In this document: positions 1-58,846 of the stretch, one piece after another
Layout: each line of letters opens with the position of its first letter
Position numbering within the stretch: the first letter of the stretch is position 1
DNA from: a virus
Length of the DNA stretch: 58,846 bases
Virus record (IMG/VR): IMGVR_UViG_3300035670_000241
Location: 1-58,846 of that record
Reading direction: 5' to 3' (one strand)
The notes under the pieces: generated by a model
The model's input: only the letters and a program-made list of their open reading frames with translations
Told to the model about the DNA's origin: nothing
The model's database searches: none
Made by a program: the position numbers and the translations under genes

Positions 1-24
1 TTGTGGTCCGGGAGGCATAGATGA
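1..24 (+). CDS. 3' end of an upstream gene (partial)
   Basis: The first bases read as the last seven codons of a frame ending in a TGA that overlaps the next ATG in an ATGA arrangement, as at most junctions here. A second frame also closes nearby, at 18-20. Too short to identify; a fibre-cassette gene is expected by position. Confidence 0.3.
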   Translation: MWSGRHR

Positions 25-431
25 GCGAGCCGTTAGTAAAACCCAATGTGGTTTTTAGCGCTTCGAATAAAGGCGGCGATTATCTACAAAAGCTGCAGGC
101 ATTAGCCGCTGGTGTGGATACCGCGTTTGAAGCATTTAACCAGCAACTGGCTGCTGCAGCGACCGCAGAACAAATCAGGCAGGCAACCGACCAGTTACGC
201 CAACAAACAGCTGCATTAGTTCAACAGGCTGAACAGAACCTACAGGCGGCCTATGCCGCCATCGGCACCGCCGGGAATACCGCGACTTATGCCGTGCAGC
301 TTCAAACAACCCGGACCATTAACGGCAAGCAGTTCAACGGCACGCAAAACGTGTCCATCGGGATTGCGGATATTCCGGGACTGACACAACGCATCGCAGA
401 CGTTGAATTATTAGCATTGGCAGGGATTTAA
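21..431 (+). CDS. tail fibre protein, cassette B (short)
   Basis: A 136-residue protein. Residues 30-80 are rich in Ala and Gln and look like a coiled coil, as in trimeric fibre shafts. Residues 100-113 carry the TINGKQFNGTQNVSI-type motif common near the ends of tail fibres. It ends in ELLALAGI, matching the EAIALAGN ending of the 51460-52149 protein, and both are followed directly by members of one family. The N-terminal adaptor region of that longer paralogue is missing, so this may be a second, distal fibre component. The fibre role is inferred from motif and position. SD GGGAGG precedes the ATG. Confidence 0.6.
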   Translation: MSEPLVKPNVVFSASNKGGDYLQKLQALAAGVDTAFEAFNQQLAAAATAEQIRQATDQLRQQTAALVQQAEQNLQAAYAAIGTAGNTATYAVQLQTTRTINGKQFNGTQNVSIGIADIPGLTQRIADVELLALAGI

Positions 432-432
432 C

Positions 433-1920
433 ATGACGGTGACCACCAACTTAAGAACTGAACTGCAGGCACGGCTAAATGCCGTGACATCGGCAACGAC
501 CATCATTGACCTCATTCGGCTGCGCCGCGCTGCCCGTGGTCTTTTTCTGGATGAAACGGTCCTGAACAATGAGTTATCGCTGCGCATCGCAAATAATAAT
601 GGCGCTACAACACTCGATGAACTGTTTCAGGAAGCCATTGCGCTGCCGGTGCAGACGCCACTGTCCTACATCAATGAGATCCGGCCATTTTTCTCAGACA
701 AAGATAGTTTTACAGATATTTATGGCGGGATTTGGCTGCGGGCCGGTGTCATCACTTATGACACAGCATCTTACCCGGACGCCAGTAAATTACCGGTCAT
801 CAATAATGATGCCTCAGCGGCACCAACTCCGGTGAGTCAGCCTGCACTTGCTGGCATTACGCCAAAGCGTGTTGCCAGCAATGGTTCCGTGGTTGTGGCC
901 ATCAATACTGCAGGGACATCACTGACACGCTGGTCTGGCGACTTTACCACTGTTGGCACCACAATCAGCGGCGCCAGTGGTGCGCTGTCTGGCTCGGTCT
1001 GGGTCTCCATCACTTGGGATGCGCGCCTTGGTGTGTTTGTCATGATTGGCCGTGGTAGTACCAAAATGGTGAAGTCGACAGACGGCACCAACTGGACGGT
1101 GGTTACACTGCCATCTAGTCCACCGACTTGGTCAGCAGATGCGAACGCCCTGGTCTTTGCCGGCAGCACTAAGTTTCATCTGTTCATTCTGAACAAACAC
1201 TGGACCTCAGACACACTGGCCGGTTGGACAGCACAGGCAGATATCGCAGCACCGAATGCGGATGGGGAAACACTGGCGCAACGGGATTTGCGTGGCGCTG
1301 TGGAAACCAGCAACGGCCAAACGATGCTGTGGGGGAATTATTACTCGACCTCGATGAGCCGTAATGCGCCTTTTATTGCCGTCAGTGAGACCTTCGCAGG
1401 ACTTGGTTGTAACTTCACTCTGACTCTATTCAACCAGTCGTCGGACATGACCCTGCAAGCTGCGGCGGCAAGAAACTCCACCGATTTTGAAGTCTGGGTT
1501 CAATCAAGCACCAGTAACCGGATTGGTGCTGTGATTAGTCGCTCAAGTGCAGGTGTTTTTTTAGTCGCCCAACAAGAGATTGGTGCCAATGGCATGGATA
1601 CCACTTACGTCCCACAGCACGCAGTGAATTATCAGGGACTGATTATCCGTGTCAGTAGCTGGGCCATTACAGCTTTTAACATGACCCGCCAAAAGGTTCT
1701 GCCTTACAACACAACGAACTCATTTGCCAGCCAAGGATTTATCCGCTCTGGCGGTGGAATGGTGTTGATTCGCCTTGGCAATTTCTTCTATCAAGTCGGA
1801 AACGGCAATGGCGTCAGCGCCTTTGATTTTAAATGGATGGTTGGTCTGCCAGCGGCAGCACCACTGGACGGGACATCTTCAGCGGCTTCATACGCCGCCC
1901 ATTTTGTGAGGATTAAATAG
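433..1920 (+). CDS. tail fibre / receptor-binding protein with BNR-like repeats, cassette B
   Basis: A 495-residue protein. Residues 1-70 hold two copies of a helical unit (LQARLNAVTSATTI.DL and LSLRIANNNGATTLDEL) shared with the 649-residue paralogue at 52146-54095. The rest is beta-rich with a KSTDGTNWT motif like the Asp-box (S-x-D-G-x-x-W) of BNR/sialidase-type beta-propellers, suggesting glycan contact. The body has little obvious identity with the paralogue, as expected for exchangeable receptor-binding heads. It starts one base after the previous stop and its TAG overlaps the GTG of the next gene. Specific receptor unknown. Confidence 0.6.
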   Translation: MTVTTNLRTELQARLNAVTSATTIIDLIRLRRAARGLFLDETVLNNELSLRIANNNGATTLDELFQEAIALPVQTPLSYINEIRPFFSDKDSFTDIYGGIWLRAGVITYDTASYPDASKLPVINNDASAAPTPVSQPALAGITPKRVASNGSVVVAINTAGTSLTRWSGDFTTVGTTISGASGALSGSVWVSITWDARLGVFVMIGRGSTKMVKSTDGTNWTVVTLPSSPPTWSADANALVFAGSTKFHLFILNKHWTSDTLAGWTAQADIAAPNADGETLAQRDLRGAVETSNGQTMLWGNYYSTSMSRNAPFIAVSETFAGLGCNFTLTLFNQSSDMTLQAAAARNSTDFEVWVQSSTSNRIGAVISRSSAGVFLVAQQEIGANGMDTTYVPQHAVNYQGLIIRVSSWAITAFNMTRQKVLPYNTTNSFASQGFIRSGGGMVLIRLGNFFYQVGNGNGVSAFDFKWMVGLPAAAPLDGTSSAASYAAHFVRIK

Positions 1921-2279
1921 TGAGTGAATTTATCCGTATTGACCCGCCGAAGGTTTCAGAAGCAAACCTCGGCCGCAAAATTACAGTAAACGCCCTTCGC
2001 AGCCGCTTCACACCCGCTGAATCACTGGCATTTGAAAATGCCCTGGCATCGAGTGCACAGCTGCGAGTGCTTGATAAACGTCTGGCCGCGGTCGTGGCCA
2101 CACACGTTGATTTGGACGACCCGACTTATTCTGCAGTCGCGTTGCCGGCATTAGTTGCTGCCAACATTTTGACTGCAAATCGCCCTGCGGAGATTTTGTC
2201 AGCTCCAGTGCAATGGCATGAGTTACCACCGGCCATCCAGCAGACCTTTGTCGCTGCCGGCTATCAAATCGACGTTTAA
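1920..2279 (+). CDS. small tail-module protein, cassette B (unknown)
   Basis: A 119-residue protein from a GTG overlapping the upstream stop. It is mostly helical and Ala-rich, with no recognised motif. Its slot, between the long fibre protein and the permuted NlpC/P60-like enzyme, equals that of the 147-residue protein at 54092-54535, though I see little sequence similarity between them. A structural or chaperone role is possible but not shown. Confidence 0.55.
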   Translation: MSEFIRIDPPKVSEANLGRKITVNALRSRFTPAESLAFENALASSAQLRVLDKRLAAVVATHVDLDDPTYSAVALPALVAANILTANRPAEILSAPVQWHELPPAIQQTFVAAGYQIDV

Positions 2280-2290
2280 ACAGGGTTTAA

Positions 2291-2752
2291 ATGATGGATG
2301 ACTTACAAAAAGTACAAGTAATTTTTGCGCGGGGTCACTCGGTTGGCAGTTATGCGATCCGCGTACGTTACCAGTCGCGCTGGTCCCACGTCGCCATCAT
2401 CATTGGCGATGTGGTGCACGAGGCTATCTATCCGGATGGTGTGGTGAAAACGCCGCTGCAGGAATTCAAAGACCGCTATGGCGCTGGCAACTGGGAAATC
2501 GCAACTGCATACGCCACGCCTGGCTGGCAAACTCGGGCCAATAGCTTGCTTGGTCTTGAGTACGATTTCTGGGGCGCCGTTGGCATTGGGTTTGGCACTC
2601 GCAAACTGGATAACCCGTATGCGCTGTGGTGTAGCCACCATACAGCAATCATCCTTGGCACTTTGCGCCAGGAACGCCTGAACCGTTTAGCGCCGGAGCA
2701 TTTGTGGATTGTGACACAGCCGGCAAATGACATCGCAGGAGTAGCAGCATGA
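2291..2752 (+). CDS. permuted papain-like (NlpC/P60 superfamily) hydrolase, cassette B
   Basis: A 153-residue protein with the order of a circularly permuted NlpC/P60 domain: a His in RWSHVAIIIGD (about residue 36), an acidic residue in VHEA, a TPLQEF motif, then the candidate catalytic Cys in ALWCSHH (about residue 115). Such folds act as peptidases, amidases or lipid acyl hydrolases. A virion enzyme acting on cell wall or surface is plausible. The 157-residue protein at 54532-55005 is its paralogue with the same motif order. Its stop overlaps the next ATG (ATGA). Family call is fairly sure; substrate unknown. Confidence 0.65.
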   Translation: MMDDLQKVQVIFARGHSVGSYAIRVRYQSRWSHVAIIIGDVVHEAIYPDGVVKTPLQEFKDRYGAGNWEIATAYATPGWQTRANSLLGLEYDFWGAVGIGFGTRKLDNPYALWCSHHTAIILGTLRQERLNRLAPEHLWIVTQPANDIAGVAA

Positions 2753-3438
2753 GCTTAAATTCAGCAATGGAGGCCATGCGTGGCCAGTCATATCCTGTGA
2801 TCCTTGAAACGTTGCGCCAGCAATCAGCAACTGCCATTGGCAAAATCCAAGGCAGCCAGCTGAAACTCCTGCAGTCGTTTATTGGTGGGACCGGTTTACG
2901 CAACCGACTGGCCAATGCAACACCTGAACAAGCAGCTGCAGCGGCAGCAGTGACCGAAGCCATTCAACCAGCTTATCTGGCGCGAGAAGACTCTTACAGC
3001 ATCAATCTGGCCGACCCACAAGTCGCGCAGCTACTGACCGATGCGGTCAGCGCTGGCGTCTTGGCATCAGCTGAAAAGGCCTACCTGGTGCAACTGGCTA
3101 CTTACCAGAAACCGCTTTGGCCAAGCGTGACGTTGCGTGATGTAGTGGCATATTTTGAACCTGAACTGGTCGATGTCGGTGACTGGGTCGAAGTAGAGCC
3201 AGGTGAGTCCCGCCAGTTACGCCTGAAGTTGACCACGGCCACGCCAGAACCCACTTATATAGTGGTACAGATGCAGGAAAACGACGGCGAGTGGTCTGAG
3301 TGGTATCACGTCACAGCACTGCACGGTGTCCATCAATTGCGGCCGTATACTTTTGCGGTACCAAATAACGGGCTGCCACGACGGATGCGTTGGCGTGGTG
3401 GTGAATATTGTATTGACGGCAACGTGACGGCGGTCTGA
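2749..3438 (+). CDS. tail-module protein, cassette B (paralogue of 56425-57129)
   Basis: A 229-residue protein: a helical N-terminal two thirds, then a beta-rich end with TYIVVQMQ, SEWYHVTALHG and RMRWRGG motifs. The same C-terminal block (TYIVVQAQ, SAWYHATALHG, KLRWKCD) ends the protein at 56425-57129, so this is a paralogous pair in equal slots. The Trp/Tyr-rich end could be a binding module. Each is followed at once by a ConA-like paralogue. Function not recognised. Confidence 0.6.
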   Translation: MSLNSAMEAMRGQSYPVILETLRQQSATAIGKIQGSQLKLLQSFIGGTGLRNRLANATPEQAAAAAAVTEAIQPAYLAREDSYSINLADPQVAQLLTDAVSAGVLASAEKAYLVQLATYQKPLWPSVTLRDVVAYFEPELVDVGDWVEVEPGESRQLRLKLTTATPEPTYIVVQMQENDGEWSEWYHVTALHGVHQLRPYTFAVPNNGLPRRMRWRGGEYCIDGNVTAV

Positions 3439-3439
3439 T

Positions 3440-4195
3440 ATGCCTCATGCAGTGACCACTCAGGGCCAAGGTACCGACGCCTTTATTTCGATACCTTCGT
3501 TCTCAATCAACGCTTTTGCGAACACGGACGTTAGTGGGTTCGAAATTGACATTAAACCATTGGCTGGTAACGCTAGCGGTTTTGTAAATTTACTTGGCAC
3601 GACTACGACTAACGTCACTGCGCTGCGTATAAATGTCTCAACACAAACGCTGCAATGGCGATACAGCAGCACTGTTTATCTGGAAAGTGCTGCCGGAACA
3701 GCTCCACTCAATGAACGCCATAGATACGGTGCTGAGTGGGAAGAGTCTACACAATCGTTGTACTTAACAAAAAACGGTGTTCGTATTGCCGGGCCTTATG
3801 TTGCTCCCGCCGCAAACTCACTAATCACAAACATAACGTGGAATCAGATAGGAAAGGTTGGATCTTCAGCTCCCGGCACTGCGGCATTTGAGCTGTACGG
3901 TATTCGAACCTACGGCAACAACTGCACGTACCAATCTCAATGGGATGACACTGGTGCGCCGGGAGCAGGGACATCATGGGTGAACGATTCTGCTGATAGA
4001 AATTTAACGTTAACCAGCTTCACTGGAGCGGCGGACAGCTGGTGGGTCTTTTATCCTGGCTTATCGCCTGGTACGCAAATCAAACGATTTGACGGTGCTG
4101 CGTTTGTTTCGAAACCTATTAAGCGTTGGGATGGCTCGGCTTTCATAGATGTGACGCTAAAGCGCTGGAACGGTAGTGCGTTTGTTGATGTTTGA
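3440..4195 (+). CDS. LamG/ConA-like tail adhesin, cassette B
   Basis: A 251-residue protein resembling a jelly-roll lectin fold (alternating strands, FEIDIKPL, YGAEWEES, FELYGIRTYG). It is a close paralogue of residues 1-220 of the 57129-58490 protein. A 164-bp stretch (3731-3894) is base-for-base identical to 57420-57583, while the flanks differ. The C-terminus carries three 13-residue repeats starting KRFDG, KRWDG and KRWNG (4082-4192), a form common at phage adhesin tips, whereas the paralogue ends in a different repeat type. Inferred role: host-surface recognition. Confidence 0.65.
   Translation: MPHAVTTQGQGTDAFISIPSFSINAFANTDVSGFEIDIKPLAGNASGFVNLLGTTTTNVTALRINVSTQTLQWRYSSTVYLESAAGTAPLNERHRYGAEWEESTQSLYLTKNGVRIAGPYVAPAANSLITNITWNQIGKVGSSAPGTAAFELYGIRTYGNNCTYQSQWDDTGAPGAGTSWVNDSADRNLTLTSFTGAADSWWVFYPGLSPGTQIKRFDGAAFVSKPIKRWDGSAFIDVTLKRWNGSAFVDV
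3731..3894. repeat. 164-bp exact repeat, copy 1
   Basis: Identical at every base to 57420-57583, in the same orientation and frame inside the two ConA-like adhesin genes. Identity stops abruptly on both sides (TACGGT versus TACGGC before, GAGCTG versus GAGCTA after) while the flanking proteins remain recognisably homologous. This is the footprint of recent recombination or gene conversion. Confidence 0.97.
4082..4192 (+). repeat. 39-bp (13-residue) tandem repeat at adhesin C-terminus
   Basis: Three units start at 4082, 4121 and 4160, each encoding K-R-[FW]-[DN]-G-[AS]-A-F plus a short linker. DNA differs between units while the residue pattern is kept. The paralogue at 57129 lacks it. Confidence 0.85.
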
Positions 4196-4289
4196 TGGTT
4201 GAACAAACCGATGAATAGCTTATTATTCACCCATACTGAGCGTACTCCTGCCTAATCAATTTTTCAGCACTCTGCTGAGGTGACAATTC

Positions 4290-5816
4290 ATGCAAACTAC
4301 CAACACCAGCCCGGTGAAAGCCGCGGTTGATATTGCCTATTTGCCGCCGGAAAAGGCGGGTAATAAGCGCATTTTTCCTGTGCCGGCAGAAGGTGCGCCG
4401 GTTCAGCGTACGCAGCCGGTGACTGCGCTGGACCAATCCGGCCAGACTGTTCAGGCTAAAGCGTCAAACACTGCGCCGGAATATTCGCAGGGCGCATCTG
4501 CCTCAGTGCTACCTGGTGATGAAAATCCGGATAAGCCGGGCTTTGGGTTCAATGGTGGCAGCGGTGGCCTGCTGCAAGCTCTGGCGCAACAGCAGCAATC
4601 AGCTGGTGGCGCACAGATAGCGGTACCGAATCCAACTGCGAGCCAGCCGGTACCACCAATCCAGCAGACAACTGCTGCGCCGGCACTGGCGAAAACCACG
4701 ACAAGCGCTGCAACACCGCCAGTGTTTGAGTACAAGCCGGTTGGCGCTGATTTACTGAAGAACGCCCCGACAATGAACGTGCCCGCTGCTGCAACAGTGC
4801 AAGGTACTTTCACCAAGGACGGTTATACCGGTGTTCAGGGCAATACAAATTTCAGCTATACGCCCGGTGCGGAATCGTTGGTTGAAAATCGCGTGGTTGG
4901 ATTACTGGATCCAAACAGCCCTATTATGCGAAAAGCTGCTGCAGAAGCTGCGCAATATTCGGCCAGTCGTGGCCTGCAGTCATCGAGCATTGGCAACGAA
5001 GTGGCGCTGTCGACCATGATAGATAAGGCGCTGCCAATCGCTACGCAGGATGCAAACACCTACAACCAGGCACAGCAGCTTGGTTGGCAGCAGTCATGGC
5101 AATCCGGCGAAAACAATTTGGGCCGCACGCATGATGCGTCGATGGCTGACAAGCAGGGGCAGTACCAGACCAACCTGCAAAACACCCAGATTGCCGCGAG
5201 CGCTGCAGAGAATGCCGCCAATCGCCAGATGCAGGCTGAGCTGCAAAAGCTTCAGTACGCGCAGCAGGCAGGCTTGCTGGATGCTCAGGGCCAGCAGCGG
5301 ATGCAGGAGCTTATTTTCCAAGTCCAGAGCAATGCTTACCAGCAGGAGCGTGGCGCGCAGCTACAAACCGAGCGGGATAAGATTTTGCAGGATATGTCGA
5401 ACCAGACCATGGATAAGCAGTATCTGCAGCAGCTGGAATTAACCCGAGTCCAGTATGACCAGCAAGATAAGCAGTTCATGGCTCAGCTTGAGGCAGGCAA
5501 ACAGGCTGAGTATCGCAACGCGGTATCGACTGCCTACAACAACTATCTGCAGCAGGTTGGCGCTATTCAGGCAGATCCAAACATGACCGCCGAGCAGAAA
5601 GCCGCTGGCGTTGCGTACATGCAGTCTCAGCTGGATGCACAGCGTAAGTCTTTGGAAACGCTGTATCTGGTCACCGGCACAGCCACAGGCTCTGGCTCGG
5701 GTTCAACAACGAACCCACCAACCGGCACCAGCAATCCGAACAACCCGCCCATAACCACGAACCCGGGCAATGGCGGTAGCACTGGCGGCTGGAAAAACGG
5801 GACTCAGGAACCATGA
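4290..5816 (+). CDS. putative internal virion (ejection) protein, Gln-rich coiled coil
   Basis: A 508-residue protein. Residues 1-160 are low-complexity Pro/Ala/Gln/Thr; residues 190-240 hold a helical segment with LLDPNSPIMRKAAAEAAQ; residues 270-430 are Gln-rich coiled coil; the last 40 residues are Gly/Asn/Thr/Pro linker. It heads a tight run of genes leading to the giant polyvalent protein, the usual place of internal core proteins in podoviruses. SD GAGGTG precedes the ATG. No catalytic motif seen. The 94-bp gap upstream holds only a weak TGAATA/TATTCA dyad. Confidence 0.55.
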   Translation: MQTTNTSPVKAAVDIAYLPPEKAGNKRIFPVPAEGAPVQRTQPVTALDQSGQTVQAKASNTAPEYSQGASASVLPGDENPDKPGFGFNGGSGGLLQALAQQQQSAGGAQIAVPNPTASQPVPPIQQTTAAPALAKTTTSAATPPVFEYKPVGADLLKNAPTMNVPAAATVQGTFTKDGYTGVQGNTNFSYTPGAESLVENRVVGLLDPNSPIMRKAAAEAAQYSASRGLQSSSIGNEVALSTMIDKALPIATQDANTYNQAQQLGWQQSWQSGENNLGRTHDASMADKQGQYQTNLQNTQIAASAAENAANRQMQAELQKLQYAQQAGLLDAQGQQRMQELIFQVQSNAYQQERGAQLQTERDKILQDMSNQTMDKQYLQQLELTRVQYDQQDKQFMAQLEAGKQAEYRNAVSTAYNNYLQQVGAIQADPNMTAEQKAAGVAYMQSQLDAQRKSLETLYLVTGTATGSGSGSTTNPPTGTSNPNNPPITTNPGNGGSTGGWKNGTQEP

Positions 5817-6271
5817 TCCGCTTTGGTACCCATGCCGACATTCCGGCCATGCTGGCCATTGGCCGGCAGGTGATAGCTGATGCGAAAACCCTTAACTGCG
5901 AATTGGACACAGAGCTTGCGGCTAAAACTATCCGGCAAGCACTCAATCACCGAAAGCACGCAGTATTTGTCGCAGAGAAAGCCGGCCACGTTGTCGGCTT
6001 TTTTATTGCCATGCAGGACCAGTTCTGGTTTTCAAAAACTCACTATGCAACGGATCTGGCGTTTTGTGTCTCGCCGGAACACCGTGACCAAGCCGTCTGG
6101 CTTTTACGCCGTTTTATCCGCTGGTGCCAGGCCAATGGCATTGCGCACATTCAGCTCGGCCTGAGTACGGGCCTCGACACTGAAGGCCGCACCGGTCAGC
6201 TCTATGAGGCGCACGGCCTGAAGTTAGCCGGCGGCATCTATTCAACAACATTCGATTCGGAGGCCACATGA
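5813..6271 (+). CDS. GNAT-family N-acetyltransferase
   Basis: A 152-residue protein with GNAT layout: an N-terminal IRFGTHADIPAM strand-helix, central beta strands (AVFVAEKAGHVVGFFIAMQ), the motif A region (ATDLAFCVSPEHRDQAVWLLRRFIRW) and a late GQLYEAHGLKLAGGIYST strand. The Q/R-x-x-G-x-G/A signature is poor (HRDQAV), so acetyl-CoA binding is uncertain. ATGA overlaps couple it to both neighbours, putative internal virion genes, so it may modify a virion or host protein. The substrate is not inferable. Confidence 0.7.
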   Translation: MIRFGTHADIPAMLAIGRQVIADAKTLNCELDTELAAKTIRQALNHRKHAVFVAEKAGHVVGFFIAMQDQFWFSKTHYATDLAFCVSPEHRDQAVWLLRRFIRWCQANGIAHIQLGLSTGLDTEGRTGQLYEAHGLKLAGGIYSTTFDSEAT

Positions 6272-7047
6272 GCGGTCTGGTCAAAGGCGTGAAAAAAGCC
6301 TTCAAGTCAGTCACTAACGTAGTGAAAAAGGTCGTGAAGTCCAAAGTGTTTAAAGTCGTGGCAGTTGCTGCGCTGGCTTACTTTGGCGGTGCGGCAATCA
6401 TGTCGATGGCCGGTGGAGGCACGGCCTCAGCTGGCATTGGCTCAGCCTGGGGAGGCTTGCAGGGGGCCGGCAGTGCGCTGGCATCCGGCAATGTCGGCGG
6501 GGCATTTTCGGCGCTAAGCTCTGGCTTTACCAGCGGTGCAACAGCAGGCGCGGCAGGCACATTCGCCACAGGTCAGGCAGCGGCACAAGCGGCCATCACC
6601 GGCCAAACTGCTGCTATCGGGGCCACGTCAGGCGCTTATACCGGCAAAGCCATGGAAACATTCGTGGCCAATGGCGGTGGTGCAGTTCAGGCCGCAACGC
6701 CTGTCGCAACCCAAGCAGCCACCGCGGCAACCAGCTCACCCGGCTTACTCGCCAACATTGGTGACGCCACCAAAGCCGCAATGGTAACAAGCGGCGTGAA
6801 CATGGCCGGCCAGATGATCCAAGGATACTCACAGCAGAAGCAGGCTGAAGAGCAGGCAGCAAACCGTGATTACTATGGCGTGAACGGCAAGGGCCAAAAA
6901 ACCACCCTGCCGGGCGTCGGCCTTTTAGATCCTTCCAACATCATGCCGCAAAACCCAGTGCCACAGCTGCAGCCTTTAAAGTCACTCGATGATCTGATTG
7001 CCAAACAGCAGCAAACCGTCAACACCTACCAAAAGTGGAGCGTATAA
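6268..7047 (+). CDS. putative internal virion protein with membrane segment
   Basis: A 259-residue protein: Lys-rich N-terminus (residues 5-30), a hydrophobic helix at about 31-50 (VFKVVAVAALAYFGGAAI), then long Gly/Ala/Ser-rich sequence to about residue 170 and a Gln-rich end. This cationic-plus-hydrophobic layout suits a protein inserted into or passed through the cell envelope during DNA ejection. It lies in the run of genes before the polyvalent protein. Function inferred from layout and position only. Confidence 0.55.
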   Translation: MSGLVKGVKKAFKSVTNVVKKVVKSKVFKVVAVAALAYFGGAAIMSMAGGGTASAGIGSAWGGLQGAGSALASGNVGGAFSALSSGFTSGATAGAAGTFATGQAAAQAAITGQTAAIGATSGAYTGKAMETFVANGGGAVQAATPVATQAATAATSSPGLLANIGDATKAAMVTSGVNMAGQMIQGYSQQKQAEEQAANRDYYGVNGKGQKTTLPGVGLLDPSNIMPQNPVPQLQPLKSLDDLIAKQQQTVNTYQKWSV

Positions 7048-7050
7048 GCC

Positions 7051-7554
7051 GTGGATGAAACGATGCAAAAAGATGAAGTGCAGGCGACGCCAGAAGAAGA
7101 GGCGCAACTGGAACAGGCTTTCGATGCTGCCATCAAGGTGATCCACGCACCTGGTAAAGCCGGTGACAATATCGCAAGCATGGTCCTCGATGCTCAGCAG
7201 GTTCAGCAGGGTATCGGTCAGGCCGTGGCCACTGTGGTTATCACTGTCGAAAAGCAAATGAAGCTGACAGAAGATGTAAAGCTGGCGCTGGCCGAGCGCG
7301 TCACTGATGAACTGGTAGCTCTGGCGATTAAGGCCGGTGCATTGGCCGAAGACGAAGTAACCGACCAAATGACCGACGCGCTGGCCAGCCATGCAATGAG
7401 CACTTATCTCACGCTCAAAGAGCAGCTTGGTGAGCTCGACCAAAACGAGCTTTCCGCCAATGTGCAGGAAGCTCAGGCATTCATGGGCCAGCAACAGAAA
7501 CCAGCGGCAGAACCGGCTAAATCTGGTGGCTTGCTGCAGCGTGCGCGGGGGTAA
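7051..7554 (+). CDS. hypothetical acidic helical protein (virion region)
   Basis: A 167-residue protein read from GTG at 7051; an in-frame ATG four codons later (7063) is the alternative. It is very acidic at the start (DEVQATPEEEAQLEQAF), helical throughout, and ends in a KSGGLLQRARG tail. No family recognised. Tight packing with both neighbours suggests a virion or assembly role. Confidence 0.55.
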   Translation: MDETMQKDEVQATPEEEAQLEQAFDAAIKVIHAPGKAGDNIASMVLDAQQVQQGIGQAVATVVITVEKQMKLTEDVKLALAERVTDELVALAIKAGALAEDEVTDQMTDALASHAMSTYLTLKEQLGELDQNELSANVQEAQAFMGQQQKPAAEPAKSGGLLQRARG

Positions 7555-7556
7555 TC

Positions 7557-8522
7557 ATGGCAAGTTATGGTTTACTGGCTGGCTTTGGCCGCGGCTTGAG
7601 TCAAGGGGCTGAGCTGCTTAGTCGTGGCATGGCCGAGGACCGCGAGGCCGAGCGCCAGCGGTTGCGCGAAGAGTCGATGGCAGCACGCTGGAAGCGGCAG
7701 GAAGAGCGCGAGGATGCCCGGTACAACGACGAGAAGAAGTACCGTGACGAGCGCAGCAAGGTCGAGGATAAACGATACAACGAGCAGAAGGCTGCACAAG
7801 CTGCAGCGGCGACACAGGCTCAGAACAATGCTGACCGCTCTTACAACCTGCAGGAACGTCAGATGACATCGCAGGAAGAAGCCCGCCGCGTTGCCCGCAT
7901 CGAAGAAACACTGAATCGGATCCAGACCAAATTCAGCCGCGAAGGTGAGCAGATTGACCGTAAGTATGACCGGCTGATTGATAAAGCTGAAACGCCTGAA
8001 GAAAAAGAGGAGCTGTATCAGCGCCGGGATGCTGAGCATGAAGCCCTTGGTACAAAGATGGAAGGTGAAATGCTGCCGGCGCTCAAGTCATTCGGTGATG
8101 GCCTGAAAGGTACATCATATGCCTCATACATCGATGTTCTGGCCGAAATGGATAAACCAAAACCAGATCCCAAGCCGGAGAACCCACAGCCGGCACCTGC
8201 AGCATTTGATCGTGGCGCAGCGGTTGGCACTGTAATGCAACAGCCTGGTGGCCAAGCATCGCCGGCTAGTGCAGCTGCGCCGAAACCGGGGCTTTTAAAT
8301 CCAGGATTCTTTAACGGATTTATCGACAGCGCTCATGGCGATATCAACCCGCTGCAGATTGACGAAACTAATATCACTCCAGCGCAGCTTGCAACCACTC
8401 GTACCGGTCAGGCGCTCGGCTATTTCCCCGGTAAATTTGTTGACGCAGTTCAGCAGGTTGGACAGGCCGCACAGCCAGCGTGGAATTATTTGAACAAGCC
8501 AATGCCTCAGAGCCGCAAATAA
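7557..8522 (+). CDS. putative internal virion protein, charged coiled coil
   Basis: A 321-residue protein: Gly-rich N-terminus (LLAGFGRGLSQGAELLSRG), a long Arg/Glu-rich coiled coil at about residues 25-170, then a Pro/Ala linker and a short C-terminal domain. Part of the putative ejection-protein set. A terminator hairpin begins 12 bases before the end of its coding region, so its 3' end forms one arm. Confidence 0.55.
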   Translation: MASYGLLAGFGRGLSQGAELLSRGMAEDREAERQRLREESMAARWKRQEEREDARYNDEKKYRDERSKVEDKRYNEQKAAQAAAATQAQNNADRSYNLQERQMTSQEEARRVARIEETLNRIQTKFSREGEQIDRKYDRLIDKAETPEEKEELYQRRDAEHEALGTKMEGEMLPALKSFGDGLKGTSYASYIDVLAEMDKPKPDPKPENPQPAPAAFDRGAAVGTVMQQPGGQASPASAAAPKPGLLNPGFFNGFIDSAHGDINPLQIDETNITPAQLATTRTGQALGYFPGKFVDAVQQVGQAAQPAWNYLNKPMPQSRK

Positions 8523-8533
8523 GCGGCTTTTTT
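8511..8533 (+). terminator. Rho-independent terminator before the giant gene
   Basis: Stem AGCCGC (8511-8516) and GCGGCT (8523-8528), 6-nt loop AAATAA, then five T. The loop includes the stop codon of the 7557-8522 gene. It should lower transcription of the 8-kb gene relative to its neighbours unless antitermination is active. Confidence 0.8.
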
Positions 8534-8558
8534 GTTTCTATATCCAAAGGATCCGCCA

Positions 8559-11500
8559 ATGGTTCGCCTTTATAACTACACGCCATCCAGTCAGCTATAC
8601 GGTTCAATTAAACCTGCAGAAACAGTAAAATCATCTGAGCCCGGACTACTCAGCAACATGGGCCGCGCAGCCGGTTCAGGCGCTTTGTCAGGTGTTGGCG
8701 GTATCTTTGATTTTGTCGGTGCAGATGGCATAGCCAAACAGTTCTATGGCTGGTCTGACGATGCACGCCAGAGCATGTCGCAGGAAGCGCAAGCGGATAT
8801 GGCAAAGCCATTTTTCAGCGAGAACGACCAAGGCGATATCCAGCTGGGCGAAGGTCTGACCGATTTAGATACCTGGCTACTGACCATGGCCAATGTGGCT
8901 GGCCAGTTTGCACCAACAGCTATTCCAGGTGCGGGCCTTGCTGGTACCGCAACCAAAGCATTAAAGCTCGGTGAAACCGGCGCCAAAATTGCGACCGCTG
9001 TTGGTATGGGCGCTACAGGTGGTGCATCTGCTACCGGCCAAGGCATGGAGCAGGCGCGCCAAGAGTGGCTGCAAATGCCGGATGAGCTCAAACTGCAATC
9101 AGACCTGTTCAAAAACACTATCCGCGAAATGAAGCAGGCCAAGCCTGAACTCGATGGTGAAGCGCTGTGGACTGAGGCTGAAAACAATGTGGCTGAACGC
9201 CTGGCAGCTGAGGTGCAGACAGATCCGAAAGTGTTACTGGCAAACTTTGCTGGCTCAGCGATTGCGGATCCAATCATCGGCCGGGCATTAACCGGTGCGC
9301 GGCTGGCGAAGTCTGGCGCGTTGCGCTCAGCACTCAAAGGCTTTGCCATCGAGGGCGGCACTGAAGCAGCTCAGGCTGGTGTGCAGGAATACGGCATCAA
9401 TCAGGCGCTGTCTCAGGTCGATGGCCGCGACCCGATGGATGGTGTTGCGGTTGCGGCGCTTAATGAAGGTGTGGCAGGCGGCACGCTCGGCGCTGCAGCT
9501 GGTGGTGTAGGTGGCTTATTAAATCGCAAGCAGGAAGAACCTGTGCGCGATCCGGAAGCTGACGCTATCCGCGATAAGAACCCAGACTTGGCAAGCGCAT
9601 TCGATGGCATGGCGCAGTCAGCCGCGCAGCGCGAAGCTGATTTACAAAGCATCATTGGCGGCATGCCGGCTATCAGCCAGCCAGTGCTTGAAGGTGAGCT
9701 GCTGGATCCGGAGCAGGCACCAGGCCCGAACTATAATCCGAATCAGATTGGCATGCAGCCGCGCATTGGTGGCCCGACAATCCCCCGTATTGAACAGAAA
9801 GACATTATCTTTGCTGCCGATGGCCGCACTGAAGCCGAGCGCAATCCAGCAATGGAAGGTGAGTGGTTAAGCCCAGAGCAGAGAGCCAATGCAGCTGCAG
9901 GCTTTATTGAGAATGCACCTATTGATCTGGAATCTGAGCAGGTCAAACAGGCAAAAGCTGAAATGGAGCGCATGCGCAATCAGCCGCGCCAAATCACTGA
10001 TAAAAATATCATCTTCACCGGTGATGGTCGGCCGCAGCAGGCGGCGCAGGAGTTTACCGATAACCTGCAGCGCCAGGCTAATCAAGCCGCATCAGTTCCG
10101 CGCCTGCCGCAAAAGGACATCATTTTTGCCGGTGATCAATCCGGTGTTCGCGTCAAAGGAAACGGGCAGGTATATCAGTCAGCTCGTGAAGCGATGACCA
10201 GCAAACAGGCCCGCGCAATGAAGCGCAGCGGCACGCCAGTAGAAGCCGTTCCATTTGGTGATGGCTGGGGCTGGCGCGTGAAGGAATCGCAGCCAGAGCA
10301 AATGCAGCAGCCTGATATTCAGCCAGAGCAAACGGTTCAGCCGGTTGAGCCTGCACCTATTCAGTTGATGAAAAGCGGCCGACCATTCAGCACTCAAGCC
10401 ATGATGCTCAAAAGTGCCAGCTACAAAGAAGCTGCCGCCACAGGCGCAGAGCTGGAACCAGTTAAAGTCGAAGGTGGCTATGGTTTCCGGGTGAAAGTAG
10501 CTCCAGCTGCCGACTTGTCTGGTGGTGCGATTAATGATGAGTGGACCGCGTTTGCAGATGATTCCGGTACCTTAAAAATTCCCCGGGCAGAGATGCCACA
10601 AATTAAAGCTGAGCATCGTGGCGCAATGACACAGTTCTTAAAGGCGCGCGGAGTCAGCCATGAACAAGACACCGTTCCGGCCGCAGGACTGAAACCAACG
10701 CAGGCAGAGTTTTCTCCATCGAAGGTTGCCAAGGCAATGGAATTCGACGGCGGCGATCGGTCAATCCTTGTTTCGTCAGACGGCTATGTTCTGGATGGTC
10801 ATCATCAATGGCTGGCTAAGCGTGAGCGAGGGGAAGAAGTTGATATCATCCGTTTTGATGCCCCAATCGCTGAGCTGGTGAAACAGGCTCATGAATTCCC
10901 AAGCTCGACTGTTGCCGATGGTGCTAATATCGAAAGTAACATCGAATCCGGAACCAACAATCCAGATGACACAATCAAAAACCAAGAAGGCAGCGGCGCC
11001 CAGCAAGGCGGATTGTTCACCGCAGGCAATGCAGGCGCTTCTGAAAGTGGGACGCAATCTGGCCAAGAGCGACAAGGATCTAGTGCTGAACGCTCTAATG
11101 GACCAGATCCAGAGCAACCAGAAAAGCCAGCAGTAACAACTGAACCAGCTACCCAGACCCCGGCCGATGCCGGGGTTTCTGTTTCTGAGCCATTGGAACG
11201 TATTGACGACTTTGGCGAGAAGCTTGGTGGTGCTCGCAAAGATGTTTGGGCCGGCTTCTCTGAGGCAGTAAGCGGCGAAGTTGATACAAGAGAGCTGCCG
11301 CTGTCTAAATCATTCCCTGAGCCAGACTATGTGAAGATGGCTGCAGATGGCGTATCAATGGAAACGCTGGCCATCATTGCAGCTATGCGCTCTGAAATTC
11401 CAGCTAAGCCGCGTGTCTCATACAAAGTCAGGCGCTGGGCTGAGAAAGTTGATGTATTGCGTAACTTTGCCCGTGATCTGATTAGCGGCGAACTGACGCC

Positions 11501-14500
11501 GGACCAAGTGATTGCTGCTATGTCCAAAAGTGGCGGCGAACTTCAGGCGATGGCTGATGCTATCCCTGCAATCGCTCAGGCCAATCCTGAAACTATCAAG
11601 CTTGCTGCAAAGTACCGGCTTGGCTCGGGTTCATTCAGCATGTTCCGTGGCAAGCAGTACAGCCCATCTAAAACCTTTTACTACCCACAAAATGGCGGTA
11701 CAGAAATTCTTGATCTGGCCAGTCCAGATAAACAGGGCGCTCTGGATAACCTGGTGAAACTGATCAAGGCTGAAGCTGCAGCAAATCCTGACACTGCAGG
11801 GCAAAAGCAAAGCAAGATCTCAATCTATAGCGACCGCTATACGAAGCAAATCTACCTTGGATGGGCAGGTGGCAGCGGCGTGCTGCGGATCCAAGATTTC
11901 GCTACGGTCAACGAAGCGCGTGAGTATCTAAAATCAAACCGCGCTGATGTCGAAGCCAAACTGAAGCAACTTAAGCAAGTGCCTGAAATGCGCCGGCCAG
12001 AGAATCGTAAGCGGGTTGGACCTCCGCACTATGCAGGCAGCATAACTCCTGCAATTTTTGCAGATACCTTTGGTTTTAGAGGCGTTGAGTTTGGTAATTG
12101 GGTAGAGCAGGGGAAGCGGCAGCGAGATCTTAACGAAGCCTATGATGCGCTCATGGATCTTGCCGATGTACTTGGCGTCCCGCCAAAAGCACTGGCTTTA
12201 AATGGCGAGCTTGGCATGGCATTCGGTGCTCGCGGAAAAGGCGCTGCAACAACTATTAAAGCTGCTGCTCACTACGAGCCGTCTTATGTGGCAATCAATT
12301 TAACCAAAGAGTCAGGGGCCGGTTCGCTGGCACATGAATGGTGGCACGCGGTTGATAACTACTTTGCGCGACTGTCTGGTAATCCAAACAGCTTTGTGAC
12401 CGAAGGCGGCAACATCCGTGGTGGTGACTTGCGGCAAGAAGTACGCGATGCTTTCACAGCACTCATTTTGGCTATTCGAAAAACCAAGATGTTCCAGCGT
12501 GCATCAACGCTTGATTCGCGGCGTAGTAAGCCTTACTGGTCGTCAGAAATCGAAGCATCAGCCAGATCCTTTGAAACATTCATCATTGCAGAACTGGAAG
12601 CTAAAGGGTTTAGCAATGACTACCTGGCAAACGTAGTTGATCCGGAAGTGTGGGGCGCAGTCGAATCAGCAGAGCAGACTTACCCGTACCCAACCAAGGC
12701 TGAGCAGGAGATCATCAATCCAGCTTTCAGGGCATTCTTTGATACGCTGCAGACCAAAGAGACCGACAAAGGTGTGATGCTGTTCAGCAAACAAAACACC
12801 ATCAAAGCTAAGCCGGCGCGCGGCGTGAACGCCAAACTGGCTAAACAGATGGTGTCCAACATCATGCAGCGCCTGAACGGTGCGGCCGGCATTAAAGTTG
12901 TCGTGCTGGAGACTCAGGCCGAAGCCGAAAAACTCTGGCAGATGTCACTGTCTGGCGACCTGGTACGTGGTGCCTACAACCGTGCAACCAATACCGCCTA
13001 TGTGATTGCTGAAAACGTGAAGTCACTGGATGAATTGCGGGAAGTGGTGGCGCACGAAGTCATTGGCCATGGTGGCCTGCAGAATGTGATCAGCAAAGCC
13101 GATTACACCGCATTCATTGACCGCCTGAAACAGACTCGGAACAACCGAGCCTTTGCAAAGCAGTGGGTCCAGATTGATAACGACTATGACGGATTTAGCG
13201 AAAACGACAAAGCCGAGGAACTGTTCGCCTACTTTGTTCAGAATAAGCCAGTCACCGGCCCTGTGAAGTTCTGGTGGAATGCACTCAAACGGTTCCTGCA
13301 CAAAGCATTGGTATCAGTCGGCCTGGCGAAAGCCGGGGATCCGGATGTTGAGGCTATGCAGGATATGCTGGATTCGATTAGTGCCGGATTTATGTTTAGT
13401 CGGAATCAGTCCGATTCAACATCGGAACGCGCAGTTTTATTTAGTAGGGTGCCTGATTCAGCTCCAATCGTTGAACTAGGCAATTCAACAATCAACATTG
13501 GAACACTAAAAGAGATGGTTGTTGCTGCTCGCGAATATGCAAAAGCGCATTTAGCAGGAAAGACATTCATCAATAAAGATACTGGCCATGCCGTAAGTGT
13601 TTCTATGACGGGCGTACGACACACTTTATCAGGTGCGCAAGCAGATCTAATTTCATCAATCGAAGCAATTCCCGAACTCATTGAAAGGTCGATTTATATC
13701 GGCTCGGAACCTGACGCAAAAAGAGCAGAGTCTGGACTAATCTTCCACTACTACGCCGCGAAACTAAGCGTGGATTCTCGAGTTCATGATGTGATTACGG
13801 TTGTGCGGGAGGCTGAGGATGGTAAACGGTACTACGACCATTCGTTTGAAAGAAAAACGGACGCTCAATCTGCCTTGCCGTCAAATGCAGGGAATCAAGC
13901 GTCCGAATCCAACGATGCAAATGCACCGTCGGATGAAAGTATAAATCATGAACAGACCGGCTACAAGTTCAGCAAAGCACGCACCACTGAACAAGCCGAT
14001 GCGCTGGACAAACTGGGCCTTGGTGAAGAAGATGCAGAAACAATAGCCGAGCAAGCCAAGCGCCGGGCCAATGAAACTGTCGAAACGCTGAAAAGCAGCT
14101 CATTCTGGAAGCGACTGAATGAAGGTATCTTCGATGGCCTTGCCGGTATCAAACAGGCTGAGGAAGCCGCTGGCATCACGGATCCGAACAAACAGGGCTA
14201 TGTGTCTGCTCGCCTTGCGTCCGGCCTGTCCGATATTCTGCACGGCGTTTTCCACTACGGCGCACCAGTCTGGAAAGATGGCGTTGTGCAGCGTAAGGCT
14301 GATACCAAAGGCCTCCTGGAAGTTTTCGGCATGCTGGGCGATGACCTGAACGAATGGCTTGCATGGATGGGTGCTAATCGAGCAGAGCGCTTAATGGCTG
14401 AAGGCCGCGAGAACAATCTGAGTCAGGCAGATATCGATGAACTCAAAGCGATGGCTGCTGGCAAAGAAGATCTGTTTGAACAGGTCCGGCAGGAATACAA

Positions 14501-16571
14501 CAAGATCAACAGCGCTATCATCGACCTGGCTGAAGAGGCTGGACTTATCAGTGCAGAGCAGCGCGGCGGCTTTGATGAAGAGTGGTACGTGCCATTTTTC
14601 CGCAACATGGAAAACGAAGTGGATCCGGAAATGTCCGGAATTGCAGCCATGGTGCATGGCCCGCGCAGCCGCAAAGGTATTGCCGGCCAGTCAGCGCAAA
14701 TCAAAGAGCTGAAAGGTGGGCGCCAGTCGACCAAAGACTTGCTTGAAAACATCATCGCCAGACAGTCGACCATGATTGATGCAGCCATCAAGAACAAAGC
14801 GATGGCGGAAGTGGTGAGCAATCTGGAAGGCACGCCGTTTATGCAGGCAGTTGATAGCCCCGACATTGCGGCGCTAAGTCAGACTGAGCTGAACCTGCTG
14901 CAGAAAGTGAAGGTGATGCGCAACGGCAAAGCGGAGGCCTATACAGTCACGGATCCGGCGCTGCTGCGCGGCCTGCTGCAAATCCACACCATCGGCAACC
15001 AGTCTCTGTTTAACCGCATGGCCCGCAGTGCTAAGCGATTCCTGACCGCTGGTATCACATTATCGCCTGACTTCATCATCAAGAACTTTGTGCGCGATGC
15101 GGCACACGCCTGGATGATCAACAAAGACGGTTTCCGCTTTGGCGCTGACTCAGTTGCCGGACTTCGCAAAGCTTTTGCCGAGGATGAGGCGTACCGAGAT
15201 CTGATTTTCTCTGGTGCTGCATTCCAAGGTGGTTATGTGCATGGCGCAGACCCGGAGGCTGCAGCGCAGCAGGTTCGCCGGGCACTTCGCAGTAAAGGTC
15301 TGGGCGAGGCTGATATCCAGTCATACATGGACAGCCTGATCACAAAAGGTGGTCAGCTGCTGGAAGCGTACCGCACTGCGTCAGATAAGGTGGAGAACGC
15401 CAACCGGCTGAGCACGTATGAAGCTGCATTGGCCAGCGGTAAGTCGCGCCGGCAGGCTGCGTATGAGGCGAAAGACCTGATGGACTATTCGCTCAAAGGC
15501 AACTTTGCACTGATTGGCACCATGATTGATATGCTGCCGTTCTTCAATGCCCGGCTGCAGGGCATGAGCAAACTGGTCCGAGCCATGAAAGCCGGTGATG
15601 GTGACCGCGTACTGAAAGTGCTGAGCGCCAATCTGGCAATGAAGGGTTTGAAGGTTGCCGCATTCAGCCTGGCACTGGCTGCAATGAATGACGACGACGA
15701 GCGTTATCAGGAATTGCCGGACTGGGATAAAGACGCAAACTGGCACTTCTTTATTGGTGATGAACACTTCCGGATCCCGAAACCTTTCGAGCTAGGTATT
15801 CTGTTCGGCACCATGCCAGAACGGATGTTCCACTATGCGGCCGGCAGTCAGCCTGGCAGTGACTTAGGCAAAGCCGCGGCGCATGCTGTTTGGAATACGC
15901 TGGCACTAAACCCAATCCCGCAGCTGGCACTGCCAGTAGTTGAAGTGATGACGAACAAGTCATTCTTCAAAGGCAGTCAGATTGAAGGTATGGGCGATGC
16001 ACAGCGTAAGCCAGAGGACCGGTATAACGCCTACACCAGCGAAACGGCCAAACAGATTGGCGCTGCCTTTGGTGTTAGCCCGAAAATGGTCGAGCACTTG
16101 ATCCTCGGTTACACCGGCACCCTGGGTGGTTATATCCTTGGCATGTCCGACATTGCCGCGCGGCAGATGCTGGGCATTGAAGCTGCTGATACACCAATCA
16201 GCCGTTATCCGGTGATTAAAGCGTTCTATCAGGGCGATGCACCGAAAACCGCTACCAAGTTCCAGGATGAATTTTACAAGGCACTGGAGGAAGCCACCGA
16301 AGCGCACGGCAGTTATAAGCGTGCAGTGGAGGAAGGTAATGTGGTGCGGCAGCAAGATCTGAAGGAATCGGAGTCATTGGCACTTGGCGCCCGGGTTGCG
16401 CTGAACCGGATCCAACGTCGATTGAGTGAACTGAATAAGCAGGCAGAGCTGGTGAACAATAACCAAAGCCTGAGCGGTACGCAAAAGCGGCAGAAATTGG
16501 ACGACATTACTAAGCGCAAAAACGAGCTGTATCAAAACGCCTATCTGCGGTACAAGCTGGGTGAGTGGTGA
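8559..16571 (+). CDS. giant polyvalent protein (2,670 aa): ParB-like, zincin-like, BECR-nuclease-like, LPD38-like regions
   Basis: ATG 8559 is preferred over an in-frame TTG at 8532 because AAAGGA lies 8 bases upstream. Regions: Gly/Ala-rich helices at about 105-180; three IIF-x-[AG]D units at about 415, 482 and 518; a ParB-like segment with LDGHHQW at 745-751; a region ending GSLAHEWWHAVDNYF, with HExxH at H1259-H1263, resembling what I recall as LPD1; a second metal-site-like HEVIGH at 1499-1504 with unusual HExxxH spacing; a phage BECR-type nuclease-like region at about 1660-1760 (VRHTLS H1688, HYYAAKL H1730); an LPD38-like region from about 2150; a charged helical tail. Polyvalent proteins are delivered with phage DNA and counter host defences. 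Domain names come from memory of motifs. Confidence 0.8.
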   Translation: MVRLYNYTPSSQLYGSIKPAETVKSSEPGLLSNMGRAAGSGALSGVGGIFDFVGADGIAKQFYGWSDDARQSMSQEAQADMAKPFFSENDQGDIQLGEGLTDLDTWLLTMANVAGQFAPTAIPGAGLAGTATKALKLGETGAKIATAVGMGATGGASATGQGMEQARQEWLQMPDELKLQSDLFKNTIREMKQAKPELDGEALWTEAENNVAERLAAEVQTDPKVLLANFAGSAIADPIIGRALTGARLAKSGALRSALKGFAIEGGTEAAQAGVQEYGINQALSQVDGRDPMDGVAVAALNEGVAGGTLGAAAGGVGGLLNRKQEEPVRDPEADAIRDKNPDLASAFDGMAQSAAQREADLQSIIGGMPAISQPVLEGELLDPEQAPGPNYNPNQIGMQPRIGGPTIPRIEQKDIIFAADGRTEAERNPAMEGEWLSPEQRANAAAGFIENAPIDLESEQVKQAKAEMERMRNQPRQITDKNIIFTGDGRPQQAAQEFTDNLQRQANQAASVPRLPQKDIIFAGDQSGVRVKGNGQVYQSAREAMTSKQARAMKRSGTPVEAVPFGDGWGWRVKESQPEQMQQPDIQPEQTVQPVEPAPIQLMKSGRPFSTQAMMLKSASYKEAAATGAELEPVKVEGGYGFRVKVAPAADLSGGAINDEWTAFADDSGTLKIPRAEMPQIKAEHRGAMTQFLKARGVSHEQDTVPAAGLKPTQAEFSPSKVAKAMEFDGGDRSILVSSDGYVLDGHHQWLAKRERGEEVDIIRFDAPIAELVKQAHEFPSSTVADGANIESNIESGTNNPDDTIKNQEGSGAQQGGLFTAGNAGASESGTQSGQERQGSSAERSNGPDPEQPEKPAVTTEPATQTPADAGVSVSEPLERIDDFGEKLGGARKDVWAGFSEAVSGEVDTRELPLSKSFPEPDYVKMAADGVSMETLAIIAAMRSEIPAKPRVSYKVRRWAEKVDVLRNFARDLISGELTPDQVIAAMSKSGGELQAMADAIPAIAQANPETIKLAAKYRLGSGSFSMFRGKQYSPSKTFYYPQNGGTEILDLASPDKQGALDNLVKLIKAEAAANPDTAGQKQSKISIYSDRYTKQIYLGWAGGSGVLRIQDFATVNEAREYLKSNRADVEAKLKQLKQVPEMRRPENRKRVGPPHYAGSITPAIFADTFGFRGVEFGNWVEQGKRQRDLNEAYDALMDLADVLGVPPKALALNGELGMAFGARGKGAATTIKAAAHYEPSYVAINLTKESGAGSLAHEWWHAVDNYFARLSGNPNSFVTEGGNIRGGDLRQEVRDAFTALILAIRKTKMFQRASTLDSRRSKPYWSSEIEASARSFETFIIAELEAKGFSNDYLANVVDPEVWGAVESAEQTYPYPTKAEQEIINPAFRAFFDTLQTKETDKGVMLFSKQNTIKAKPARGVNAKLAKQMVSNIMQRLNGAAGIKVVVLETQAEAEKLWQMSLSGDLVRGAYNRATNTAYVIAENVKSLDELREVVAHEVIGHGGLQNVISKADYTAFIDRLKQTRNNRAFAKQWVQIDNDYDGFSENDKAEELFAYFVQNKPVTGPVKFWWNALKRFLHKALVSVGLAKAGDPDVEAMQDMLDSISAGFMFSRNQSDSTSERAVLFSRVPDSAPIVELGNSTINIGTLKEMVVAAREYAKAHLAGKTFINKDTGHAVSVSMTGVRHTLSGAQADLISSIEAIPELIERSIYIGSEPDAKRAESGLIFHYYAAKLSVDSRVHDVITVVREAEDGKRYYDHSFERKTDAQSALPSNAGNQASESNDANAPSDESINHEQTGYKFSKARTTEQADALDKLGLGEEDAETIAEQAKRRANETVETLKSSSFWKRLNEGIFDGLAGIKQAEEAAGITDPNKQGYVSARLASGLSDILHGVFHYGAPVWKDGVVQRKADTKGLLEVFGMLGDDLNEWLAWMGANRAERLMAEGRENNLSQADIDELKAMAAGKEDLFEQVRQEYNKINSAIIDLAEEAGLISAEQRGGFDEEWYVPFFRNMENEVDPEMSGIAAMVHGPRSRKGIAGQSAQIKELKGGRQSTKDLLENIIARQSTMIDAAIKNKAMAEVVSNLEGTPFMQAVDSPDIAALSQTELNLLQKVKVMRNGKAEAYTVTDPALLRGLLQIHTIGNQSLFNRMARSAKRFLTAGITLSPDFIIKNFVRDAAHAWMINKDGFRFGADSVAGLRKAFAEDEAYRDLIFSGAAFQGGYVHGADPEAAAQQVRRALRSKGLGEADIQSYMDSLITKGGQLLEAYRTASDKVENANRLSTYEAALASGKSRRQAAYEAKDLMDYSLKGNFALIGTMIDMLPFFNARLQGMSKLVRAMKAGDGDRVLKVLSANLAMKGLKVAAFSLALAAMNDDDERYQELPDWDKDANWHFFIGDEHFRIPKPFELGILFGTMPERMFHYAAGSQPGSDLGKAAAHAVWNTLALNPIPQLALPVVEVMTNKSFFKGSQIEGMGDAQRKPEDRYNAYTSETAKQIGAAFGVSPKMVEHLILGYTGTLGGYILGMSDIAARQMLGIEAADTPISRYPVIKAFYQGDAPKTATKFQDEFYKALEEATEAHGSYKRAVEEGNVVRQQDLKESESLALGARVALNRIQRRLSELNKQAELVNNNQSLSGTQKRQKLDDITKRKNELYQNAYLRYKLGEW

Positions 16572-16595
16572 TTCATCTTGAACTAATTGCCAGTA

Positions 16596-16739
16596 AATAT
16601 GCACCCGTAGCATATTAAATTTCTATCGCAACAAATCGATAGCAGTCTTGAAAGCCTTATAAATCAACGCTGAACGATTTGTAGCGAGAAAAAAAATCTG
16701 CGAAAGAATAGGAGTCCCTTAATTTTAGGAGACTCCTAT
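16596..16739 (+). promoter_or_regulatory. three stacked inverted repeats upstream of a small gene
   Basis: Perfect dyads: AATATGC/GCATATT (16596-16602, 16610-16616), CTATCG/CGATAG (16623-16628, 16637-16642) and ATAGGAGTC/GACTCCTAT (16708-16716, 16731-16739). The last ends one base before the ATG at 16741, and its right arm covers part of the AGGAG at 16727-16731, so folding would hide the ribosome site. The first two could be weak terminators for the giant gene or protein-binding sites. Confidence 0.55.
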
Positions 16740-16740
16740 C

Positions 16741-16956
16741 ATGCAGCGATTCATTCAATTAGATATCGAAACTTATACTGAGTTGGCCAACAGAATTTTC
16801 GAAGCTGAAATATTTTTAGAAATGCTCTTTGAGCGTGACGAGCTACAAACTGTGGCCTTGTCTAAGTCGCTATTTCTCATTGGAAAAGCATTGGAGTCGC
16901 TTAACAACGCTAGAGAACTGATTGAACCTTCAACTGAAAGTGTTGGAAATAAATAG
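16741..16956 (+). CDS. small acidic protein of unknown function
   Basis: A 71-residue helical protein with no recognised family. AGGAG lies 9 bases before the ATG, within a 9-bp hairpin that could hide it. It sits between the end of the virion genes and the putative attachment region, where lysogenic accessory genes are common. Its 3' end overlaps the convergent membrane gene by 27 bases. Confidence 0.6.
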   Translation: MQRFIQLDIETYTELANRIFEAEIFLEMLFERDELQTVALSKSLFLIGKALESLNNARELIEPSTESVGNK

Positions 16957-17154
16957 TACCACCATGCCGATCAGGCCAGACAATAAGAATAGGTTTTCAG
17001 CTTGTTCGCGCTGCCTGGCTCCCTTCCTTCCGCCCCAATCCCCGAACCCGATATAAAGTCCAATCCCGATCATCGGCAGGCCAATCAACCAGGTCAGGTT
17101 CTGGCCGGCTGCAAATCCGCTAATAACTAAAACAAGCATGATGATAATGTGCAT
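16930..17154 (-). CDS. small membrane protein (unknown)
   Basis: 74 residues from the ATG at 17154, chosen because AGGTGG lies upstream; an in-frame upstream start at 17190 would add 12 residues. Two or three hydrophobic helices (HIIIMLVLVISGFAAG, LIGLPMIGIGLYIGF, LFLLSGLIGMVVLFI) are split by a charged loop with GGRKGARQREQ. Opposite orientation to the neighbours next to the integrase suggests an accessory lysogeny gene, perhaps superinfection exclusion; this is a guess. Confidence 0.55.
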   Translation of the reverse strand: MHIIIMLVLVISGFAAGQNLTWLIGLPMIGIGLYIGFGDWGGRKGARQREQAENLFLLSGLIGMVVLFISNTFS

Positions 17155-17585
17155 CGTGAACCCACCTGCATAACACTGTTCATTAAACATACCTATGCCA
17201 TGGCTAAGTTCAACACCCTGGGTGAGTGAATTATAAATTTTGAGCGAAGGCAGAAAACAGGTATTATGCCGCCCGGGTTACTGAGTCACTTTGAGTAGTG
17301 ACTACAGAAATGTGTACAGAATCCACATTACCCCGGCACTGAAAAGGCCAGAAAGCCAGTAAATACAACAACTTGATATATGACGCCGTTATTTTGGCTC
17401 AGAATAACGGACAGCATTTCAAGAGTTTGCATAACCTTTCACACGTTACCACTACCACTTGCCAAGCCCCTGTTTTTGCTGAATATTGAAATTGCAGTTC
17501 TGTGCAGAACATTTCACAGGATTGCATCTACATTCAATGAAAGTGTGTACATACCTGTGTACATAATTTTGAGGGTGAAACGGAA
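17155..17585. other. intergenic region upstream of integrase; candidate attP/arm region
   Basis: No convincing gene. Visible: dyad AGTCACT/AGTGACT (17284-17290, 17297-17303); AATGTG/CACATT flanking 9 bases near 17310-17330; near-palindrome GTTCTGTGCAGAAC at about 17494; and TGTGTACA-type repeats at 17311, 17544 and 17556. Position between the virion genes and the integrase is right for attP, but no core can be named without the integrated junctions. Confidence 0.5.
17544..17565 (+). repeat. direct repeat TGTGTACATA x2
   Basis: TGTGTACATA at 17544-17553 and 17556-17565 (12-bp period), with a related TGTGTACAGA at 17311. Two spaced 10-mers just upstream of a tyrosine integrase resemble arm-type binding sites. 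The same 10-mer also occurs at 31221-31230 beside the repressor start, so a regulator site is an alternative. Confidence 0.6.
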
Positions 17586-18824
17586 ATGGCGCTATCTGAT
17601 ACCTGGCTGAAGGCAAACCACAGCAAACCGCGCGATAGCGTGCTTGAGAAAAGTGATCGTGATGGTCTATCTGTCCGAGTGTCAGAGAAGGGCAAGATTA
17701 AGTTTCAGATGCGCTTCCGGTTTGCCGGCAAAAACCAGCGCTGTGATATTGGCACCTATCCACTCATGGGCCTGGCTGATGCGCGCAAAGAGTGTCAGCG
17801 GTATCGCGCTGAACTGGAGCAAGGTAAAGATCCGCGGCTGGTGAAAAAGCTGGAGCGTGAAGCGGTCCTATATGCCGGCACCTTTGAAGATATGTTCAAG
17901 CAGTGGCACTCGAGCACAAAAGCAGAGCAGGTATCTGGCGCCGAAATTCTGGCGACTTTTGAGAAGCATGTATTCCCGAGCTTTGGCCGGTTCCCAGCAC
18001 CAGATTTGACCATGCACGTATGGCTCGATTTTCTGGAGAAGCAAACCAAGGCACGGCCTTATATTGCACAGCGCATTCTGACGAACCTGAAAATGGTTTA
18101 TCGCTGGGCAGTAAAACGCCAGCTCACCGAACACAACCCAGTGGCCGACATATTCAGTGGCGAAGATCTGAAGATTGAGAAATCAGAAACCACCCGCGTA
18201 TTAAGTGCGGATGAAATCAAGCTGGTGTATGAGGCGCTTGAGAACAGTACCATTTGGCCGAAGAACAAGATCCTGATCGAGCTGTGTCTGTTCTACGGGT
18301 GCCGGGTCAGTGAACTGCGACTGGCTGAGCGTGATCACTTCGACTTTAAAAAGATGGTTTGGACTGTTCCGGTAGAGAACCACAAAATGGGCGACCAGAT
18401 TAAAAAGGCATTGGTCCGGCCTATCATTCCAGAAGTGGTACCGCTGCTGCAAACATTAATGGATATGACGGCCGGCACATATCTTTTCCCGCACCGGGAT
18501 GAAGATAGGCCAGTCAGTGACAGAGCCCACATTAAAATACCTTCTCAGCTCACTACCTGGCTGCGTGAAAACCGAAAAGTCAAAATCGACAGCTGGAGTG
18601 TCCATGATTTACGCCGCACAGCCCGGACAAACTGGAGTAGCCTGACCGATAGCGATATCGCTGAAATTATGCTGGGCCACAAGTTGCCCGGTGTAAAAGC
18701 TGTGTATGACCATCACGACTATTTGCCAAGGCAGCAAGCTGCTTATAAAGCTTGGTGGGAACGGCTGCAGCGGATCCGGAACGGCGAGCAGAATGATAAC
18801 GTGGTTGAGATGCGACGCAGTTAA
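17586..18824 (+). CDS. int: tyrosine site-specific integrase (P4-type)
   Basis: 412 residues, the usual length for P4-like integrases. The N-terminus has the arm-binding DUF4102-type pattern (DGLSVRVSEKGKIKFQMRFR, IGTYPLMGLADAR). The catalytic domain shows R240 in GCRVSE, H340-x-x-R343 in SVHDLRRT, H365 in LGHKLPG and the nucleophile Y374 in AVYDHH, giving a complete R-H-R-H-Y set. It recombines attP with a chromosomal attB; P4-type enzymes often use tRNA genes. A GAGGG lies 10 bases upstream of the ATG. Transcribed away from the virion genes toward the IrrE cassette. Confidence 0.95.
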   Translation: MALSDTWLKANHSKPRDSVLEKSDRDGLSVRVSEKGKIKFQMRFRFAGKNQRCDIGTYPLMGLADARKECQRYRAELEQGKDPRLVKKLEREAVLYAGTFEDMFKQWHSSTKAEQVSGAEILATFEKHVFPSFGRFPAPDLTMHVWLDFLEKQTKARPYIAQRILTNLKMVYRWAVKRQLTEHNPVADIFSGEDLKIEKSETTRVLSADEIKLVYEALENSTIWPKNKILIELCLFYGCRVSELRLAERDHFDFKKMVWTVPVENHKMGDQIKKALVRPIIPEVVPLLQTLMDMTAGTYLFPHRDEDRPVSDRAHIKIPSQLTTWLRENRKVKIDSWSVHDLRRTARTNWSSLTDSDIAEIMLGHKLPGVKAVYDHHDYLPRQQAAYKAWWERLQRIRNGEQNDNVVEMRRS

Positions 18825-18907
18825 TTGCTGCTTAAACGCAGCGCCTGAGCATTGCTGCAATTATTACGCTTTATTCCCTGCTTATTCTGGTTTTCACATG
18901 CAATATT

Positions 18908-18964
18908 TCCTTTGAACTAAAGGAAAATTGCGTTTATTGTCTTTTTCGACAATAGCTATATAAT
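18908..18964 (+). promoter_or_regulatory. predicted promoter with overlapping dyads for the membrane/IrrE pair
   Basis: -35 TTGTCT (18937-18942), 16-base spacer, -10 TATAAT (18959-18964). The perfect dyad TATTGTC/GACAATA (18935-18941, 18948-18954) covers the -35, and another, TCCTTT/AAAGGA (18908-18913 and 18919-18924), lies just upstream. The first is a good operator candidate; the second could also act as a weak terminator for the integrase. Neither matches the predicted CI operator. Confidence 0.65.
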
Positions 18965-18994
18965 CACGCACCAAAAATTAGAGATGCAAAGGAA

Positions 18995-19483
18995 ATGCGT
19001 TTTAGAGCGATTTGGAATTTCTTATCGTCTGCCGTCACCATTGCCATAATTGCGTTTGTATTGATGGGTTTTTTCAGCAACGTGACGCCCATCGATGTTG
19101 ACATGATTAAGCGGGTTTGCGGTGACAATGATAAAAACTGTGTAACGTCTGATGCTTATTGGATCGCTGTACAGATAGGCAGGCTCGATATTATTTCGAT
19201 TTGCTTGGCGATTCTTGGCGTTACAGTAGGCCTATCGGCGGTGTTCGGTTTTCTGTACGTAAAAGAAAAATCTGAAATGCTTGCGGCAGAAGCAGCTGAG
19301 AAAACTATAAATAGTTTGAGCAGTCGAATTGAGGAAAAAATTGAAAGAAACGCTATTAAGTTTATGGAAGAGCAACTTCCCAAGATAGCGCAAGACTACG
19401 TTGAGCTTGCAGCCAGCTCTAAGGATGCTGGTAGATATGCCGATGAAATCGCAGGTGAGATGGATAACGGAGACAGAGCATGA
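18995..19483 (+). CDS. two-helix membrane protein with coiled coil, partner of IrrE gene
   Basis: 162 residues. Hydrophobic helices at about 8-27 (FLSSAVTIAIIAFVLMGFF) and 65-89 (IISICLAILGVTVGLSAVFGFLY) flank a loop with two Cys (VCGDNDKNC). Residues 92-150 are a charged cytoplasmic coiled coil. The AGGA is very close to this ATG, so the exact start is uncertain. The stop overlaps the ATG of the ImmA/IrrE gene, so the two are translationally coupled. No family recognised. It may anchor or sense for the peptidase. Confidence 0.65.
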   Translation: MRFRAIWNFLSSAVTIAIIAFVLMGFFSNVTPIDVDMIKRVCGDNDKNCVTSDAYWIAVQIGRLDIISICLAILGVTVGLSAVFGFLYVKEKSEMLAAEAAEKTINSLSSRIEEKIERNAIKFMEEQLPKIAQDYVELAASSKDAGRYADEIAGEMDNGDRA

Positions 19484-19965
19484 ACATTTTTGAGTTGATT
19501 ACGCACAGCAAAAAGACTTGCCCAGTCAATCTAGAAGATCTGTTTTGCAAACTGGGTATTGCTTACAAATCAATCGTTTTGCCTAGCGATATTTTCGGCT
19601 GCCTCAAAAAAATCGGTGAAGACCAATTTGAAATTGTAGTTAACTCCAATAATTCAAAGACTAGGCAGCGATTCACGGCCGCTCATGAGCTGGGCCATTA
19701 TGTACTTCATCGGCATCTATTAGGTGATGGGGTAAATGACAATACTGCGTATCGCAGCGTTGCTGGATCTGATTGTTATAATGAAAAAATAACACCTCGG
19801 CATGAAACCGAGGCTAACGGTTTCGCTGCTGAAATTCTCATGCCAAGTGATCTCGTTAGATTTGAGCATGAATTGCATGGAGCTGATGTAGCTCGATTGG
19901 CCTCCCGTTTTCAAGTTTCGAATATGGCCATGGAAATAAGATTACGGTCTCTCGGATACAGATAA
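19480..19965 (+). CDS. ImmA/IrrE-family zinc metallopeptidase
   Basis: 161 residues with the ImmA/IrrE signature: FTAAHELGHYVLH gives H69-E70-x-x-H73, and ETEANGFAAEILMP supplies the third ligand E111. Known family members cleave repressors (ImmA of ICEBs1, IrrE of Deinococcus). Normally an XRE regulator is the partner, but here the upstream partner is a membrane coiled-coil protein, so the target is unknown; the phage CI is one candidate. A strong terminator follows. Confidence 0.85.
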   Translation: MNIFELITHSKKTCPVNLEDLFCKLGIAYKSIVLPSDIFGCLKKIGEDQFEIVVNSNNSKTRQRFTAAHELGHYVLHRHLLGDGVNDNTAYRSVAGSDCYNEKITPRHETEANGFAAEILMPSDLVRFEHELHGADVARLASRFQVSNMAMEIRLRSLGYR

Positions 19966-19971
19966 TAAAAT

Positions 19972-19995
19972 AGCCCGCTTAATGCGGGCTTTTTT
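19972..19995 (+). terminator. Rho-independent terminator after IrrE gene
   Basis: Stem AGCCCGC (19972-19978) and GCGGGCT (19984-19990), loop TTAAT, followed by a T run. It closes the membrane protein/IrrE unit. Confidence 0.92.
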
Positions 19996-20097
19996 ATGCC
20001 GACCGTTCAGCCTGCTTGTCAGTTTACCAACGCAAAGCGATGTTACCTGCTAGGCGGGATCGGCTTTCACGGTGCCGCCTCATATTTCCGTGAAAAC

Positions 20098-20337
20098 TCA
20101 CTGCGGTTTTAAAGTCCTGCAGCTGACTGTTCCGTGCGGGTGCGTGGCTAACTTATGAGTTAAACCTTTGCCAAGGGTAACTACGCGCTGCCATGCGGCC
20201 TGCTCCGCGCTAAGTCCCATTCGGAGCAATGAACTGGCCTCTGGTGTGTTTGTGAGGCTTTCTTCTCGCTGTTTCGCCTGCTGCTTGCTCGGTACAGTGT
20301 GAGCTGTTGCAGTCCGCCTTCCTCTCACACCGCGCAA
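20098..20337 (-). CDS. possible small protein (weak)
   Basis: A 79-codon leftward frame opening with TTG, or GTG at the fourth codon. The second half (TPEASSLLRMGLSAEQAAW) looks protein-like but the ends do not. No good ribosome site and no family. May be spurious. Confidence 0.2.
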   Translation of the reverse strand: MRGVRGRRTATAHTVPSKQQAKQREESLTNTPEASSLLRMGLSAEQAAWQRVVTLGKGLTHKLATHPHGTVSCRTLKPQ

Positions 20338-20359
20338 TCACCACTTGCGCATTCAGCTC

Positions 20360-20466
20360 ATTGGTTTCGGTGCCTGTGTGGGTAATGCGCCACGACCTCT
20401 CGTATTCTTGGTAGATCAATCCAAGCGAGCGCTCTGATACACTGAGCTAACAAACACCAAACCAAT
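20360..20466 (-). ncRNA. cloverleaf-like (tRNA-like) RNA fold
   Basis: On the minus strand, ATTGGTTTGGTG (20466-20455) pairs with CACCGAAACCAAT (20372-20360) with one bulged base. Inside are three hairpins in tRNA order: GCTC/GAGC with a D-loop-like AGTGTATCA and TTAGCTCAG context; CTTGG/CCAAG extended by CTCG/CGAG; and GTGG/CCAC. It is not a normal tRNA: the outer stem is too long, the T-loop lacks TTC, and the length is 107 nt. It could be a tRNA relic, a tRNA mimic or an operon-end structure. Expression not shown. Confidence 0.4.
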
Positions 20467-20591
20467 AAACTGGGCGACATCTCTACCGCGATAAACCGCC
20501 ATTACAGCGGGAAATGCATAACAACCTCCAGATATCCAACTGCCTCTTTCTTGGCTGGCAATGTGGCCGCTCTGTATGTGTCATAAACTGG

Positions 20592-20679
20592 CCCCGCAGC
20601 CACCGATTTGAAGTTCGTTATGCTTTCAGCCTGGGCAAACCCTAAAACGTACAACGTGTTTAAAGTTTCGGCTGCGGGG
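20592..20679. repeat. 10-bp inverted repeat enclosing 68 bases
   Basis: CCCCGCAGCC (20592-20601) and GGCTGCGGGG (20670-20679) are perfect complements. The loop has smaller dyads such as ACGT-ACA-ACGT. It lies just beyond the SSB gene on the leftward transcript. There is no clean T run, so it is not a typical terminator. Confidence 0.75.
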
Positions 20680-20717
20680 TGTCGTTTATTTTGCCTGTGA
20701 TTTTTCTAAGTTCAATA

Positions 20718-21296
20718 TCAGATGCAGTGCAAAATGCGCTTGCACTGCAGACCAATCGGAGCGAACGGAAGTGCCGGAATGTCGTCGTCAAAGTCGATTG
20801 GCGGCGCCATAGGGCCCCCGGTCGCTAGTGCTGCCGGGCGCTGGTTGTGACCGGTTGATTTCTGGTAACCGCTGTAATACTGCCCCTGGTGTTTAGCCGG
20901 CTGCTGCGCTGTGGCCTGCCGGCTTTGGCCGGCCTGTGGTTGTGGCACGCCGCTGTTACTGACGCCATCCAACATCTGCAGGTCGTTGGCAATAATCTCA
21001 GTGGTGTAACGCTCGACGCCCTGATTGTCCTGCCACTTGCGGGTGCGCAGCCGGCCTTCGATATACACCTTGCTGCCTTTCTTCAGGTATTCGCCGGCGA
21101 TTTCAGCCAGGCGCTGGTATATCACTACGCGATGCCACTCGGTGACTTCCTTCTTCTCGTTGGTCTGTTTATCAGTCCAGCTTTCTGAAGTAGCGATGGT
21201 GATATTGGCAATGGCGCCGCCGGTGGCGTTGTAACGCACCTCCGGATCTGCGCCCAAATTGCCGATTAAAATGACTTTGTTGATGCCTCTGGCCAT
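20718..21296 (-). CDS. ssb: single-stranded DNA-binding protein with atypical tail
   Basis: 192 residues. Residues 1-110 are a canonical SSB OB-fold ([41 protein letters not shown]). A Gln/Gly/Pro linker follows. The acidic tip starts canonically (DFDDDIP) but then reads ALPF and adds about 14 residues ending CKRILHCI, so the usual C-terminal Phe that host partners bind is not terminal. It works with RecT and the exonuclease in replication and recombination. AGGAAC precedes the ATG. Last gene of the leftward operon. Confidence 0.95.
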
Positions 21297-21322
21297 TGGT
21301 GTTCCTTATCAGTTAGGTTCAG

Positions 21323-21811
21323 TTACGCAGCTTTCTCATTCGGAATGCCGTCGTATATTTCGTGAAGGTGCCCGCGGATATCCATCCGCCGTAGCGCCGA
21401 ATACATGAGCTGTGTTTCAGCTCGTTTGTTAGCGTTTTTGAATGGCATATTCCAGAGCTGGGTGTTGGTCGGGATGCCGTGAACCCGCTCTATTTTCCGT
21501 GGGTGACACCACAGCAATCCCCAGCCTTCCGGCAAATCTTCAGGCTTTATCATGCCGGGTGGGCAGAGGAAAAACCGCCACTCGCCCATGCCGTCCTCTG
21601 GATTAACCCGAAAGCGTTTTTTGCGGTCGGCCAGAAAGTCAGCTCGGCTTGCCTTGCACTCAATGAGGAATGAAATACTGTCGCGCCAGCCTATTGCATC
21701 AGGCTGCTCGCCAGAGTGAGTAGCCGCTCTGAACGGGTCGCGGAATACCACACCGCAACCCATGTTTTTGAGGAATTTTTCGGCGCGCAGCACCAGTTCG
21801 TTGTGTGTCAC
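21323..21811 (-). CDS. PD-(D/E)XK nuclease-like protein
   Basis: 162 residues from GTG 21811, preferred because GGAGG lies 6-7 bases upstream; ATG 21832 would add 7 residues. A PDAIGW...FLIECKAS pattern matches the core D...ExK motif of PD-(D/E)XK folds, near residues 40-55. Later features (EWRFFLCPPGMI, WGLLWCHP) resemble VRR-NUC/resolvase-like phage proteins. Its place in the recombination operon suggests DNA processing. Catalytic activity is inferred from the motif only. Confidence 0.65.
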   Translation of the reverse strand: MTHNELVLRAEKFLKNMGCGVVFRDPFRAATHSGEQPDAIGWRDSISFLIECKASRADFLADRKKRFRVNPEDGMGEWRFFLCPPGMIKPEDLPEGWGLLWCHPRKIERVHGIPTNTQLWNMPFKNANKRAETQLMYSALRRMDIRGHLHEIYDGIPNEKAA

Positions 21812-21824
21812 GATTAAGCCTCCG

Positions 21825-22037
21825 TTACTCATTCACCCACATCCAAATCCAGAGCAGGTGCCAACACACCAGCAGGATCCAGCCAAAGTCGCTGTAGGTC
21901 AGCGGATTAAGGTCAGACAGGTCGATGCTGCGGACCAGCAGCCAGTTCATCAGTACAGCGCATAGGTGCAGCGCTACGCCGATGCCGAGCCACACCAGCC
22001 AGCGCAGTGGGCCATATTGGGAGAATAGGGAGGTCAT
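21825..22037 (-). CDS. small two-helix membrane protein
   Basis: 70 residues, two Trp/Leu-rich hydrophobic helices (LVWLGIGVALHLCAVLMNWLLV and FGWILLVCWHLLWIWMWV) joined by a short polar loop. ATGA overlap with the upstream gene. No family recognised. Confidence 0.6.
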   Translation of the reverse strand: MTSLFSQYGPLRWLVWLGIGVALHLCAVLMNWLLVRSIDLSDLNPLTYSDFGWILLVCWHLLWIWMWVNE

Positions 22038-22222
22038 TTCCGTCCTCGCTTCGCTGACTTGCGCTTTTTGGCTGCACGCTTTATTGCGGCGGCCCCGCTA
22101 TTCCGAGCTTTGGATTTTGGAGCGGTAAACGTCTGGTGATCCGGCATTACAAAGTGCGCTGTTTCGGGACAGACTAATCTGGAAAAAGCACAGCCGACCA
22201 AGGCGATATGATTTCCAATCAT
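22034..22222 (-). CDS. small basic protein
   Basis: 62 residues with a strongly basic C-terminal half (AIKRAAKKRKSAKRGRK), suggesting nucleic-acid contact. ATGA overlaps on both sides place it firmly in the operon. Function not recognised. Confidence 0.55.
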   Translation of the reverse strand: MIGNHIALVGCAFSRLVCPETAHFVMPDHQTFTAPKSKARNSGAAAIKRAAKKRKSAKRGRK

Positions 22223-22389
22223 TCCGCACCGCCTTTCCGGATGATTACGCGATTCATCATTACTTCAATTTGCTCGACAGAAAGGGCAGAAACAATCAAA
22301 GCAATCCCAGTGGAAAACATCTCTTTATCTGCGTGCCAAAACGCATAATTTAGAACGAGAAAACCAAAAAATTTCATGAAAAATAGCAT
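22219..22389 (-). CDS. 56-residue membrane-type protein
   Basis: A 56-codon frame: N-terminal hydrophobic stretch (MLFFMKFFGFLVLNYAF), a second (MFSTGIALIVSALS) and a basic C-terminus. It exactly fills the interval between two flanking genes with ATGA overlaps at both ends, and GAGGTG lies just upstream of its ATG; together these make it likely real. Function unknown. Confidence 0.65.
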   Translation of the reverse strand: MLFFMKFFGFLVLNYAFWHADKEMFSTGIALIVSALSVEQIEVMMNRVIIRKGGAE

Positions 22390-23096
22390 CACTTCACCTC
22401 CTGTTGGATGCGGTTGGCATGATTCACTAAGTCAGAATGTGCGCAAAAATCGCCGCTGTACTTGTTGCACTCGTTCGCAGCCTTAATTACAGCCTCAGCC
22501 CGCACCCGCGCGAGACAGGCGGCTGGTGTTACTGAGCGCAGGTTTTTTAAATAGCGTGTCAAAAATCCTGCGGTTGACTCTATGTGTCCCTCACCGACAT
22601 CCAAAGTTTGCTCATGCTCAGACAACCAAGCCAGACAACCTTCGATAGCTTCTTCGTCAATGCGCAACGCCTCAACCTGCGCGGCTAGTGCGTCACGCTC
22701 TGCAACAACCCGACGCACTTCATCTGCCGTGCTTTCTTCCGGATTGGCGCTGATGGCCTCACGGATTTCCCGCAGTTCGCACCATGCGGTATCACGCTCA
22801 GCCTTAATTGTCTCAATCGCCTCCACCACAGATTTAGGGCCATCTTCACCAACGGCCTGCATCATGGTTTGTTCCCATGTGATTTCGGCGTTTCGGTGCA
22901 TCGACACTTCACGCTCCAACTCCGAAATCCGATTAGCCAGAGTGATATTTGAAACCGGTTGCAAACCGCCGAGCAGTTCAACCTGCTCCTGCACATCGGC
23001 GACCGGATAACGGTTGGCTGTCGGGATAAATCCGCTGGTTTGCATGTCGCAGTAGTCATCAAGCACCGCTGCGATGTATTCAAAATTCGGTGTCAT
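22389..23096 (-). CDS. Ea22/Ead-like coiled-coil protein
   Basis: 235 residues from ATG 23096, which has AGGAGG upstream and overlaps the methyltransferase stop. A central coiled coil (ISELEREVSMH, ERDALAAQVEAL) and a Cys-containing end (CLARVRAEAVIKAANECNKY) resemble the Ea22/Ead accessory proteins found in lambdoid leftward operons. Those proteins are not essential and their role is poorly known. Confidence 0.6.
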   Translation of the reverse strand: MTPNFEYIAAVLDDYCDMQTSGFIPTANRYPVADVQEQVELLGGLQPVSNITLANRISELEREVSMHRNAEITWEQTMMQAVGEDGPKSVVEAIETIKAERDTAWCELREIREAISANPEESTADEVRRVVAERDALAAQVEALRIDEEAIEGCLAWLSEHEQTLDVGEGHIESTAGFLTRYLKNLRSVTPAACLARVRAEAVIKAANECNKYSGDFCAHSDLVNHANRIQQEVK

Positions 23097-24748
23097 GCTG
23101 CCTCCTGTTCGCGTGTGCAAAGTTCTGGCAAGTTCGCTCGCACCAGTGCTTCTGCAACCATTGGCGATACTGAGTTGCCGCACCGGCCAACCTGCGATGC
23201 TTTTGACATAGGTTTGCCTGATGCGTCCCGGTCTATGATGTAGTCATCTGGGAAGCCCTGAGCTTTGAACAGCTCATGTGGCTGCAGCATGCGCATGCCG
23301 ATGTCTACAATCACATGGTCAACGCCATTCACGGTGATTAGGCCAAAGCGGTCGCGGCCAGTGATTGTGTGCAATGGGTCTTTCAGTTCGCAGCCGTCTT
23401 GCTCGTTGCCGTAATACTTCAGCAAAAATGCCCGAACTTCTCCGACATGATTGCCACCGGCAGTAATCGTTGGCATAGGTTCAGTTACTGGCTGACCGTC
23501 TTGACAGGTGCCGCGCAGCTTCACCAAGTGGCTGGTGATCAGAGCTTGTGTATTTGCTGTGCCAAGGCGTTTCTGCTTTCCGCCTGCAGTTATTGTGTGA
23601 ACCGGTGAGTCCAGCTCATAGCCAACTGAGCCGGTCCTGAATTTCGTCATGAAAGCAGCCACCAGCTGAGACTTGCCACCGCCGCCGGCGGTAATTGTGG
23701 CGCTTGGCTCGTCAGCACCATGGCCGATGGATTTGCCGAACTGGCGCGCGATGACCGGTGCCACAATGGCAAAGTGGCCACCTTTCACCTGGGCGCAGAT
23801 AGTGCGCAGCGGTTCATCAGTTGCCATGTTGCGCTGATTGCTGGCGTTGGCATGCTCAGTTATGAACGGGGTGAACTGACCTTCGACAATAAACGGCTTT
23901 TCTGCCTCAATTACATAACGCACCAAGCCTTTGGCGATCCGCTTCATGGTGGCTTCTGCCAACGGCTTTTTCCGGCCGAAAATGCTCGGGCATGGTAACG
24001 ACCAATCGATGCACTCAGCCGCGGTGCGGTATGGTTGCAACAGACCGGCTTTAACCTCTTTGCTGTCTGGTTTTCCGTGCGATGGTTTAGGCCACACAAT
24101 TGGTCGGCCATCACAGCGGGCAACCATAAACAGGCGCTTGCGGATAGTCGGCGCGCCATAGTCGCAGGCCCGCAGTTCCTTCCACTCAACTTTGTAGCCC
24201 AGACCTTTAATCAGCGGTGTTGGATCTGCAATGCCTAACACTTCGCAGCACTCGGCCAGTGCGGGGTGATCTGCAGCAATGCCGGTGCTCAGTATTGCCA
24301 CGAATGCTTTGAAGGTTTCGCCCTTGCGGTCAGGGCATGGGAAGTGATTGCCTTCGTCATCGGCAACCAGCGGCCCCCAGGTCTGATACTCTTCGACGTT
24401 TTCCAGCATCAGCGCTTTTGGCCGGACCTTTAACGCCCAGCGCACAGCAATCCAGCCAAGGCCGCGGATAAACTTGCTGACCGGCTTTGAGCCTTTCGCT
24501 TTGCTGAAGTGAGTGCAGTCTGGTGACAACCAGCACAGGTCAACTGGCCGGCCAGCGGTCGCCTGCAGTGGATCCACATCAAATACTGATTCGCAGTAGT
24601 GAAGGGTGCCTGGGTGATTTGCAGTGTGCATGGCGATAGCGTCTGGATCATGGTTGATTGCGATATCAACTGACCGACCGATAGCCATTTCAATACCAGT
24701 GGATGCACCGCCACCGCCGGCAAAGTTATCAATGATTAAGCCGCGCAT
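23093..24748 (-). CDS. DNA (cytosine-5) methyltransferase
   Basis: 551 residues. Motif I FAGGGGASTGIEMA (9-22); motif IV reads SPDCTHFS with the catalytic Cys at C78 rather than the usual PCQ; motif VI is ENV (116-118). The target-recognition part (about 290-480) holds repeated P-x-x-TITAGG units. The C-terminal motifs (MLQPHELFKAQGFP, GNSVSPMVAEAL) are complete. It likely protects phage DNA from restriction or changes promoter recognition. It is next to a phage-type adenine methyltransferase. Target sequence not predictable. Confidence 0.92.
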   Translation of the reverse strand: MRGLIIDNFAGGGGASTGIEMAIGRSVDIAINHDPDAIAMHTANHPGTLHYCESVFDVDPLQATAGRPVDLCWLSPDCTHFSKAKGSKPVSKFIRGLGWIAVRWALKVRPKALMLENVEEYQTWGPLVADDEGNHFPCPDRKGETFKAFVAILSTGIAADHPALAECCEVLGIADPTPLIKGLGYKVEWKELRACDYGAPTIRKRLFMVARCDGRPIVWPKPSHGKPDSKEVKAGLLQPYRTAAECIDWSLPCPSIFGRKKPLAEATMKRIAKGLVRYVIEAEKPFIVEGQFTPFITEHANASNQRNMATDEPLRTICAQVKGGHFAIVAPVIARQFGKSIGHGADEPSATITAGGGGKSQLVAAFMTKFRTGSVGYELDSPVHTITAGGKQKRLGTANTQALITSHLVKLRGTCQDGQPVTEPMPTITAGGNHVGEVRAFLLKYYGNEQDGCELKDPLHTITGRDRFGLITVNGVDHVIVDIGMRMLQPHELFKAQGFPDDYIIDRDASGKPMSKASQVGRCGNSVSPMVAEALVRANLPELCTREQEAA

Positions 24749-25494
24749 GATTGAATGTCCTGTTTAATTACCTGGCAAATATGTTCCCGACTGTTACCAG
24801 CCAGCAGCATCTGGTTGGCTGTATAACAAAGGTGATTGAATTGCGGTGAAGCTGGCTCAACCGGTGCAGAATCAAAGGCAGCTCTAACCGCCTGAACAAC
24901 TTCGGTTGGCCATTTGTGGGCGATTTCTGGTGATGCCTGAATTACCGGCTCAGCTGGTTTTTCTGGTTCTGCTGCAGGCTTTTGCGCCAAAACTTCGCGG
25001 CCCTTAGCCATTAACTCATCGCGCGGCACATGACTCACCAGAGGCGCGGTGCGACCGAACGGATGCCAGATTAAAAACATGCTGCCTTTGTTGTTTCCGG
25101 CAGCTGGTTTGCCGGTAACTGGATCTAAAAAGCTGATGCGGCCACCAACGATAAAGCGCACTTCCTGACAGGTTTTAATTGCCTCGGCATACCAGCCAAC
25201 ACTGGTATCTGACATGACCAACATCACGCAGCCGATGCCGGCTTGCGATTGTTCGGCTGCTTTGCGAACCCAGGGGCCGATATCTGAATAAGGTGGGTTG
25301 CACCAGACATATGCGCCGGCCCAGCTACGGCCATCTTGCGGCACCCAAGCGCGGCTCAGTGCGTTCTCTTGCTCATTGATGAAGATGTCAACCAGCGCAT
25401 TATCCCGGCTGGCTGCGACATCGACCATGAAATGGAATTCAGAATGCAGAGCTGCGAACAGCTCCGGCGGGGTGCGGTAGGCGTCACGGTTCAT
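24736..25494 (-). CDS. phage-type N6-adenine DNA methyltransferase (Dam family)
   Basis: 252 residues. N-terminal YRTPPELFAAL and DVAASRDNAL, then the catalytic WCNPPYSDIGPW (N66-PPY-Y69), matching the phage Dam family PF05869. The following IRFIVGGRISFLDPVTG-like and GSMFLIWHPF segments also fit. A Pro-rich linker leads to about 80 C-terminal residues that are an extra domain. GGGAGG precedes the ATG. Its stop overlaps the start of the C5 methyltransferase, so both are made together. Confidence 0.9.
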   Translation of the reverse strand: MNRDAYRTPPELFAALHSEFHFMVDVAASRDNALVDIFINEQENALSRAWVPQDGRSWAGAYVWCNPPYSDIGPWVRKAAEQSQAGIGCVMLVMSDTSVGWYAEAIKTCQEVRFIVGGRISFLDPVTGKPAAGNNKGSMFLIWHPFGRTAPLVSHVPRDELMAKGREVLAQKPAAEPEKPAEPVIQASPEIAHKWPTEVVQAVRAAFDSAPVEPASPQFNHLCYTANQMLLAGNSREHICQVIKQDIQSCAA

Positions 25495-25790
25495 GCCGCC
25501 TCCCGCCGCTCTAACCGCACAGCCAGCTGCGGATAGTGTTGAAGGATGTCGTTCATGCGCACTGCAAACTCAAAAGCGATGTCGTAGTGGCGCACATAAC
25601 GGTTTTTCTGGTTTGGGCCTACCGGCAGCAGCCATGCACCTTCAACTTCACAGAAGGGGATAATGGCCATGCCGACTTTGATCGGGCTTCTGAATCGCAG
25701 CGCCAGTTGGCGCCGCTCTTCTTTGCTCAGTTCGAACTCTCTTGGCGCCGGCTTTTTGTTCTGGTGCCAACCGGCTTTCGTGTTGCTCAT
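25491..25790 (-). CDS. hypothetical protein
   Basis: 99 residues: a basic N-terminus (NKKPAPREFELSKEERRQLALRF), then a beta-rich middle (IKVGMAIIPFCEVEGAWLLP) and a helical end. Overlaps both neighbours by 4 bases. No family recognised. Confidence 0.55.
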   Translation of the reverse strand: MSNTKAGWHQNKKPAPREFELSKEERRQLALRFRSPIKVGMAIIPFCEVEGAWLLPVGPNQKNRYVRHYDIAFEFAVRMNDILQHYPQLAVRLERREAA

Positions 25791-25969
25791 GCGGCCTCCT
25801 GAGTCGGTGCATTTACATTGGCCAGACGCTGCAGGTCAGCGACTGCGTATTTTGGTGTTTTGAACTGAGGCAGGGCTTGCACCCGGCCTTCGTTCCGCCA
25901 CCGCCACAGCGTGATGCTGGACACGCCCAACATCTCCGCTGCTTTCTTTTGGTTGACGATCAGTGCCAT
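25787..25969 (-). CDS. AlpA/excisionase-like small HTH protein
   Basis: 60 residues from ATG 25969, with GGAGAG upstream. ALIVNQKKAAEMLGVSSITLWRWRNEGR is a typical MerR/AlpA-type winged helix start, as in excisionases and small phage regulators. It may be the directionality factor for the integrase or an operon regulator; position in the early leftward operon fits either. Confidence 0.7.
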   Translation of the reverse strand: MALIVNQKKAAEMLGVSSITLWRWRNEGRVQALPQFKTPKYAVADLQRLANVNAPTQEAA

Positions 25970-25971
25970 GG

Positions 25972-27099
25972 TTAAGCTCTCCAAAACACTCGGCCGGCGT
26001 GGACAATGCCAATCAGGCCATCTTCTTTGGTGCGAATTGCATACTGCTGGCCATCAGCCTGCTGAGCTTCAATTGCGGCCTGAGCTGCCTGCTCAAAACT
26101 TGGGGCGTTCAGCTTCACTACCTTGTCGCTCATTGGTGCGTAGTACACTTTGAGGGCTTGCGATTGCGGGGCTGCAGCTTGCTGAACTGGCGCCGGTTCC
26201 TGATGCTGCGCCACCGGTGCGGCATGCTGTTGAGCTGCTTGCTCGGCTGCACGCTGTGCATTTTCTTCAGCCTGGCGCGCGCGTTCTTCAGCTTCACGAA
26301 CTCGCTGATCTGCAGCTTCCTGCGCCTGGCGGTTGCGCTCATTCTCACGAGCCATCTGCTCACGCAATTGCGCTTCAGCCTGCTCTTGGCGCTGCACTTC
26401 AGACTGCAGCATGGCTTCCAGTCGCTGGCTGTAATCGGCCTCAGGTGCGAATAGGAACACTTCAACATGCGCGCGGGTCAGTGGCGCTTTCAGGCCAGCA
26501 CGGTATGAGCGGTTTTCCAGTTCTGATAAGCGCAGCTTGATGGTGTTTTCGGCACCTTTATCATCTAGAGCGCGGGACTTGATATCGTTGACCACTTTGC
26601 CGGTCAGCTTGCCGGTTGAGGTGATGCTGCCAAGCAGTACCAGATCAGTGATATTGGATTTGCGGAACTCAGCCGACACATTCAGCGCATCCCACTCGCG
26701 GCCCAAAGCTTCGCCCAGCAGGTTGCGGATGTTGTTCAGTGTTTCTGTTTCAAACACGCTGATTTGTGAACCCAGCTTTTCGACACCGCCTTTGCACATG
26801 GCAACCAGCTCTTTCATCTGAGCTTCAAATTCTTTGATTGGCCCGCTCACTTGCTCGACAGCGGCCTTGCGGCGCTTGTCGAACTCAGTGGCGTTTTTGT
26901 TCAGCTCAATCTTCAGCTTTTTGGCATCGGCCAGCGTGTCGGCTGTGACTACAACGTCATACTTCTCCAGAGCTTTGGTCAGCGATTCCTTGAGTTCAAC
27001 AAAGTTCACGCTGATCACTGCCGGCGTAGACTGCACGCACATCAGTTCAGTGGCTGGTACTAGGCTTTCTTCAATTTGAATGGCTTCAACTGCAGACAT
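25972..27099 (-). CDS. DUF1351 recombination-associated coiled-coil protein
   Basis: 375 residues. Residues 25-200 follow the DUF1351 pattern (helical, KKLKIELNKNATEFDKRRKAAVEQV). Residues 230-300 are an Arg/Glu/Gln coiled coil, then an Ala/Gln/Pro linker and a short alpha-beta C-terminal domain. Genes of this type typically sit next to RecT or other annealing proteins, as here, and may aid them. AAGGAG precedes the ATG. No catalytic motif. Confidence 0.75.
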   Translation of the reverse strand: MSAVEAIQIEESLVPATELMCVQSTPAVISVNFVELKESLTKALEKYDVVVTADTLADAKKLKIELNKNATEFDKRRKAAVEQVSGPIKEFEAQMKELVAMCKGGVEKLGSQISVFETETLNNIRNLLGEALGREWDALNVSAEFRKSNITDLVLLGSITSTGKLTGKVVNDIKSRALDDKGAENTIKLRLSELENRSYRAGLKAPLTRAHVEVFLFAPEADYSQRLEAMLQSEVQRQEQAEAQLREQMARENERNRQAQEAADQRVREAEERARQAEENAQRAAEQAAQQHAAPVAQHQEPAPVQQAAAPQSQALKVYYAPMSDKVVKLNAPSFEQAAQAAIEAQQADGQQYAIRTKEDGLIGIVHAGRVFWRA

Positions 27100-27110
27100 C
27101 GTGAGTCTCC

Positions 27111-28121
27111 TTAGTTAGTTGCTTGTGTTGATTGCTGAGCCAGATTGGCGCGGCGGGTGTTGTATGCCTTCACCAGCTCGACGTAATCAGCGGAATTTGC
27201 CGGGAACTTGGCTTGCACCTGAGCTTTCCATTCAGCCAAATGCTTGGGTTCAGAGCAGTCCAGCAGCATGGCTTCGTACTTCTGCGCTTCTGCAGACAGT
27301 GCAGGTTCGTCGTCGATGATCAAGGCGTCATCGTCAGCAGTAACCGGTTCGGCGCTGGCTTCGATTGGTGCTGATTGATTGGCGGCTGAGCGGGCTTTGA
27401 GCGAACTGGCCAAGCCGCTGGTGCGCTGCTGTGGCTGTGCTGCAGCAGATGATTCAGGTGCCGGATTGATGTCGCGTGGTTCTGGGTCGCGCTCTTCAAG
27501 TTCGTCACGGGTGTAAACACCAAGAATTACGTCTGGCGCGAACAGCCGTGCCCAGCGTTTTTGTGCCAGATAGGCCAGCTGCTGCTTTGGATCGTCTGCC
27601 CACAACGTACTATTGCGGGTGCGAGCCTGCGCCAACAACAGGGTCAATATACGTGGCTGATCTTCACCTCTTAGCGTCGCCCAGACTTTAACGCCGCAAC
27701 CATCTTCATCGGCAAGCTTCCAGCCTGGCACACGGTATTCGCCTTTATCACCTTGCTTAACATTGAATTTCCCAACGATTCGTTCCCAAGGGCCAAACCA
27801 CTCAAAGTGGAAGCGGTCAACCACAACACCGCTACTGTTGATGACTGCAGCAACCAGCTGAGCTTCGTAGCCAAGAACATTGTTAATTAAGTGAGTTTTC
27901 TGAGCTACAGCAAACGGGAACATACCCCACTGCATAGCCTGCATGGTTACAGCCATGCAATCTGCTACATTCCCCTGTAAATGCCGAGGCACTGTTGCGG
28001 TACCACTCGCCATTACTTCGGCGAACTTGTAAACCTCTTGCATAACCTGCGGGTTCATCAACATCAGGCCCGCATTTGGGCGCTCTTGAAAGGTCATCGG
28101 TGCATTTGCTACTGCGTACAT
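27111..28121 (-). CDS. recT: RecT-family single-strand annealing protein
   Basis: 336 residues. The core (residues 15-215) has RecT hallmarks: VPRHLQGNVADCMAVTMQAMQWGM, LINNVLGYEAQLVAAVINSS, and LAYLAQKRWARLFAPDVILGVYT. The Pro/Ala/Gln-rich C-terminus with acidic patches is variable. It anneals complementary strands exposed by the adjacent exonuclease. GGAGAAG precedes the ATG. Confidence 0.92.
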   Translation of the reverse strand: MYAVANAPMTFQERPNAGLMLMNPQVMQEVYKFAEVMASGTATVPRHLQGNVADCMAVTMQAMQWGMFPFAVAQKTHLINNVLGYEAQLVAAVINSSGVVVDRFHFEWFGPWERIVGKFNVKQGDKGEYRVPGWKLADEDGCGVKVWATLRGEDQPRILTLLLAQARTRNSTLWADDPKQQLAYLAQKRWARLFAPDVILGVYTRDELEERDPEPRDINPAPESSAAAQPQQRTSGLASSLKARSAANQSAPIEASAEPVTADDDALIIDDEPALSAEAQKYEAMLLDCSEPKHLAEWKAQVQAKFPANSADYVELVKAYNTRRANLAQQSTQATN

Positions 28122-28145
28122 AGTGCTTCTCCAGTAATTAAAAAA

Positions 28146-29066
28146 TCAGGCCCAGCGTGGGCGGTTCAGTGTGCGAACGTGCAGCCAGTCATCGGCCTGG
28201 CGGCATGCTGCGTATGCTTGTAAGTCGCGGCGATACAGGTCGTGACCTTCTTGTTTCCAATCTTCCGGCAGGCGAACAACGTCGATGCCATAGCGGCCGG
28301 CGCTGATAGAGCTGCTGACAATCAGGAACAAGAAATCAGGGGTTTCACCGAAGTGGTTCCGGTAGCCATCGGTGTACATGGCGTCCTGTACGTGGTAGCG
28401 GAAATCAGCCACATGGCGGTCAAAGCGGTCTAAGCCATCAACATTTTTCACATCAACAATCACCGGGCCAAGCTCAGGAATGATTGGCATGCGGTCAGGG
28501 CGAATGCGGCACAGCTCGTTGGTTTGCGCGTCGTTCCAGTAGATGCTGGCTTCGTTGTGGCCGTCAGCCTCGAAAATCAGGCGCGCTACCGGATGAGCCA
28601 TCACGCTGTCTTTCATGATCCGCAGTTTTGCTGCATCTTCAGCAGTCAGCGGCGTCATGCCATCGGCATAGGCTTGAGCCAGAAACTCTGCTTCAGCTTC
28701 GCGGCCGGCAGTTGTGCGGCGGTTGAATTCAGGCGCAACCAAAAAGCGCTTTTCAAACTCAGTTGGTTCCAGCAGTGCGCAGTGCAGCGCGCTACCTAAA
28801 TCCAGAGCCTGCAGCGCTAGGTAATCAACCGGTGCTTTCTTGTGCCAGATGTAGGCAGATGGGTTTACCGCGATCAGGTCTAAACCTGATTTGCTCACGC
28901 CTGGGCCTGAGTGGTAGGCCTCGTTGCTCATGGCGTAGTAGATACCGGTGCCGTCAAATTCATCGCTATCAGCTGGCAACGATTGCTCCAGCACATCATC
29001 AACAAAAATCAGTTCTTCTTCGTCTACAAAGGTCACTCCGCCGAATTGATCCAGAGGTGGCGTCAT
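28146..29066 (-). CDS. RecE/exonuclease VIII-like PD-(D/E)XK nuclease
   Basis: 306 residues. Matches the exonuclease VIII C-terminal domain: YHSGPGVSKSGLDLI, LGSALHCALLEP, an acidic metal ligand in CRIRPDRM, then VIVDVKNVDG (the D-x-K half of the site) and a Tyr/Gln-rich FRYHVQDAMYTDGY. E. coli RecE often reads DLKT; here it is DVKN. Resects duplex ends 5' to 3' for RecT. Small compared with full RecE, like the isolated nuclease domain. Confidence 0.88.
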   Translation of the reverse strand: MTPPLDQFGGVTFVDEEELIFVDDVLEQSLPADSDEFDGTGIYYAMSNEAYHSGPGVSKSGLDLIAVNPSAYIWHKKAPVDYLALQALDLGSALHCALLEPTEFEKRFLVAPEFNRRTTAGREAEAEFLAQAYADGMTPLTAEDAAKLRIMKDSVMAHPVARLIFEADGHNEASIYWNDAQTNELCRIRPDRMPIIPELGPVIVDVKNVDGLDRFDRHVADFRYHVQDAMYTDGYRNHFGETPDFLFLIVSSSISAGRYGIDVVRLPEDWKQEGHDLYRRDLQAYAACRQADDWLHVRTLNRPRWA

Positions 29067-29068
29067 GG

Positions 29069-29338
29069 TTATGCGCTCCGGCTTAACAGTTGAACGGCAT
29101 GAGCTACAGAGCTGGCGCGCTTCACGTTGCGCTTTTTCCAGCTGTTTAACTCAGCAATGGTGATGTCGTGCTGGTCGCGGAATTGCAGCGCATCAGCGGT
29201 CAGCGCTGACACTTCTGCATCGCGCTCGGCGTTGCGTTGCATGCGGTTTTGATGCTGCGTGTCCTCGATGGCGTGCAGCAGCTTTTCGTAGTGGGCCAGC
29301 AGCGCCTGGCGCTCTAAGGTGAAAGTGAATTCGCTCAT
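29069..29338 (-). CDS. small coiled-coil protein
   Basis: 89 residues. Helical with coiled-coil features at about 5-55 (LERQALLAHYEKLLHAIEDTQHQ) and a basic C-terminal stretch (WKKRNVKRA). ATGA overlap with the gene before it. Not recognised; the position suggests an early accessory role. Confidence 0.6.
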   Translation of the reverse strand: MSEFTFTLERQALLAHYEKLLHAIEDTQHQNRMQRNAERDAEVSALTADALQFRDQHDITIAELNSWKKRNVKRASSVAHAVQLLSRSA

Positions 29339-29670
29339 TGGGCACCACCAACTACAGTGCTGATGCTGACTTTGTGCAGGCTTACAACGTTATCCGCGGT
29401 AACGCGGCGGATAGTCACGCTGCTCATGTTGTGGTCGACACGCAGTACCAGGCCAAAACCCAACTCACCGGCGCGGTACATGTATTCGGCCTGAAACTCA
29501 GGTGATGGCAGAGCAGTGCATAAGTGTTTCAGCAATTCAGCTGCACGCACCTGTACGCGCTCTGACTCGCTAACTCTTGCGCCGGCCACTAATGCAGCCA
29601 TCCGCAAGTTGGCCAGCAGCCGGAACTCTGGAAGGTGTTTTGCCCGGGTTGGGGTTTTGATATGCAGCAT
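29335..29670 (-). CDS. first gene of leftward early operon (unknown)
   Basis: 111 residues. A helical basic first half (RMAALVAGARVSESERVQVRAAELL) and a beta-rich second half with VTIRRVTADNVVSLHKV. It occupies the place of an N/Kil-type gene in lambda but resembles neither. Starts downstream of pL with a GAAAGGAA ribosome site. Function unknown. Confidence 0.6.
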   Translation of the reverse strand: MLHIKTPTRAKHLPEFRLLANLRMAALVAGARVSESERVQVRAAELLKHLCTALPSPEFQAEYMYRAGELGFGLVLRVDHNMSSVTIRRVTADNVVSLHKVSISTVVGGAQ

Positions 29671-29683
29671 TTCCTTTCACTCC

Positions 29684-29757
29684 AGTTCATTTGTGTTTAG
29701 AGTGAGTTTAGACAAATGAACTTTGTAGTCAATAGGAAATGTTCAAATAAATGAACT
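29684..29757 (-). promoter_or_regulatory. leftward promoter pL with repressor operators OL1 and OL2
   Basis: On the minus strand: -35 TTGACT (29732-29727), 16-base spacer, -10 TAAACT (29710-29705). Operator OL1 AGTTTA-N6-TGAACT (29705-29722) spans the spacer and -10; OL2 TGTTCA-N6-TGAACT (29740-29757) lies upstream. The same 18-bp pattern sits over pR. Additional GTTTAG direct repeats with 10-11 bp period (29695/29706 and 29764/29774) and a 10-bp dyad AGTTCATTTG (29684/29713) thicken the region. Confidence 0.75.
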
Positions 29758-29841
29758 TTTTTTGTTTAGTTGAGTTTAGTCTTTATTTGGATGTTGTGGT
29801 GGTTGCGACGAATGGTCTAAATTTCGGGACGGGCGTGCCTG

Positions 29842-30546
29842 TCACAGATCTCCCCATTCATCCTCTGCTTCCCGCTCAAGTTTGAGCATGGCTGCGCTAA
29901 CTTTTTCATTAATGCTGCGCGCCATTGCATCAAACTTTTTGAACTTATCTGAATTTTCGATCTTGGATTTATGCACTTGCTGGGTGAGGTAGGGGCCGCC
30001 AAATAAAATAATAACAAGAAGTAGATCGCTTGACGCCAACGATGGCAAGCCTGATAAAGCTCCAGTTATAAAAATCCAAGCATAGAAATGGAACAGGTAA
30101 GGGACATCAAGCATCTGCTCTTTCTGTTTCTTTAGTTTGTCCAGTTCGATTTTCTGCCAATCAACTAAAGGCTGAATTTCCCGCTTTATAAAATTTTCTC
30201 GTATGTGTTTGCGCTCTTGCCGATCGCGCTCTTCCTCGATATCTGCGGCGTGATTATGAACAGTGATGGGTTCTGAAATGCTTTCTATTGCTTTAACAGC
30301 ATCCCAGACAGAACATCTGAAGAATTCTCTATTCGGGTTCACCCTTTGCTGTCTCAGTAATTTATGAGCTGCAAATTCTACAGATTGCGGGTTGTTAACT
30401 AACGCCGAGTATTGAACTATAAAAGGAGTTGGCGTACCGGTTTGATACAACTCTGAAGAGCGAATAGCGGGGTCTTTAGTTGAATGTCCGATTTTTACCA
30501 AGCCTGGCATCGAATCATTAGTTAATACGTAAACCCAGCCATCCAT
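29842..30546 (-). CDS. GIY-YIG-like (T5orf172/MUG113) nuclease domain fused to membrane helices
   Basis: 234 residues from ATG 30546; a TTG at 30561 that overlaps the cI stop is the alternative. Residues 4-85 follow the T5orf172/MUG113 pattern of GIY-YIG nucleases: WVYVLTND, LVKIGHS, R29, a VEFAAHKLL helix and REFF (E74). Then a charged coiled coil (105-145) and two hydrophobic helices at about 150-190. It lies directly behind the repressor gene, the place of rexAB in lambda, so it should be expressed in lysogens. Inferred role: superinfection exclusion or phage defence. AT-richer than neighbours. Confidence 0.75.
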   Translation of the reverse strand: MDGWVYVLTNDSMPGLVKIGHSTKDPAIRSSELYQTGTPTPFIVQYSALVNNPQSVEFAAHKLLRQQRVNPNREFFRCSVWDAVKAIESISEPITVHNHAADIEEERDRQERKHIRENFIKREIQPLVDWQKIELDKLKKQKEQMLDVPYLFHFYAWIFITGALSGLPSLASSDLLLVIILFGGPYLTQQVHKSKIENSDKFKKFDAMARSINEKVSAAMLKLEREAEDEWGDL

Positions 30547-30557
30547 GGATTGTGATC

Positions 30558-31196
30558 TCAAAAGTCTAGTATCACCTGCTTAACGACACCTATAATCGTG
30601 CAGTTTCCATTGATAGGCATCATCGGGTAGTTGTGGTTGAATGGCTTTAAATACTTCTGGCCGCCGTCAATAACCAGCTGCTTTAGTGTGGCTTCTGCAT
30701 TGTCATCCAGGCGAGCGACGACGACTTTGCCATGCTCTGCTGTCAGGTCAGGATCAACAATAACCACTGAGCCTTCTGGGATTGATTTACCGCCAGTGTA
30801 ACTAGTCATGCTGTCGCCCATGACGCGAAGAGCGAAAGCTCGGTCGCCAACATTGGCTGTATGTGAGTAATACTGCGTTGGTTCTGCTAATTGTGATGAG
30901 TCCATCTCTAACCAGTTTCCTGCCTGGATCCATGATATGAGCGGCACACGGCCTCTGATATCTGGACCGAGTTGCAGCTCAACTGCTTTATCCGGATCGC
31001 CCTTCCCTTGCATCAACCACGTGTGATTGCAACGCAGCTGCTGCGCAAGTAATGAGGCGTTCTTCCCTGATGGCATGGCAATTCCGTTCACCCATTGCGA
31101 CACAGTACCTTTGGAGATCCCAAGGCGTGTAGCAATATCCACCGCTTTAATTCCTTGAGCGAGCATACGCTCTTTCAATCTTGTTGAGAATGACAT
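30558..31196 (-). CDS. cI: CI-type repressor, LexA-like self-cleaving (S24)
   Basis: 212 residues from ATG 31196; starts at 31229 or 31274 are possible but would run through an operator and the probable pRM -10. N-terminal HTH (residues 15-55, AVDIATRLGISKGTVSQWVNG). C-terminal S24 domain with cleavage site A92-G93, catalytic S129 (GDSMTS) and K172 (ATLKQL). RecA-stimulated self-cleavage would start induction. Maintains lysogeny by binding the AGTTYA-N6-TRAACT sites (inferred). Confidence 0.92.
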   Translation of the reverse strand: MSFSTRLKERMLAQGIKAVDIATRLGISKGTVSQWVNGIAMPSGKNASLLAQQLRCNHTWLMQGKGDPDKAVELQLGPDIRGRVPLISWIQAGNWLEMDSSQLAEPTQYYSHTANVGDRAFALRVMGDSMTSYTGGKSIPEGSVVIVDPDLTAEHGKVVVARLDDNAEATLKQLVIDGGQKYLKPFNHNYPMMPINGNCTIIGVVKQVILDF

Positions 31197-31210
31197 CCGT
31201 TCGGTCTCGG

Positions 31211-31285
31211 AGTTTAGATTTGTGTACATAATAAGCGCCAATCGGTTTTGTGTTGTTGACAGCTTGAAGTTCATAAGACTAAACT
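31211..31285 (+). promoter_or_regulatory. rightward promoter pR, operator OR and probable pRM
   Basis: pR: -35 TTGACA (31256-31261), 18-base spacer, -10 TAAACT (31280-31285). Operator AGTTCA-N6-TAAACT (31268-31285) matches OL1 at every half-site position. A weaker site AGTTTA-N6-TGTACA lies at 31211-31228. On the minus strand a TATTAT (31233-31228) may be the -10 of pRM, placing its start just upstream of the ATG at 31196. Confidence 0.75.
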
Positions 31286-31310
31286 TTCTGCACTAAAACT
31301 GGAGGAAGTT

Positions 31311-31502
31311 ATGAAAACAAGCGATGTCGTCGCCTTTTACGGCAGCAAAACTGCTGTGGCTGATGCGCTGCACGTGCATAAAAGCGCTGTGAGTAATTGG
31401 GGTGATGTAGTCCCAAGAGGTCGTGCTTTTGAACTTGAGAAGCTAACCAAGGGCAAGCTGAAGGTTGATTTATCACTTTACTCTAAACAAAGGGCTGCAT
31501 AG
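31311..31502 (+). CDS. cro: Cro-like regulator
   Basis: 63 residues, basic, with the small HTH of P22/lambda-type Cro (VVAFYGSKTAVADALHVHKSAVSNWG). First gene of the rightward operon, divergent from cI, with GGAGGAAG upstream. It should bind the same operators and lower cI and early transcription. Confidence 0.88.
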   Translation: MKTSDVVAFYGSKTAVADALHVHKSAVSNWGDVVPRGRAFELEKLTKGKLKVDLSLYSKQRAA

Positions 31503-31504
31503 TT

Positions 31505-32023
31505 ATGAGCTCTAATCTAATGCAGTTCTCAAAAGCAAACCTGCGAAATCCCGTGGGTGTTCTTACGTGTCCGGTCGCAGCAGCTGCAACGTTCACGAAC
31601 GACTACAACATTACTCAGCTTACTGAGCAGATTGGATGTCGCAGTAACAAAACACTGCTGGCCAAGCTGAACAACGATTCTGACTTCCATCATCTAACTC
31701 TGGAAGAGGCCCGCCGCATCACCGCTGTAACAGGTGATTTGCGCATATTGAAAGCGTGGGCTTGCGGTCTTGATCACCAGCTAATTCCCGCCGTTCCTGT
31801 CGCCCCTTCGGATGAAGAGTTTTCCGACCAGTTGCTTTTGATGGCTCAGCGCATCGGCACATTTTCAGCGTCAATGCTGGAAGCTAGGGCTGATGGAGTG
31901 ATCACAAAAGCCGATTTGGCTGAAATCAAACGCCACGCCGCCAAAGCTATCGAATCAATTATGCAGCTTGAGCTGGAATGCGAAGCCCAGGTCAGGGATT
32001 GGGGGACTGATACGGATGTCTGA
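31505..32023 (+). CDS. cII: CII-family transcriptional activator
   Basis: 172 residues resembling the phage regulatory CII family (PF06892): ITQLTEQIGCRSNKTLLAKLNNDSDFHHLTLEEARRITAVTGD, then a C-terminal helical domain. Immediately downstream of cro, the usual cII position. Longer than lambda CII (97 residues), closer to the P2-like Cp76 type. Probably promotes lysogeny; its target promoter is not identified here. Confidence 0.8.
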   Translation: MSSNLMQFSKANLRNPVGVLTCPVAAAATFTNDYNITQLTEQIGCRSNKTLLAKLNNDSDFHHLTLEEARRITAVTGDLRILKAWACGLDHQLIPAVPVAPSDEEFSDQLLLMAQRIGTFSASMLEARADGVITKADLAEIKRHAAKAIESIMQLELECEAQVRDWGTDTDV

Positions 32024-32216
32024 TTTCTTCGACCAAGCATCAGCACTCGAACAGCACGCGCTGGAAGTCGCGCTGACACACCGAAAGCCAACCCTGAAAG
32101 ACACTGGCCACTGCCATTGGTGCCAAGACCCGGTGCAGCCTGGTGCGCATTTTTGCGACTCGGATTGCAGGGATGACTTTGAGCAATACCGCCGCAAAAC
32201 GAACGGGGGATTCTGA
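32016..32216 (+). CDS. small Cys-rich zinc-finger protein
   Basis: 66 residues from ATG 32016, overlapping the cII end by 8 bases. A four-Cys knuckle CHWCQDPVQPGAHFCDSDC (with a nearby His) gives a DksA/TraR- or FCS-like zinc site followed by a basic tail. Common in lambdoid operons; role not established. Confidence 0.7.
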   Translation: MSDFFDQASALEQHALEVALTHRKPTLKDTGHCHWCQDPVQPGAHFCDSDCRDDFEQYRRKTNGGF

Positions 32217-32554
32217 TGAGCCGCTACGTAAGAGTTCCAGGCTACGTGCGCTTCAAGCCAAAGGGGCGACTGCTGATTATCACCGCAGCGAAATTGCCAG
32301 TCAGGTTTCATTATCCAGATCGGAAAACCTATATCCCGCGGGCATATAAAACGACGCACGCTGACATGCGAGCAGGACTGTTTTCATCGACAACTTGGAG
32401 CTTTCACTGGTTCAACAGAGTTTTCTCAGTTGAGTTGCAAACAACAGCTTCATTCTGGGACGGCTCACAGCTTTCCCATCCGTTTAATGGGAAGGAAGCC
32501 TTGTTCGTTTGGTTCGGGCGGTTCCAAGCCATTATCAAGACACGCTTGGAGTAG
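32216..32554 (+). CDS. hypothetical protein
   Basis: 112 residues, translationally coupled to the finger gene by TGATG. The first half is basic and beta-rich (VRVPGYVRFKPKGRLLIITAAKL); the second half is Trp/Phe-rich. The last 90 bases overlap the convergent finger gene on the other strand, so one of the two C-termini may be the product of insertion. No family recognised. Confidence 0.5.
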   Translation: MSRYVRVPGYVRFKPKGRLLIITAAKLPVRFHYPDRKTYIPRAYKTTHADMRAGLFSSTTWSFHWFNRVFSVELQTTASFWDGSQLSHPFNGKEALFVWFGRFQAIIKTRLE

Positions 32555-32716
32555 CCAATGATGATCACACTTTCTGAACCCATCATGGTTTCCCTCGATA
32601 CAGGTATTGCAAAGCATCACGCCATAAATGGTGGATTTTTGCAGTTCATATCTGTGCGGGCCGAACTGAAACATTTGTTTGCAGCATGCGCACTTTTCCT
32701 TGATGACTTCGCTCAA
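32465..32716 (-). CDS. Cys-rich protein encoded against the rightward operon
   Basis: 83 residues read from TTG 32716 (GAGGGA five bases upstream). CACCKQMFQFGPHRYELQ, CNTCIEGNHDG and GFLPIKR look like a conserved zinc-binding phage protein family: two Cys pairs, an FGPH motif and a C-terminal LP.KR. It is opposite to pR transcription between cII and the initiator gene. Function not known. Confidence 0.6.
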   Translation of the reverse strand: MSEVIKEKCACCKQMFQFGPHRYELQKSTIYGVMLCNTCIEGNHDGFRKCDHHWLLQACLDNGLEPPEPNEQGFLPIKRMGKL

Positions 32717-32725
32717 TTGAATCCC

Positions 32726-32790
32726 TCACGGTTAAGCAAACGACTAAATCCGTAGCTTAACGGTGCTTTAACGGTTAAACAACCGTTACC
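32726..32790 (+). repeat. iteron-like ACGGTTAA / TTAACGGT cluster upstream of the initiator gene
   Basis: ACGGTTAA at 32728-32735 and 32771-32778; TTAACGGT at 32757-32764 and 32768-32775 (11-bp period); inverted ACCGTTA at 32782-32788. The core TAACGGT recurs inside the initiator gene at 33161-33189. Such spaced repeats are typical initiator-binding sites. Confidence 0.65.
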
Positions 32791-32831
32791 AAAAGTAAGC
32801 ATTATAAATCAATGCTTTAAGGTGTTATGAC

Positions 32832-33704
32832 ATGGCAAGAGCCCGCAACATCAAACCAGCATTCTTTCAAAATGAGGACTTGGCAGAGTTAGATTTTGCC
32901 ACGCGCCTCTGCTTTATCGGTCTTTGGACTGAGGCTGATAAGGATGGGAAGCTGGAAGATCGCCCTAAGCGACTAAAAATGACTTTGTTCCCAGGTGATA
33001 ACGTGGACATGGAGCAAATGCTTTGTGATCTGGCGCGTTATGGTTTTATCCGTCGATACCAAGTTGGTGAGCTGCGCTTAATCCGCATCACAAAATGGCA
33101 TCTTCACCAGTCGCCGCATCATACTGAAAAACAAAGCATTTTGCCTGACGAATCAGAGCAACCGTTATCTAACGGTGACTTAACGGTGAACTCACGCAAT
33201 CAGCACGGTGAAAATCCCCCTGATTCTCTGATTCCTGATTCATATATATCTCTCTCTAAAAACGCGCGGACAGATTTTCCAGATCCGCTCGACTTCGACG
33301 AGCACGACCAACCCGATAACTCCGGGCACCAATCCAGCCAATCCGATGCAGCTGACTCCTGCACTGGCGAACAACTTCGATTTACCGAACAGCACCTGCT
33401 GCTGGCTCGGACCACTGGCCTTGGAAGCGAATACTTAGACTCGGACATCCAAACCCGATTCGATTTGTTCCGTTGCTACAAGGCCAACGCAAACACCCTG
33501 AAAACACAATCCGAATGGCTCAGCAACTGGCGCACCTGGTGCCAGCGGGAGAAGGTCAACCATGCGAAACAACCAAACCGTGCAGCCGGTAACGGCAGAA
33601 GTTCTGCGCAGCCTCGCGGCGAATCCGGAACACAGCGAGCCATGCGACTTGCACAGGAAGCCGCCGAGCGACTTGCAGTTGGTCAGACTGGCGAAGGGCA
33701 CTGA
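32832..33704 (+). CDS. replication initiator (lambda O / DnaT-like)
   Basis: 290 residues. The N-terminal winged-helix domain (residues 5-95: NEDLAELDFATRLCFIGLWTEADKDG, LARYGFIRRYQ) matches phage replisome organisers. The middle is an acidic disordered linker (105-190), encoded over iterons as in lambda O. The C-terminal part has FDLFRCYKANANTLKTQSEWLSNWRTWC, a DnaT/DnaD-like helical signature. It would open the origin and recruit the P-like loader, whose gene overlaps its end by 143 bases. Confidence 0.82.
   Translation: MARARNIKPAFFQNEDLAELDFATRLCFIGLWTEADKDGKLEDRPKRLKMTLFPGDNVDMEQMLCDLARYGFIRRYQVGELRLIRITKWHLHQSPHHTEKQSILPDESEQPLSNGDLTVNSRNQHGENPPDSLIPDSYISLSKNARTDFPDPLDFDEHDQPDNSGHQSSQSDAADSCTGEQLRFTEQHLLLARTTGLGSEYLDSDIQTRFDLFRCYKANANTLKTQSEWLSNWRTWCQREKVNHAKQPNRAAGNGRSSAQPRGESGTQRAMRLAQEAAERLAVGQTGEGH
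33161..33189 (+). repeat. iterons inside initiator gene; candidate replication origin
   Basis: Inverted ACCGTTA at 33161-33167 and two TAACGGTGA copies at 33170-33178 and 33181-33189 (11-bp period) in the linker-coding part of the initiator gene. Same core as the upstream cluster. Mirrors lambda, where ori lies within gene O. Confidence 0.6.
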
Positions 33705-34314
33705 AAAACTCATGGCGACTTTGCTGCCGGTGCTCACCACGTACCACCCGGTCTTTGCCAGCCAGTTCTGTCAGACCGACGAGCAAACGCAGGGTGTGAT
33801 TGCACAGTACGCCAAGCGGATGCTGGACGAGGGTATCGACGCGGCCGGATTTGAACGCGGCATCAGAGCGCTGGAAAAGCGTGCGGCCACTGAGCGCTTT
33901 GCACCGAACCCGAGCGAGTTTGCCGTCATGTGCAAAGCGGCACCGGCTGATTTGGGCATTCCGGACTTTTATCAGGTGCTGGCCGAAGTTGCCGCCGGCA
34001 AGCAGGCCGCTCGCTTTGGCGAAGGCTACGTGTTTTCCCATCCACTTTGCCGGGTTATCTGCAGCCGCAAGGGCGATTTGATTTACACGCTGACCAGCAT
34101 CGAGTTCGAAGATGCCATCCGCGGCGAATACGACCACTGGGTGAAGCGCCTGCAAGCCGGCGAGCAACTGCCAGAGCCACAGCTGACCATCGGACATGAC
34201 CAGCGGCCAGACATGCCGGCCGAACTAAGACTGGCGCCAAAGTCTGCAATGGCTCAGCGCGTCGAAGCTATGCGGGCCGAAGCAGCGAAGCGCAAAGGAA
34301 GTGATCTTGGGTAG
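33562..34314 (+). CDS. lambda P-like helicase loader
   Basis: 250 residues. LVRLAKGTEKLMATLLP and EKRAATERFAPNPSEFAVMCK match the replication P family. It would deliver host DnaB to the origin bound by the O-like protein. The ATG at 33562 has GAGAAGG upstream and lies 143 bases inside the initiator gene in another frame. The alternative ATG at 33712 would remove a conserved helix and lacks a ribosome site, so the long overlap is probably real. Confidence 0.82.
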   Translation: MRNNQTVQPVTAEVLRSLAANPEHSEPCDLHRKPPSDLQLVRLAKGTEKLMATLLPVLTTYHPVFASQFCQTDEQTQGVIAQYAKRMLDEGIDAAGFERGIRALEKRAATERFAPNPSEFAVMCKAAPADLGIPDFYQVLAEVAAGKQAARFGEGYVFSHPLCRVICSRKGDLIYTLTSIEFEDAIRGEYDHWVKRLQAGEQLPEPQLTIGHDQRPDMPAELRLAPKSAMAQRVEAMRAEAAKRKGSDLG

Positions 34315-34558
34315 CAACTTAGCCCAGCTGCCATTGGAGCAGCGTCAGGCCATCGAGCAGGACAAGCGGCGATGGCAGGAGGCGAACCAGCTAACCAACA
34401 CGAAGCGGCCGGATGAAATCAGAGCGATGTTGGCGAAGATGCCAGACGGTGACGAAAAAGAGGATTTACGGCGCAGATTGAACGCCATCAGGTTAAACCA
34501 GCAGGAAAGAATCAAAAATAACGAGGCCAGCGCAAGCCACAGCAAGCGAACGGGGTAG
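34301..34558 (+). CDS. small charged helical protein
   Basis: 85 residues from GTG 34301, overlapping the P-like gene by 14 bases. Entirely helical and charged (EQRQAIEQDKRRWQEANQL, DEKEDLRRRLNAIRLNQQERIK). No family recognised; coupling to the replication genes suggests an early role. Confidence 0.55.
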   Translation: MILGSNLAQLPLEQRQAIEQDKRRWQEANQLTNTKRPDEIRAMLAKMPDGDEKEDLRRRLNAIRLNQQERIKNNEASASHSKRTG

Positions 34559-34620
34559 AAGGAAGGGCGATGGTGCGGGTTGGTGGTTTGAAACGATTAC
34601 AGGGCGATTTGGAGAGGGTG

Positions 34621-35613
34621 ATGAATTTAATAAAACGTGTTCGGATTGATCAGATTGATAAGGCGATAAATACTCTTGACGGTAAGTGGCCGGGCTTGGG
34701 TAAGCACGACACATTAGGCCACGCTGCTGGCATTTACTTCTCCTTTGATGGCAGGTCTGCGCCGATCCCGCCTCTCTGCACCCGCGCCGAATTCGAAGCC
34801 CGCAAAGCCGAGCGGCAGAACAAGCCGAGCTGGAAGGATGCGCCTTGCTGGGCTGTAGATATCAGAGACAGATATGGCAAGCTTCATTACACCGACGGCA
34901 AGTACTACTGCCAAGAAGTTGATAATAGTGCGAGATGGTGTGCTTTTTATTCAGTGTCTGAATTCCCTGTTGTTTCTGTTCGTCCAGAGAAGGCTGATGC
35001 AGCGTTTAAGCGCTTAGTTGAAACTTGGCCGCTTACAGTGGCGTTTGGTATGAGCTTCCCGAAGGGTGAGTCGGCTGAATCTGCCGCGAGTGATACAGCT
35101 GTCACAGGCATGACTCGCAAAGAGTTCGCGGAACATGTCAGAAAGAGATTTGATGCCTGGGGTGACCAGGTTTGCGCGAAAATGTTTCCTGAAACCAAGC
35201 TGGGTTCCCCTGCAGATTGGTACGACTACGAAAGGCTAACCGCAACTCAATACCCAAACCGCGGCGTCACGGTTCAGGCTTTTTACGGGCCTAATGACGG
35301 CACTGGTCGGTGGATTAAATGTTTCGTCGTTGGTAACAGCGATAAGGGTGAGTTGGTCCTTCAGCATGTCGGCCTTGAGCAGTCCGTAAGCTACCTGTTT
35401 TGCGAGCATGAGCTGCATAAGATACGCCCACTAGACTGGGACCGTCTTTCATCAAAACCCGAACCAGATCTATCACCAGAACTCAGCTTCCACCTATCCA
35501 ACGCATTCAACGAACTGCAGGCCGGCGCTCGGCTGCTGCCTGAAGATGATGCGCGCAAGCAGGTTCTGGTCAGTCTGGCCAATGGCGTCAGTGTTATGCG
35601 GGAGGGTGTGTGA
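34621..35613 (+). CDS. hypothetical protein (rightward operon)
   Basis: 330 residues from ATG 34621, chosen for the GGAGAGGG just upstream; ATG 34570 is possible. A mosaic of short segments: WPGLGKHDTLGHAAGIYFSFDGRSAPIP, KFHY-like strands, PVWAVD-type core, then a Lys/Arg-rich helix (KEFAEHVRKRFDAWGDQV) and a C-terminal helix with LPEDDARKQVLVSLANG. No family recognised, no catalytic motif seen. Confidence 0.55.
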   Translation: MNLIKRVRIDQIDKAINTLDGKWPGLGKHDTLGHAAGIYFSFDGRSAPIPPLCTRAEFEARKAERQNKPSWKDAPCWAVDIRDRYGKLHYTDGKYYCQEVDNSARWCAFYSVSEFPVVSVRPEKADAAFKRLVETWPLTVAFGMSFPKGESAESAASDTAVTGMTRKEFAEHVRKRFDAWGDQVCAKMFPETKLGSPADWYDYERLTATQYPNRGVTVQAFYGPNDGTGRWIKCFVVGNSDKGELVLQHVGLEQSVSYLFCEHELHKIRPLDWDRLSSKPEPDLSPELSFHLSNAFNELQAGARLLPEDDARKQVLVSLANGVSVMREGV

Positions 35614-35990
35614 TGGACCCAAGGATATTCACCTCCAGACCTGTGAACAAAACTGCTGCGTTAGTGGTTTCACAAGCTGGCTGTGAGCGCGAAGATTCAC
35701 CGCAAGCTGAACTTCAAGCGCTTCGCCTTGCCGCCAAAGACTTATTCGAAAAGCTTAATGCCATCAAGGATAAAACTCCTGAGCGCAAGGAAATGGCGCT
35801 CAGATACCACAAAATCCTTGAGCGTGTCAGTGAGCTGAAGAAGTCTATTGGCGTTGGTTATCGCGGCAACAAAGATGTGTCTGGGCATTTCATTGATATC
35901 TGCCGAAGTGAGTTAACCAAATACCAGTTCGACCGGATTATGAAACAGGCCATTGAGGCGGCTCATGGCAAGCAAGGCGGTGCAGCATGA
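35613..35990 (+). CDS. hypothetical helical protein
   Basis: 125 residues from ATG 35613 in a TGATG overlap, with GGAGGG upstream. A coiled-coil segment (LRLAAKDLFEKLNAIKDKTPERKEMALRYHKILERVSELKKS) and a basic end. Similar small helical proteins precede RusA in lambdoid operons. Function unknown. Confidence 0.6.
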   Translation: MDPRIFTSRPVNKTAALVVSQAGCEREDSPQAELQALRLAAKDLFEKLNAIKDKTPERKEMALRYHKILERVSELKKSIGVGYRGNKDVSGHFIDICRSELTKYQFDRIMKQAIEAAHGKQGGAA

Positions 35991-36106
35991 CAACCATCTG
36001 GTGGATTGCGGGCACTCTGGGCGGTTTCGTGCTGCTCTTGGCTCTGATGCTGGTCGTGATGGTTCGCATTGTGAGCAGGATGGCTGATGACGAGGTGCAG
36101 GAATGA
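35987..36106 (+). CDS. 39-residue single-span membrane protein
   Basis: A short frame with ATGA overlaps at both ends. IWWIAGTLGGFVLLLALMLVVMVRIV forms one clear membrane helix followed by a charged tail (MADDEVQE). The exact fit between neighbours supports a real gene. Role unknown. Confidence 0.65.
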   Translation: MTTIWWIAGTLGGFVLLLALMLVVMVRIVSRMADDEVQE

Positions 36107-36513
36107 TTTCACTAACCCTACCACTGCCACCAAGCATGAACAGCTACTGGCGCAGCGCGACAACCAAACCTAAACAGTTCGGACGCGGAATGCGCCTGGC
36201 GCAAAAGGCGATGTCACCAATCACGGTCTACATCAGCGAGAAGGGCCAGCAGTTCCGTACTGAGGTTATTGCTGCGGTGTTGCAAGCTCGGGCAAACAAA
36301 AAGCTCACTGGCCGGCTGCAGGTGGACTTGGTTATTCATCCGGCTGACCGGCGAGTGCAAGACATCGATAATCGCATCAAAGCAACGCTGGACGCACTGA
36401 CGCACGCCGGCGTCTACGCCGATGACTCGCAGATTGACCGGCTGATAGTTTGCCGCGGCGAAATCATCAAAGGTGGCCAGTGCCAGGTATTAATCACAGA
36501 GCTGCAGGGGTAA
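36103..36513 (+). CDS. rusA: RusA-type Holliday junction resolvase
   Basis: 136 residues. Catalytic Asp residues D87, D89 (VQDIDN) and D108 (YADDSQI) have the same 2- and 19-residue spacing as D70, D72 and D91 of E. coli RusA. N-terminal PLPPSMNSYWR is typical. It resolves branched DNA before packaging. Overlaps the tiny membrane gene by ATGA. Confidence 0.93.
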   Translation: MISLTLPLPPSMNSYWRSATTKPKQFGRGMRLAQKAMSPITVYISEKGQQFRTEVIAAVLQARANKKLTGRLQVDLVIHPADRRVQDIDNRIKATLDALTHAGVYADDSQIDRLIVCRGEIIKGGQCQVLITELQG

Positions 36514-36516
36514 CGC

Positions 36517-37092
36517 ATGGTAGCAACAGTTGAACGCCTATACACACGCCAGGTGCCAAAGAGCATTACCGGCAGCGAACTGATGTTTAAGAAATCAGCA
36601 AACCCGATGACTGGCGAAGATGTGCTGGGTTTGCTCGGGCAGGTTCAGCACCGGGAGCCAATCGGCGCTTTGGTTCTCGATGCGCAGATAGCTCAGAATA
36701 AAACGGCTCGGGCCAGATTGGTTGGTGCATTGCAGGCAACGCTGGTTCATTCCGGCAAGGGCGATGATTTGGCCTATACGATGGCTGAGGCTGCTGTTAG
36801 TGAAGTGGTGGACACTCACATCTGCGGCAAGTGTCACGGCACTGGTCAGGTGTTCAGCCGGAAGTTTGCGAAGATGTTTGAGTGCAGCCAGTGTGCCGGC
36901 GTCGGGCGGATCATCCCAAGCGAAGCGGTGTTGCTGCGGTCTATCAATCAGCACCTGGCCCAGCCATTGACCAAGGCGGAGTGGCAGAAGCGCCATTATG
37001 ACCATTACATGGATGCGGTAGATACGCTGCACCGGCATGCGGGGAATGCTGGTCGCTGCGCTCGTGCTTTGCTGGATGGGATGGGGGAGTGA
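36517..37092 (+). CDS. Q-type late antiterminator (putative)
   Basis: 191 residues with a zinc-finger pair CGKCHGTGQVF...CSQCAGVGRI at about 102-130, as in lambdoid Q antiterminators of the PF03589-like group, and a C-terminal basic HTH-like region (EWQKRHYDHYMDAVDTLHRHAG). It follows RusA, the typical Q position. Its expected target is the late promoter near 39460, followed closely by two terminators. Confidence 0.72.
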   Translation: MVATVERLYTRQVPKSITGSELMFKKSANPMTGEDVLGLLGQVQHREPIGALVLDAQIAQNKTARARLVGALQATLVHSGKGDDLAYTMAEAAVSEVVDTHICGKCHGTGQVFSRKFAKMFECSQCAGVGRIIPSEAVLLRSINQHLAQPLTKAEWQKRHYDHYMDAVDTLHRHAGNAGRCARALLDGMGE

Positions 37093-37094
37093 GT

Positions 37095-37349
37095 ATGCGC
37101 AATCCATATGACACATACCTGTGCAGGGAGCGCCAGTATTTCACTGTGCCTATTTATTTCGGCGACGTTAGGTTGGACATTTGCAAGCAAGCAATGCTTG
37201 AGCGGAAAAGCTTTGACCAGAATTCGGTGCAAGGGAAGCGATGGCAGCTCGATAGCGGGTTTGAGTGCGTTGAGGTTCCGGTGATGCTGCCAAAGCCAAA
37301 AGGCTGGCTTGGTCGGGCTGTGGACTGGGCGCTAAGAGTTGTGAGGTGA
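37095..37349 (+). CDS. hypothetical protein
   Basis: 84 residues from ATG 37095 (GTG 37089 is possible), with GGGGAG upstream. Mixed strands in the first half and a basic helix at the end (WLGRAVDWALRVVR). No family recognised. Confidence 0.5.
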   Translation: MRNPYDTYLCRERQYFTVPIYFGDVRLDICKQAMLERKSFDQNSVQGKRWQLDSGFECVEVPVMLPKPKGWLGRAVDWALRVVR

Positions 37350-37350
37350 T

Positions 37351-37758
37351 ATGTTTCCAATTGAACCGAATTTTAATGGCTGGGAAGGTGAGGCGTTCTT
37401 TTCTGCGGTCAGGCGCACCAGAGAACGCGCCATGCAGATAGATCCGGCTGGGCATTTCAAATCAAGCTGTGAAAGGATGATGCGCGGTGAGTCTCAGCCG
37501 GTTGAAGTTCGCGGGCTTTACCATAATGGCTTCTGGATTGATGAGTGCAAGGATTTCAATTTGCACCACGTAGAGTTGATGCTTCATGGGGTGACTCCTG
37601 TTACCTACGTGTCAGCTGATGAAGCTCGTCACATTCCGTGGCGTCACCTTATCGGTCCACGCACAAAAAATGTTGTGAGACACTATGTTTGCTCAGCACT
37701 CCAGACTACAGTGCCTGAGTTGGATAAATTCGACAGCGATTACGTGAGGGAAGCGTGA
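37351..37758 (+). CDS. hypothetical protein
   Basis: 135 residues, Arg/His/Tyr-rich (FFSAVRRTRERAMQ, HIPWRHLIGPRTKNVVRHYVCSALQTT). Coupled to the next gene by a 4-base overlap (GTGA). Not recognised. Confidence 0.55.
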   Translation: MFPIEPNFNGWEGEAFFSAVRRTRERAMQIDPAGHFKSSCERMMRGESQPVEVRGLYHNGFWIDECKDFNLHHVELMLHGVTPVTYVSADEARHIPWRHLIGPRTKNVVRHYVCSALQTTVPELDKFDSDYVREA

Positions 37759-38093
37759 AAGATTTAACCGGTACTCCAGACAGTGAAAAGCACAAGCATC
37801 TGAATTGGCATGTGCATGCCGATCCAATAAGCCAGCTTGCACATGACGCATCCATGTCATTAGCAGCAGAGACAGAAGCCGTTCTGAGGTCAGCTATTAA
37901 CACAAGGCTTGGCCGAAGTGATTGGCTGCTGAACGAAATTGCAGGAAGGCTCGAAGTTCATCACCCGCAAAACAAGCCTGGTGTTGATGTGTACCATCTG
38001 GATGGTAAACCGTTAGTTGAGTTTTATCCGCTGAAGAGTGAAGGTTCTGGAACCACGATCCGGATGCATCGCCAGTACAAAATGCACAATTGA
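37755..38093 (+). CDS. hypothetical protein
   Basis: 112 residues from GTG 37755. His-rich N-terminus (EKHKHLNWHVHAD), central helix (DASMSLAAETEAVLRSAIN), and a beta-rich end with VYHLDGKPLVEFYPL. No family recognised. Confidence 0.5.
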   Translation: MKDLTGTPDSEKHKHLNWHVHADPISQLAHDASMSLAAETEAVLRSAINTRLGRSDWLLNEIAGRLEVHHPQNKPGVDVYHLDGKPLVEFYPLKSEGSGTTIRMHRQYKMHN

Positions 38094-38146
38094 ACTAATT
38101 CACAATTCTGCTACACCTAAAGCCTGACCAATCGCCGGAGCAAGGA

Positions 38147-38359
38147 ATGCTCTTCGACACAATCCCACGCGGCAGTCTGGCCGCAACACTCACCGCCGCT
38201 GACATGCTCAGCCGGCTGGAATCATGCCCCAATAAAACGCCAGAGCTGCGCCACGCTGTTGCTGTGGTCAGCCGGCGCATGCTGGATCCGCATCGGTATG
38301 TCGGGCGGGATGAGTTGGAGCGGTGTTGTGATCTGGTGGCTTGGCTTTATTTGAGGTAA
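38147..38359 (+). CDS. small hypothetical protein
   Basis: 70 residues, helical, with an N-terminal LAATLTAADMLSRLESCP and a C-terminal ELERCCDLVAWLYLR. GGAGCAAGG immediately precedes the ATG. Unknown. Confidence 0.5.
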   Translation: MLFDTIPRGSLAATLTAADMLSRLESCPNKTPELRHAVAVVSRRMLDPHRYVGRDELERCCDLVAWLYLR

Positions 38360-38394
38360 ATTCGGGACTGGTTTAGGTTTTTCAGGGATGAGTT

Positions 38395-39453
38395 ATGGGT
38401 GATATTTGGTTGTTGCTTGTAGGTGGCGCGGTAGCCATAGTGCTTGGCTTTGTTGCTCGCTGGGCCTTAAGGCTGGCACACTTTAAATACATAAAGTTTA
38501 ATCGGAGCCGAACGTTTAAAAAGCAGGTCCGCAGATACAGATATTGGGCTCCGGCAATTATTTTAGGGCTTCTGTCATTCCCCGCAATAACCTACCTTTT
38601 GAAGTTCTACAGTCACCCAATATCTTCAACCGCGGCAGAGTGGGGCCAGATGGGCGACTTCTTCGGAGGCATGCTTAACCCGATACTGGCCTTCGCCTCG
38701 TTCATCGCTCTGCTTTATACGATTCGGATACAGTCAAGAGAGCTTGAGCTTACAAGGCAAGAGTTCGAGAAGTCAGTTGAAGCGCAGCGTGAAATGGCCA
38801 CAGAAGCTAGGGGGCAGGTTCAGCTGATGGGTATGCAAAATGTGCTAAATACTTTTAATGCGTATTATGGAGTATTAGAGCGGACTATCGACAAGGATGG
38901 CACGAAAATTGGAGCTTTATCTATCCAGCATTATTTTTCATATAATCAATATGTATCCCCAGACGGCAATTATATTACTGATAATGTATTCATAAAGGAA
39001 ACGCTTCGAGGAAATGTTCTGACAGAATTGATGGTTATAAAGCAGTCAGTTTCTAGCTCATGCGTAAACACAGATTCTGTTAATGCACTATTTGAAACAT
39101 TGTTTTTTCTACATGCTCAGTTGAAGTTTAATGATGAGAGTGGCCTGTTTGATGCATTGGATAGGCATAACTCAGTTATACTAGGATGTGGGCGTTTGTC
39201 AGTGATTCAAATGAATCAACATATTATTTTTAATGTGTGTTTATACTACATTCTAATAAACCCACTCCACGAGCAACGCAAAAAAATAGTCGTTGACTTC
39301 GGTATTCTTGATGTGGTTTTCAGTAGGTTATCCAGCAACAAAGGTTTGAGTGCTGCACTTTATTTCATGCTTGAGTATGGACTTGAACCTAACGATAAAA
39401 AATTGCTATCTGGATATTCTAATCTTGTAGAAAACATCAAGTTTAAGCCTTAG
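38395..39453 (+). CDS. AbiC-like (putAbiC) membrane protein
   Basis: 352 residues. Membrane helices at about 5-27 and 50-70, then EWGQMGDFFGGMLNPILAFASFIALLYTIRIQ, the signature of the putative abortive-infection (putAbiC) family, followed by a coiled coil (RELELTRQEFEKSVEAQREM) and a large soluble domain. Visibly AT-richer than its neighbours, like a horizontally gained accessory gene. Probably guards the lysogen against other phages. Sits just before the late promoter. Confidence 0.75.
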   Translation: MGDIWLLLVGGAVAIVLGFVARWALRLAHFKYIKFNRSRTFKKQVRRYRYWAPAIILGLLSFPAITYLLKFYSHPISSTAAEWGQMGDFFGGMLNPILAFASFIALLYTIRIQSRELELTRQEFEKSVEAQREMATEARGQVQLMGMQNVLNTFNAYYGVLERTIDKDGTKIGALSIQHYFSYNQYVSPDGNYITDNVFIKETLRGNVLTELMVIKQSVSSSCVNTDSVNALFETLFFLHAQLKFNDESGLFDALDRHNSVILGCGRLSVIQMNQHIIFNVCLYYILINPLHEQRKKIVVDFGILDVVFSRLSSNKGLSAALYFMLEYGLEPNDKKLLSGYSNLVENIKFKP

Positions 39454-39459
39454 ATCCGC

Positions 39460-39487
39460 TTGACACTTCCAAAAACAAGCTTATTAT
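39460..39487 (+). promoter_or_regulatory. probable late promoter (pR'-like)
   Basis: Consensus-like -35 TTGACA (39460-39465), 16-base spacer, -10 TATTAT (39482-39487). Followed within 40 and 100 bases by two terminators, and then by the lysis and structural genes. This is the lambda pR'-tR' arrangement. Confidence 0.75.
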
Positions 39488-39524
39488 TTCCCCATCATCG
39501 GAGTTTTCTGCTCGATGAGAAAAC

Positions 39525-39550
39525 AACCCCGGCAATCGCTGGGGTTTTTG
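39525..39550 (+). terminator. terminator 1 downstream of late promoter
   Basis: AACCCC (39525-39530) pairs with GGGGTT (39541-39546), loop GGCAATCGCT, followed by T residues. Ends leader transcription unless antiterminated. Confidence 0.85.
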
Positions 39551-39588
39551 CTTTTTAACACCCTGTTTTCTACACCCAGAACTTCTCG

Positions 39589-39619
39589 CCCCGGTCTGTT
39601 CACTCAGCCGGGGGTTTTT
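39589..39619 (+). terminator. terminator 2 downstream of late promoter
   Basis: CCCCGG (39589-39594) with CCGGGG (39608-39613), loop 13 bases, then GTTTTT. The right part overlaps the end of the leftward gene 39600-39977. Confidence 0.8.
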
Positions 39620-39977
39620 CATTCTGGGCCGGTGGTAATTCGCACCAGGCGATTGGCCACTCGGAATCGAGAACAAGGAACACAGAATTAAGCTGGCTGT
39701 GATAAGCGCCCAGCATGAGCGTTTTGCCGCAGTACGTGGTAAAGCCGGAACCCAGAAAATCTTCGCCAGGGCAATAAGCGCTGATGCCTTCGATTTTCAC
39801 CCGGCGATATGAATCGTCGACCATCGCAATATCAATGAATCCGCCGAAGTGTGTTGGCCTGAAGTCATCGCGCAGCCTGACGTTCACTGTCTGGCCGCAC
39901 GCGAGGCTGTGCCCGGCAACAATGTGCGGAGCGAGTGTGACCACGCCGTAATTGAATCTGCGTCTGATGGTTGGCAT
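39600..39977 (-). CDS. unknown protein divergent from late genes, under a LexA box
   Basis: 125 residues from ATG 39977 (MPTIRRRFNYGV); the frame stays open further upstream but runs through the LexA box. Beta-rich with Cys at three places (HSLACG, SAYCPG, TTYCGK). It is the only leftward gene in the late region. A CTGT-N8-ACAG box lies 16-31 bases upstream of its start, suggesting SOS control. Ribosome site is weak. Family not recognised; antirepressor or inducer is only a positional guess. Confidence 0.55.
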   Translation of the reverse strand: MPTIRRRFNYGVVTLAPHIVAGHSLACGQTVNVRLRDDFRPTHFGGFIDIAMVDDSYRRVKIEGISAYCPGEDFLGSGFTTYCGKTLMLGAYHSQLNSVFLVLDSEWPIAWCELPPAQNEKPPAE

Positions 39978-39992
39978 GTGACTAATTATTGA

Positions 39993-40008
39993 CTGTATAA
40001 AAACACAG
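39993..40008. promoter_or_regulatory. predicted LexA (SOS) box
   Basis: CTGT-N8-ACAG, extended to ACTGT...ACAGT, matches the gammaproteobacterial LexA consensus. It lies between the leftward gene at 39600-39977 and the rightward gene at 40029. A TTGACT (39989-39994) overlaps its edge and TATAGC follows at 40009, giving a short-spaced rightward promoter possibility. Confidence 0.65.
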
Positions 40009-40028
40009 TATAGCAAGGTGGGCTTGAA

Positions 40029-40373
40029 ATGGGTGAGCACAAAGACCATGCGATGGAAGCTGACTTCGTAGCCAGCGGTTCTGTCTTTCCAAAAGTTACC
40101 GCGGCTCGCATCGATGAGCTGATGCAGCAAGTGACATTCAGCACTCACGTTGTGCCTGGTACGACAACCACGATTGCCACAGCAATGCTGCAGGTCGGTG
40201 CTGTTAAGTTCACGTTGGCCAATGAGTTCACCGCATGCGTTGATCCGCGCAACTTTAATGCTGAGCTGGGCGCGAAGTACGCCATCGAAAAAGCGGCAGA
40301 GTCGGCACGCAATAAGCTGTGGGAGCTGGAAGGTTATTCGCTGGCGCAGCAGTTTGCTGCAAAGGCGGCGTGA
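40029..40373 (+). CDS. N4 gp49 / Sf6 gp66 family protein
   Basis: 114 residues with the family pattern: a start-helix (PKVTAARIDELMQQVTF), ATAMLQVGAVKFTLANEFTACVDPRNFNAELGAKYAIEKAAESARNKLWELEGYSLAQQF in spirit of the gp49/66 domain (N-F-x-x-E-x-G, L-E-G-Y). Common in many phages; function unsettled. First gene of the late run. Confidence 0.8.
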   Translation: MGEHKDHAMEADFVASGSVFPKVTAARIDELMQQVTFSTHVVPGTTTTIATAMLQVGAVKFTLANEFTACVDPRNFNAELGAKYAIEKAAESARNKLWELEGYSLAQQFAAKAA

Positions 40374-40375
40374 TC

Positions 40376-40855
40376 ATGGATTTATACATTGGCACTAAAT
40401 TAATCAAGGCGGTTCCAATGCCGCTGGGCCAGTACAACAACCTGCAAGGGTGGAAGCTGCCAGAAGGTCAGGAGCCGCACACGCCAGGCTACCTTGTTGA
40501 GTATCAGGACGGCGGCAAACCTAACCACCCAGACTTTGCCGGCTACATCAGCTGGTCACCGAAAGATGTTTTCGAACGGGCATATCAGCCGACATCCGGT
40601 ATGGACTTTGGGATGGCGCTGAATGCCATCAAAGCTGGTAAGTACGTGTCTCGCTCTGGCTGGAATGGTCCTGGTCAATACATCTTTGGCATCGGCATGC
40701 CGGGCAGTGGTGATTATTGGACTTATACCAATGGCAAGAATGATAACTGCAAATTGGTGCCGTTCTTGGCAATCAGAACTGTTCAAAATTCAACTGTCCC
40801 TTGGCTCGCCAGCCAAACCGACATGCTGGCCACTGACTGGTACATCGTAGAGTAA
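40376..40855 (+). CDS. Tad2/DUF2829-domain protein (anti-Thoeris candidate)
   Basis: 159 residues from ATG 40376. Residues 1-70 form a YIGTKLIKAVPM / YISWSPKDVFERAY module seen alone or fused in many phages. Residues 75-159 match DUF2829: MDFGMALNAIKAGKYVSRSGW, LVPFLAIRT and VPWLASQTDMLATDW. DUF2829 proteins include Tad2, which sequesters the Thoeris signalling molecule and blocks this defence. It lies in the late region just before the endolysin. Family call is strong; anti-Thoeris activity is inferred. Confidence 0.82.
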   Translation: MDLYIGTKLIKAVPMPLGQYNNLQGWKLPEGQEPHTPGYLVEYQDGGKPNHPDFAGYISWSPKDVFERAYQPTSGMDFGMALNAIKAGKYVSRSGWNGPGQYIFGIGMPGSGDYWTYTNGKNDNCKLVPFLAIRTVQNSTVPWLASQTDMLATDWYIVE

Positions 40856-40857
40856 CA

Positions 40858-41331
40858 ATGTCCACCCATAACAAACTCGCATCCCGCGGCATCATCGGTG
40901 CCGTGGCGCTTTCTGCTGCCCTATTGGTTATGCCGTGGGAAGGGAAAGAGAACGAAGTTTATCTGGATCCGGCAAACATCTTAACCAGCTGCTACGGCCA
41001 TACCGGCCCCGAATTAAAGCCGGGCATGAAGTTCACTGACGAACAGTGTCTGGATCAACTGGCAGCTGACCTGAGCAAACACAACCGGCAAATGCTGGCT
41101 GTGGTGCAAGTGCCGCTCTCCGAAGGTGAGCACGCGGCTTACCTGTCCTTTGTCTACAACGCCGGCGCTGGCCGGTGGCAGAAATCCACGATGCTGCAGC
41201 TGCTCAATCAGGGTAAGCGCAAAGAGGCGTGCCACCAGTTAATGCGCTGGGTTTACATCGGCAATCAACAATCAAACGGCTTAGTGAATCGGCGCAGGGC
41301 CGAAGCCAAGCTTTGCATGAGGGATTTGTAA
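40858..41331 (+). CDS. GH24 lysozyme, SAR-type endolysin
   Basis: 157 residues. Catalytic E28, D37 and T43 keep the 9- and 6-residue spacing of T4 lysozyme (E11, D20, T26). An N-terminal weakly hydrophobic helix (GIIGAVALSAALLVM) followed at once by the catalytic Glu is typical of signal-anchor-release endolysins such as P21 R. A C45 near the active site could control activation. It cuts peptidoglycan when released from the membrane. Coupled to Rz by TAATG. Confidence 0.9.
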   Translation: MSTHNKLASRGIIGAVALSAALLVMPWEGKENEVYLDPANILTSCYGHTGPELKPGMKFTDEQCLDQLAADLSKHNRQMLAVVQVPLSEGEHAAYLSFVYNAGAGRWQKSTMLQLLNQGKRKEACHQLMRWVYIGNQQSNGLVNRRRAEAKLCMRDL

Positions 41332-41819
41332 TGCGTACCTATCTGAAACATGGCCTGCTGGCCTTGGTCTGTTTATCCGTTCTGGCCCTTGGTGGCTTCT
41401 CCGCCTATCAAACCGTTGAGCTGTCACACGCTCAAGCCGCGATTGAATCCAAAGACATCACCATCAAAACCCAATCCGATTCTCTGACCGAGCTGACTGC
41501 TGCTGTCACTTCAATTTCGAATCAGGTTGGCGACCTGGTAACGCAGGCCGAACTGGTTGCCGCTCTCAACGCAGAGCACGAACAAAACAAACAGGTGATT
41601 GCCGACACAGGCAACGACTGGCTGACCAACTCCAACAAACTGCAGGTATCTGAACATGAACCCACGCGCAATTGGGCTGCTATGCCTTTGCCTGATGATG
41701 CTCGCCGGATGCTCATCGACGCCAGCTACAGTGGTCAAAACAGTCACGGTAAAGCAGCCAGTATACGTCCTGCCGCCTTCAAACATGATGGCTACTGGTT
41801 GCCCGCTACGGCCATTTAA
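41331..41819 (+). CDS. Rz: i-spanin (Rz-like)
   Basis: 162 residues. One N-terminal membrane helix (GLLALVCLSVLALGGFSAY) then a periplasmic coiled coil (ELSHAQAAIESKDITIKTQSDSL). Starts at ATG 41331 overlapping the endolysin stop. With Rz1 it fuses inner and outer membranes in the last lysis step. Contains the start of Rz1 in another frame. Confidence 0.88.
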   Translation: MRTYLKHGLLALVCLSVLALGGFSAYQTVELSHAQAAIESKDITIKTQSDSLTELTAAVTSISNQVGDLVTQAELVAALNAEHEQNKQVIADTGNDWLTNSNKLQVSEHEPTRNWAAMPLPDDARRMLIDASYSGQNSHGKAASIRPAAFKHDGYWLPATAI

Positions 41820-41964
41820 CGGCACCACAAATCTGGACCATCACCGGTACACCCTTCAGCTCATCACGGATATCAAACTATGCAATCTGGAATCCGAGCG
41901 GTATCGCAAGTGGCGGAGCACTCAGGTATGCATGAAGGAACCAGGCTTATGTCTGAAAAAGTAA
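41656..41964 (+). CDS. Rz1: o-spanin lipoprotein (Rz1-like)
   Basis: 102 residues with a signal peptide and lipobox LAGC (C19), then a Pro-containing segment. It begins 164 bases inside Rz in a shifted frame and extends 145 bases past its end, a partly embedded arrangement. The Cys-rich C-terminal extension is longer than in lambda Rz1. Confidence 0.85.
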   Translation: MNPRAIGLLCLCLMMLAGCSSTPATVVKTVTVKQPVYVLPPSNMMATGCPLRPFNGTTNLDHHRYTLQLITDIKLCNLESERYRKWRSTQVCMKEPGLCLKK

Positions 41965-42164
41965 CAGCCAGTGGCTCTTACATTACAGCTGGGGCAACTA
42001 CCGGCGTCGGCCTGCTCAGTTTGTCTGAGTGGGCTGTCGTCATCGGCATTCTGGCCACAATCGCAACATTCGTTTTGAACTACGTGGTGCAGGTCCGGAA
42101 GTTAAAAATGGATGAGCGGGAGCACGAAGCCCGCATGAAGCAGTACGAGGCTGAGACTGACTGA
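41949..42164 (+). CDS. holin (HP1-like, single membrane span)
   Basis: 71 residues from ATG 41949. Polar N-terminus, one strong membrane helix (WAVVIGILATIATFVLNYVV), then a charged tail (RKLKMDEREHEARMKQYE). Resembles small single-span holins of the HP1 type. With a SAR endolysin, a pinholin role is possible. It lies last in the lysis cassette rather than first, and overlaps the end of Rz1. Confidence 0.72.
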   Translation: MSEKVTASGSYITAGATTGVGLLSLSEWAVVIGILATIATFVLNYVVQVRKLKMDEREHEARMKQYEAETD

Positions 42165-42721
42165 TGACAGGTGCAGTAACAGCCTTTGGAGCGGAAGGAA
42201 ACCTCACCGCTAAAGAGGCTTTGTTTGTTCATCACTACGTGACCAACGGCTATAACGCCGCAGCAGCAGCCAGAGCTGCAGGCTTTGCGGAATCCTCCGC
42301 CAATACGCAAGGCGCGAAGCTGGTCGCTAAGCCCAGAGTGAAAGCGGCCATCGACGCACTGATGGCGCCAACACTCAAAAAACTGGATGTCACCAAAGAG
42401 CGGATCATCGAAGAGCTGGCTCGCCTTGCATTCTTTGACATCCGCAAGTGCTTCAACCCGGACGGCACTCTCAAAGATATCACCGAGCTTGACGACGACA
42501 CTGCTGCAGCGCTTGCCGGCATGGATGTGGTCGAGCTTGGCGAAGCGGGCGACAAAGAAGCTCTGCTCAAGAAATTCAAAGTCAGCGACAAAAAAGGTGC
42601 GCTGGAACTACTCGGCAAACACCTGAAGATGTGGACCGACAAAGTGGAGGTCACCGACGACAGGCCAAGAGTCGTGATCCGCGACTTAACCGGCAAGAAG
42701 AAAACAGCAGGTAGCGAATAG
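42164..42721 (+). CDS. terS: terminase small subunit
   Basis: 185 residues. N-terminal HTH (LTAKEALFVHHYVTNGYNAAAAARAAGFAESSANTQGAKL) and RVKAAIDAL are typical of the terminase_2 family; a middle coiled segment and a C-terminal basic tail follow. Recognises the packaging site. Overlaps the holin stop; the large subunit follows directly. Confidence 0.9.
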   Translation: MTGAVTAFGAEGNLTAKEALFVHHYVTNGYNAAAAARAAGFAESSANTQGAKLVAKPRVKAAIDALMAPTLKKLDVTKERIIEELARLAFFDIRKCFNPDGTLKDITELDDDTAAALAGMDVVELGEAGDKEALLKKFKVSDKKGALELLGKHLKMWTDKVEVTDDRPRVVIRDLTGKKKTAGSE

Positions 42722-42722
42722 T

Positions 42723-44213
42723 GTGCAAACAACCTATGAGTTCGTTACCGCTCCGCAAGGCGATGTTCTAGCGGAGTACATGAGTGCACGCGGTCGCGTG
42801 ACATTCATTATGGGGCCAATCGGCTCTGGCAAAACATACGGCAGCTGCCAGCGCATGTTTGCTCAAATCTGCGAGCAGGAACCCAACAAGTCAGGCGTGC
42901 GCAAGTCCCGCTGGATAGCAGTGCGAAACACCTACCCAGACCTTAAAGGGACCACCATCAAGGACTGGCGAGAACTCTACGACAATGAGGATGTGAAGCT
43001 TGGCAAGTTCAATATGGACTTTCCGCCAACGCATAGCCTCGACTTCGATTTAGAGGACGGTACCAGAGTCGTCGCTGAAGTCGTGTTTCTGGCACTCGAC
43101 CGGCCAGACTCAGTGCGAAAGCTGCGCGGCTTGCAGGTAACCGGCTTTTGGCTCAACGAAGTCAAAGAGCTCAGCAAGGCCGTTGTCGATATGTGTGATG
43201 GCCGGCATGGTCGTTACCCGGACAACTGCAGCTGGCACGGCATGATAGGGGACACCAACGCCCCAGATACCGACCACTGGTACTACGAGCAGGCAGAGGA
43301 TGTGAAGCCTGAAGGCTGGACCTTCTTGCGTCAGCCTGGTGGTGTGATTGAGAAGGTGATCGGCACTGGTGCGAACCGGAAGTCTCAGTGGTTGCCAAAC
43401 CCGAACGCAGAAAACCTGAACAACCTGCCAGAAGGCTATTACATCAGGCAGGTGCAGGGTAAGAAAGACGACTGGATCCGAGTCAACCTCGGAAACCTGT
43501 ACGGCAATGTCAGTACCGGCAAGCCGATTTACGGTGGTACATGGAACGACATCAGGCATGTATCTAAACACCCATTAGCAGCCATTCCACGGCATCAAGT
43601 TCTGATGTTGGGCTTTGACTTTGGGCGCACGCCAGCCTGCATCATCGGCCAGCCGCTACCGAGCGGAAAGCTCAGGGTTATCGAAGAGCTTATTGCCACC
43701 GGTATGGGCATCCGCAAGTTCATGGATGAAATGGTGATGCCGGCACTGAAAACAAAATACAGCCGGTTCCCGCTGTCGCGCATTCAGGCATTCGGTGATC
43801 CAGCCGGGATTGCAAAGAGCGGTAACGACGAGAACAGCCCGCTCGGCATTCTGGTCGATGAATACAAGCTCAACGCTTACCCGACAGCCAGCAACTTACC
43901 AGAGCGACGCTGGGAAGCGGTGAATTACTACCTGACCAACGACATCGACGGTCAGCCAGCTTTTGAACTCAGCCCTGATTGCAGGGTGCTACGCAAAGGC
44001 TTCAACGGCGGTTACGCATTCCGCCGGATCAATTCCAGCGGTGAGCGCTACACCGACACAGCAGATAAAAACAGTTACAGCCATCCGCATGACGGCCTGC
44101 AGTACCTCTGCCAAGGGGCGCAGGGCATGATTGATTACGCATGGCGAGACAATCACGACGCATCCAACCAGATGGGTCAAACAGTCGGCCACGACAAAAA
44201 AACAGGTTACTAA
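42723..44213 (+). CDS. terL: terminase large subunit
   Basis: 496 residues from GTG 42723. Walker A G31-x4-GKT38, Walker B-like GFWLNE with E146, and nuclease acidic residues D299 (GFDFGRTP), D359 (FGDPAG) and D457 (HPHDG). ATP-driven DNA packaging motor and headful or site cutter. The DNA-end type is not decidable by eye. Confidence 0.93.
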   Translation: MQTTYEFVTAPQGDVLAEYMSARGRVTFIMGPIGSGKTYGSCQRMFAQICEQEPNKSGVRKSRWIAVRNTYPDLKGTTIKDWRELYDNEDVKLGKFNMDFPPTHSLDFDLEDGTRVVAEVVFLALDRPDSVRKLRGLQVTGFWLNEVKELSKAVVDMCDGRHGRYPDNCSWHGMIGDTNAPDTDHWYYEQAEDVKPEGWTFLRQPGGVIEKVIGTGANRKSQWLPNPNAENLNNLPEGYYIRQVQGKKDDWIRVNLGNLYGNVSTGKPIYGGTWNDIRHVSKHPLAAIPRHQVLMLGFDFGRTPACIIGQPLPSGKLRVIEELIATGMGIRKFMDEMVMPALKTKYSRFPLSRIQAFGDPAGIAKSGNDENSPLGILVDEYKLNAYPTASNLPERRWEAVNYYLTNDIDGQPAFELSPDCRVLRKGFNGGYAFRRINSSGERYTDTADKNSYSHPHDGLQYLCQGAQGMIDYAWRDNHDASNQMGQTVGHDKKTGY

Positions 44214-46415
44214 ATGTCAGACAAAAAGCTGAAGCCAGGTCCGAAGGTTTATGGGCACGAGTACAACCCAAATAATCGGTTGGATGTGCTGGCGCAGGAT
44301 CTGGAGCGAAAGTTATCTGACACCATTTTTGAGCGCGCTACCATTGACCATCGAATGGTTGAAGATTTGCAGGCGTATCACGGCGTTTATCCAAAGAAGG
44401 AATCGGAAGAGCGTGAAAGCTCTGGCCGCGCAAACACCAACATCAAACTGACTCGGGCCAAGTCTAATGCCGGTGAAGCTCAGTTGGTTGATCTGCTATT
44501 TCCGAATGACGACAAAAACTGGGGCATTCGACCAACGCCAGTGCCTGAGCTTTCAAAACTGTTGAAAAGTGATGAACCAGAAATTGTGGATGGTCAGCAG
44601 TACACCGACAAAGAAGGCAACGTCATTACTAAAGGCACGGTTGCCAAGCGCAAGCAGGAGCTGTTGGAAGAACGCTGCCAGGCGATGGAAGAAGAGATTA
44701 ACGATCAACTGGTCGAGTGCACCTACAACGCCAAGGCGCGCCAAGCTATTCACGATGCATGTGTCATTGGTACTGGCATCCTCAAAGGGCCGGTAGTCAT
44801 TGGTAAGCTCGATAAGGTGTATCAGGAAGTCGCGCCTGGTGAATTTGCGCTGGAAATTAAAGAGTCATTCCAGCCAGCGGTTGAAGTCGTGCGGCCTTGG
44901 GACTTTTTTCCGGATATGTCGGCCAGCAGTATCGAAGAAGCAGAGTTCGTATTCGAACGCCGGTACATGAGTCGGCAGCAGCTGCGCGACCTTACCAGAC
45001 GTAAAGGCTTTCCGGCTGAACAAATCAAGCGCGTGCTTGAAATGAACGCACAGCAAACACAGCACTCAAGCGTGTATCAGGACGATGTGCGCCAGTTGGC
45101 TGGTTTATCTGACACGCTTAACGATACGCGCTACGAAACGTGGGAATACCACGGCCCAATCTCTTACCAAGTGCTGGAGCAGCTTGGCGCTGTGGAACCA
45201 TCCGAAGGCGATACCAGCCAGTCAGAAGTGATTGCCACTGTGTTCTATTGTGGCGGCATCGTCCTTGGTGCCAGAACGCACCTGATGGAGTATGAGAACT
45301 ACCTGCCTTACCGGGTATTTAACTGGGAGCCAGACGATAGCTGTATTTTCGGTATTGGCGTCCCTCGCATGGTTCGTGATGAGCAAGCCATTATCAACGC
45401 TGTATGGCGAATGATTTTGGACAATGGCGCAATTACTGCCGGCCCGCAAGTTGGCGTGAACATGGATGCGATGGAGCCAGAGAACGGCGAATGGAAGTTG
45501 AAGCCGTTCAAAGTCTGGAAGATGAAAAAAACATACTCAGACATCCGGCAGGTATTTAGCTCTTTCGAGTTCAAATCAAACCTCAATGAGCTGTCGCCCA
45601 TCTATCAGACTGCCCGCGTGCTGTTTGATGAAGTAAGCGGCATTCCAATGCTCGGGCAAGGTGAGCAAGGCCAAAGCACTCAGACACTGGGCGGCATGTC
45701 CATGCTTATGAATGCGGCCAACACAGTACGCCGGCGCCAGGTGAAAGCGTGGGATGACGATATTACATCTCCGCTCATTAAAGACTTCTACCACTACAAC
45801 ATGGAGAACTCGCCTAAGTCTGAGATTAAAGGCGATTTCCAAGTGGATGCGCGCGGCACCAGCGCTTTACTGGTCAAAGAAACCCAGTCACAGGCCATTG
45901 CCAACTTTATCAACATGGCTGGCAACTCACAGGTATTCGCGCCGGCACTGCAAATCAAGTCGCTTGAGATCCTGCGGCAATGGGCCAGAACGCAAAGCCT
46001 GCCGTCCAATATGGTCCCAACTGATGATGAGTGGTCGGACTACCGCAAGCGCATTGAAGAGCAGCAGCAAGGCCAACCGCAAGATCCAGCATTGGCCGTT
46101 GAGCAGCTTCGCGTGCAGCAACAGCAAGCCAAGTTCCAGCATGAGCAGCAGATAGAACAATTCAAAGCGCAGCAGCGCCAGCAGGAGCTGCAGTTTGAAG
46201 CAGGGCTGAAGCTGCAATTAGCGGCAGCGCAAGAGCGCATCGAAATGGCCAAGCTGGCACAGGAAGATAAGCACAACACCGAAAACCTAATGACTGAACT
46301 GAAGAAGGTGCAGTCAGAGCATGCCGCCAACTGGCAGCAGTTCATGGCTGAAGTTCAGATCAAGAAGCAAGCCGGCCTTACCGCCAACTACGGCCTCGAT
46401 GGTGCAAGCGCATGA
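44214..46415 (+). CDS. podovirus-type portal protein
   Basis: 733 residues, the length of large podoviral portals. Recognisable core: NPNNRLDVLAQDLERKL, ARQAIHDACVIGTGILKGP, RPWDFFPD, CIFGIGVPRMVRDEQAIINAVWRM and SGIPMLGQGEQ. The last 110 residues are a Gln-rich coiled coil that probably forms the barrel. Forms the head vertex channel with the terminase. Confidence 0.9.
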   Translation: MSDKKLKPGPKVYGHEYNPNNRLDVLAQDLERKLSDTIFERATIDHRMVEDLQAYHGVYPKKESEERESSGRANTNIKLTRAKSNAGEAQLVDLLFPNDDKNWGIRPTPVPELSKLLKSDEPEIVDGQQYTDKEGNVITKGTVAKRKQELLEERCQAMEEEINDQLVECTYNAKARQAIHDACVIGTGILKGPVVIGKLDKVYQEVAPGEFALEIKESFQPAVEVVRPWDFFPDMSASSIEEAEFVFERRYMSRQQLRDLTRRKGFPAEQIKRVLEMNAQQTQHSSVYQDDVRQLAGLSDTLNDTRYETWEYHGPISYQVLEQLGAVEPSEGDTSQSEVIATVFYCGGIVLGARTHLMEYENYLPYRVFNWEPDDSCIFGIGVPRMVRDEQAIINAVWRMILDNGAITAGPQVGVNMDAMEPENGEWKLKPFKVWKMKKTYSDIRQVFSSFEFKSNLNELSPIYQTARVLFDEVSGIPMLGQGEQGQSTQTLGGMSMLMNAANTVRRRQVKAWDDDITSPLIKDFYHYNMENSPKSEIKGDFQVDARGTSALLVKETQSQAIANFINMAGNSQVFAPALQIKSLEILRQWARTQSLPSNMVPTDDEWSDYRKRIEEQQQGQPQDPALAVEQLRVQQQQAKFQHEQQIEQFKAQQRQQELQFEAGLKLQLAAAQERIEMAKLAQEDKHNTENLMTELKKVQSEHAANWQQFMAEVQIKKQAGLTANYGLDGASA

Positions 46416-46609
46416 CGCACATCGATAACCACATTGCAGGCCGCATTTTCAAAAGCCTGCTAGAGACTCGCGCCGACTTGCTTGAGCGGTTAGTTCACAA
46501 CATGGACCCGATTGATACCGCGTTGCTACGCGGGCGCATCCAGATGCTTGACGAACTGATCTCAGACTACAAGGCGCAAAAAGCCAAAGCAGAATCCGGC
46601 ACTCAGTAA
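46412..46609 (+). CDS. small head-region protein
   Basis: 65 residues, helical (AGRIFKSLLETRADLLERLVHNMDPIDTALLRGRIQMLDELI). ATGA overlap with the portal gene and followed by a terminator. Unknown; similar tiny genes occur after portals. Confidence 0.6.
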   Translation: MTHIDNHIAGRIFKSLLETRADLLERLVHNMDPIDTALLRGRIQMLDELISDYKAQKAKAESGTQ

Positions 46610-46625
46610 CCACTGACTGCCCAAC

Positions 46626-46654
46626 AAACCCACGCATCGTCGTGGGTTTTTTTA
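46626..46654 (+). terminator. terminator after portal unit
   Basis: Nine-base perfect stem AAACCCACG / CGTGGGTTT (46626-46634, 46641-46649), loop CATCGT, then T run. Between portal and scaffold genes, so it may tune the amount of the following capsid transcripts. Confidence 0.9.
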
Positions 46655-46693
46655 TGACTGCGATTTAGGTCGCACTCAACCAAGGGAAAACCC

Positions 46694-47587
46694 ATGAGCG
46701 ATAGCAATACCCCGACCGTCAGTGATGACGAAGCGGTCAGTCTGTTTTTGCAGATGAACAACGGCGACGACTCGAAAGACTCCAAGCCCGAGATCTCTGA
46801 TAGCGGACTGGATCAAGGCGGCGGCACCAAGCCAGCTGAATCAGAAGAAGAGCATCCGCAAGACGTTAACGGCCATGGCCAGGCTGAAGATGATCCTTGG
46901 GCTGCAGTTCCTGAACAGCTGCGCAACGAGTACCTGACTGCCAAACAACGCGCCGATCAATACGAATCTCAGTACCACGCCGTCACAGGCCGCCTGGCTC
47001 CAACACAAAGGGAATTGGAAGCGGCACGCAAGCAGCTGGCTGAAATTGAAAAGCAGAAAGGTGCAAAGGGCGACAGCGATGCAGTACCCACTGCAGACGA
47101 CATTGCCGGCAAAACGCTGGAGCAATTGCGTCAGGAGTGGCCTGACGTCGCTTCCGCCATGCAGACATTGTTGGACGCTCAGCGACAGGAGTTTGAACAA
47201 CGCCTGACACCGTTGCAGCAACTTGAAGCCGAACGGCGCCAGCAACAAGAGCAAGCTCATATCCAAAGCGAGCTATCCCGGCTTAGCCAAGCGCATCCGG
47301 ATTACGCCCAGATCGCATCTAACCCGGCATTTTCGCAATGGGTAGCAACACAGCCCCGCTCAGTTCAGGCCATGTACGGCAGCACCTCAGCCGACGACAA
47401 CATTGTCCTGCTCAACCTCTACAAAGGCGCTACCGGTGCAGCTCAGCCTGCACAAAAACCACGCCAACAGAAACCACTTTCAGACCATGCCGAGATCCCG
47501 CGCAAAGGCGCCGGTCGCGCTGCCGTGGACCCTGAAAGCCTTGATCCAGTCGAGCTGTTTTACCGGCTCAACGCTAACAAATCTTAG
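46694..47587 (+). CDS. capsid scaffold protein
   Basis: 297 residues. Acidic disordered N-terminus (EEHPQDVNGHGQAEDDP), a long coiled coil (100-200: QRELEAARKQLAEIEKQK, QQLEAERRQQQEQAH) and a basic C-terminus (KGAGRAAVDPESLDPVELFYRLNANK) that may bind the capsid. Directly before the major capsid gene. Confidence 0.82.
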   Translation: MSDSNTPTVSDDEAVSLFLQMNNGDDSKDSKPEISDSGLDQGGGTKPAESEEEHPQDVNGHGQAEDDPWAAVPEQLRNEYLTAKQRADQYESQYHAVTGRLAPTQRELEAARKQLAEIEKQKGAKGDSDAVPTADDIAGKTLEQLRQEWPDVASAMQTLLDAQRQEFEQRLTPLQQLEAERRQQQEQAHIQSELSRLSQAHPDYAQIASNPAFSQWVATQPRSVQAMYGSTSADDNIVLLNLYKGATGAAQPAQKPRQQKPLSDHAEIPRKGAGRAAVDPESLDPVELFYRLNANKS

Positions 47588-47595
47588 GAGGCCAC

Positions 47596-48615
47596 ATGGC
47601 TAACAATTACGGCGACTTAGGTGTCGCTAATGGCGTTTACGCCGAAACCAAAATGCTGGAACACGCCGGCCCAATCCTGGTGCTGAACAAACTAGGTGAT
47701 CACAAACCGATGCCGAAGAACGCATCACAAGTGATCCGCTTCAAACGTCCGAACGTGCTGCCACTGGCAACTACTGCATTGACTGAAGGTGTTCGCCCGA
47801 GCGGTGTTGACTTCCGTTACACGCGCTTCAACGTGACGCTGCAACAGTACGGTTCATGGGCACCAATCACGGATGTCGTAGCTGACCTGCACGAAGATCC
47901 AGTCGGTGCTGATATGTCCAAAATGATGGGTGAGCAGGCCGCTGAAACCATCGAGAAAGTTGCTTACGGCACCTTAATCGCGGGCTCAAACGTACTGTGG
48001 GCAAACGGTGGCGCCCGCGCCGCTGTGAACACGTTCCTGTCACTGTCGCACATCCGTCAGGCTGTCCGGACGTTGATGGCTGCACGCGCCAAGAAAATCA
48101 CCTCAATTTTGTCCGGCTCAACGATGGTGAACAGTACGCCGGTTGAAGCGGCTTACGTTGCGATCTGCCACACCGACATCATTGCATCTGTTCGCAGCAT
48201 CCCGGGCTTTGTACCGGTCGCAGAATACGGTCAGCGCAAGCTGCTGTGTGATGAAGAAGTGGGCTCAATCGAAGATGTTCGTTTCATCGCATCCCCACTG
48301 TTCAACAGCTGGGCAAGTGCCGGTGGCGCCAAAGGTTCGGGCGCTGCGGAATGTATCAGCACCAACGGTACTGCTGCGGACGTTTACCCGGTCATTTTCC
48401 TCGGCCAAAACGCTTTCGGTCACATTGCTCTGAAAGGCAGCAAAGAAGCCGGCGGCGCAATTAAACCAATGCTGCGCAACCCAGGCAACCCAACCTATGG
48501 CGATGAAATGGGCCAGCAAGGTTCTGTGTCGTGGAAAACATACTACACCTGCGCAATCCTGAACGACCTGTGGATGCTGCGCTATGAAGTAGCCGCTCCA
48601 AAAACCCCAGCTTAA
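47596..48615 (+). CDS. major capsid protein (N4-gp56-like)
   Basis: 339 residues. The conserved pattern of the N4-gp56 group: KTLEHA-like ETKMLEHAGPILVLNKLGDHKPMPKN, IRFKRPNVLPLATTALTEGVRP, LQQYGSWAPITDVVADLHEDP and a C-terminal SWKTYYTCAILNDLWMLRYE. HK97 fold expected. AGGAGG upstream gives strong initiation, and a terminator follows. Confidence 0.92.
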   Translation: MANNYGDLGVANGVYAETKMLEHAGPILVLNKLGDHKPMPKNASQVIRFKRPNVLPLATTALTEGVRPSGVDFRYTRFNVTLQQYGSWAPITDVVADLHEDPVGADMSKMMGEQAAETIEKVAYGTLIAGSNVLWANGGARAAVNTFLSLSHIRQAVRTLMAARAKKITSILSGSTMVNSTPVEAAYVAICHTDIIASVRSIPGFVPVAEYGQRKLLCDEEVGSIEDVRFIASPLFNSWASAGGAKGSGAAECISTNGTAADVYPVIFLGQNAFGHIALKGSKEAGGAIKPMLRNPGNPTYGDEMGQQGSVSWKTYYTCAILNDLWMLRYEVAAPKTPA

Positions 48616-48635
48616 TCCCTGATTGAGCAAATCTG

Positions 48636-48660
48636 AGCCCGGCCAAGTGCCGGGCTTTTT
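48636..48660 (+). terminator. terminator after capsid gene
   Basis: Stem AGCCCGGC (48636-48643) and GCCGGGCT (48649-48656), loop CAAGT, then a T run. It sits just after the capsid gene and should limit transcription of downstream tail genes. Confidence 0.92.
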
Positions 48661-48681
48661 CTTTTGACCGTGGAGAAAAAC

Positions 48682-49188
48682 ATGGCTTTAAAAATTAATG
48701 CTTCAACCAACAAAACGCACCTGGCTAAATATGCGACGGAAGAGCTGGGTATCACTTTGGATGACTCTCTGACCCGCGACGAAATGATTGCTGCTATTCG
48801 TGAAGAAGAGCAGAAACAAGGTATTTCTGGTGCTTCAGGTGATGAAGAACAAAGCAGAGTCAGCGCCGGTACGCCAAAAGCAGCACCGGCTCAAGCAGAC
48901 GACTACACCAAAATCCGCGCGGTGATCCAAATTACTGACTTGCCTTCACACGATGGCGGTGAAACGCCACCTGATACGCATATCGAAGTCGGCTGTAATG
49001 GCGTGTTCTATCAGCTGCAAACCGGTGTTGAACTGGAAGTGCCTTACGGCGTGTACGACATTCTGAACAACATGCGTCAGACCAAATACTTTACCGAGAA
49101 AGATCCAGCAACCGGCCAGCAGCGCACCAGCTCACGCGAATCACTGCGTTACCCGTTCCAACTGATCCGCCTCATCAAACCTGAATAA
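48682..49188 (+). CDS. head protein with HeH/SAP-like N-terminus (putative)
   Basis: 168 residues from ATG 48682 (GTGGAG upstream). Residues 10-50 (LAKYATEELGITLDDSLTRDEMIAAIREEE) resemble a HeH/LEM-type helix-extension-helix; residues 80-168 are a beta-rich domain with VIQITDLPSHDGGETPPDTHIEVGCNG. Position between capsid and adaptor suggests a head completion or decoration protein. Confidence 0.6.
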   Translation: MALKINASTNKTHLAKYATEELGITLDDSLTRDEMIAAIREEEQKQGISGASGDEEQSRVSAGTPKAAPAQADDYTKIRAVIQITDLPSHDGGETPPDTHIEVGCNGVFYQLQTGVELEVPYGVYDILNNMRQTKYFTEKDPATGQQRTSSRESLRYPFQLIRLIKPE

Positions 49189-49203
49189 CTCCCGGTACCG
49201 CGC

Positions 49204-49845
49204 ATGACATTCCTTGAACTGTGCCGGCGCGTCCGGCAGGACTCTGGTATTTCCGGCGATATTGCGTCCGTGGTGAATCAGCAGGGCATTTTGCTCAAGC
49301 TGGTTACGTGGGTGCAGCAGGCGGAATACGACATCGTGACCGGCCGCAAGGACTGGTTATTCATGCGCGCCAAAGCAAGTGCTGTGCTTCAGGCTGGCAA
49401 GGTTGAATACCTGCCGGCCGAGCTTGGCATGCAGCCATTTGCCAGCATCAGCAAAGTCTATGTGGACCGGCAACAGCTGGTGTCATGTGACTTTGACTAT
49501 CTGGATGATCAGCATCTGAAGAACGGCGGCGCACCGGAAGGCACGCCACGCGCATTTGCTATCACGCCAGATGGCACCGTGCTTTTTGATAAAAAGCCGC
49601 CACAGGCTTTGCCGGTGGATATCCGATACAACCGTGCTGCGGTTCGGATGACTACCAACACTGCACAGTCGCCAATTCCTGCTGAGCATGAAGAGGTGAT
49701 CATCCAGGCTGCGCTGATGAACTACGCGCGGCATGAGCAGGATGAGTTTTTGCTGCGCGATTCGACTATTGCCTATGAGCGGCACTATTCGGACCTGTGC
49801 AACAAGCAGCTGCCAGCAATCACAGTTTTAGGCTGGGGGCGCTGA
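49204..49845 (+). CDS. head-tail adaptor (gp4/tail tube A-like)
   Basis: 213 residues. FLELCRRVRQDSGISG and WVQQAEYDIVTGRKDWLFMR with PASYDLP-type strands and a C-terminal helix (IIQAALMNYARHEQDEFLLRDS) match phage adaptor proteins of the P22 gp4/SU10 type. It would bind the portal ring. Overlaps the nozzle gene by TGATG. Confidence 0.8.
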   Translation: MTFLELCRRVRQDSGISGDIASVVNQQGILLKLVTWVQQAEYDIVTGRKDWLFMRAKASAVLQAGKVEYLPAELGMQPFASISKVYVDRQQLVSCDFDYLDDQHLKNGGAPEGTPRAFAITPDGTVLFDKKPPQALPVDIRYNRAAVRMTTNTAQSPIPAEHEEVIIQAALMNYARHEQDEFLLRDSTIAYERHYSDLCNKQLPAITVLGWGR

Positions 49846-51455
49846 TGGCCAGCGATACCCGCGTCGGCAAAGTCATTTTAAAAGGCGGCCTCAATCTGGC
49901 TGCATCCGTGCTGGAGTTAGATCCGGGCGAGTGTACACAGCTCAACAACTACGAAGTAAACACGTTGGGTCGGTACCAGCGCTGTCTCGGATTTGAGCGC
50001 TTCGACGGCAAATCAGCACCATCGTCGGTACTGCCAGTCAATTTGCCGGGATACCCGTTTGCTGATGATGAAAGCGAGGTCTTGGCCATCACATCGCAGC
50101 AGGAAGTATTGCGCAGTCTCATTCTGCCGGTGCCCGGCTCTGGCCGCGTATTGGGCGGCTTTGTGTTTGACGGTGTGGTCTATGCGTTTCGCAATAACGC
50201 TGACGGCACTGCAGCCAATTTGTGGCGCTCAAGCACTGGCGGCTGGCAACCGGTATCGACTCCGGCGCTGTTGCCCAATGGCCGATATCAAACCGTCCTG
50301 ACGAATTTCACCGGCTCTGCCGGTACCAAAGAAATCGTTGGCGTGGATGGTGTGAATAAGGCATTCCGGTTTAACGGAACCACGTTTACCCAACTCACCG
50401 GACCCATTGCGCCGGATGCACCGGTTTATGCCGAAGTGCTGCCGAGTCAGGTATTGCTGCTGGCCTATCGCAAAGGCTCACTGGTATTCAGCGCTGTGGG
50501 CGACCCAACCAAGTGGAGTCCAGTCGACGGCGGCGGCGAAATCGCCGTGGCCGACGAAATTACCGGCCTGGCTGTGCAGCCGGATAACAGCTGTGCAGTA
50601 TTTTGTCGAAACCGAACTTACGTTTTGTACGGCAAAACCAAAGCTGATTTTAACCTGACCACTTTGAGCAGCAGCACCGGCGCTATTCCGGGCAGCATTC
50701 AGAGCATCAATGACAGCGTGTATCTGGATGACCGCGGCATGACGCGCCTCAATCGCGTACAGCAGTTCGGTAACTTTGATATGGCAACTATCAGCCAGAA
50801 GATTGAGCCACTGCTCAAGCGCTACGCAGGACGCATTACGGCCAGCTTTGTCATCAAGCAAAAGAATCAGTACCGGCTTTGCTTCGATGACAGCACCGGC
50901 ATTGTGGTGACGTTTTTTGGTGCCGAAGTTGCAGGCTTTAGCACATTCAGCTTTGGCCATGTGATCCGCTGCGCATTCAGCGCTGAGGATGACTCAGGCC
51001 GTGAAGTGGTGTTTTTCGGTGGCGATGACGGTTACTTGTATCAGGCTGAGCGTGGCTACAGCTATGACGGCGCTGAGTATCAATCGACCATGCGGCCGGC
51101 GTTCAACCATGTCGGTAGCCCAGACACCAAAAAACGCTGGCGCAAAGTCGTGGTCGAAGTCGACACGCCGAGCAGCACACCGCTTTCTGTTACGCCGGAC
51201 TTTGATTATTCATCACCGGACACGCCATCAGACCGGACTCAGTTCATCACCGCTACTGGCGGTGGCGGCTACTGGGATGCTGCTGCGTGGGATAGCTTCA
51301 GCTGGTCAGCAGCCAGCACGTTTACCGCAGATATCTACATCGATGGCGTGGCGCGCAATATGTGCCTGGTTGTGAACTGCCGATCTAAATCTGCTCCGCC
51401 ACACGTTCTGAATTCATTCCTCTACCACTACAGCCCGCTGGCTCGCCGGAGATAG
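49845..51455 (+). CDS. tail nozzle/stabilisation protein
   Basis: 536 residues from ATG 49845. A beta-propeller-like series (FDGKSAPSSV, GGFVFDGVVYAF, VVGVDGVNKAFRFNGTTF, GDPTKWSPVDGGGEIAVADEITGLAV, CRNRTYVLYG) resembles the nozzle proteins of podoviruses. It completes the tail before the fibres attach. The next gene is the fibre adaptor of cassette A. Confidence 0.75.
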   Translation: MASDTRVGKVILKGGLNLAASVLELDPGECTQLNNYEVNTLGRYQRCLGFERFDGKSAPSSVLPVNLPGYPFADDESEVLAITSQQEVLRSLILPVPGSGRVLGGFVFDGVVYAFRNNADGTAANLWRSSTGGWQPVSTPALLPNGRYQTVLTNFTGSAGTKEIVGVDGVNKAFRFNGTTFTQLTGPIAPDAPVYAEVLPSQVLLLAYRKGSLVFSAVGDPTKWSPVDGGGEIAVADEITGLAVQPDNSCAVFCRNRTYVLYGKTKADFNLTTLSSSTGAIPGSIQSINDSVYLDDRGMTRLNRVQQFGNFDMATISQKIEPLLKRYAGRITASFVIKQKNQYRLCFDDSTGIVVTFFGAEVAGFSTFSFGHVIRCAFSAEDDSGREVVFFGGDDGYLYQAERGYSYDGAEYQSTMRPAFNHVGSPDTKKRWRKVVVEVDTPSSTPLSVTPDFDYSSPDTPSDRTQFITATGGGGYWDAAAWDSFSWSAASTFTADIYIDGVARNMCLVVNCRSKSAPPHVLNSFLYHYSPLARRR

Positions 51456-51459
51456 CAGT

Positions 51460-52149
51460 ATGCTTAACCTTTGGGAATTTACGAATCCTCTTGAGCCTGG
51501 CACTACGGCCAGAGCTGATCAGGTCAACAACAAGTTTGAGGGTATTCATGCCAGCTTTGATGAAATTGCGCAGTACCTGAATACGAAGATGTTCAACCTG
51601 CCAGCAACGTTTGCCGGCAATCCTTACCTGCCTGAAAAAGCACTGACCAACACCATCCTTTGGTTCAACCTCTCCGGCGACATCGATGTGTATGCGATGA
51701 CCGCTTTTGAGCAGAAGGTTACGGACACTGCGAACCATGCCGCGTCAGCGCTGGATAGCAAAAACAAGGCAAAGACTTCTGAAGATAACGCCCGCCAATC
51801 GGAATTGAACGCCGCCGCATCCGCAGAGATTGCGCAGGGCGCTGCCGTCACTGTAGCGGGAGCCGCCTTTTTCTCTGGTTTATGGAATGCCGGCACAGGT
51901 GCGTTCCCACCACCACCAGGCTCTGGTGGATCAAGTATGTGGCAAGCCAGCAGCAATGGCACAGGTGCTACTGCTGCTATTAAGGCCGGGGACTTAATCA
52001 TTTGGGACATCATTGCCAGCACCTACCGACACTTTGCTGGCGCTGCCCGGGTGATTGCGCTCGAAACGCAGGTGAACACCATCAACACCACTCTCAATGA
52101 CCGGATCAACTATCTGGAAGCAATTGCACTGGCAGGTAACAAAGCATGA
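51460..52149 (+). CDS. tail fibre protein with virion-adaptor N-terminus, cassette A
   Basis: 229 residues. Residues 1-45 (WEFTNPLEPGTTARADQVNNKFEGIHASF) look like a podovirus tail-fibre attachment region. Then a coiled-coil section (GTDTAN-like VTDTANHAASALDSKNKAKTSEDNARQSELNA) and a Gly/Pro-rich beta part, ending EAIALAGN. The likely base of the fibre that connects to the nozzle. ATG ATGA junction with the next gene. Confidence 0.65.
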   Translation: MLNLWEFTNPLEPGTTARADQVNNKFEGIHASFDEIAQYLNTKMFNLPATFAGNPYLPEKALTNTILWFNLSGDIDVYAMTAFEQKVTDTANHAASALDSKNKAKTSEDNARQSELNAAASAEIAQGAAVTVAGAAFFSGLWNAGTGAFPPPPGSGGSSMWQASSNGTGATAAIKAGDLIIWDIIASTYRHFAGAARVIALETQVNTINTTLNDRINYLEAIALAGNKA

Positions 52150-54095
52150 TGAATTCGAACTTAAAGACGCAGGTTCAGGCACGCATTAACGCGATCACCG
52201 GCGCTACCACACTCAGTGAATTGCTGCAGCTACAGACTCAGGCCAGCGGCCTTGGTTGTGATACCACACTGCTTGATGCGCAGATCCAATCGCGGCTCAC
52301 GGCCATGAATGGCGCAACACCTCTCAACGATTTAACTTTGGGAGCGCTGCTGGCGCAAGGCGGTAAAGGGCGCGCTTACTACCAAGTGCCGTTTGCTGTG
52401 TCGAAGGGTGACAAGCTCTATATCGATGCGTTTGGAACGGTGAAGCAGCAAAAGTCTGTTGGTAATGCCCTGATTTCTGCCAGTGCATTTTTAAATGAAT
52501 TTGGACAGCTAAACCATATACCAATCCCAGAGCGCTCAAGTGTTGGTGGTAATGATTCTAATGCATCCGGTTTTGTGTTTCTGCTTAGCACCGGCAACTG
52601 GCTAATTGGTCGCTTCTACCGCGAATCAAGTTCCAGTGGTGGCACTATTCGTCTGATCGTGGTGAATAGCACCTTTACGCAGATTTTGACGGAAACTAAG
52701 TACGACTACACAGTCAGCCTTGGTGTGGCTGCAACGGGCAATAACTTGGTTGGCGTGCGTGAGGTATCTGCAAATACATTCCGAGTTTACTTCCAAGCAA
52801 CTGAGCCATCGAATGGTAACTACATTCATCTTGCCTACTTTAGCCTTGCATACAATCCAACCAGTCACGCAGTTACAGGAGGCGCTGGCGCAATAGTGCA
52901 TAGCCTCAGCGGCGGTGCACAATGGGCTCAGAAGCGTATATACCTGGCTCAAGGCGACCGATATGTTTCACTCGCAGACGGCACCAACCGCATATACGCA
53001 TTGGATTTGCAGACTGGGGCTGTCACAAACTTTGCATCTATCGGAACCGCAGGTAGCGGAGATACGCAGTTTGACCAAGCAAACGGCACTAACGTCTGGG
53101 GGCGTGTAATAAACGCAGGCGTTGCAATTCTGTATCGTGCCGACACTATTGCAACACAGGCTCTGCCAAGCAATCTTCAAGCAGACGGTTGCTTTGGCTC
53201 TTCGTGGTCAGTTCGGCATATTGGTGGTGGGCGCTGGCTGTGTTTAAGCGCTACAGCGATTAAACTGGTAAAGTTCAATGCCGCATACACTACAGCGGCA
53301 ATTTACACGTTGGACACCGCTTTCCAAGCTCCATCTTCGCTGAACATCGCAACAATCGTTGCCGATGGCAATAATTACACAGTTGGTTTGGGATTCGGCG
53401 CATCAACCCTTTCGCAGGTCATTGCATTTACGTGGGACGGTGATACCGCTCCAACAAATTATCGACCTGACGCCGGGTTCCGTGTGACTGACAGAGCAAA
53501 CTTTGTATGGCCAGGCTCAAGTGGTAATCACTCCATGAGCCATCTGATCACCCCGTCACAAAAAATAGTTTGTACCGCGAAGTCAGATGACGCCTCCAAT
53601 ACATCTCGATTGATGATTTTGCGTGTCGACTTATCTGAATACATGCCTCATGAAACTTCAGTTTTCGCGACATGCCTCACCGCTGCAGCGTCTGGTCAGC
53701 TTGCTGAAGTTGAGTTGGCCGCAAATACAGAAGTCGTAGGCTCAGCCGGCATTGCCTCTTACTTTGGCAAGTTGCATCAAGGTTTACTAACCACTTTGCC
53801 GGTTCGGTTAAATCGAGTGAGCGCCGGGCGTTATGCCTATTCGGAAATGGGGCCGGCTGATCAATCCCTGTTTCATCGCCGTGAGTTGTCTGTGCCACTA
53901 ACTCAGGCCTATCTGGTGCTGCCTGCAGATACCAGAACTTTGTTTGCTGCAAGTGGCGATATTGCACTGATTACTCCATTTACGAAATACGAATTTACAG
54001 CGGCCGCGCTGGGTTATGTACCGGTTGCAACCAGAACAATCTGCGCTGTTCGCACAGGATCATCGCCATCCATTCAAGCTCAGGAGTCTTTATGA
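52146..54095 (+). CDS. tail fibre / receptor-binding protein, cassette A
   Basis: 649 residues. Residues 1-70 hold the same two-copy helical unit (QARINAITGATTLSEL, QSRLTAMNGATPLNDL) as the cassette B protein at 433-1920. The rest is beta-rich with repeating strands such as DRYVSLADGTNRIYALDLQTGAV, suggesting a propeller. C-terminus contains an LPVRLNRVSAGRY segment. A receptor-contact role is inferred from length, position and paralogy. Confidence 0.6.
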   Translation: MMNSNLKTQVQARINAITGATTLSELLQLQTQASGLGCDTTLLDAQIQSRLTAMNGATPLNDLTLGALLAQGGKGRAYYQVPFAVSKGDKLYIDAFGTVKQQKSVGNALISASAFLNEFGQLNHIPIPERSSVGGNDSNASGFVFLLSTGNWLIGRFYRESSSSGGTIRLIVVNSTFTQILTETKYDYTVSLGVAATGNNLVGVREVSANTFRVYFQATEPSNGNYIHLAYFSLAYNPTSHAVTGGAGAIVHSLSGGAQWAQKRIYLAQGDRYVSLADGTNRIYALDLQTGAVTNFASIGTAGSGDTQFDQANGTNVWGRVINAGVAILYRADTIATQALPSNLQADGCFGSSWSVRHIGGGRWLCLSATAIKLVKFNAAYTTAAIYTLDTAFQAPSSLNIATIVADGNNYTVGLGFGASTLSQVIAFTWDGDTAPTNYRPDAGFRVTDRANFVWPGSSGNHSMSHLITPSQKIVCTAKSDDASNTSRLMILRVDLSEYMPHETSVFATCLTAAASGQLAEVELAANTEVVGSAGIASYFGKLHQGLLTTLPVRLNRVSAGRYAYSEMGPADQSLFHRRELSVPLTQAYLVLPADTRTLFAASGDIALITPFTKYEFTAAALGYVPVATRTICAVRTGSSPSIQAQESL

Positions 54096-54535
54096 TTGGT
54101 ATTGTTGTTCCACCTGGGGCATTGCCGGCTCCACCACTTGCTCCACCAAACTTCACTTACGCCAATCAGGCGGTGAGTATCAACGAACAGAGCCGGCAAT
54201 TCGCGCCGGCTTTTTTCATTCATGCCGATGAGTTGATCCGGATTGAAACAGACCTGATGGACAAGGATGGGCAAGGCAATTTGTTTGTGACTCCTTTTAG
54301 CGCACCAGGTGAAATCAGCACGCCAGTTGTGCGTCACGGCTCAGGCATACCGACCACTGACGAGCTCTACTTTCGGACCACTATCATCAATGGTCACGTA
54401 GTGATGCAAGGCCGGTTGCCATCTGGTGACTGGAAGCTTTTGCCGGAGCGCATCAATCAGGCACTGAAGTTCATCAACGCACCGTTTGAGGTGTCGATGG
54501 CACCAATCACTTTCATCGTGAGCACCCCAGCATGA
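54092..54535 (+). CDS. small tail-module protein, cassette A (unknown)
   Basis: 147 residues. Pro-rich N-terminus (VVPPGALPAPPLAPP) then a beta-rich body. Same slot as the 119-residue protein of cassette B. ATGA overlaps both sides. Not recognised. Confidence 0.55.
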   Translation: MIGIVVPPGALPAPPLAPPNFTYANQAVSINEQSRQFAPAFFIHADELIRIETDLMDKDGQGNLFVTPFSAPGEISTPVVRHGSGIPTTDELYFRTTIINGHVVMQGRLPSGDWKLLPERINQALKFINAPFEVSMAPITFIVSTPA

Positions 54536-55005
54536 GCCACAGCCCAATCATCCAGCAGTACGTGCCGGTGATTTACGCCGGCTCATTAAAACCTATCTCA
54601 CTGGGCATCATGGTCGCAGACCGCATCTGGTTCAGTCATGTGGCTTTTGATTGCGTGGACCATGTGTTGGAAGCGCGCGGCGGTCATGGCGTGGTCGAAA
54701 CACCGATTGAAGAATTCTTGCTGCGCTATGGCTGGGTGAAGCGTGGTCTTTATCCAACCGCCGTGCATCCGGATGACTGCATGGCCAAAGCTCGCAGCCT
54801 GATTGGTTATGACTACGACGAACAGCAGATCTTTCGTATGGCAGTTGGCAGTGAAACTGAGGTGGACTTGGAGCCCAAAAAGCTCATCTGCACTGAGTAC
54901 ATCGCCACCTGCACCCAAACACCCAACCCGGCTTACTGGCATCGCTATCGCATTCGTGATGCCTATCGCCACACCATTTTTGAACCAAGGAATCCGCATG
55001 GCTAA
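54532..55005 (+). CDS. permuted papain-like (NlpC/P60 superfamily) hydrolase, cassette A
   Basis: 157 residues. Motif order H (WFSHVAF), E (VLEARG, VETPIEEF) and C (KKLICTEYIATC) equals that of the cassette B enzyme. Cell-envelope peptidase/amidase or acyl hydrolase activity is possible. The two copies have diverged strongly around shared motifs. Confidence 0.65.
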   Translation: MSHSPIIQQYVPVIYAGSLKPISLGIMVADRIWFSHVAFDCVDHVLEARGGHGVVETPIEEFLLRYGWVKRGLYPTAVHPDDCMAKARSLIGYDYDEQQIFRMAVGSETEVDLEPKKLICTEYIATCTQTPNPAYWHRYRIRDAYRHTIFEPRNPHG

Positions 55006-56416
55006 CTGGCTCAATGTGGAAATAAATCAGTGGACTGATGTTTTTGCTGCGCTCGACATTACGCCCGGCCTTGCACTGATGTTGCAGAACATCGGGCAGT
55101 CCAGACTGGCTTTTGCCATCAGTGATGTTTCGCCACCCGATGGGCAGATAGACCTGATCGCCAAGGTTGACGACATCATTGAGGTCAAGGCCGGTGCCGC
55201 GGGACTCTGGGTTAAACAGTACCAGGGTAACAAGGGCGAAGGCTTGCTGGTTGGACGCACAAAAACAGACTTTAGCAAACTACGGCCATATACCGGGCTT
55301 GATCAAGTCTCAGTATCTGGCGGCACCGGTGGAGGTGGATCCGTGACAAGCCATAGCAGCTTGACCGAATTAGATGCAGATGATCACTTGCAGTATTTCA
55401 ACCAGGTGCGCGGGGATGGTCGTTACCTTCGTAAAGGGAACACCGTGCCGGCCGACATCACCGGCCTGAGTGATCTGCTCACAACGCTGACCAACGCTGT
55501 CGATGCCCGGGTAATTAAGGTTGTCGGCAAAGGTCTATCTGCCAATGATTTTACTGACCTACTGTTAGCCAAGCTCAATAGTTTACCTTCCGGTAGTGCC
55601 GGCAAGGTTAGCTGGGCGGACATCGTGGGTTTCACGCTCCCAGCACATAACCACAATATTGCAGAAGTGTCTGGGCTTCAGGCAGCGTTGGATGGAAAAG
55701 TAAATGTTCAGGCCGGTAAGGGATTATCTACCAACGACTACACCACGGCTGAAAAGAACAAGCTGGCCAGTCTTGAAGGGAGTCATTATCGCGGTGTTTA
55801 TGCATCATTGAGCGCATTACAAAGTGCTGTCACCACGCCAGTCGCTGGCGATTATGCTGATGTTGATGCTGGCGCCGGCTCTGCTGTATCCCGTTTTATC
55901 TGGGATGCATCGGATAGCAACTGGGTGCAGCAAGTAGCCAGTGGCGGCGCAATGACTGGTGCGCAGATTAAGACCGCGCTGTTTGCCGAGGCCGACACTA
56001 ATAATTTCAGCAATAGCTACAAAGCCAAGGTTGATGGTATTGCCACTGGCGCGACCGCTAACGCATCTGATGCCCAGCTCAGGGATAGAAGCACGCATAC
56101 TGGGACGCAGGCGATTAGCACAGTATCTGGATTGCAGACTGCACTTGATAACAAAGCCGGCACATCTACCGCTACCACATCAGCGGCGGGTCTGATGTCT
56201 GGCGCAGACAAGACCAAGCTGGACGGTATAGCGTCCGGTGCCACAGCAAACGCCACAGATGCGCAACTGCGCGACCGTTCAACACATACCGGCACCCAAG
56301 CAATCTCGACTGTTACAGGGCTGCAGACAGCGCTGGATGGCAAGCAAAAAACAATCACACAAAGTGCTACTCAGCCCGCATCACCGCAGGTTGGTGATTT
56401 GTGGATCCAGACTTAG
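54998..56416 (+). CDS. long tail fibre with internal repeats
   Basis: 472 residues from ATG 54998 (CAAGG upstream). N-terminal beta domain (residues 1-110), then SLTELDADDHLQYFNQVRGDGRYL, a common fibre shaft motif, followed by repeated units with LPAHNHNIAEVSGLQAALDGK and DAQLRDRSTHTGTQAISTV (twice). No counterpart in cassette B within this window. Overlaps the NlpC/P60-like gene end by 8 bases. Confidence 0.72.
   Translation: MANWLNVEINQWTDVFAALDITPGLALMLQNIGQSRLAFAISDVSPPDGQIDLIAKVDDIIEVKAGAAGLWVKQYQGNKGEGLLVGRTKTDFSKLRPYTGLDQVSVSGGTGGGGSVTSHSSLTELDADDHLQYFNQVRGDGRYLRKGNTVPADITGLSDLLTTLTNAVDARVIKVVGKGLSANDFTDLLLAKLNSLPSGSAGKVSWADIVGFTLPAHNHNIAEVSGLQAALDGKVNVQAGKGLSTNDYTTAEKNKLASLEGSHYRGVYASLSALQSAVTTPVAGDYADVDAGAGSAVSRFIWDASDSNWVQQVASGGAMTGAQIKTALFAEADTNNFSNSYKAKVDGIATGATANASDAQLRDRSTHTGTQAISTVSGLQTALDNKAGTSTATTSAAGLMSGADKTKLDGIASGATANATDAQLRDRSTHTGTQAISTVTGLQTALDGKQKTITQSATQPASPQVGDLWIQT
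56048..56338 (+). repeat. 34-codon protein repeat with synonymous codons changed (two copies)
   Basis: Copies at 56048-56149 and 56237-56338 encode segments identical at 32 of 34 residues. Only 5 of those 32 shared residues use the same codon; 27 use a different synonymous codon. Confidence 0.9.
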
Positions 56417-56424
56417 GAGTGGTG

Positions 56425-57129
56425 ATGACGATTATTGAATTAGCCCGTGAGATTGCCAAGCCAGAGCATTTGGCGTTGGATAACAACCAATTGCTAGCGA
56501 CGCTGCAGGCAAAGACTATCGCGGAAGGCTCTTTAATTCCGGCCACAACCGTCAACCAGCTGTTTGCAAAGCTGGGTTTGAGCGGGGCAATTAAAGACAT
56601 TGCAGAGACGGTGGGGCACCAGTTCCGTGACGAAATGCTGTCTGTGATGTGGTCAATTGGTGGCAACCACCCGTTTAACTTCATTGAAGGCTCAACAGCG
56701 GGCGACGGCAATCTAGCGATGCTGGACAGCATGATTGCAAACTTGCCGGACTTAGCAGTGAAGCTGCAGCAGTTTCGCGCTGTAGTGTATGACATGGCCA
56801 ACAAAAAGCGGCCATTCGCTGCTGTAACACTGCCGGATCTTGTCGCTGCTCGGACTGCGCAGCTCGATGGTGAATGGCATGAAATAGACGAATCCAGCGA
56901 TCGTCAGTTTGTGGTTAGGCTGTCAGCTGCACCGGTAGAGACAACCTACATTGTGGTCCAAGCACAAGATCAGTATGGCGATGGTGTGTCTGCCTGGTAT
57001 CACGCGACGGCTTTACACGGTATAGCTACTGTTCGTGAATACCAAGCTGCGCTGCCATATAACGGCTATCCACGAAAACTGCGTTGGAAGTGTGATTATT
57101 TGCTTAGCAGCGTAGTGAGCGTCCGATAA
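56425..57129 (+). CDS. tail-module protein, cassette A (paralogue of 2749-3438)
   Basis: 234 residues from ATG 56425, with AGGAG at 56415. Helical first two thirds (IAETVGHQFRDEML, MIANLPDLAVKLQQFRAVVYDMA), then the shared C-terminal block TYIVVQAQDQYGDG, SAWYHATALHG and RKLRWKCD. Role unknown; paralogy supports a conserved structural place before the ConA-like adhesin. Confidence 0.62.
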   Translation: MTIIELAREIAKPEHLALDNNQLLATLQAKTIAEGSLIPATTVNQLFAKLGLSGAIKDIAETVGHQFRDEMLSVMWSIGGNHPFNFIEGSTAGDGNLAMLDSMIANLPDLAVKLQQFRAVVYDMANKKRPFAAVTLPDLVAARTAQLDGEWHEIDESSDRQFVVRLSAAPVETTYIVVQAQDQYGDGVSAWYHATALHGIATVREYQAALPYNGYPRKLRWKCDYLLSSVVSVR

Positions 57130-58490
57130 TGCCTCATGCTGTAAGCACATCCGGGCAGGGTGCCGACGCTTTTATTTCGATGCCATCTTGCTCAATTAAC
57201 GCCGGTACCAATACCGATATTAGCGGCATTGAAATCGATGTAAAACCACTGACCGGTAGTGCGGCGGGTTTTGTGAACTTACTCGGGTCCAGCAGCAACA
57301 ATACTCACGCGCTAAGGATCAACACAATCACAGGTACGCTGCAATGGCGGAATAGCAGTACCGTCTATCTTGAGTCTGCCGCGGGATCTGTGTCGTTAAA
57401 CGAGCGCCATAAATACGGCGCTGAGTGGGAAGAGTCTACACAATCGTTGTACTTAACAAAAAACGGTGTTCGTATTGCCGGGCCTTATGTTGCTCCCGCC
57501 GCAAACTCACTAATCACAAACATAACGTGGAATCAGATAGGAAAGGTTGGATCTTCAGCTCCCGGCACTGCGGCATTTGAGCTATACGGCGTCCGCACTT
57601 ATGGGACTAACTGTACTTATCAATCACAATGGGATGATAGCGGTTCGAGTGGTTCAGGCACTGCTTGGGTCAATGACGCATCTGATAGAAATCTTACCCT
57701 GATCAGCTTTGCTGGTACAACCAACAGCTGGTGGGTGTTTTACAGCAACCTTTACATCGGTGAAGGCACAATCAGTGTCAGCGCGACAGCATCAGCAGCT
57801 TTGGCCAGTTCCAAAGTTGGTAATGCATCTGTGTCGGCTGTTGCTGCTGCAGTGGCGGCCACTCAGGGAAGTAAAATTGGCTCTGCAGTACTGAGTCTGC
57901 CCACAACTGCCGGCATCCTTTTGTCGGCGAGTAAAAACACCTCAGCCAGTATCACGGTACCAATTAATGCGGTGCTGGGCATAGCAGCAAACAAAGTCGG
58001 CGTTGCTCCACTTTATGTAGAGGCTGTCGCAGATATCAGTCTTTATGCAGGCAATATCGTTGTCGGCGAAGGGACGTTCTCTGTCACTGCAACGGCGCTT
58101 GCTTCAGTCCAGGGCGAGAAGGTTGGCCAAAGCCAGGTGCATTTTGCTGCAGCCGCTGCTGTTTACAGCTCAGTTGTTAAACAAGGCGCTTCTGGTGTCA
58201 CTGCCAGTGCGAATGCTGCAATCGTAGCGCAGGCCAGCAAGACCGGTCATGCGACAACACAACTTGCAGGCGCTGTCTCATTATCTGCCGATGGCTACAA
58301 AGTAGGCCTCGGCTCAGTCGCCGTTTTAGCGTCAGCAACCATATCCCTTTCTGGCAGCAACCCTGCTGCATTGCCGGCTCCAGTTGCCTTGCTGTTTGTA
58401 CGCAGCAGCAGCCGTTACACCCACAGCATGCGGACCTCTGGCCGCTACAGCTACCACTTAAAGACATCCAGCGGAGGTGCACGTGTCTGA
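57129..58490 (+). CDS. LamG/ConA-like adhesin with repeat tail, cassette A
   Basis: 453 residues. Residues 1-210 are a ConA/LamG-like domain paralogous to the cassette B protein, sharing a 164-bp identical stretch. Residues 215-420 are a series of about 30-residue beta repeats built from [KR]VG-x-[AG] and A/V/S-rich strands (SSKVGNASVSAVAA, GSKIGSAVLSL, NKVGVAPLYVEA, EKVGQSQVHFAA), a shape expected for a fibrous stalk. The final part is Ser/Arg/Tyr-rich. Stop overlaps the next gene. Confidence 0.65.
   Translation: MPHAVSTSGQGADAFISMPSCSINAGTNTDISGIEIDVKPLTGSAAGFVNLLGSSSNNTHALRINTITGTLQWRNSSTVYLESAAGSVSLNERHKYGAEWEESTQSLYLTKNGVRIAGPYVAPAANSLITNITWNQIGKVGSSAPGTAAFELYGVRTYGTNCTYQSQWDDSGSSGSGTAWVNDASDRNLTLISFAGTTNSWWVFYSNLYIGEGTISVSATASAALASSKVGNASVSAVAAAVAATQGSKIGSAVLSLPTTAGILLSASKNTSASITVPINAVLGIAANKVGVAPLYVEAVADISLYAGNIVVGEGTFSVTATALASVQGEKVGQSQVHFAAAAAVYSSVVKQGASGVTASANAAIVAQASKTGHATTQLAGAVSLSADGYKVGLGSVAVLASATISLSGSNPAALPAPVALLFVRSSSRYTHSMRTSGRYSYHLKTSSGGARV
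57420..57583. repeat. 164-bp exact repeat, copy 2
   Basis: Perfectly identical to 3731-3894, in the paralogous adhesin gene of cassette A; sharp ends on both sides. Confidence 0.97.
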
Positions 58491-58803
58491 GTTATTAACC
58501 CTCCGTCAGGGCACTGGCGGCGTTATCAACGTAGCGCATGACGTCGATGGCGTGCCCATTAGCGGCATTCAGGCTGCGAAGTATCAATTGTTCGACAGGG
58601 ACGGCGCAGTACTGCTGACTTTGTCACTTGGCAATGGCATCAGCTGGAATGGTGGTGTCATCGCCATCACAATCACTGCAGCGATGGCTGACCCATTGAA
58701 TACATTTTATACCCACGAATGCGCGGTTATCGACACCGATGGCCGCGACCTTATCGTCCTAGACGGACCACTTCAGTTCAAACCAAGAAAAGTAAGGAAT
58801 TAG
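58483..58803 (+). CDS. small tail-module protein
   Basis: 106 residues from GTG 58483 (GGAGG six bases upstream; GTG 58477 is an alternative). Beta-rich with LRQGTGGVINV, GIQAAKYQLFDRDG and PLNTFYTHECAVIDTDGRDLIV. Overlaps the adhesin stop by 8 bases. Looks like a baseplate- or fibre-associated small protein; no partner in cassette B. Not identified. Confidence 0.55.
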   Translation: MSELLTLRQGTGGVINVAHDVDGVPISGIQAAKYQLFDRDGAVLLTLSLGNGISWNGGVIAITITAAMADPLNTFYTHECAVIDTDGRDLIVLDGPLQFKPRKVRN

Positions 58804-58805
58804 CC

Positions 58806-58846
58806 ATGTTAACCGCAGCAGCTAAAAATCAGGCAGCGAATGCCAT
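58806..58846 (+). CDS. 5' end of next tail gene (partial)
   Basis: An ATG two bases after the previous stop starts MLTAAAKNQAANA, a start style seen in small phage tail-region proteins, and runs off the window. It does not join sensibly to the first bases of the window, so sequence is missing between the two ends or they are not adjacent. Confidence 0.5.
   Translation, partial: MLTAAAKNQAANA

What the first reader, a model, noticed from the sequence alone, without database searches (positions are those of the whole stretch)
8559..16571. 2,670-residue polyvalent protein with several distinct enzymatic-looking regions
One gene holds a ParB-like DGHHQW segment, an HExxH zincin-like site (H1259), a second HEVIGH site with non-canonical spacing (H1499-H1504), a BECR-nuclease-like region and an LPD38-like end, plus three short IIF-x-GD units of unknown meaning. 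It follows putative ejection proteins, so it may enter the cell with the DNA and blunt defences at once. The combination and order of regions may be new; the IIF-GD units and region 830-1160 are unexplained.
Basis: partly seen in the sequence, partly recalled or inferred. Interest (0 to 1): 0.7.

Follow-up and report, generated by a model that had tools for sequence, protein, structure and literature searches.

The report
Phage entry protein with cut-site joints
This giant protein of a temperate short-tailed phage is a known type of multi-part protein probably carried inside the virus particle, and its parts, which relatives swap freely, are joined at recurring short peptides that look like places where a metal-dependent protease built into the protein cuts it apart.

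Summary
The gene is real: 8559-16571, 2670 aa, with AAAGGA upstream. It is a 'polyvalent protein' (Iyer 2017) of a temperate podovirus. Pfam finds LPD5, LPD1, LPD3 and LPD38; NCBIfam finds CLCA_X over the HEWWH region. HEVIGH is the HExxxH metallopeptidase variant already described. The ParB-like segment is conserved in about 440 phage records, but its fold is unproved. The 'BECR' region is LPD3; a link to MuF-C/PBECR was not supported. Both ends are near-constant carriers, while the middle modules are exchanged, even against a relative 97% identical in its C-terminus. A homologue, JC1 gp69, is abundant in purified virions.

New here: all four FS[RK] peptides lie at module joints. In 50 metallopeptidase clusters excluding the window's own, such peptides pile up in the flanks (28 seen, 2.6 expected) and not inside the domain (2 seen, 3 expected). 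Similar peaks occur after CLCA_X, before MuF-C and before the C-terminal carrier. The peptide changes with the metallopeptidase: [FY]S[RK] with HExxxH, [FY]SV with HExFH, [FY]N[RKL] with EExxxH. Best reading: the embedded metallopeptidase cuts the carrier and cargo apart at these joints. Cleavage itself is unproved.

The parts
8559..16571 (+). giant polyvalent gene, 2670 aa
   Evidence: open frame, AAAGGA upstream of ATG
8559..9524 (+). N-terminal carrier module, residues 1-322, Gly/Ala-rich, near-constant in relatives
   Evidence: retained in 46 of the distinct long relatives
9804..9824 (+). IIF-GD unit 1 (IIFAADG, residues 416-422) in the linker after the N-terminal module
   Evidence: conserved in relatives at the same place
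10008..10028 (+). IIF-GD unit 2 (IIFTGDG, residues 484-490)
10119..10139 (+). IIF-GD unit 3 (IIFAGDQ, residues 521-527)
10521..10934 (+). ParB-like module (residues 655-792), invariant DGHHQ
   Evidence: AF2 local pLDDT mostly 60-93; alignment A6; 440 phage records
10935..11252 (+). disordered linker (residues 793-898)
   Evidence: AF2 pLDDT <50
11253..12050 (+). folded region 899-1164 with Pfam LPD5 (1030-1170)
   Evidence: E 4.9e-22
12051..12773 (+). CLCA_X-like zincin 1 (residues 1165-1405; HEWWH 1259-1263; LPD1 1318-1400)
   Evidence: NCBIfam NF041907 E 4e-39, below its curated cut-off; LPD1 E 3.8e-16
12783..12791 (+). joint peptide FSK (1409-1411), zincin 1 | metallopeptidase 2
12798..13376 (+). 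metallopeptidase 2 (residues 1414-1606): HEVIGH 1499-1504 plus conserved Glu 1553/1554
   Evidence: alignment A4: E89, H93, E143 invariant, H88 and E142 nearly so
13395..13403 (+). joint peptide FSR (1613-1615), after metallopeptidase 2
13440..13448 (+). joint peptide FSR (1628-1630), before LPD3
13470..13865 (+). LPD3 module (residues 1638-1769)
   Evidence: Pfam E 7.6e-25
13968..13976 (+). joint peptide FSK (1804-1806), before the C-terminal carrier
13977..16568 (+). C-terminal carrier module (residues 1807-2670), mostly helical, contains Pfam LPD38 (2380-2552)
   Evidence: AF2 pLDDT 74, pTM 0.71; TM about 0.7-0.8 to many phage LPD38 proteins
5813..8522 (+). upstream late genes: GNAT acetyltransferase, then three probable virion/ejection proteins, present beside relatives

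Best explanation
It is a virion-carried polyvalent protein. The near-constant N- and C-terminal modules act as the carrier, packing the protein in the head and taking it into the cell with the DNA (inferred). The modules between them are exchangeable cargo: a ParB-like domain, LPD5 plus a CLCA_X-like zincin, and LPD3. The resident HExxxH metallopeptidase (1414-1606) cuts the chain at the FS[RK] joints at 1409, 1613, 1628 and 1804, freeing cargo from carrier during head maturation or after entry. Shown: the architecture, the cargo exchange, and the placement of the joint peptides and their change with metallopeptidase type. Inferred: packing and entry (by homology), metal binding and cleavage.
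For: Carrier and cargo: relatives keep the ends and swap the middle. L002 is 97% identical in the C-terminus and about 89% in the other shared parts, yet lacks LPD3, has MuF_C inserted and carries ddrB-ParB. Rheinheimera L170 carries LPD3 before, not after, the metallopeptidase. Virion: JC1 gp69. Joints: 4 of 4 FS[RK] lie outside modules, 0 of 20,000 shuffles. In 50 other metallopeptidase clusters (<60% identity): 18 upstream against 1.35 expected, 10 downstream against 1.24, 2 inside against 3.05. FS is the top dipeptide without prior choice. There are peaks after CLCA_X (12 against 0.41) and in the 25 residues before the carrier. Covariation: third residue R/K to V/I is 34:4 for HExxxH and 2:10 for HExFH, p 5e-6. 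In L020 and L205, with EExxxH, the joints read FN[RKL] or YNK. The metallopeptidase is in 23 of 29 carrier clusters. Self-processing by such domains was proposed before, without sites.
Against: No cleavage data. Presence of the metallopeptidase does not significantly predict a joint before the carrier (p 0.39). About a sixth of intact-motif clusters have no [FY]S in their flanks. Phage P1 DdrB, the one processed example, has no clear site giving its 76 kDa form. Clusters are still related, so shuffle and Fisher values overstate significance; the HExFH and EExxxH sets are only 5 and 2 proteins. No zincin fold was confirmed against the PDB.
Confidence: 0.5

Rival explanations
1. The protein enters uncut as one multi-effector chain; the joint peptides are not cut but serve as docking strands, hinges or unfolding handles needed for passage through the narrow portal.
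For: N4 virion RNA polymerase, with such a metallopeptidase, is packaged unprocessed (PMC5512222). AF2 draws residues 1406-1410 and 1626-1630 as strands.
Against: A hinge or docking peptide need not change with the active-site type of the metallopeptidase.
Confidence: 0.25
2. The joint peptides are edges of conserved domains or recombination-prone linkers that spread with module shuffling and have no function of their own.
For: Flanks of clusters are partly homologous; several joints, for example zincin 1 to metallopeptidase 2, are inherited together.
Against: The same peptide follows and precedes unrelated modules (CLCA_X, metallopeptidase, MuF-C, LPD3, carrier; in L021, an ART-like stretch read by eye), and alternatives such as [FY]T[RK] or [FY]A[RK] are not enriched.
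Confidence: 0.15
3. A different protease, such as a prohead maturation or host protease, cuts at the joints; the internal metallopeptidase acts on host proteins.
For: P1 DarA is thought to be processed and the P1 capsid protein is cut, most likely by the prohead protease (PMC9024508).
Against: Covariation of the peptide with the internal metallopeptidase type. No prohead protease was recognised among the late genes scanned here, though the scan was not exhaustive.
Confidence: 0.1

Closest known systems
Large polyvalent proteins of phages (Iyer et al. 2017, PMC5512222)
   Same: Several unlike modules in one chain, LPD1/LPD3/LPD5/LPD38, zincin-like metallopeptidases including HExxxH, late-gene setting
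   Different: The joint peptides are not mentioned there (text search); the exact module set was not seen elsewhere in my set
Burkholderia phage JC1 gp69, the Bcep22-type DarB-like protein (PMC9144972)
   Same: Shared ParB-like domain, LPD3, LPD38 and C-terminus; GNAT and virion genes upstream; found in virions
   Different: 4515 aa, with transglycosylase, methylase and helicase; HEAFH metallopeptidase and [FY]SV joints
Giant protein of 933W-like E. coli podophages (phi367, 2422 aa)
   Same: LPD5-LPD1-metallopeptidase-cargo-LPD38 order, YSR at the same joints
   Different: MuF_C in place of LPD3, no ParB-like module detected, HEIIHH motif
Phage P1 Dar system (DarB, DdrB)
   Same: Large head-packed anti-restriction proteins; DdrB has a ParB-like domain and a metallopeptidase
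   Different: No LPD38 carrier match; different ParB family; no clear joint peptides

Membership tests
Polyvalent protein (Iyer 2017) | Two or more biochemically unlike domains in one chain | tested here: met
   LPD5, LPD1, LPD3, LPD38 and CLCA_X profiles plus a conserved ParB-like module
Polyvalent protein (Iyer 2017) | Phage late/virion gene neighbourhood | tested here: met
   Follows GNAT and probable ejection genes; integrase just downstream; head genes in the same contig
Polyvalent protein (Iyer 2017) | Carried in the virion and injected | not testable with these tools
   Only by homology to JC1 gp69, found in purified virions
LPD38 (PF18857) | Profile match above curated cut-off | tested here: met
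   162 bits against 27
LPD3 (PF18798) | Profile match above curated cut-off | tested here: met
   87.8 bits against 27
PBECR/MuF-C nuclease | Profile match or profile-profile similarity of residues 1640-1770 | tested here: not met
   No Pfam match; hhalign probability 2% against a shallow MuF-C alignment
ddrB-ParB (PF18763) | Profile match | tested here: not met
   No match in the window protein, though L002 has one
ParB/sulfiredoxin superfamily | Fold and active-site pocket | tested here: inconclusive
   Conserved DGHHQ module, AF2 alpha/beta, no significant PDB match
Zincin metallopeptidase (second site) | HExxxH plus downstream Glu conserved in relatives | tested here: met
   A4: E89, H93, E143 invariant; H88, E142 nearly invariant
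Zincin metallopeptidase (second site) | Zincin fold and zinc binding | tested here: inconclusive
   AF2 domain, no PDB match; zinc binding not testable here
CLCA_X (NF041907) | Match above curated cut-off of 260 bits | tested here: not met
   134.6 bits over 17-246 of 250 positions, E 4e-39: related, not a member

The most novel reading that the evidence does not exclude
Phage polyvalent proteins carry a cut-site code: each module is bounded by [FY]-[SN]-x peptides recognised by the metallopeptidase in the same chain, and the code changes with the enzyme (S-R/K for HExxxH, S-V for HExFH, N-R/K/L for EExxxH). One carrier can thus deliver any cargo and release it.
Probability: 0.45. Interest if true: 0.75.

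Novelty: new member of a known kind. Interest (0 to 1): 0.55.

Why it matters
Self-processing of polyvalent proteins was proposed in 2017 without sites. Exact predicted sites, with natural variants of enzyme and peptide, make that question directly testable by N-terminal proteomics or a single expressed fragment. If true, it explains how phages exchange effectors freely on a common carrier, gives a motif for finding module borders in thousands of unannotated giant phage proteins, and offers a release tag for engineered protein delivery.

Tried and rejected
Carrier against PDB: nothing significant; the best hit, the phiM1 ejectosome, has E 0.07 and TM 0.12. Model of 640-1765 against PDB: top hits not significant. 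Profile searches of PDB sequences with the ParB-like, metallopeptidase and carrier alignments: none. LPD3 as PBECR: rejected on present data. Joint peptide as P1 DdrB site: no support. Presence of metallopeptidase against joint before carrier: not significant. IIF units as DNA repeats: only unrelated short repeats were found in that DNA. PADLOC: none. More EExxxH, HExFH and P1-type relatives: few or too close. Papers on Bcep22 (PMC3187461) and the P1 Dar system (PMC6011833) are not held.

Full report
WHAT IS THERE. The frame at 8559-16571 encodes 2670 aa; AAAGGA precedes the ATG and an intrinsic-terminator-like stem lies at 8509-8530. The window is a virus record of 58,846 bases. It has terminase, a portal / T7-type head-tail adaptor and major head genes, an integrase just downstream at 17586-18824, and a GNAT and probable ejection proteins just upstream. 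It is therefore a temperate podovirus. The closest relatives of the carrier module in named genomes are prophages of Rheinheimera (79%), Arsukibacterium and Shewanella.

MODULES. Pfam: LPD5 1030-1170, LPD1 1318-1400, LPD3 1650-1759, LPD38 2380-2552. NCBIfam CLCA_X covers 1165-1398 (E 4e-39, below its cut-off), so HEWWH and LPD1 are parts of one domain; its HEWWHALD and an invariant upstream His (alignment A1) fit the phage metallopeptidase clade described in PMC5512222. The second metallopeptidase, 1414-1606, has HEVIGH and a conserved Glu pair about 50 residues on (A4); this HExxxH type is also described there. AlphaFold gave for 640-1765 a folded ParB-like domain (655-786), a disordered stretch (787-898), a folded LPD5/CLCA_X block and a folded metallopeptidase; LPD3 was not modelled well. 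The whole C-terminus 1804-2670 is one mostly helical module (pLDDT 74, pTM 0.71) that matches many phage LPD38 proteins at TM about 0.7-0.8 and 16-28% identity, but no solved structure. Pfam's LPD38 is thus only a fifth of a carrier of about 850 residues.

THE PARB-LIKE SEGMENT. Residues 664-792 are conserved, with invariant DGHHQ (A6), in 440 phage records, among them 'unknown structural protein' of Dickeya phage XF4 and 'virion-associated protein' of Stenotrophomonas phage Marzo. It does not match ddrB-ParB and no solved structure matches, so ParB membership stays open.

VIRION EVIDENCE. JC1 gp69 (4515 aa) shares the ParB-like segment (49.6% identity, 1.5e-30), the C-terminus (E 1.8e-17), LPD3 and LPD38 with this protein. 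It gave 51 unique peptides from CsCl-purified virions (PMC9144972). P1 DarB is a precedent for head packing (PMC9024508).

EXCHANGE OF CARGO. Among 79 viral loci the N-terminus, metallopeptidase 2 and C-terminus recur while the rest varies. In a set of 16 full-length members, some also carry ddrB-ParB, MuF_C, InPase, helicase, methylase, RadC or ART domains. L002 is 97% identical in the C-terminus and about 89% in the other shared parts, yet differs by three modules. Only the window protein had all of ParB-like, CLCA_X, metallopeptidase 2, LPD3 and carrier.

THE JOINTS. In the window protein all four FS[RK] are between modules (1409, 1613, 1628, 1804). None of 20,000 shuffles had four outside modules (module borders were set by me). 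The motif was then fixed and tested on clusters excluding the window's own. First set of 23 metallopeptidase clusters: 21 in flanks against 2.1 expected; FS is the top of all dipeptides (z 8.6). Larger set of 50: upstream 18 against 1.35, downstream 10 against 1.24, inside 2 against 3.05. After CLCA_X, 12 against 0.41; before MuF-C, 7 of the wider motif against 1.06. Before the carrier, 10 against 1.07, with 11 wider motifs in the last 25 residues and 0-4 in nearby bins. Control motifs ([FY]T[RK], [FY]A[RK], [FY]S[DE], [LI]S[RK]) are not enriched.

COVARIATION. In HExxxH flanks the residue after [FY]S is R or K 34 times and V or I 4 times; in five HExFH proteins (JC1, Itty13, L251-253) it is 2 and 10 (p 5e-6). 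In L020 and L205 the active site reads EELxxH and the joints read FNL, FNR, FNK or YNK at the domain edges. These sets are small and related, so the p-value overstates the strength. But a plain linker has no reason to follow the enzyme type.

MECHANISM. Shown: modules, exchange, joints, covariation. Inferred from homology: packing and entry. Inferred from pattern: the metallopeptidase cuts at the joints. Iyer et al. proposed such processing but gave no sites. Thermolysin-like enzymes prefer a large hydrophobic residue after the cut (my knowledge), so a cut before F/Y is plausible. Against: P1 DdrB has no fitting site, and N4 polymerase is packaged uncut.

IIF-GD UNITS. They lie in the linker between the N-terminal carrier and the cargo, as KD[IV]IFxGD, in 14 of 46 relatives and nowhere else in these proteins. 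They may be a second kind of joint; untested.

VERDICT. The protein is a new member of a known kind. The joint peptides and their change with the enzyme are the part worth following. I found no description of them in the papers that could be searched; that library is incomplete.

Noticed in passing
L084 (Pseudomonas phage Itty13, MW460249), 1-12337, - strand: The record annotates three hypothetical genes on the + strand over an open frame of 4112 codons on the - strand that is a homologue of the window protein: a likely annotation error.
   Followed up: partly
window 8509-8530: Terminator-like stem directly before the giant gene, after the preceding virion gene; its expression may be set separately.
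   Followed up: no
L021 13251-17039 and L031 8873-12550: The C-terminal carrier lies in its own overlapping open frame, split from the cargo; sequencing error, decay or real gene fission.
   Followed up: partly
L020, L050, L129, L021, L026, L181: Two copies of the HExxxH-type metallopeptidase domain in one chain; in L020 both copies read EELxxH.
   Followed up: partly
L009 18800-19699 and L032 18239-19138: A separate 299 aa gene related to the CLCA_X-like module downstream of the giant gene.
   Followed up: no
L032, L056, L065, L077: The giant gene is broken into several frames in these prophages or contigs.
   Followed up: no
window 10155-10298 and 10362-10508: Two diverged copies of a small unit of about 48 aa ending in G-W/Y-G-W/F-RVK, between the IIF units and the ParB-like module.
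   Followed up: no
L082 (E. coli phage phi367) 11275-18543: The giant gene is annotated only as a hypothetical protein although it matches LPD5, LPD1, MuF_C and LPD38.
   Followed up: yes
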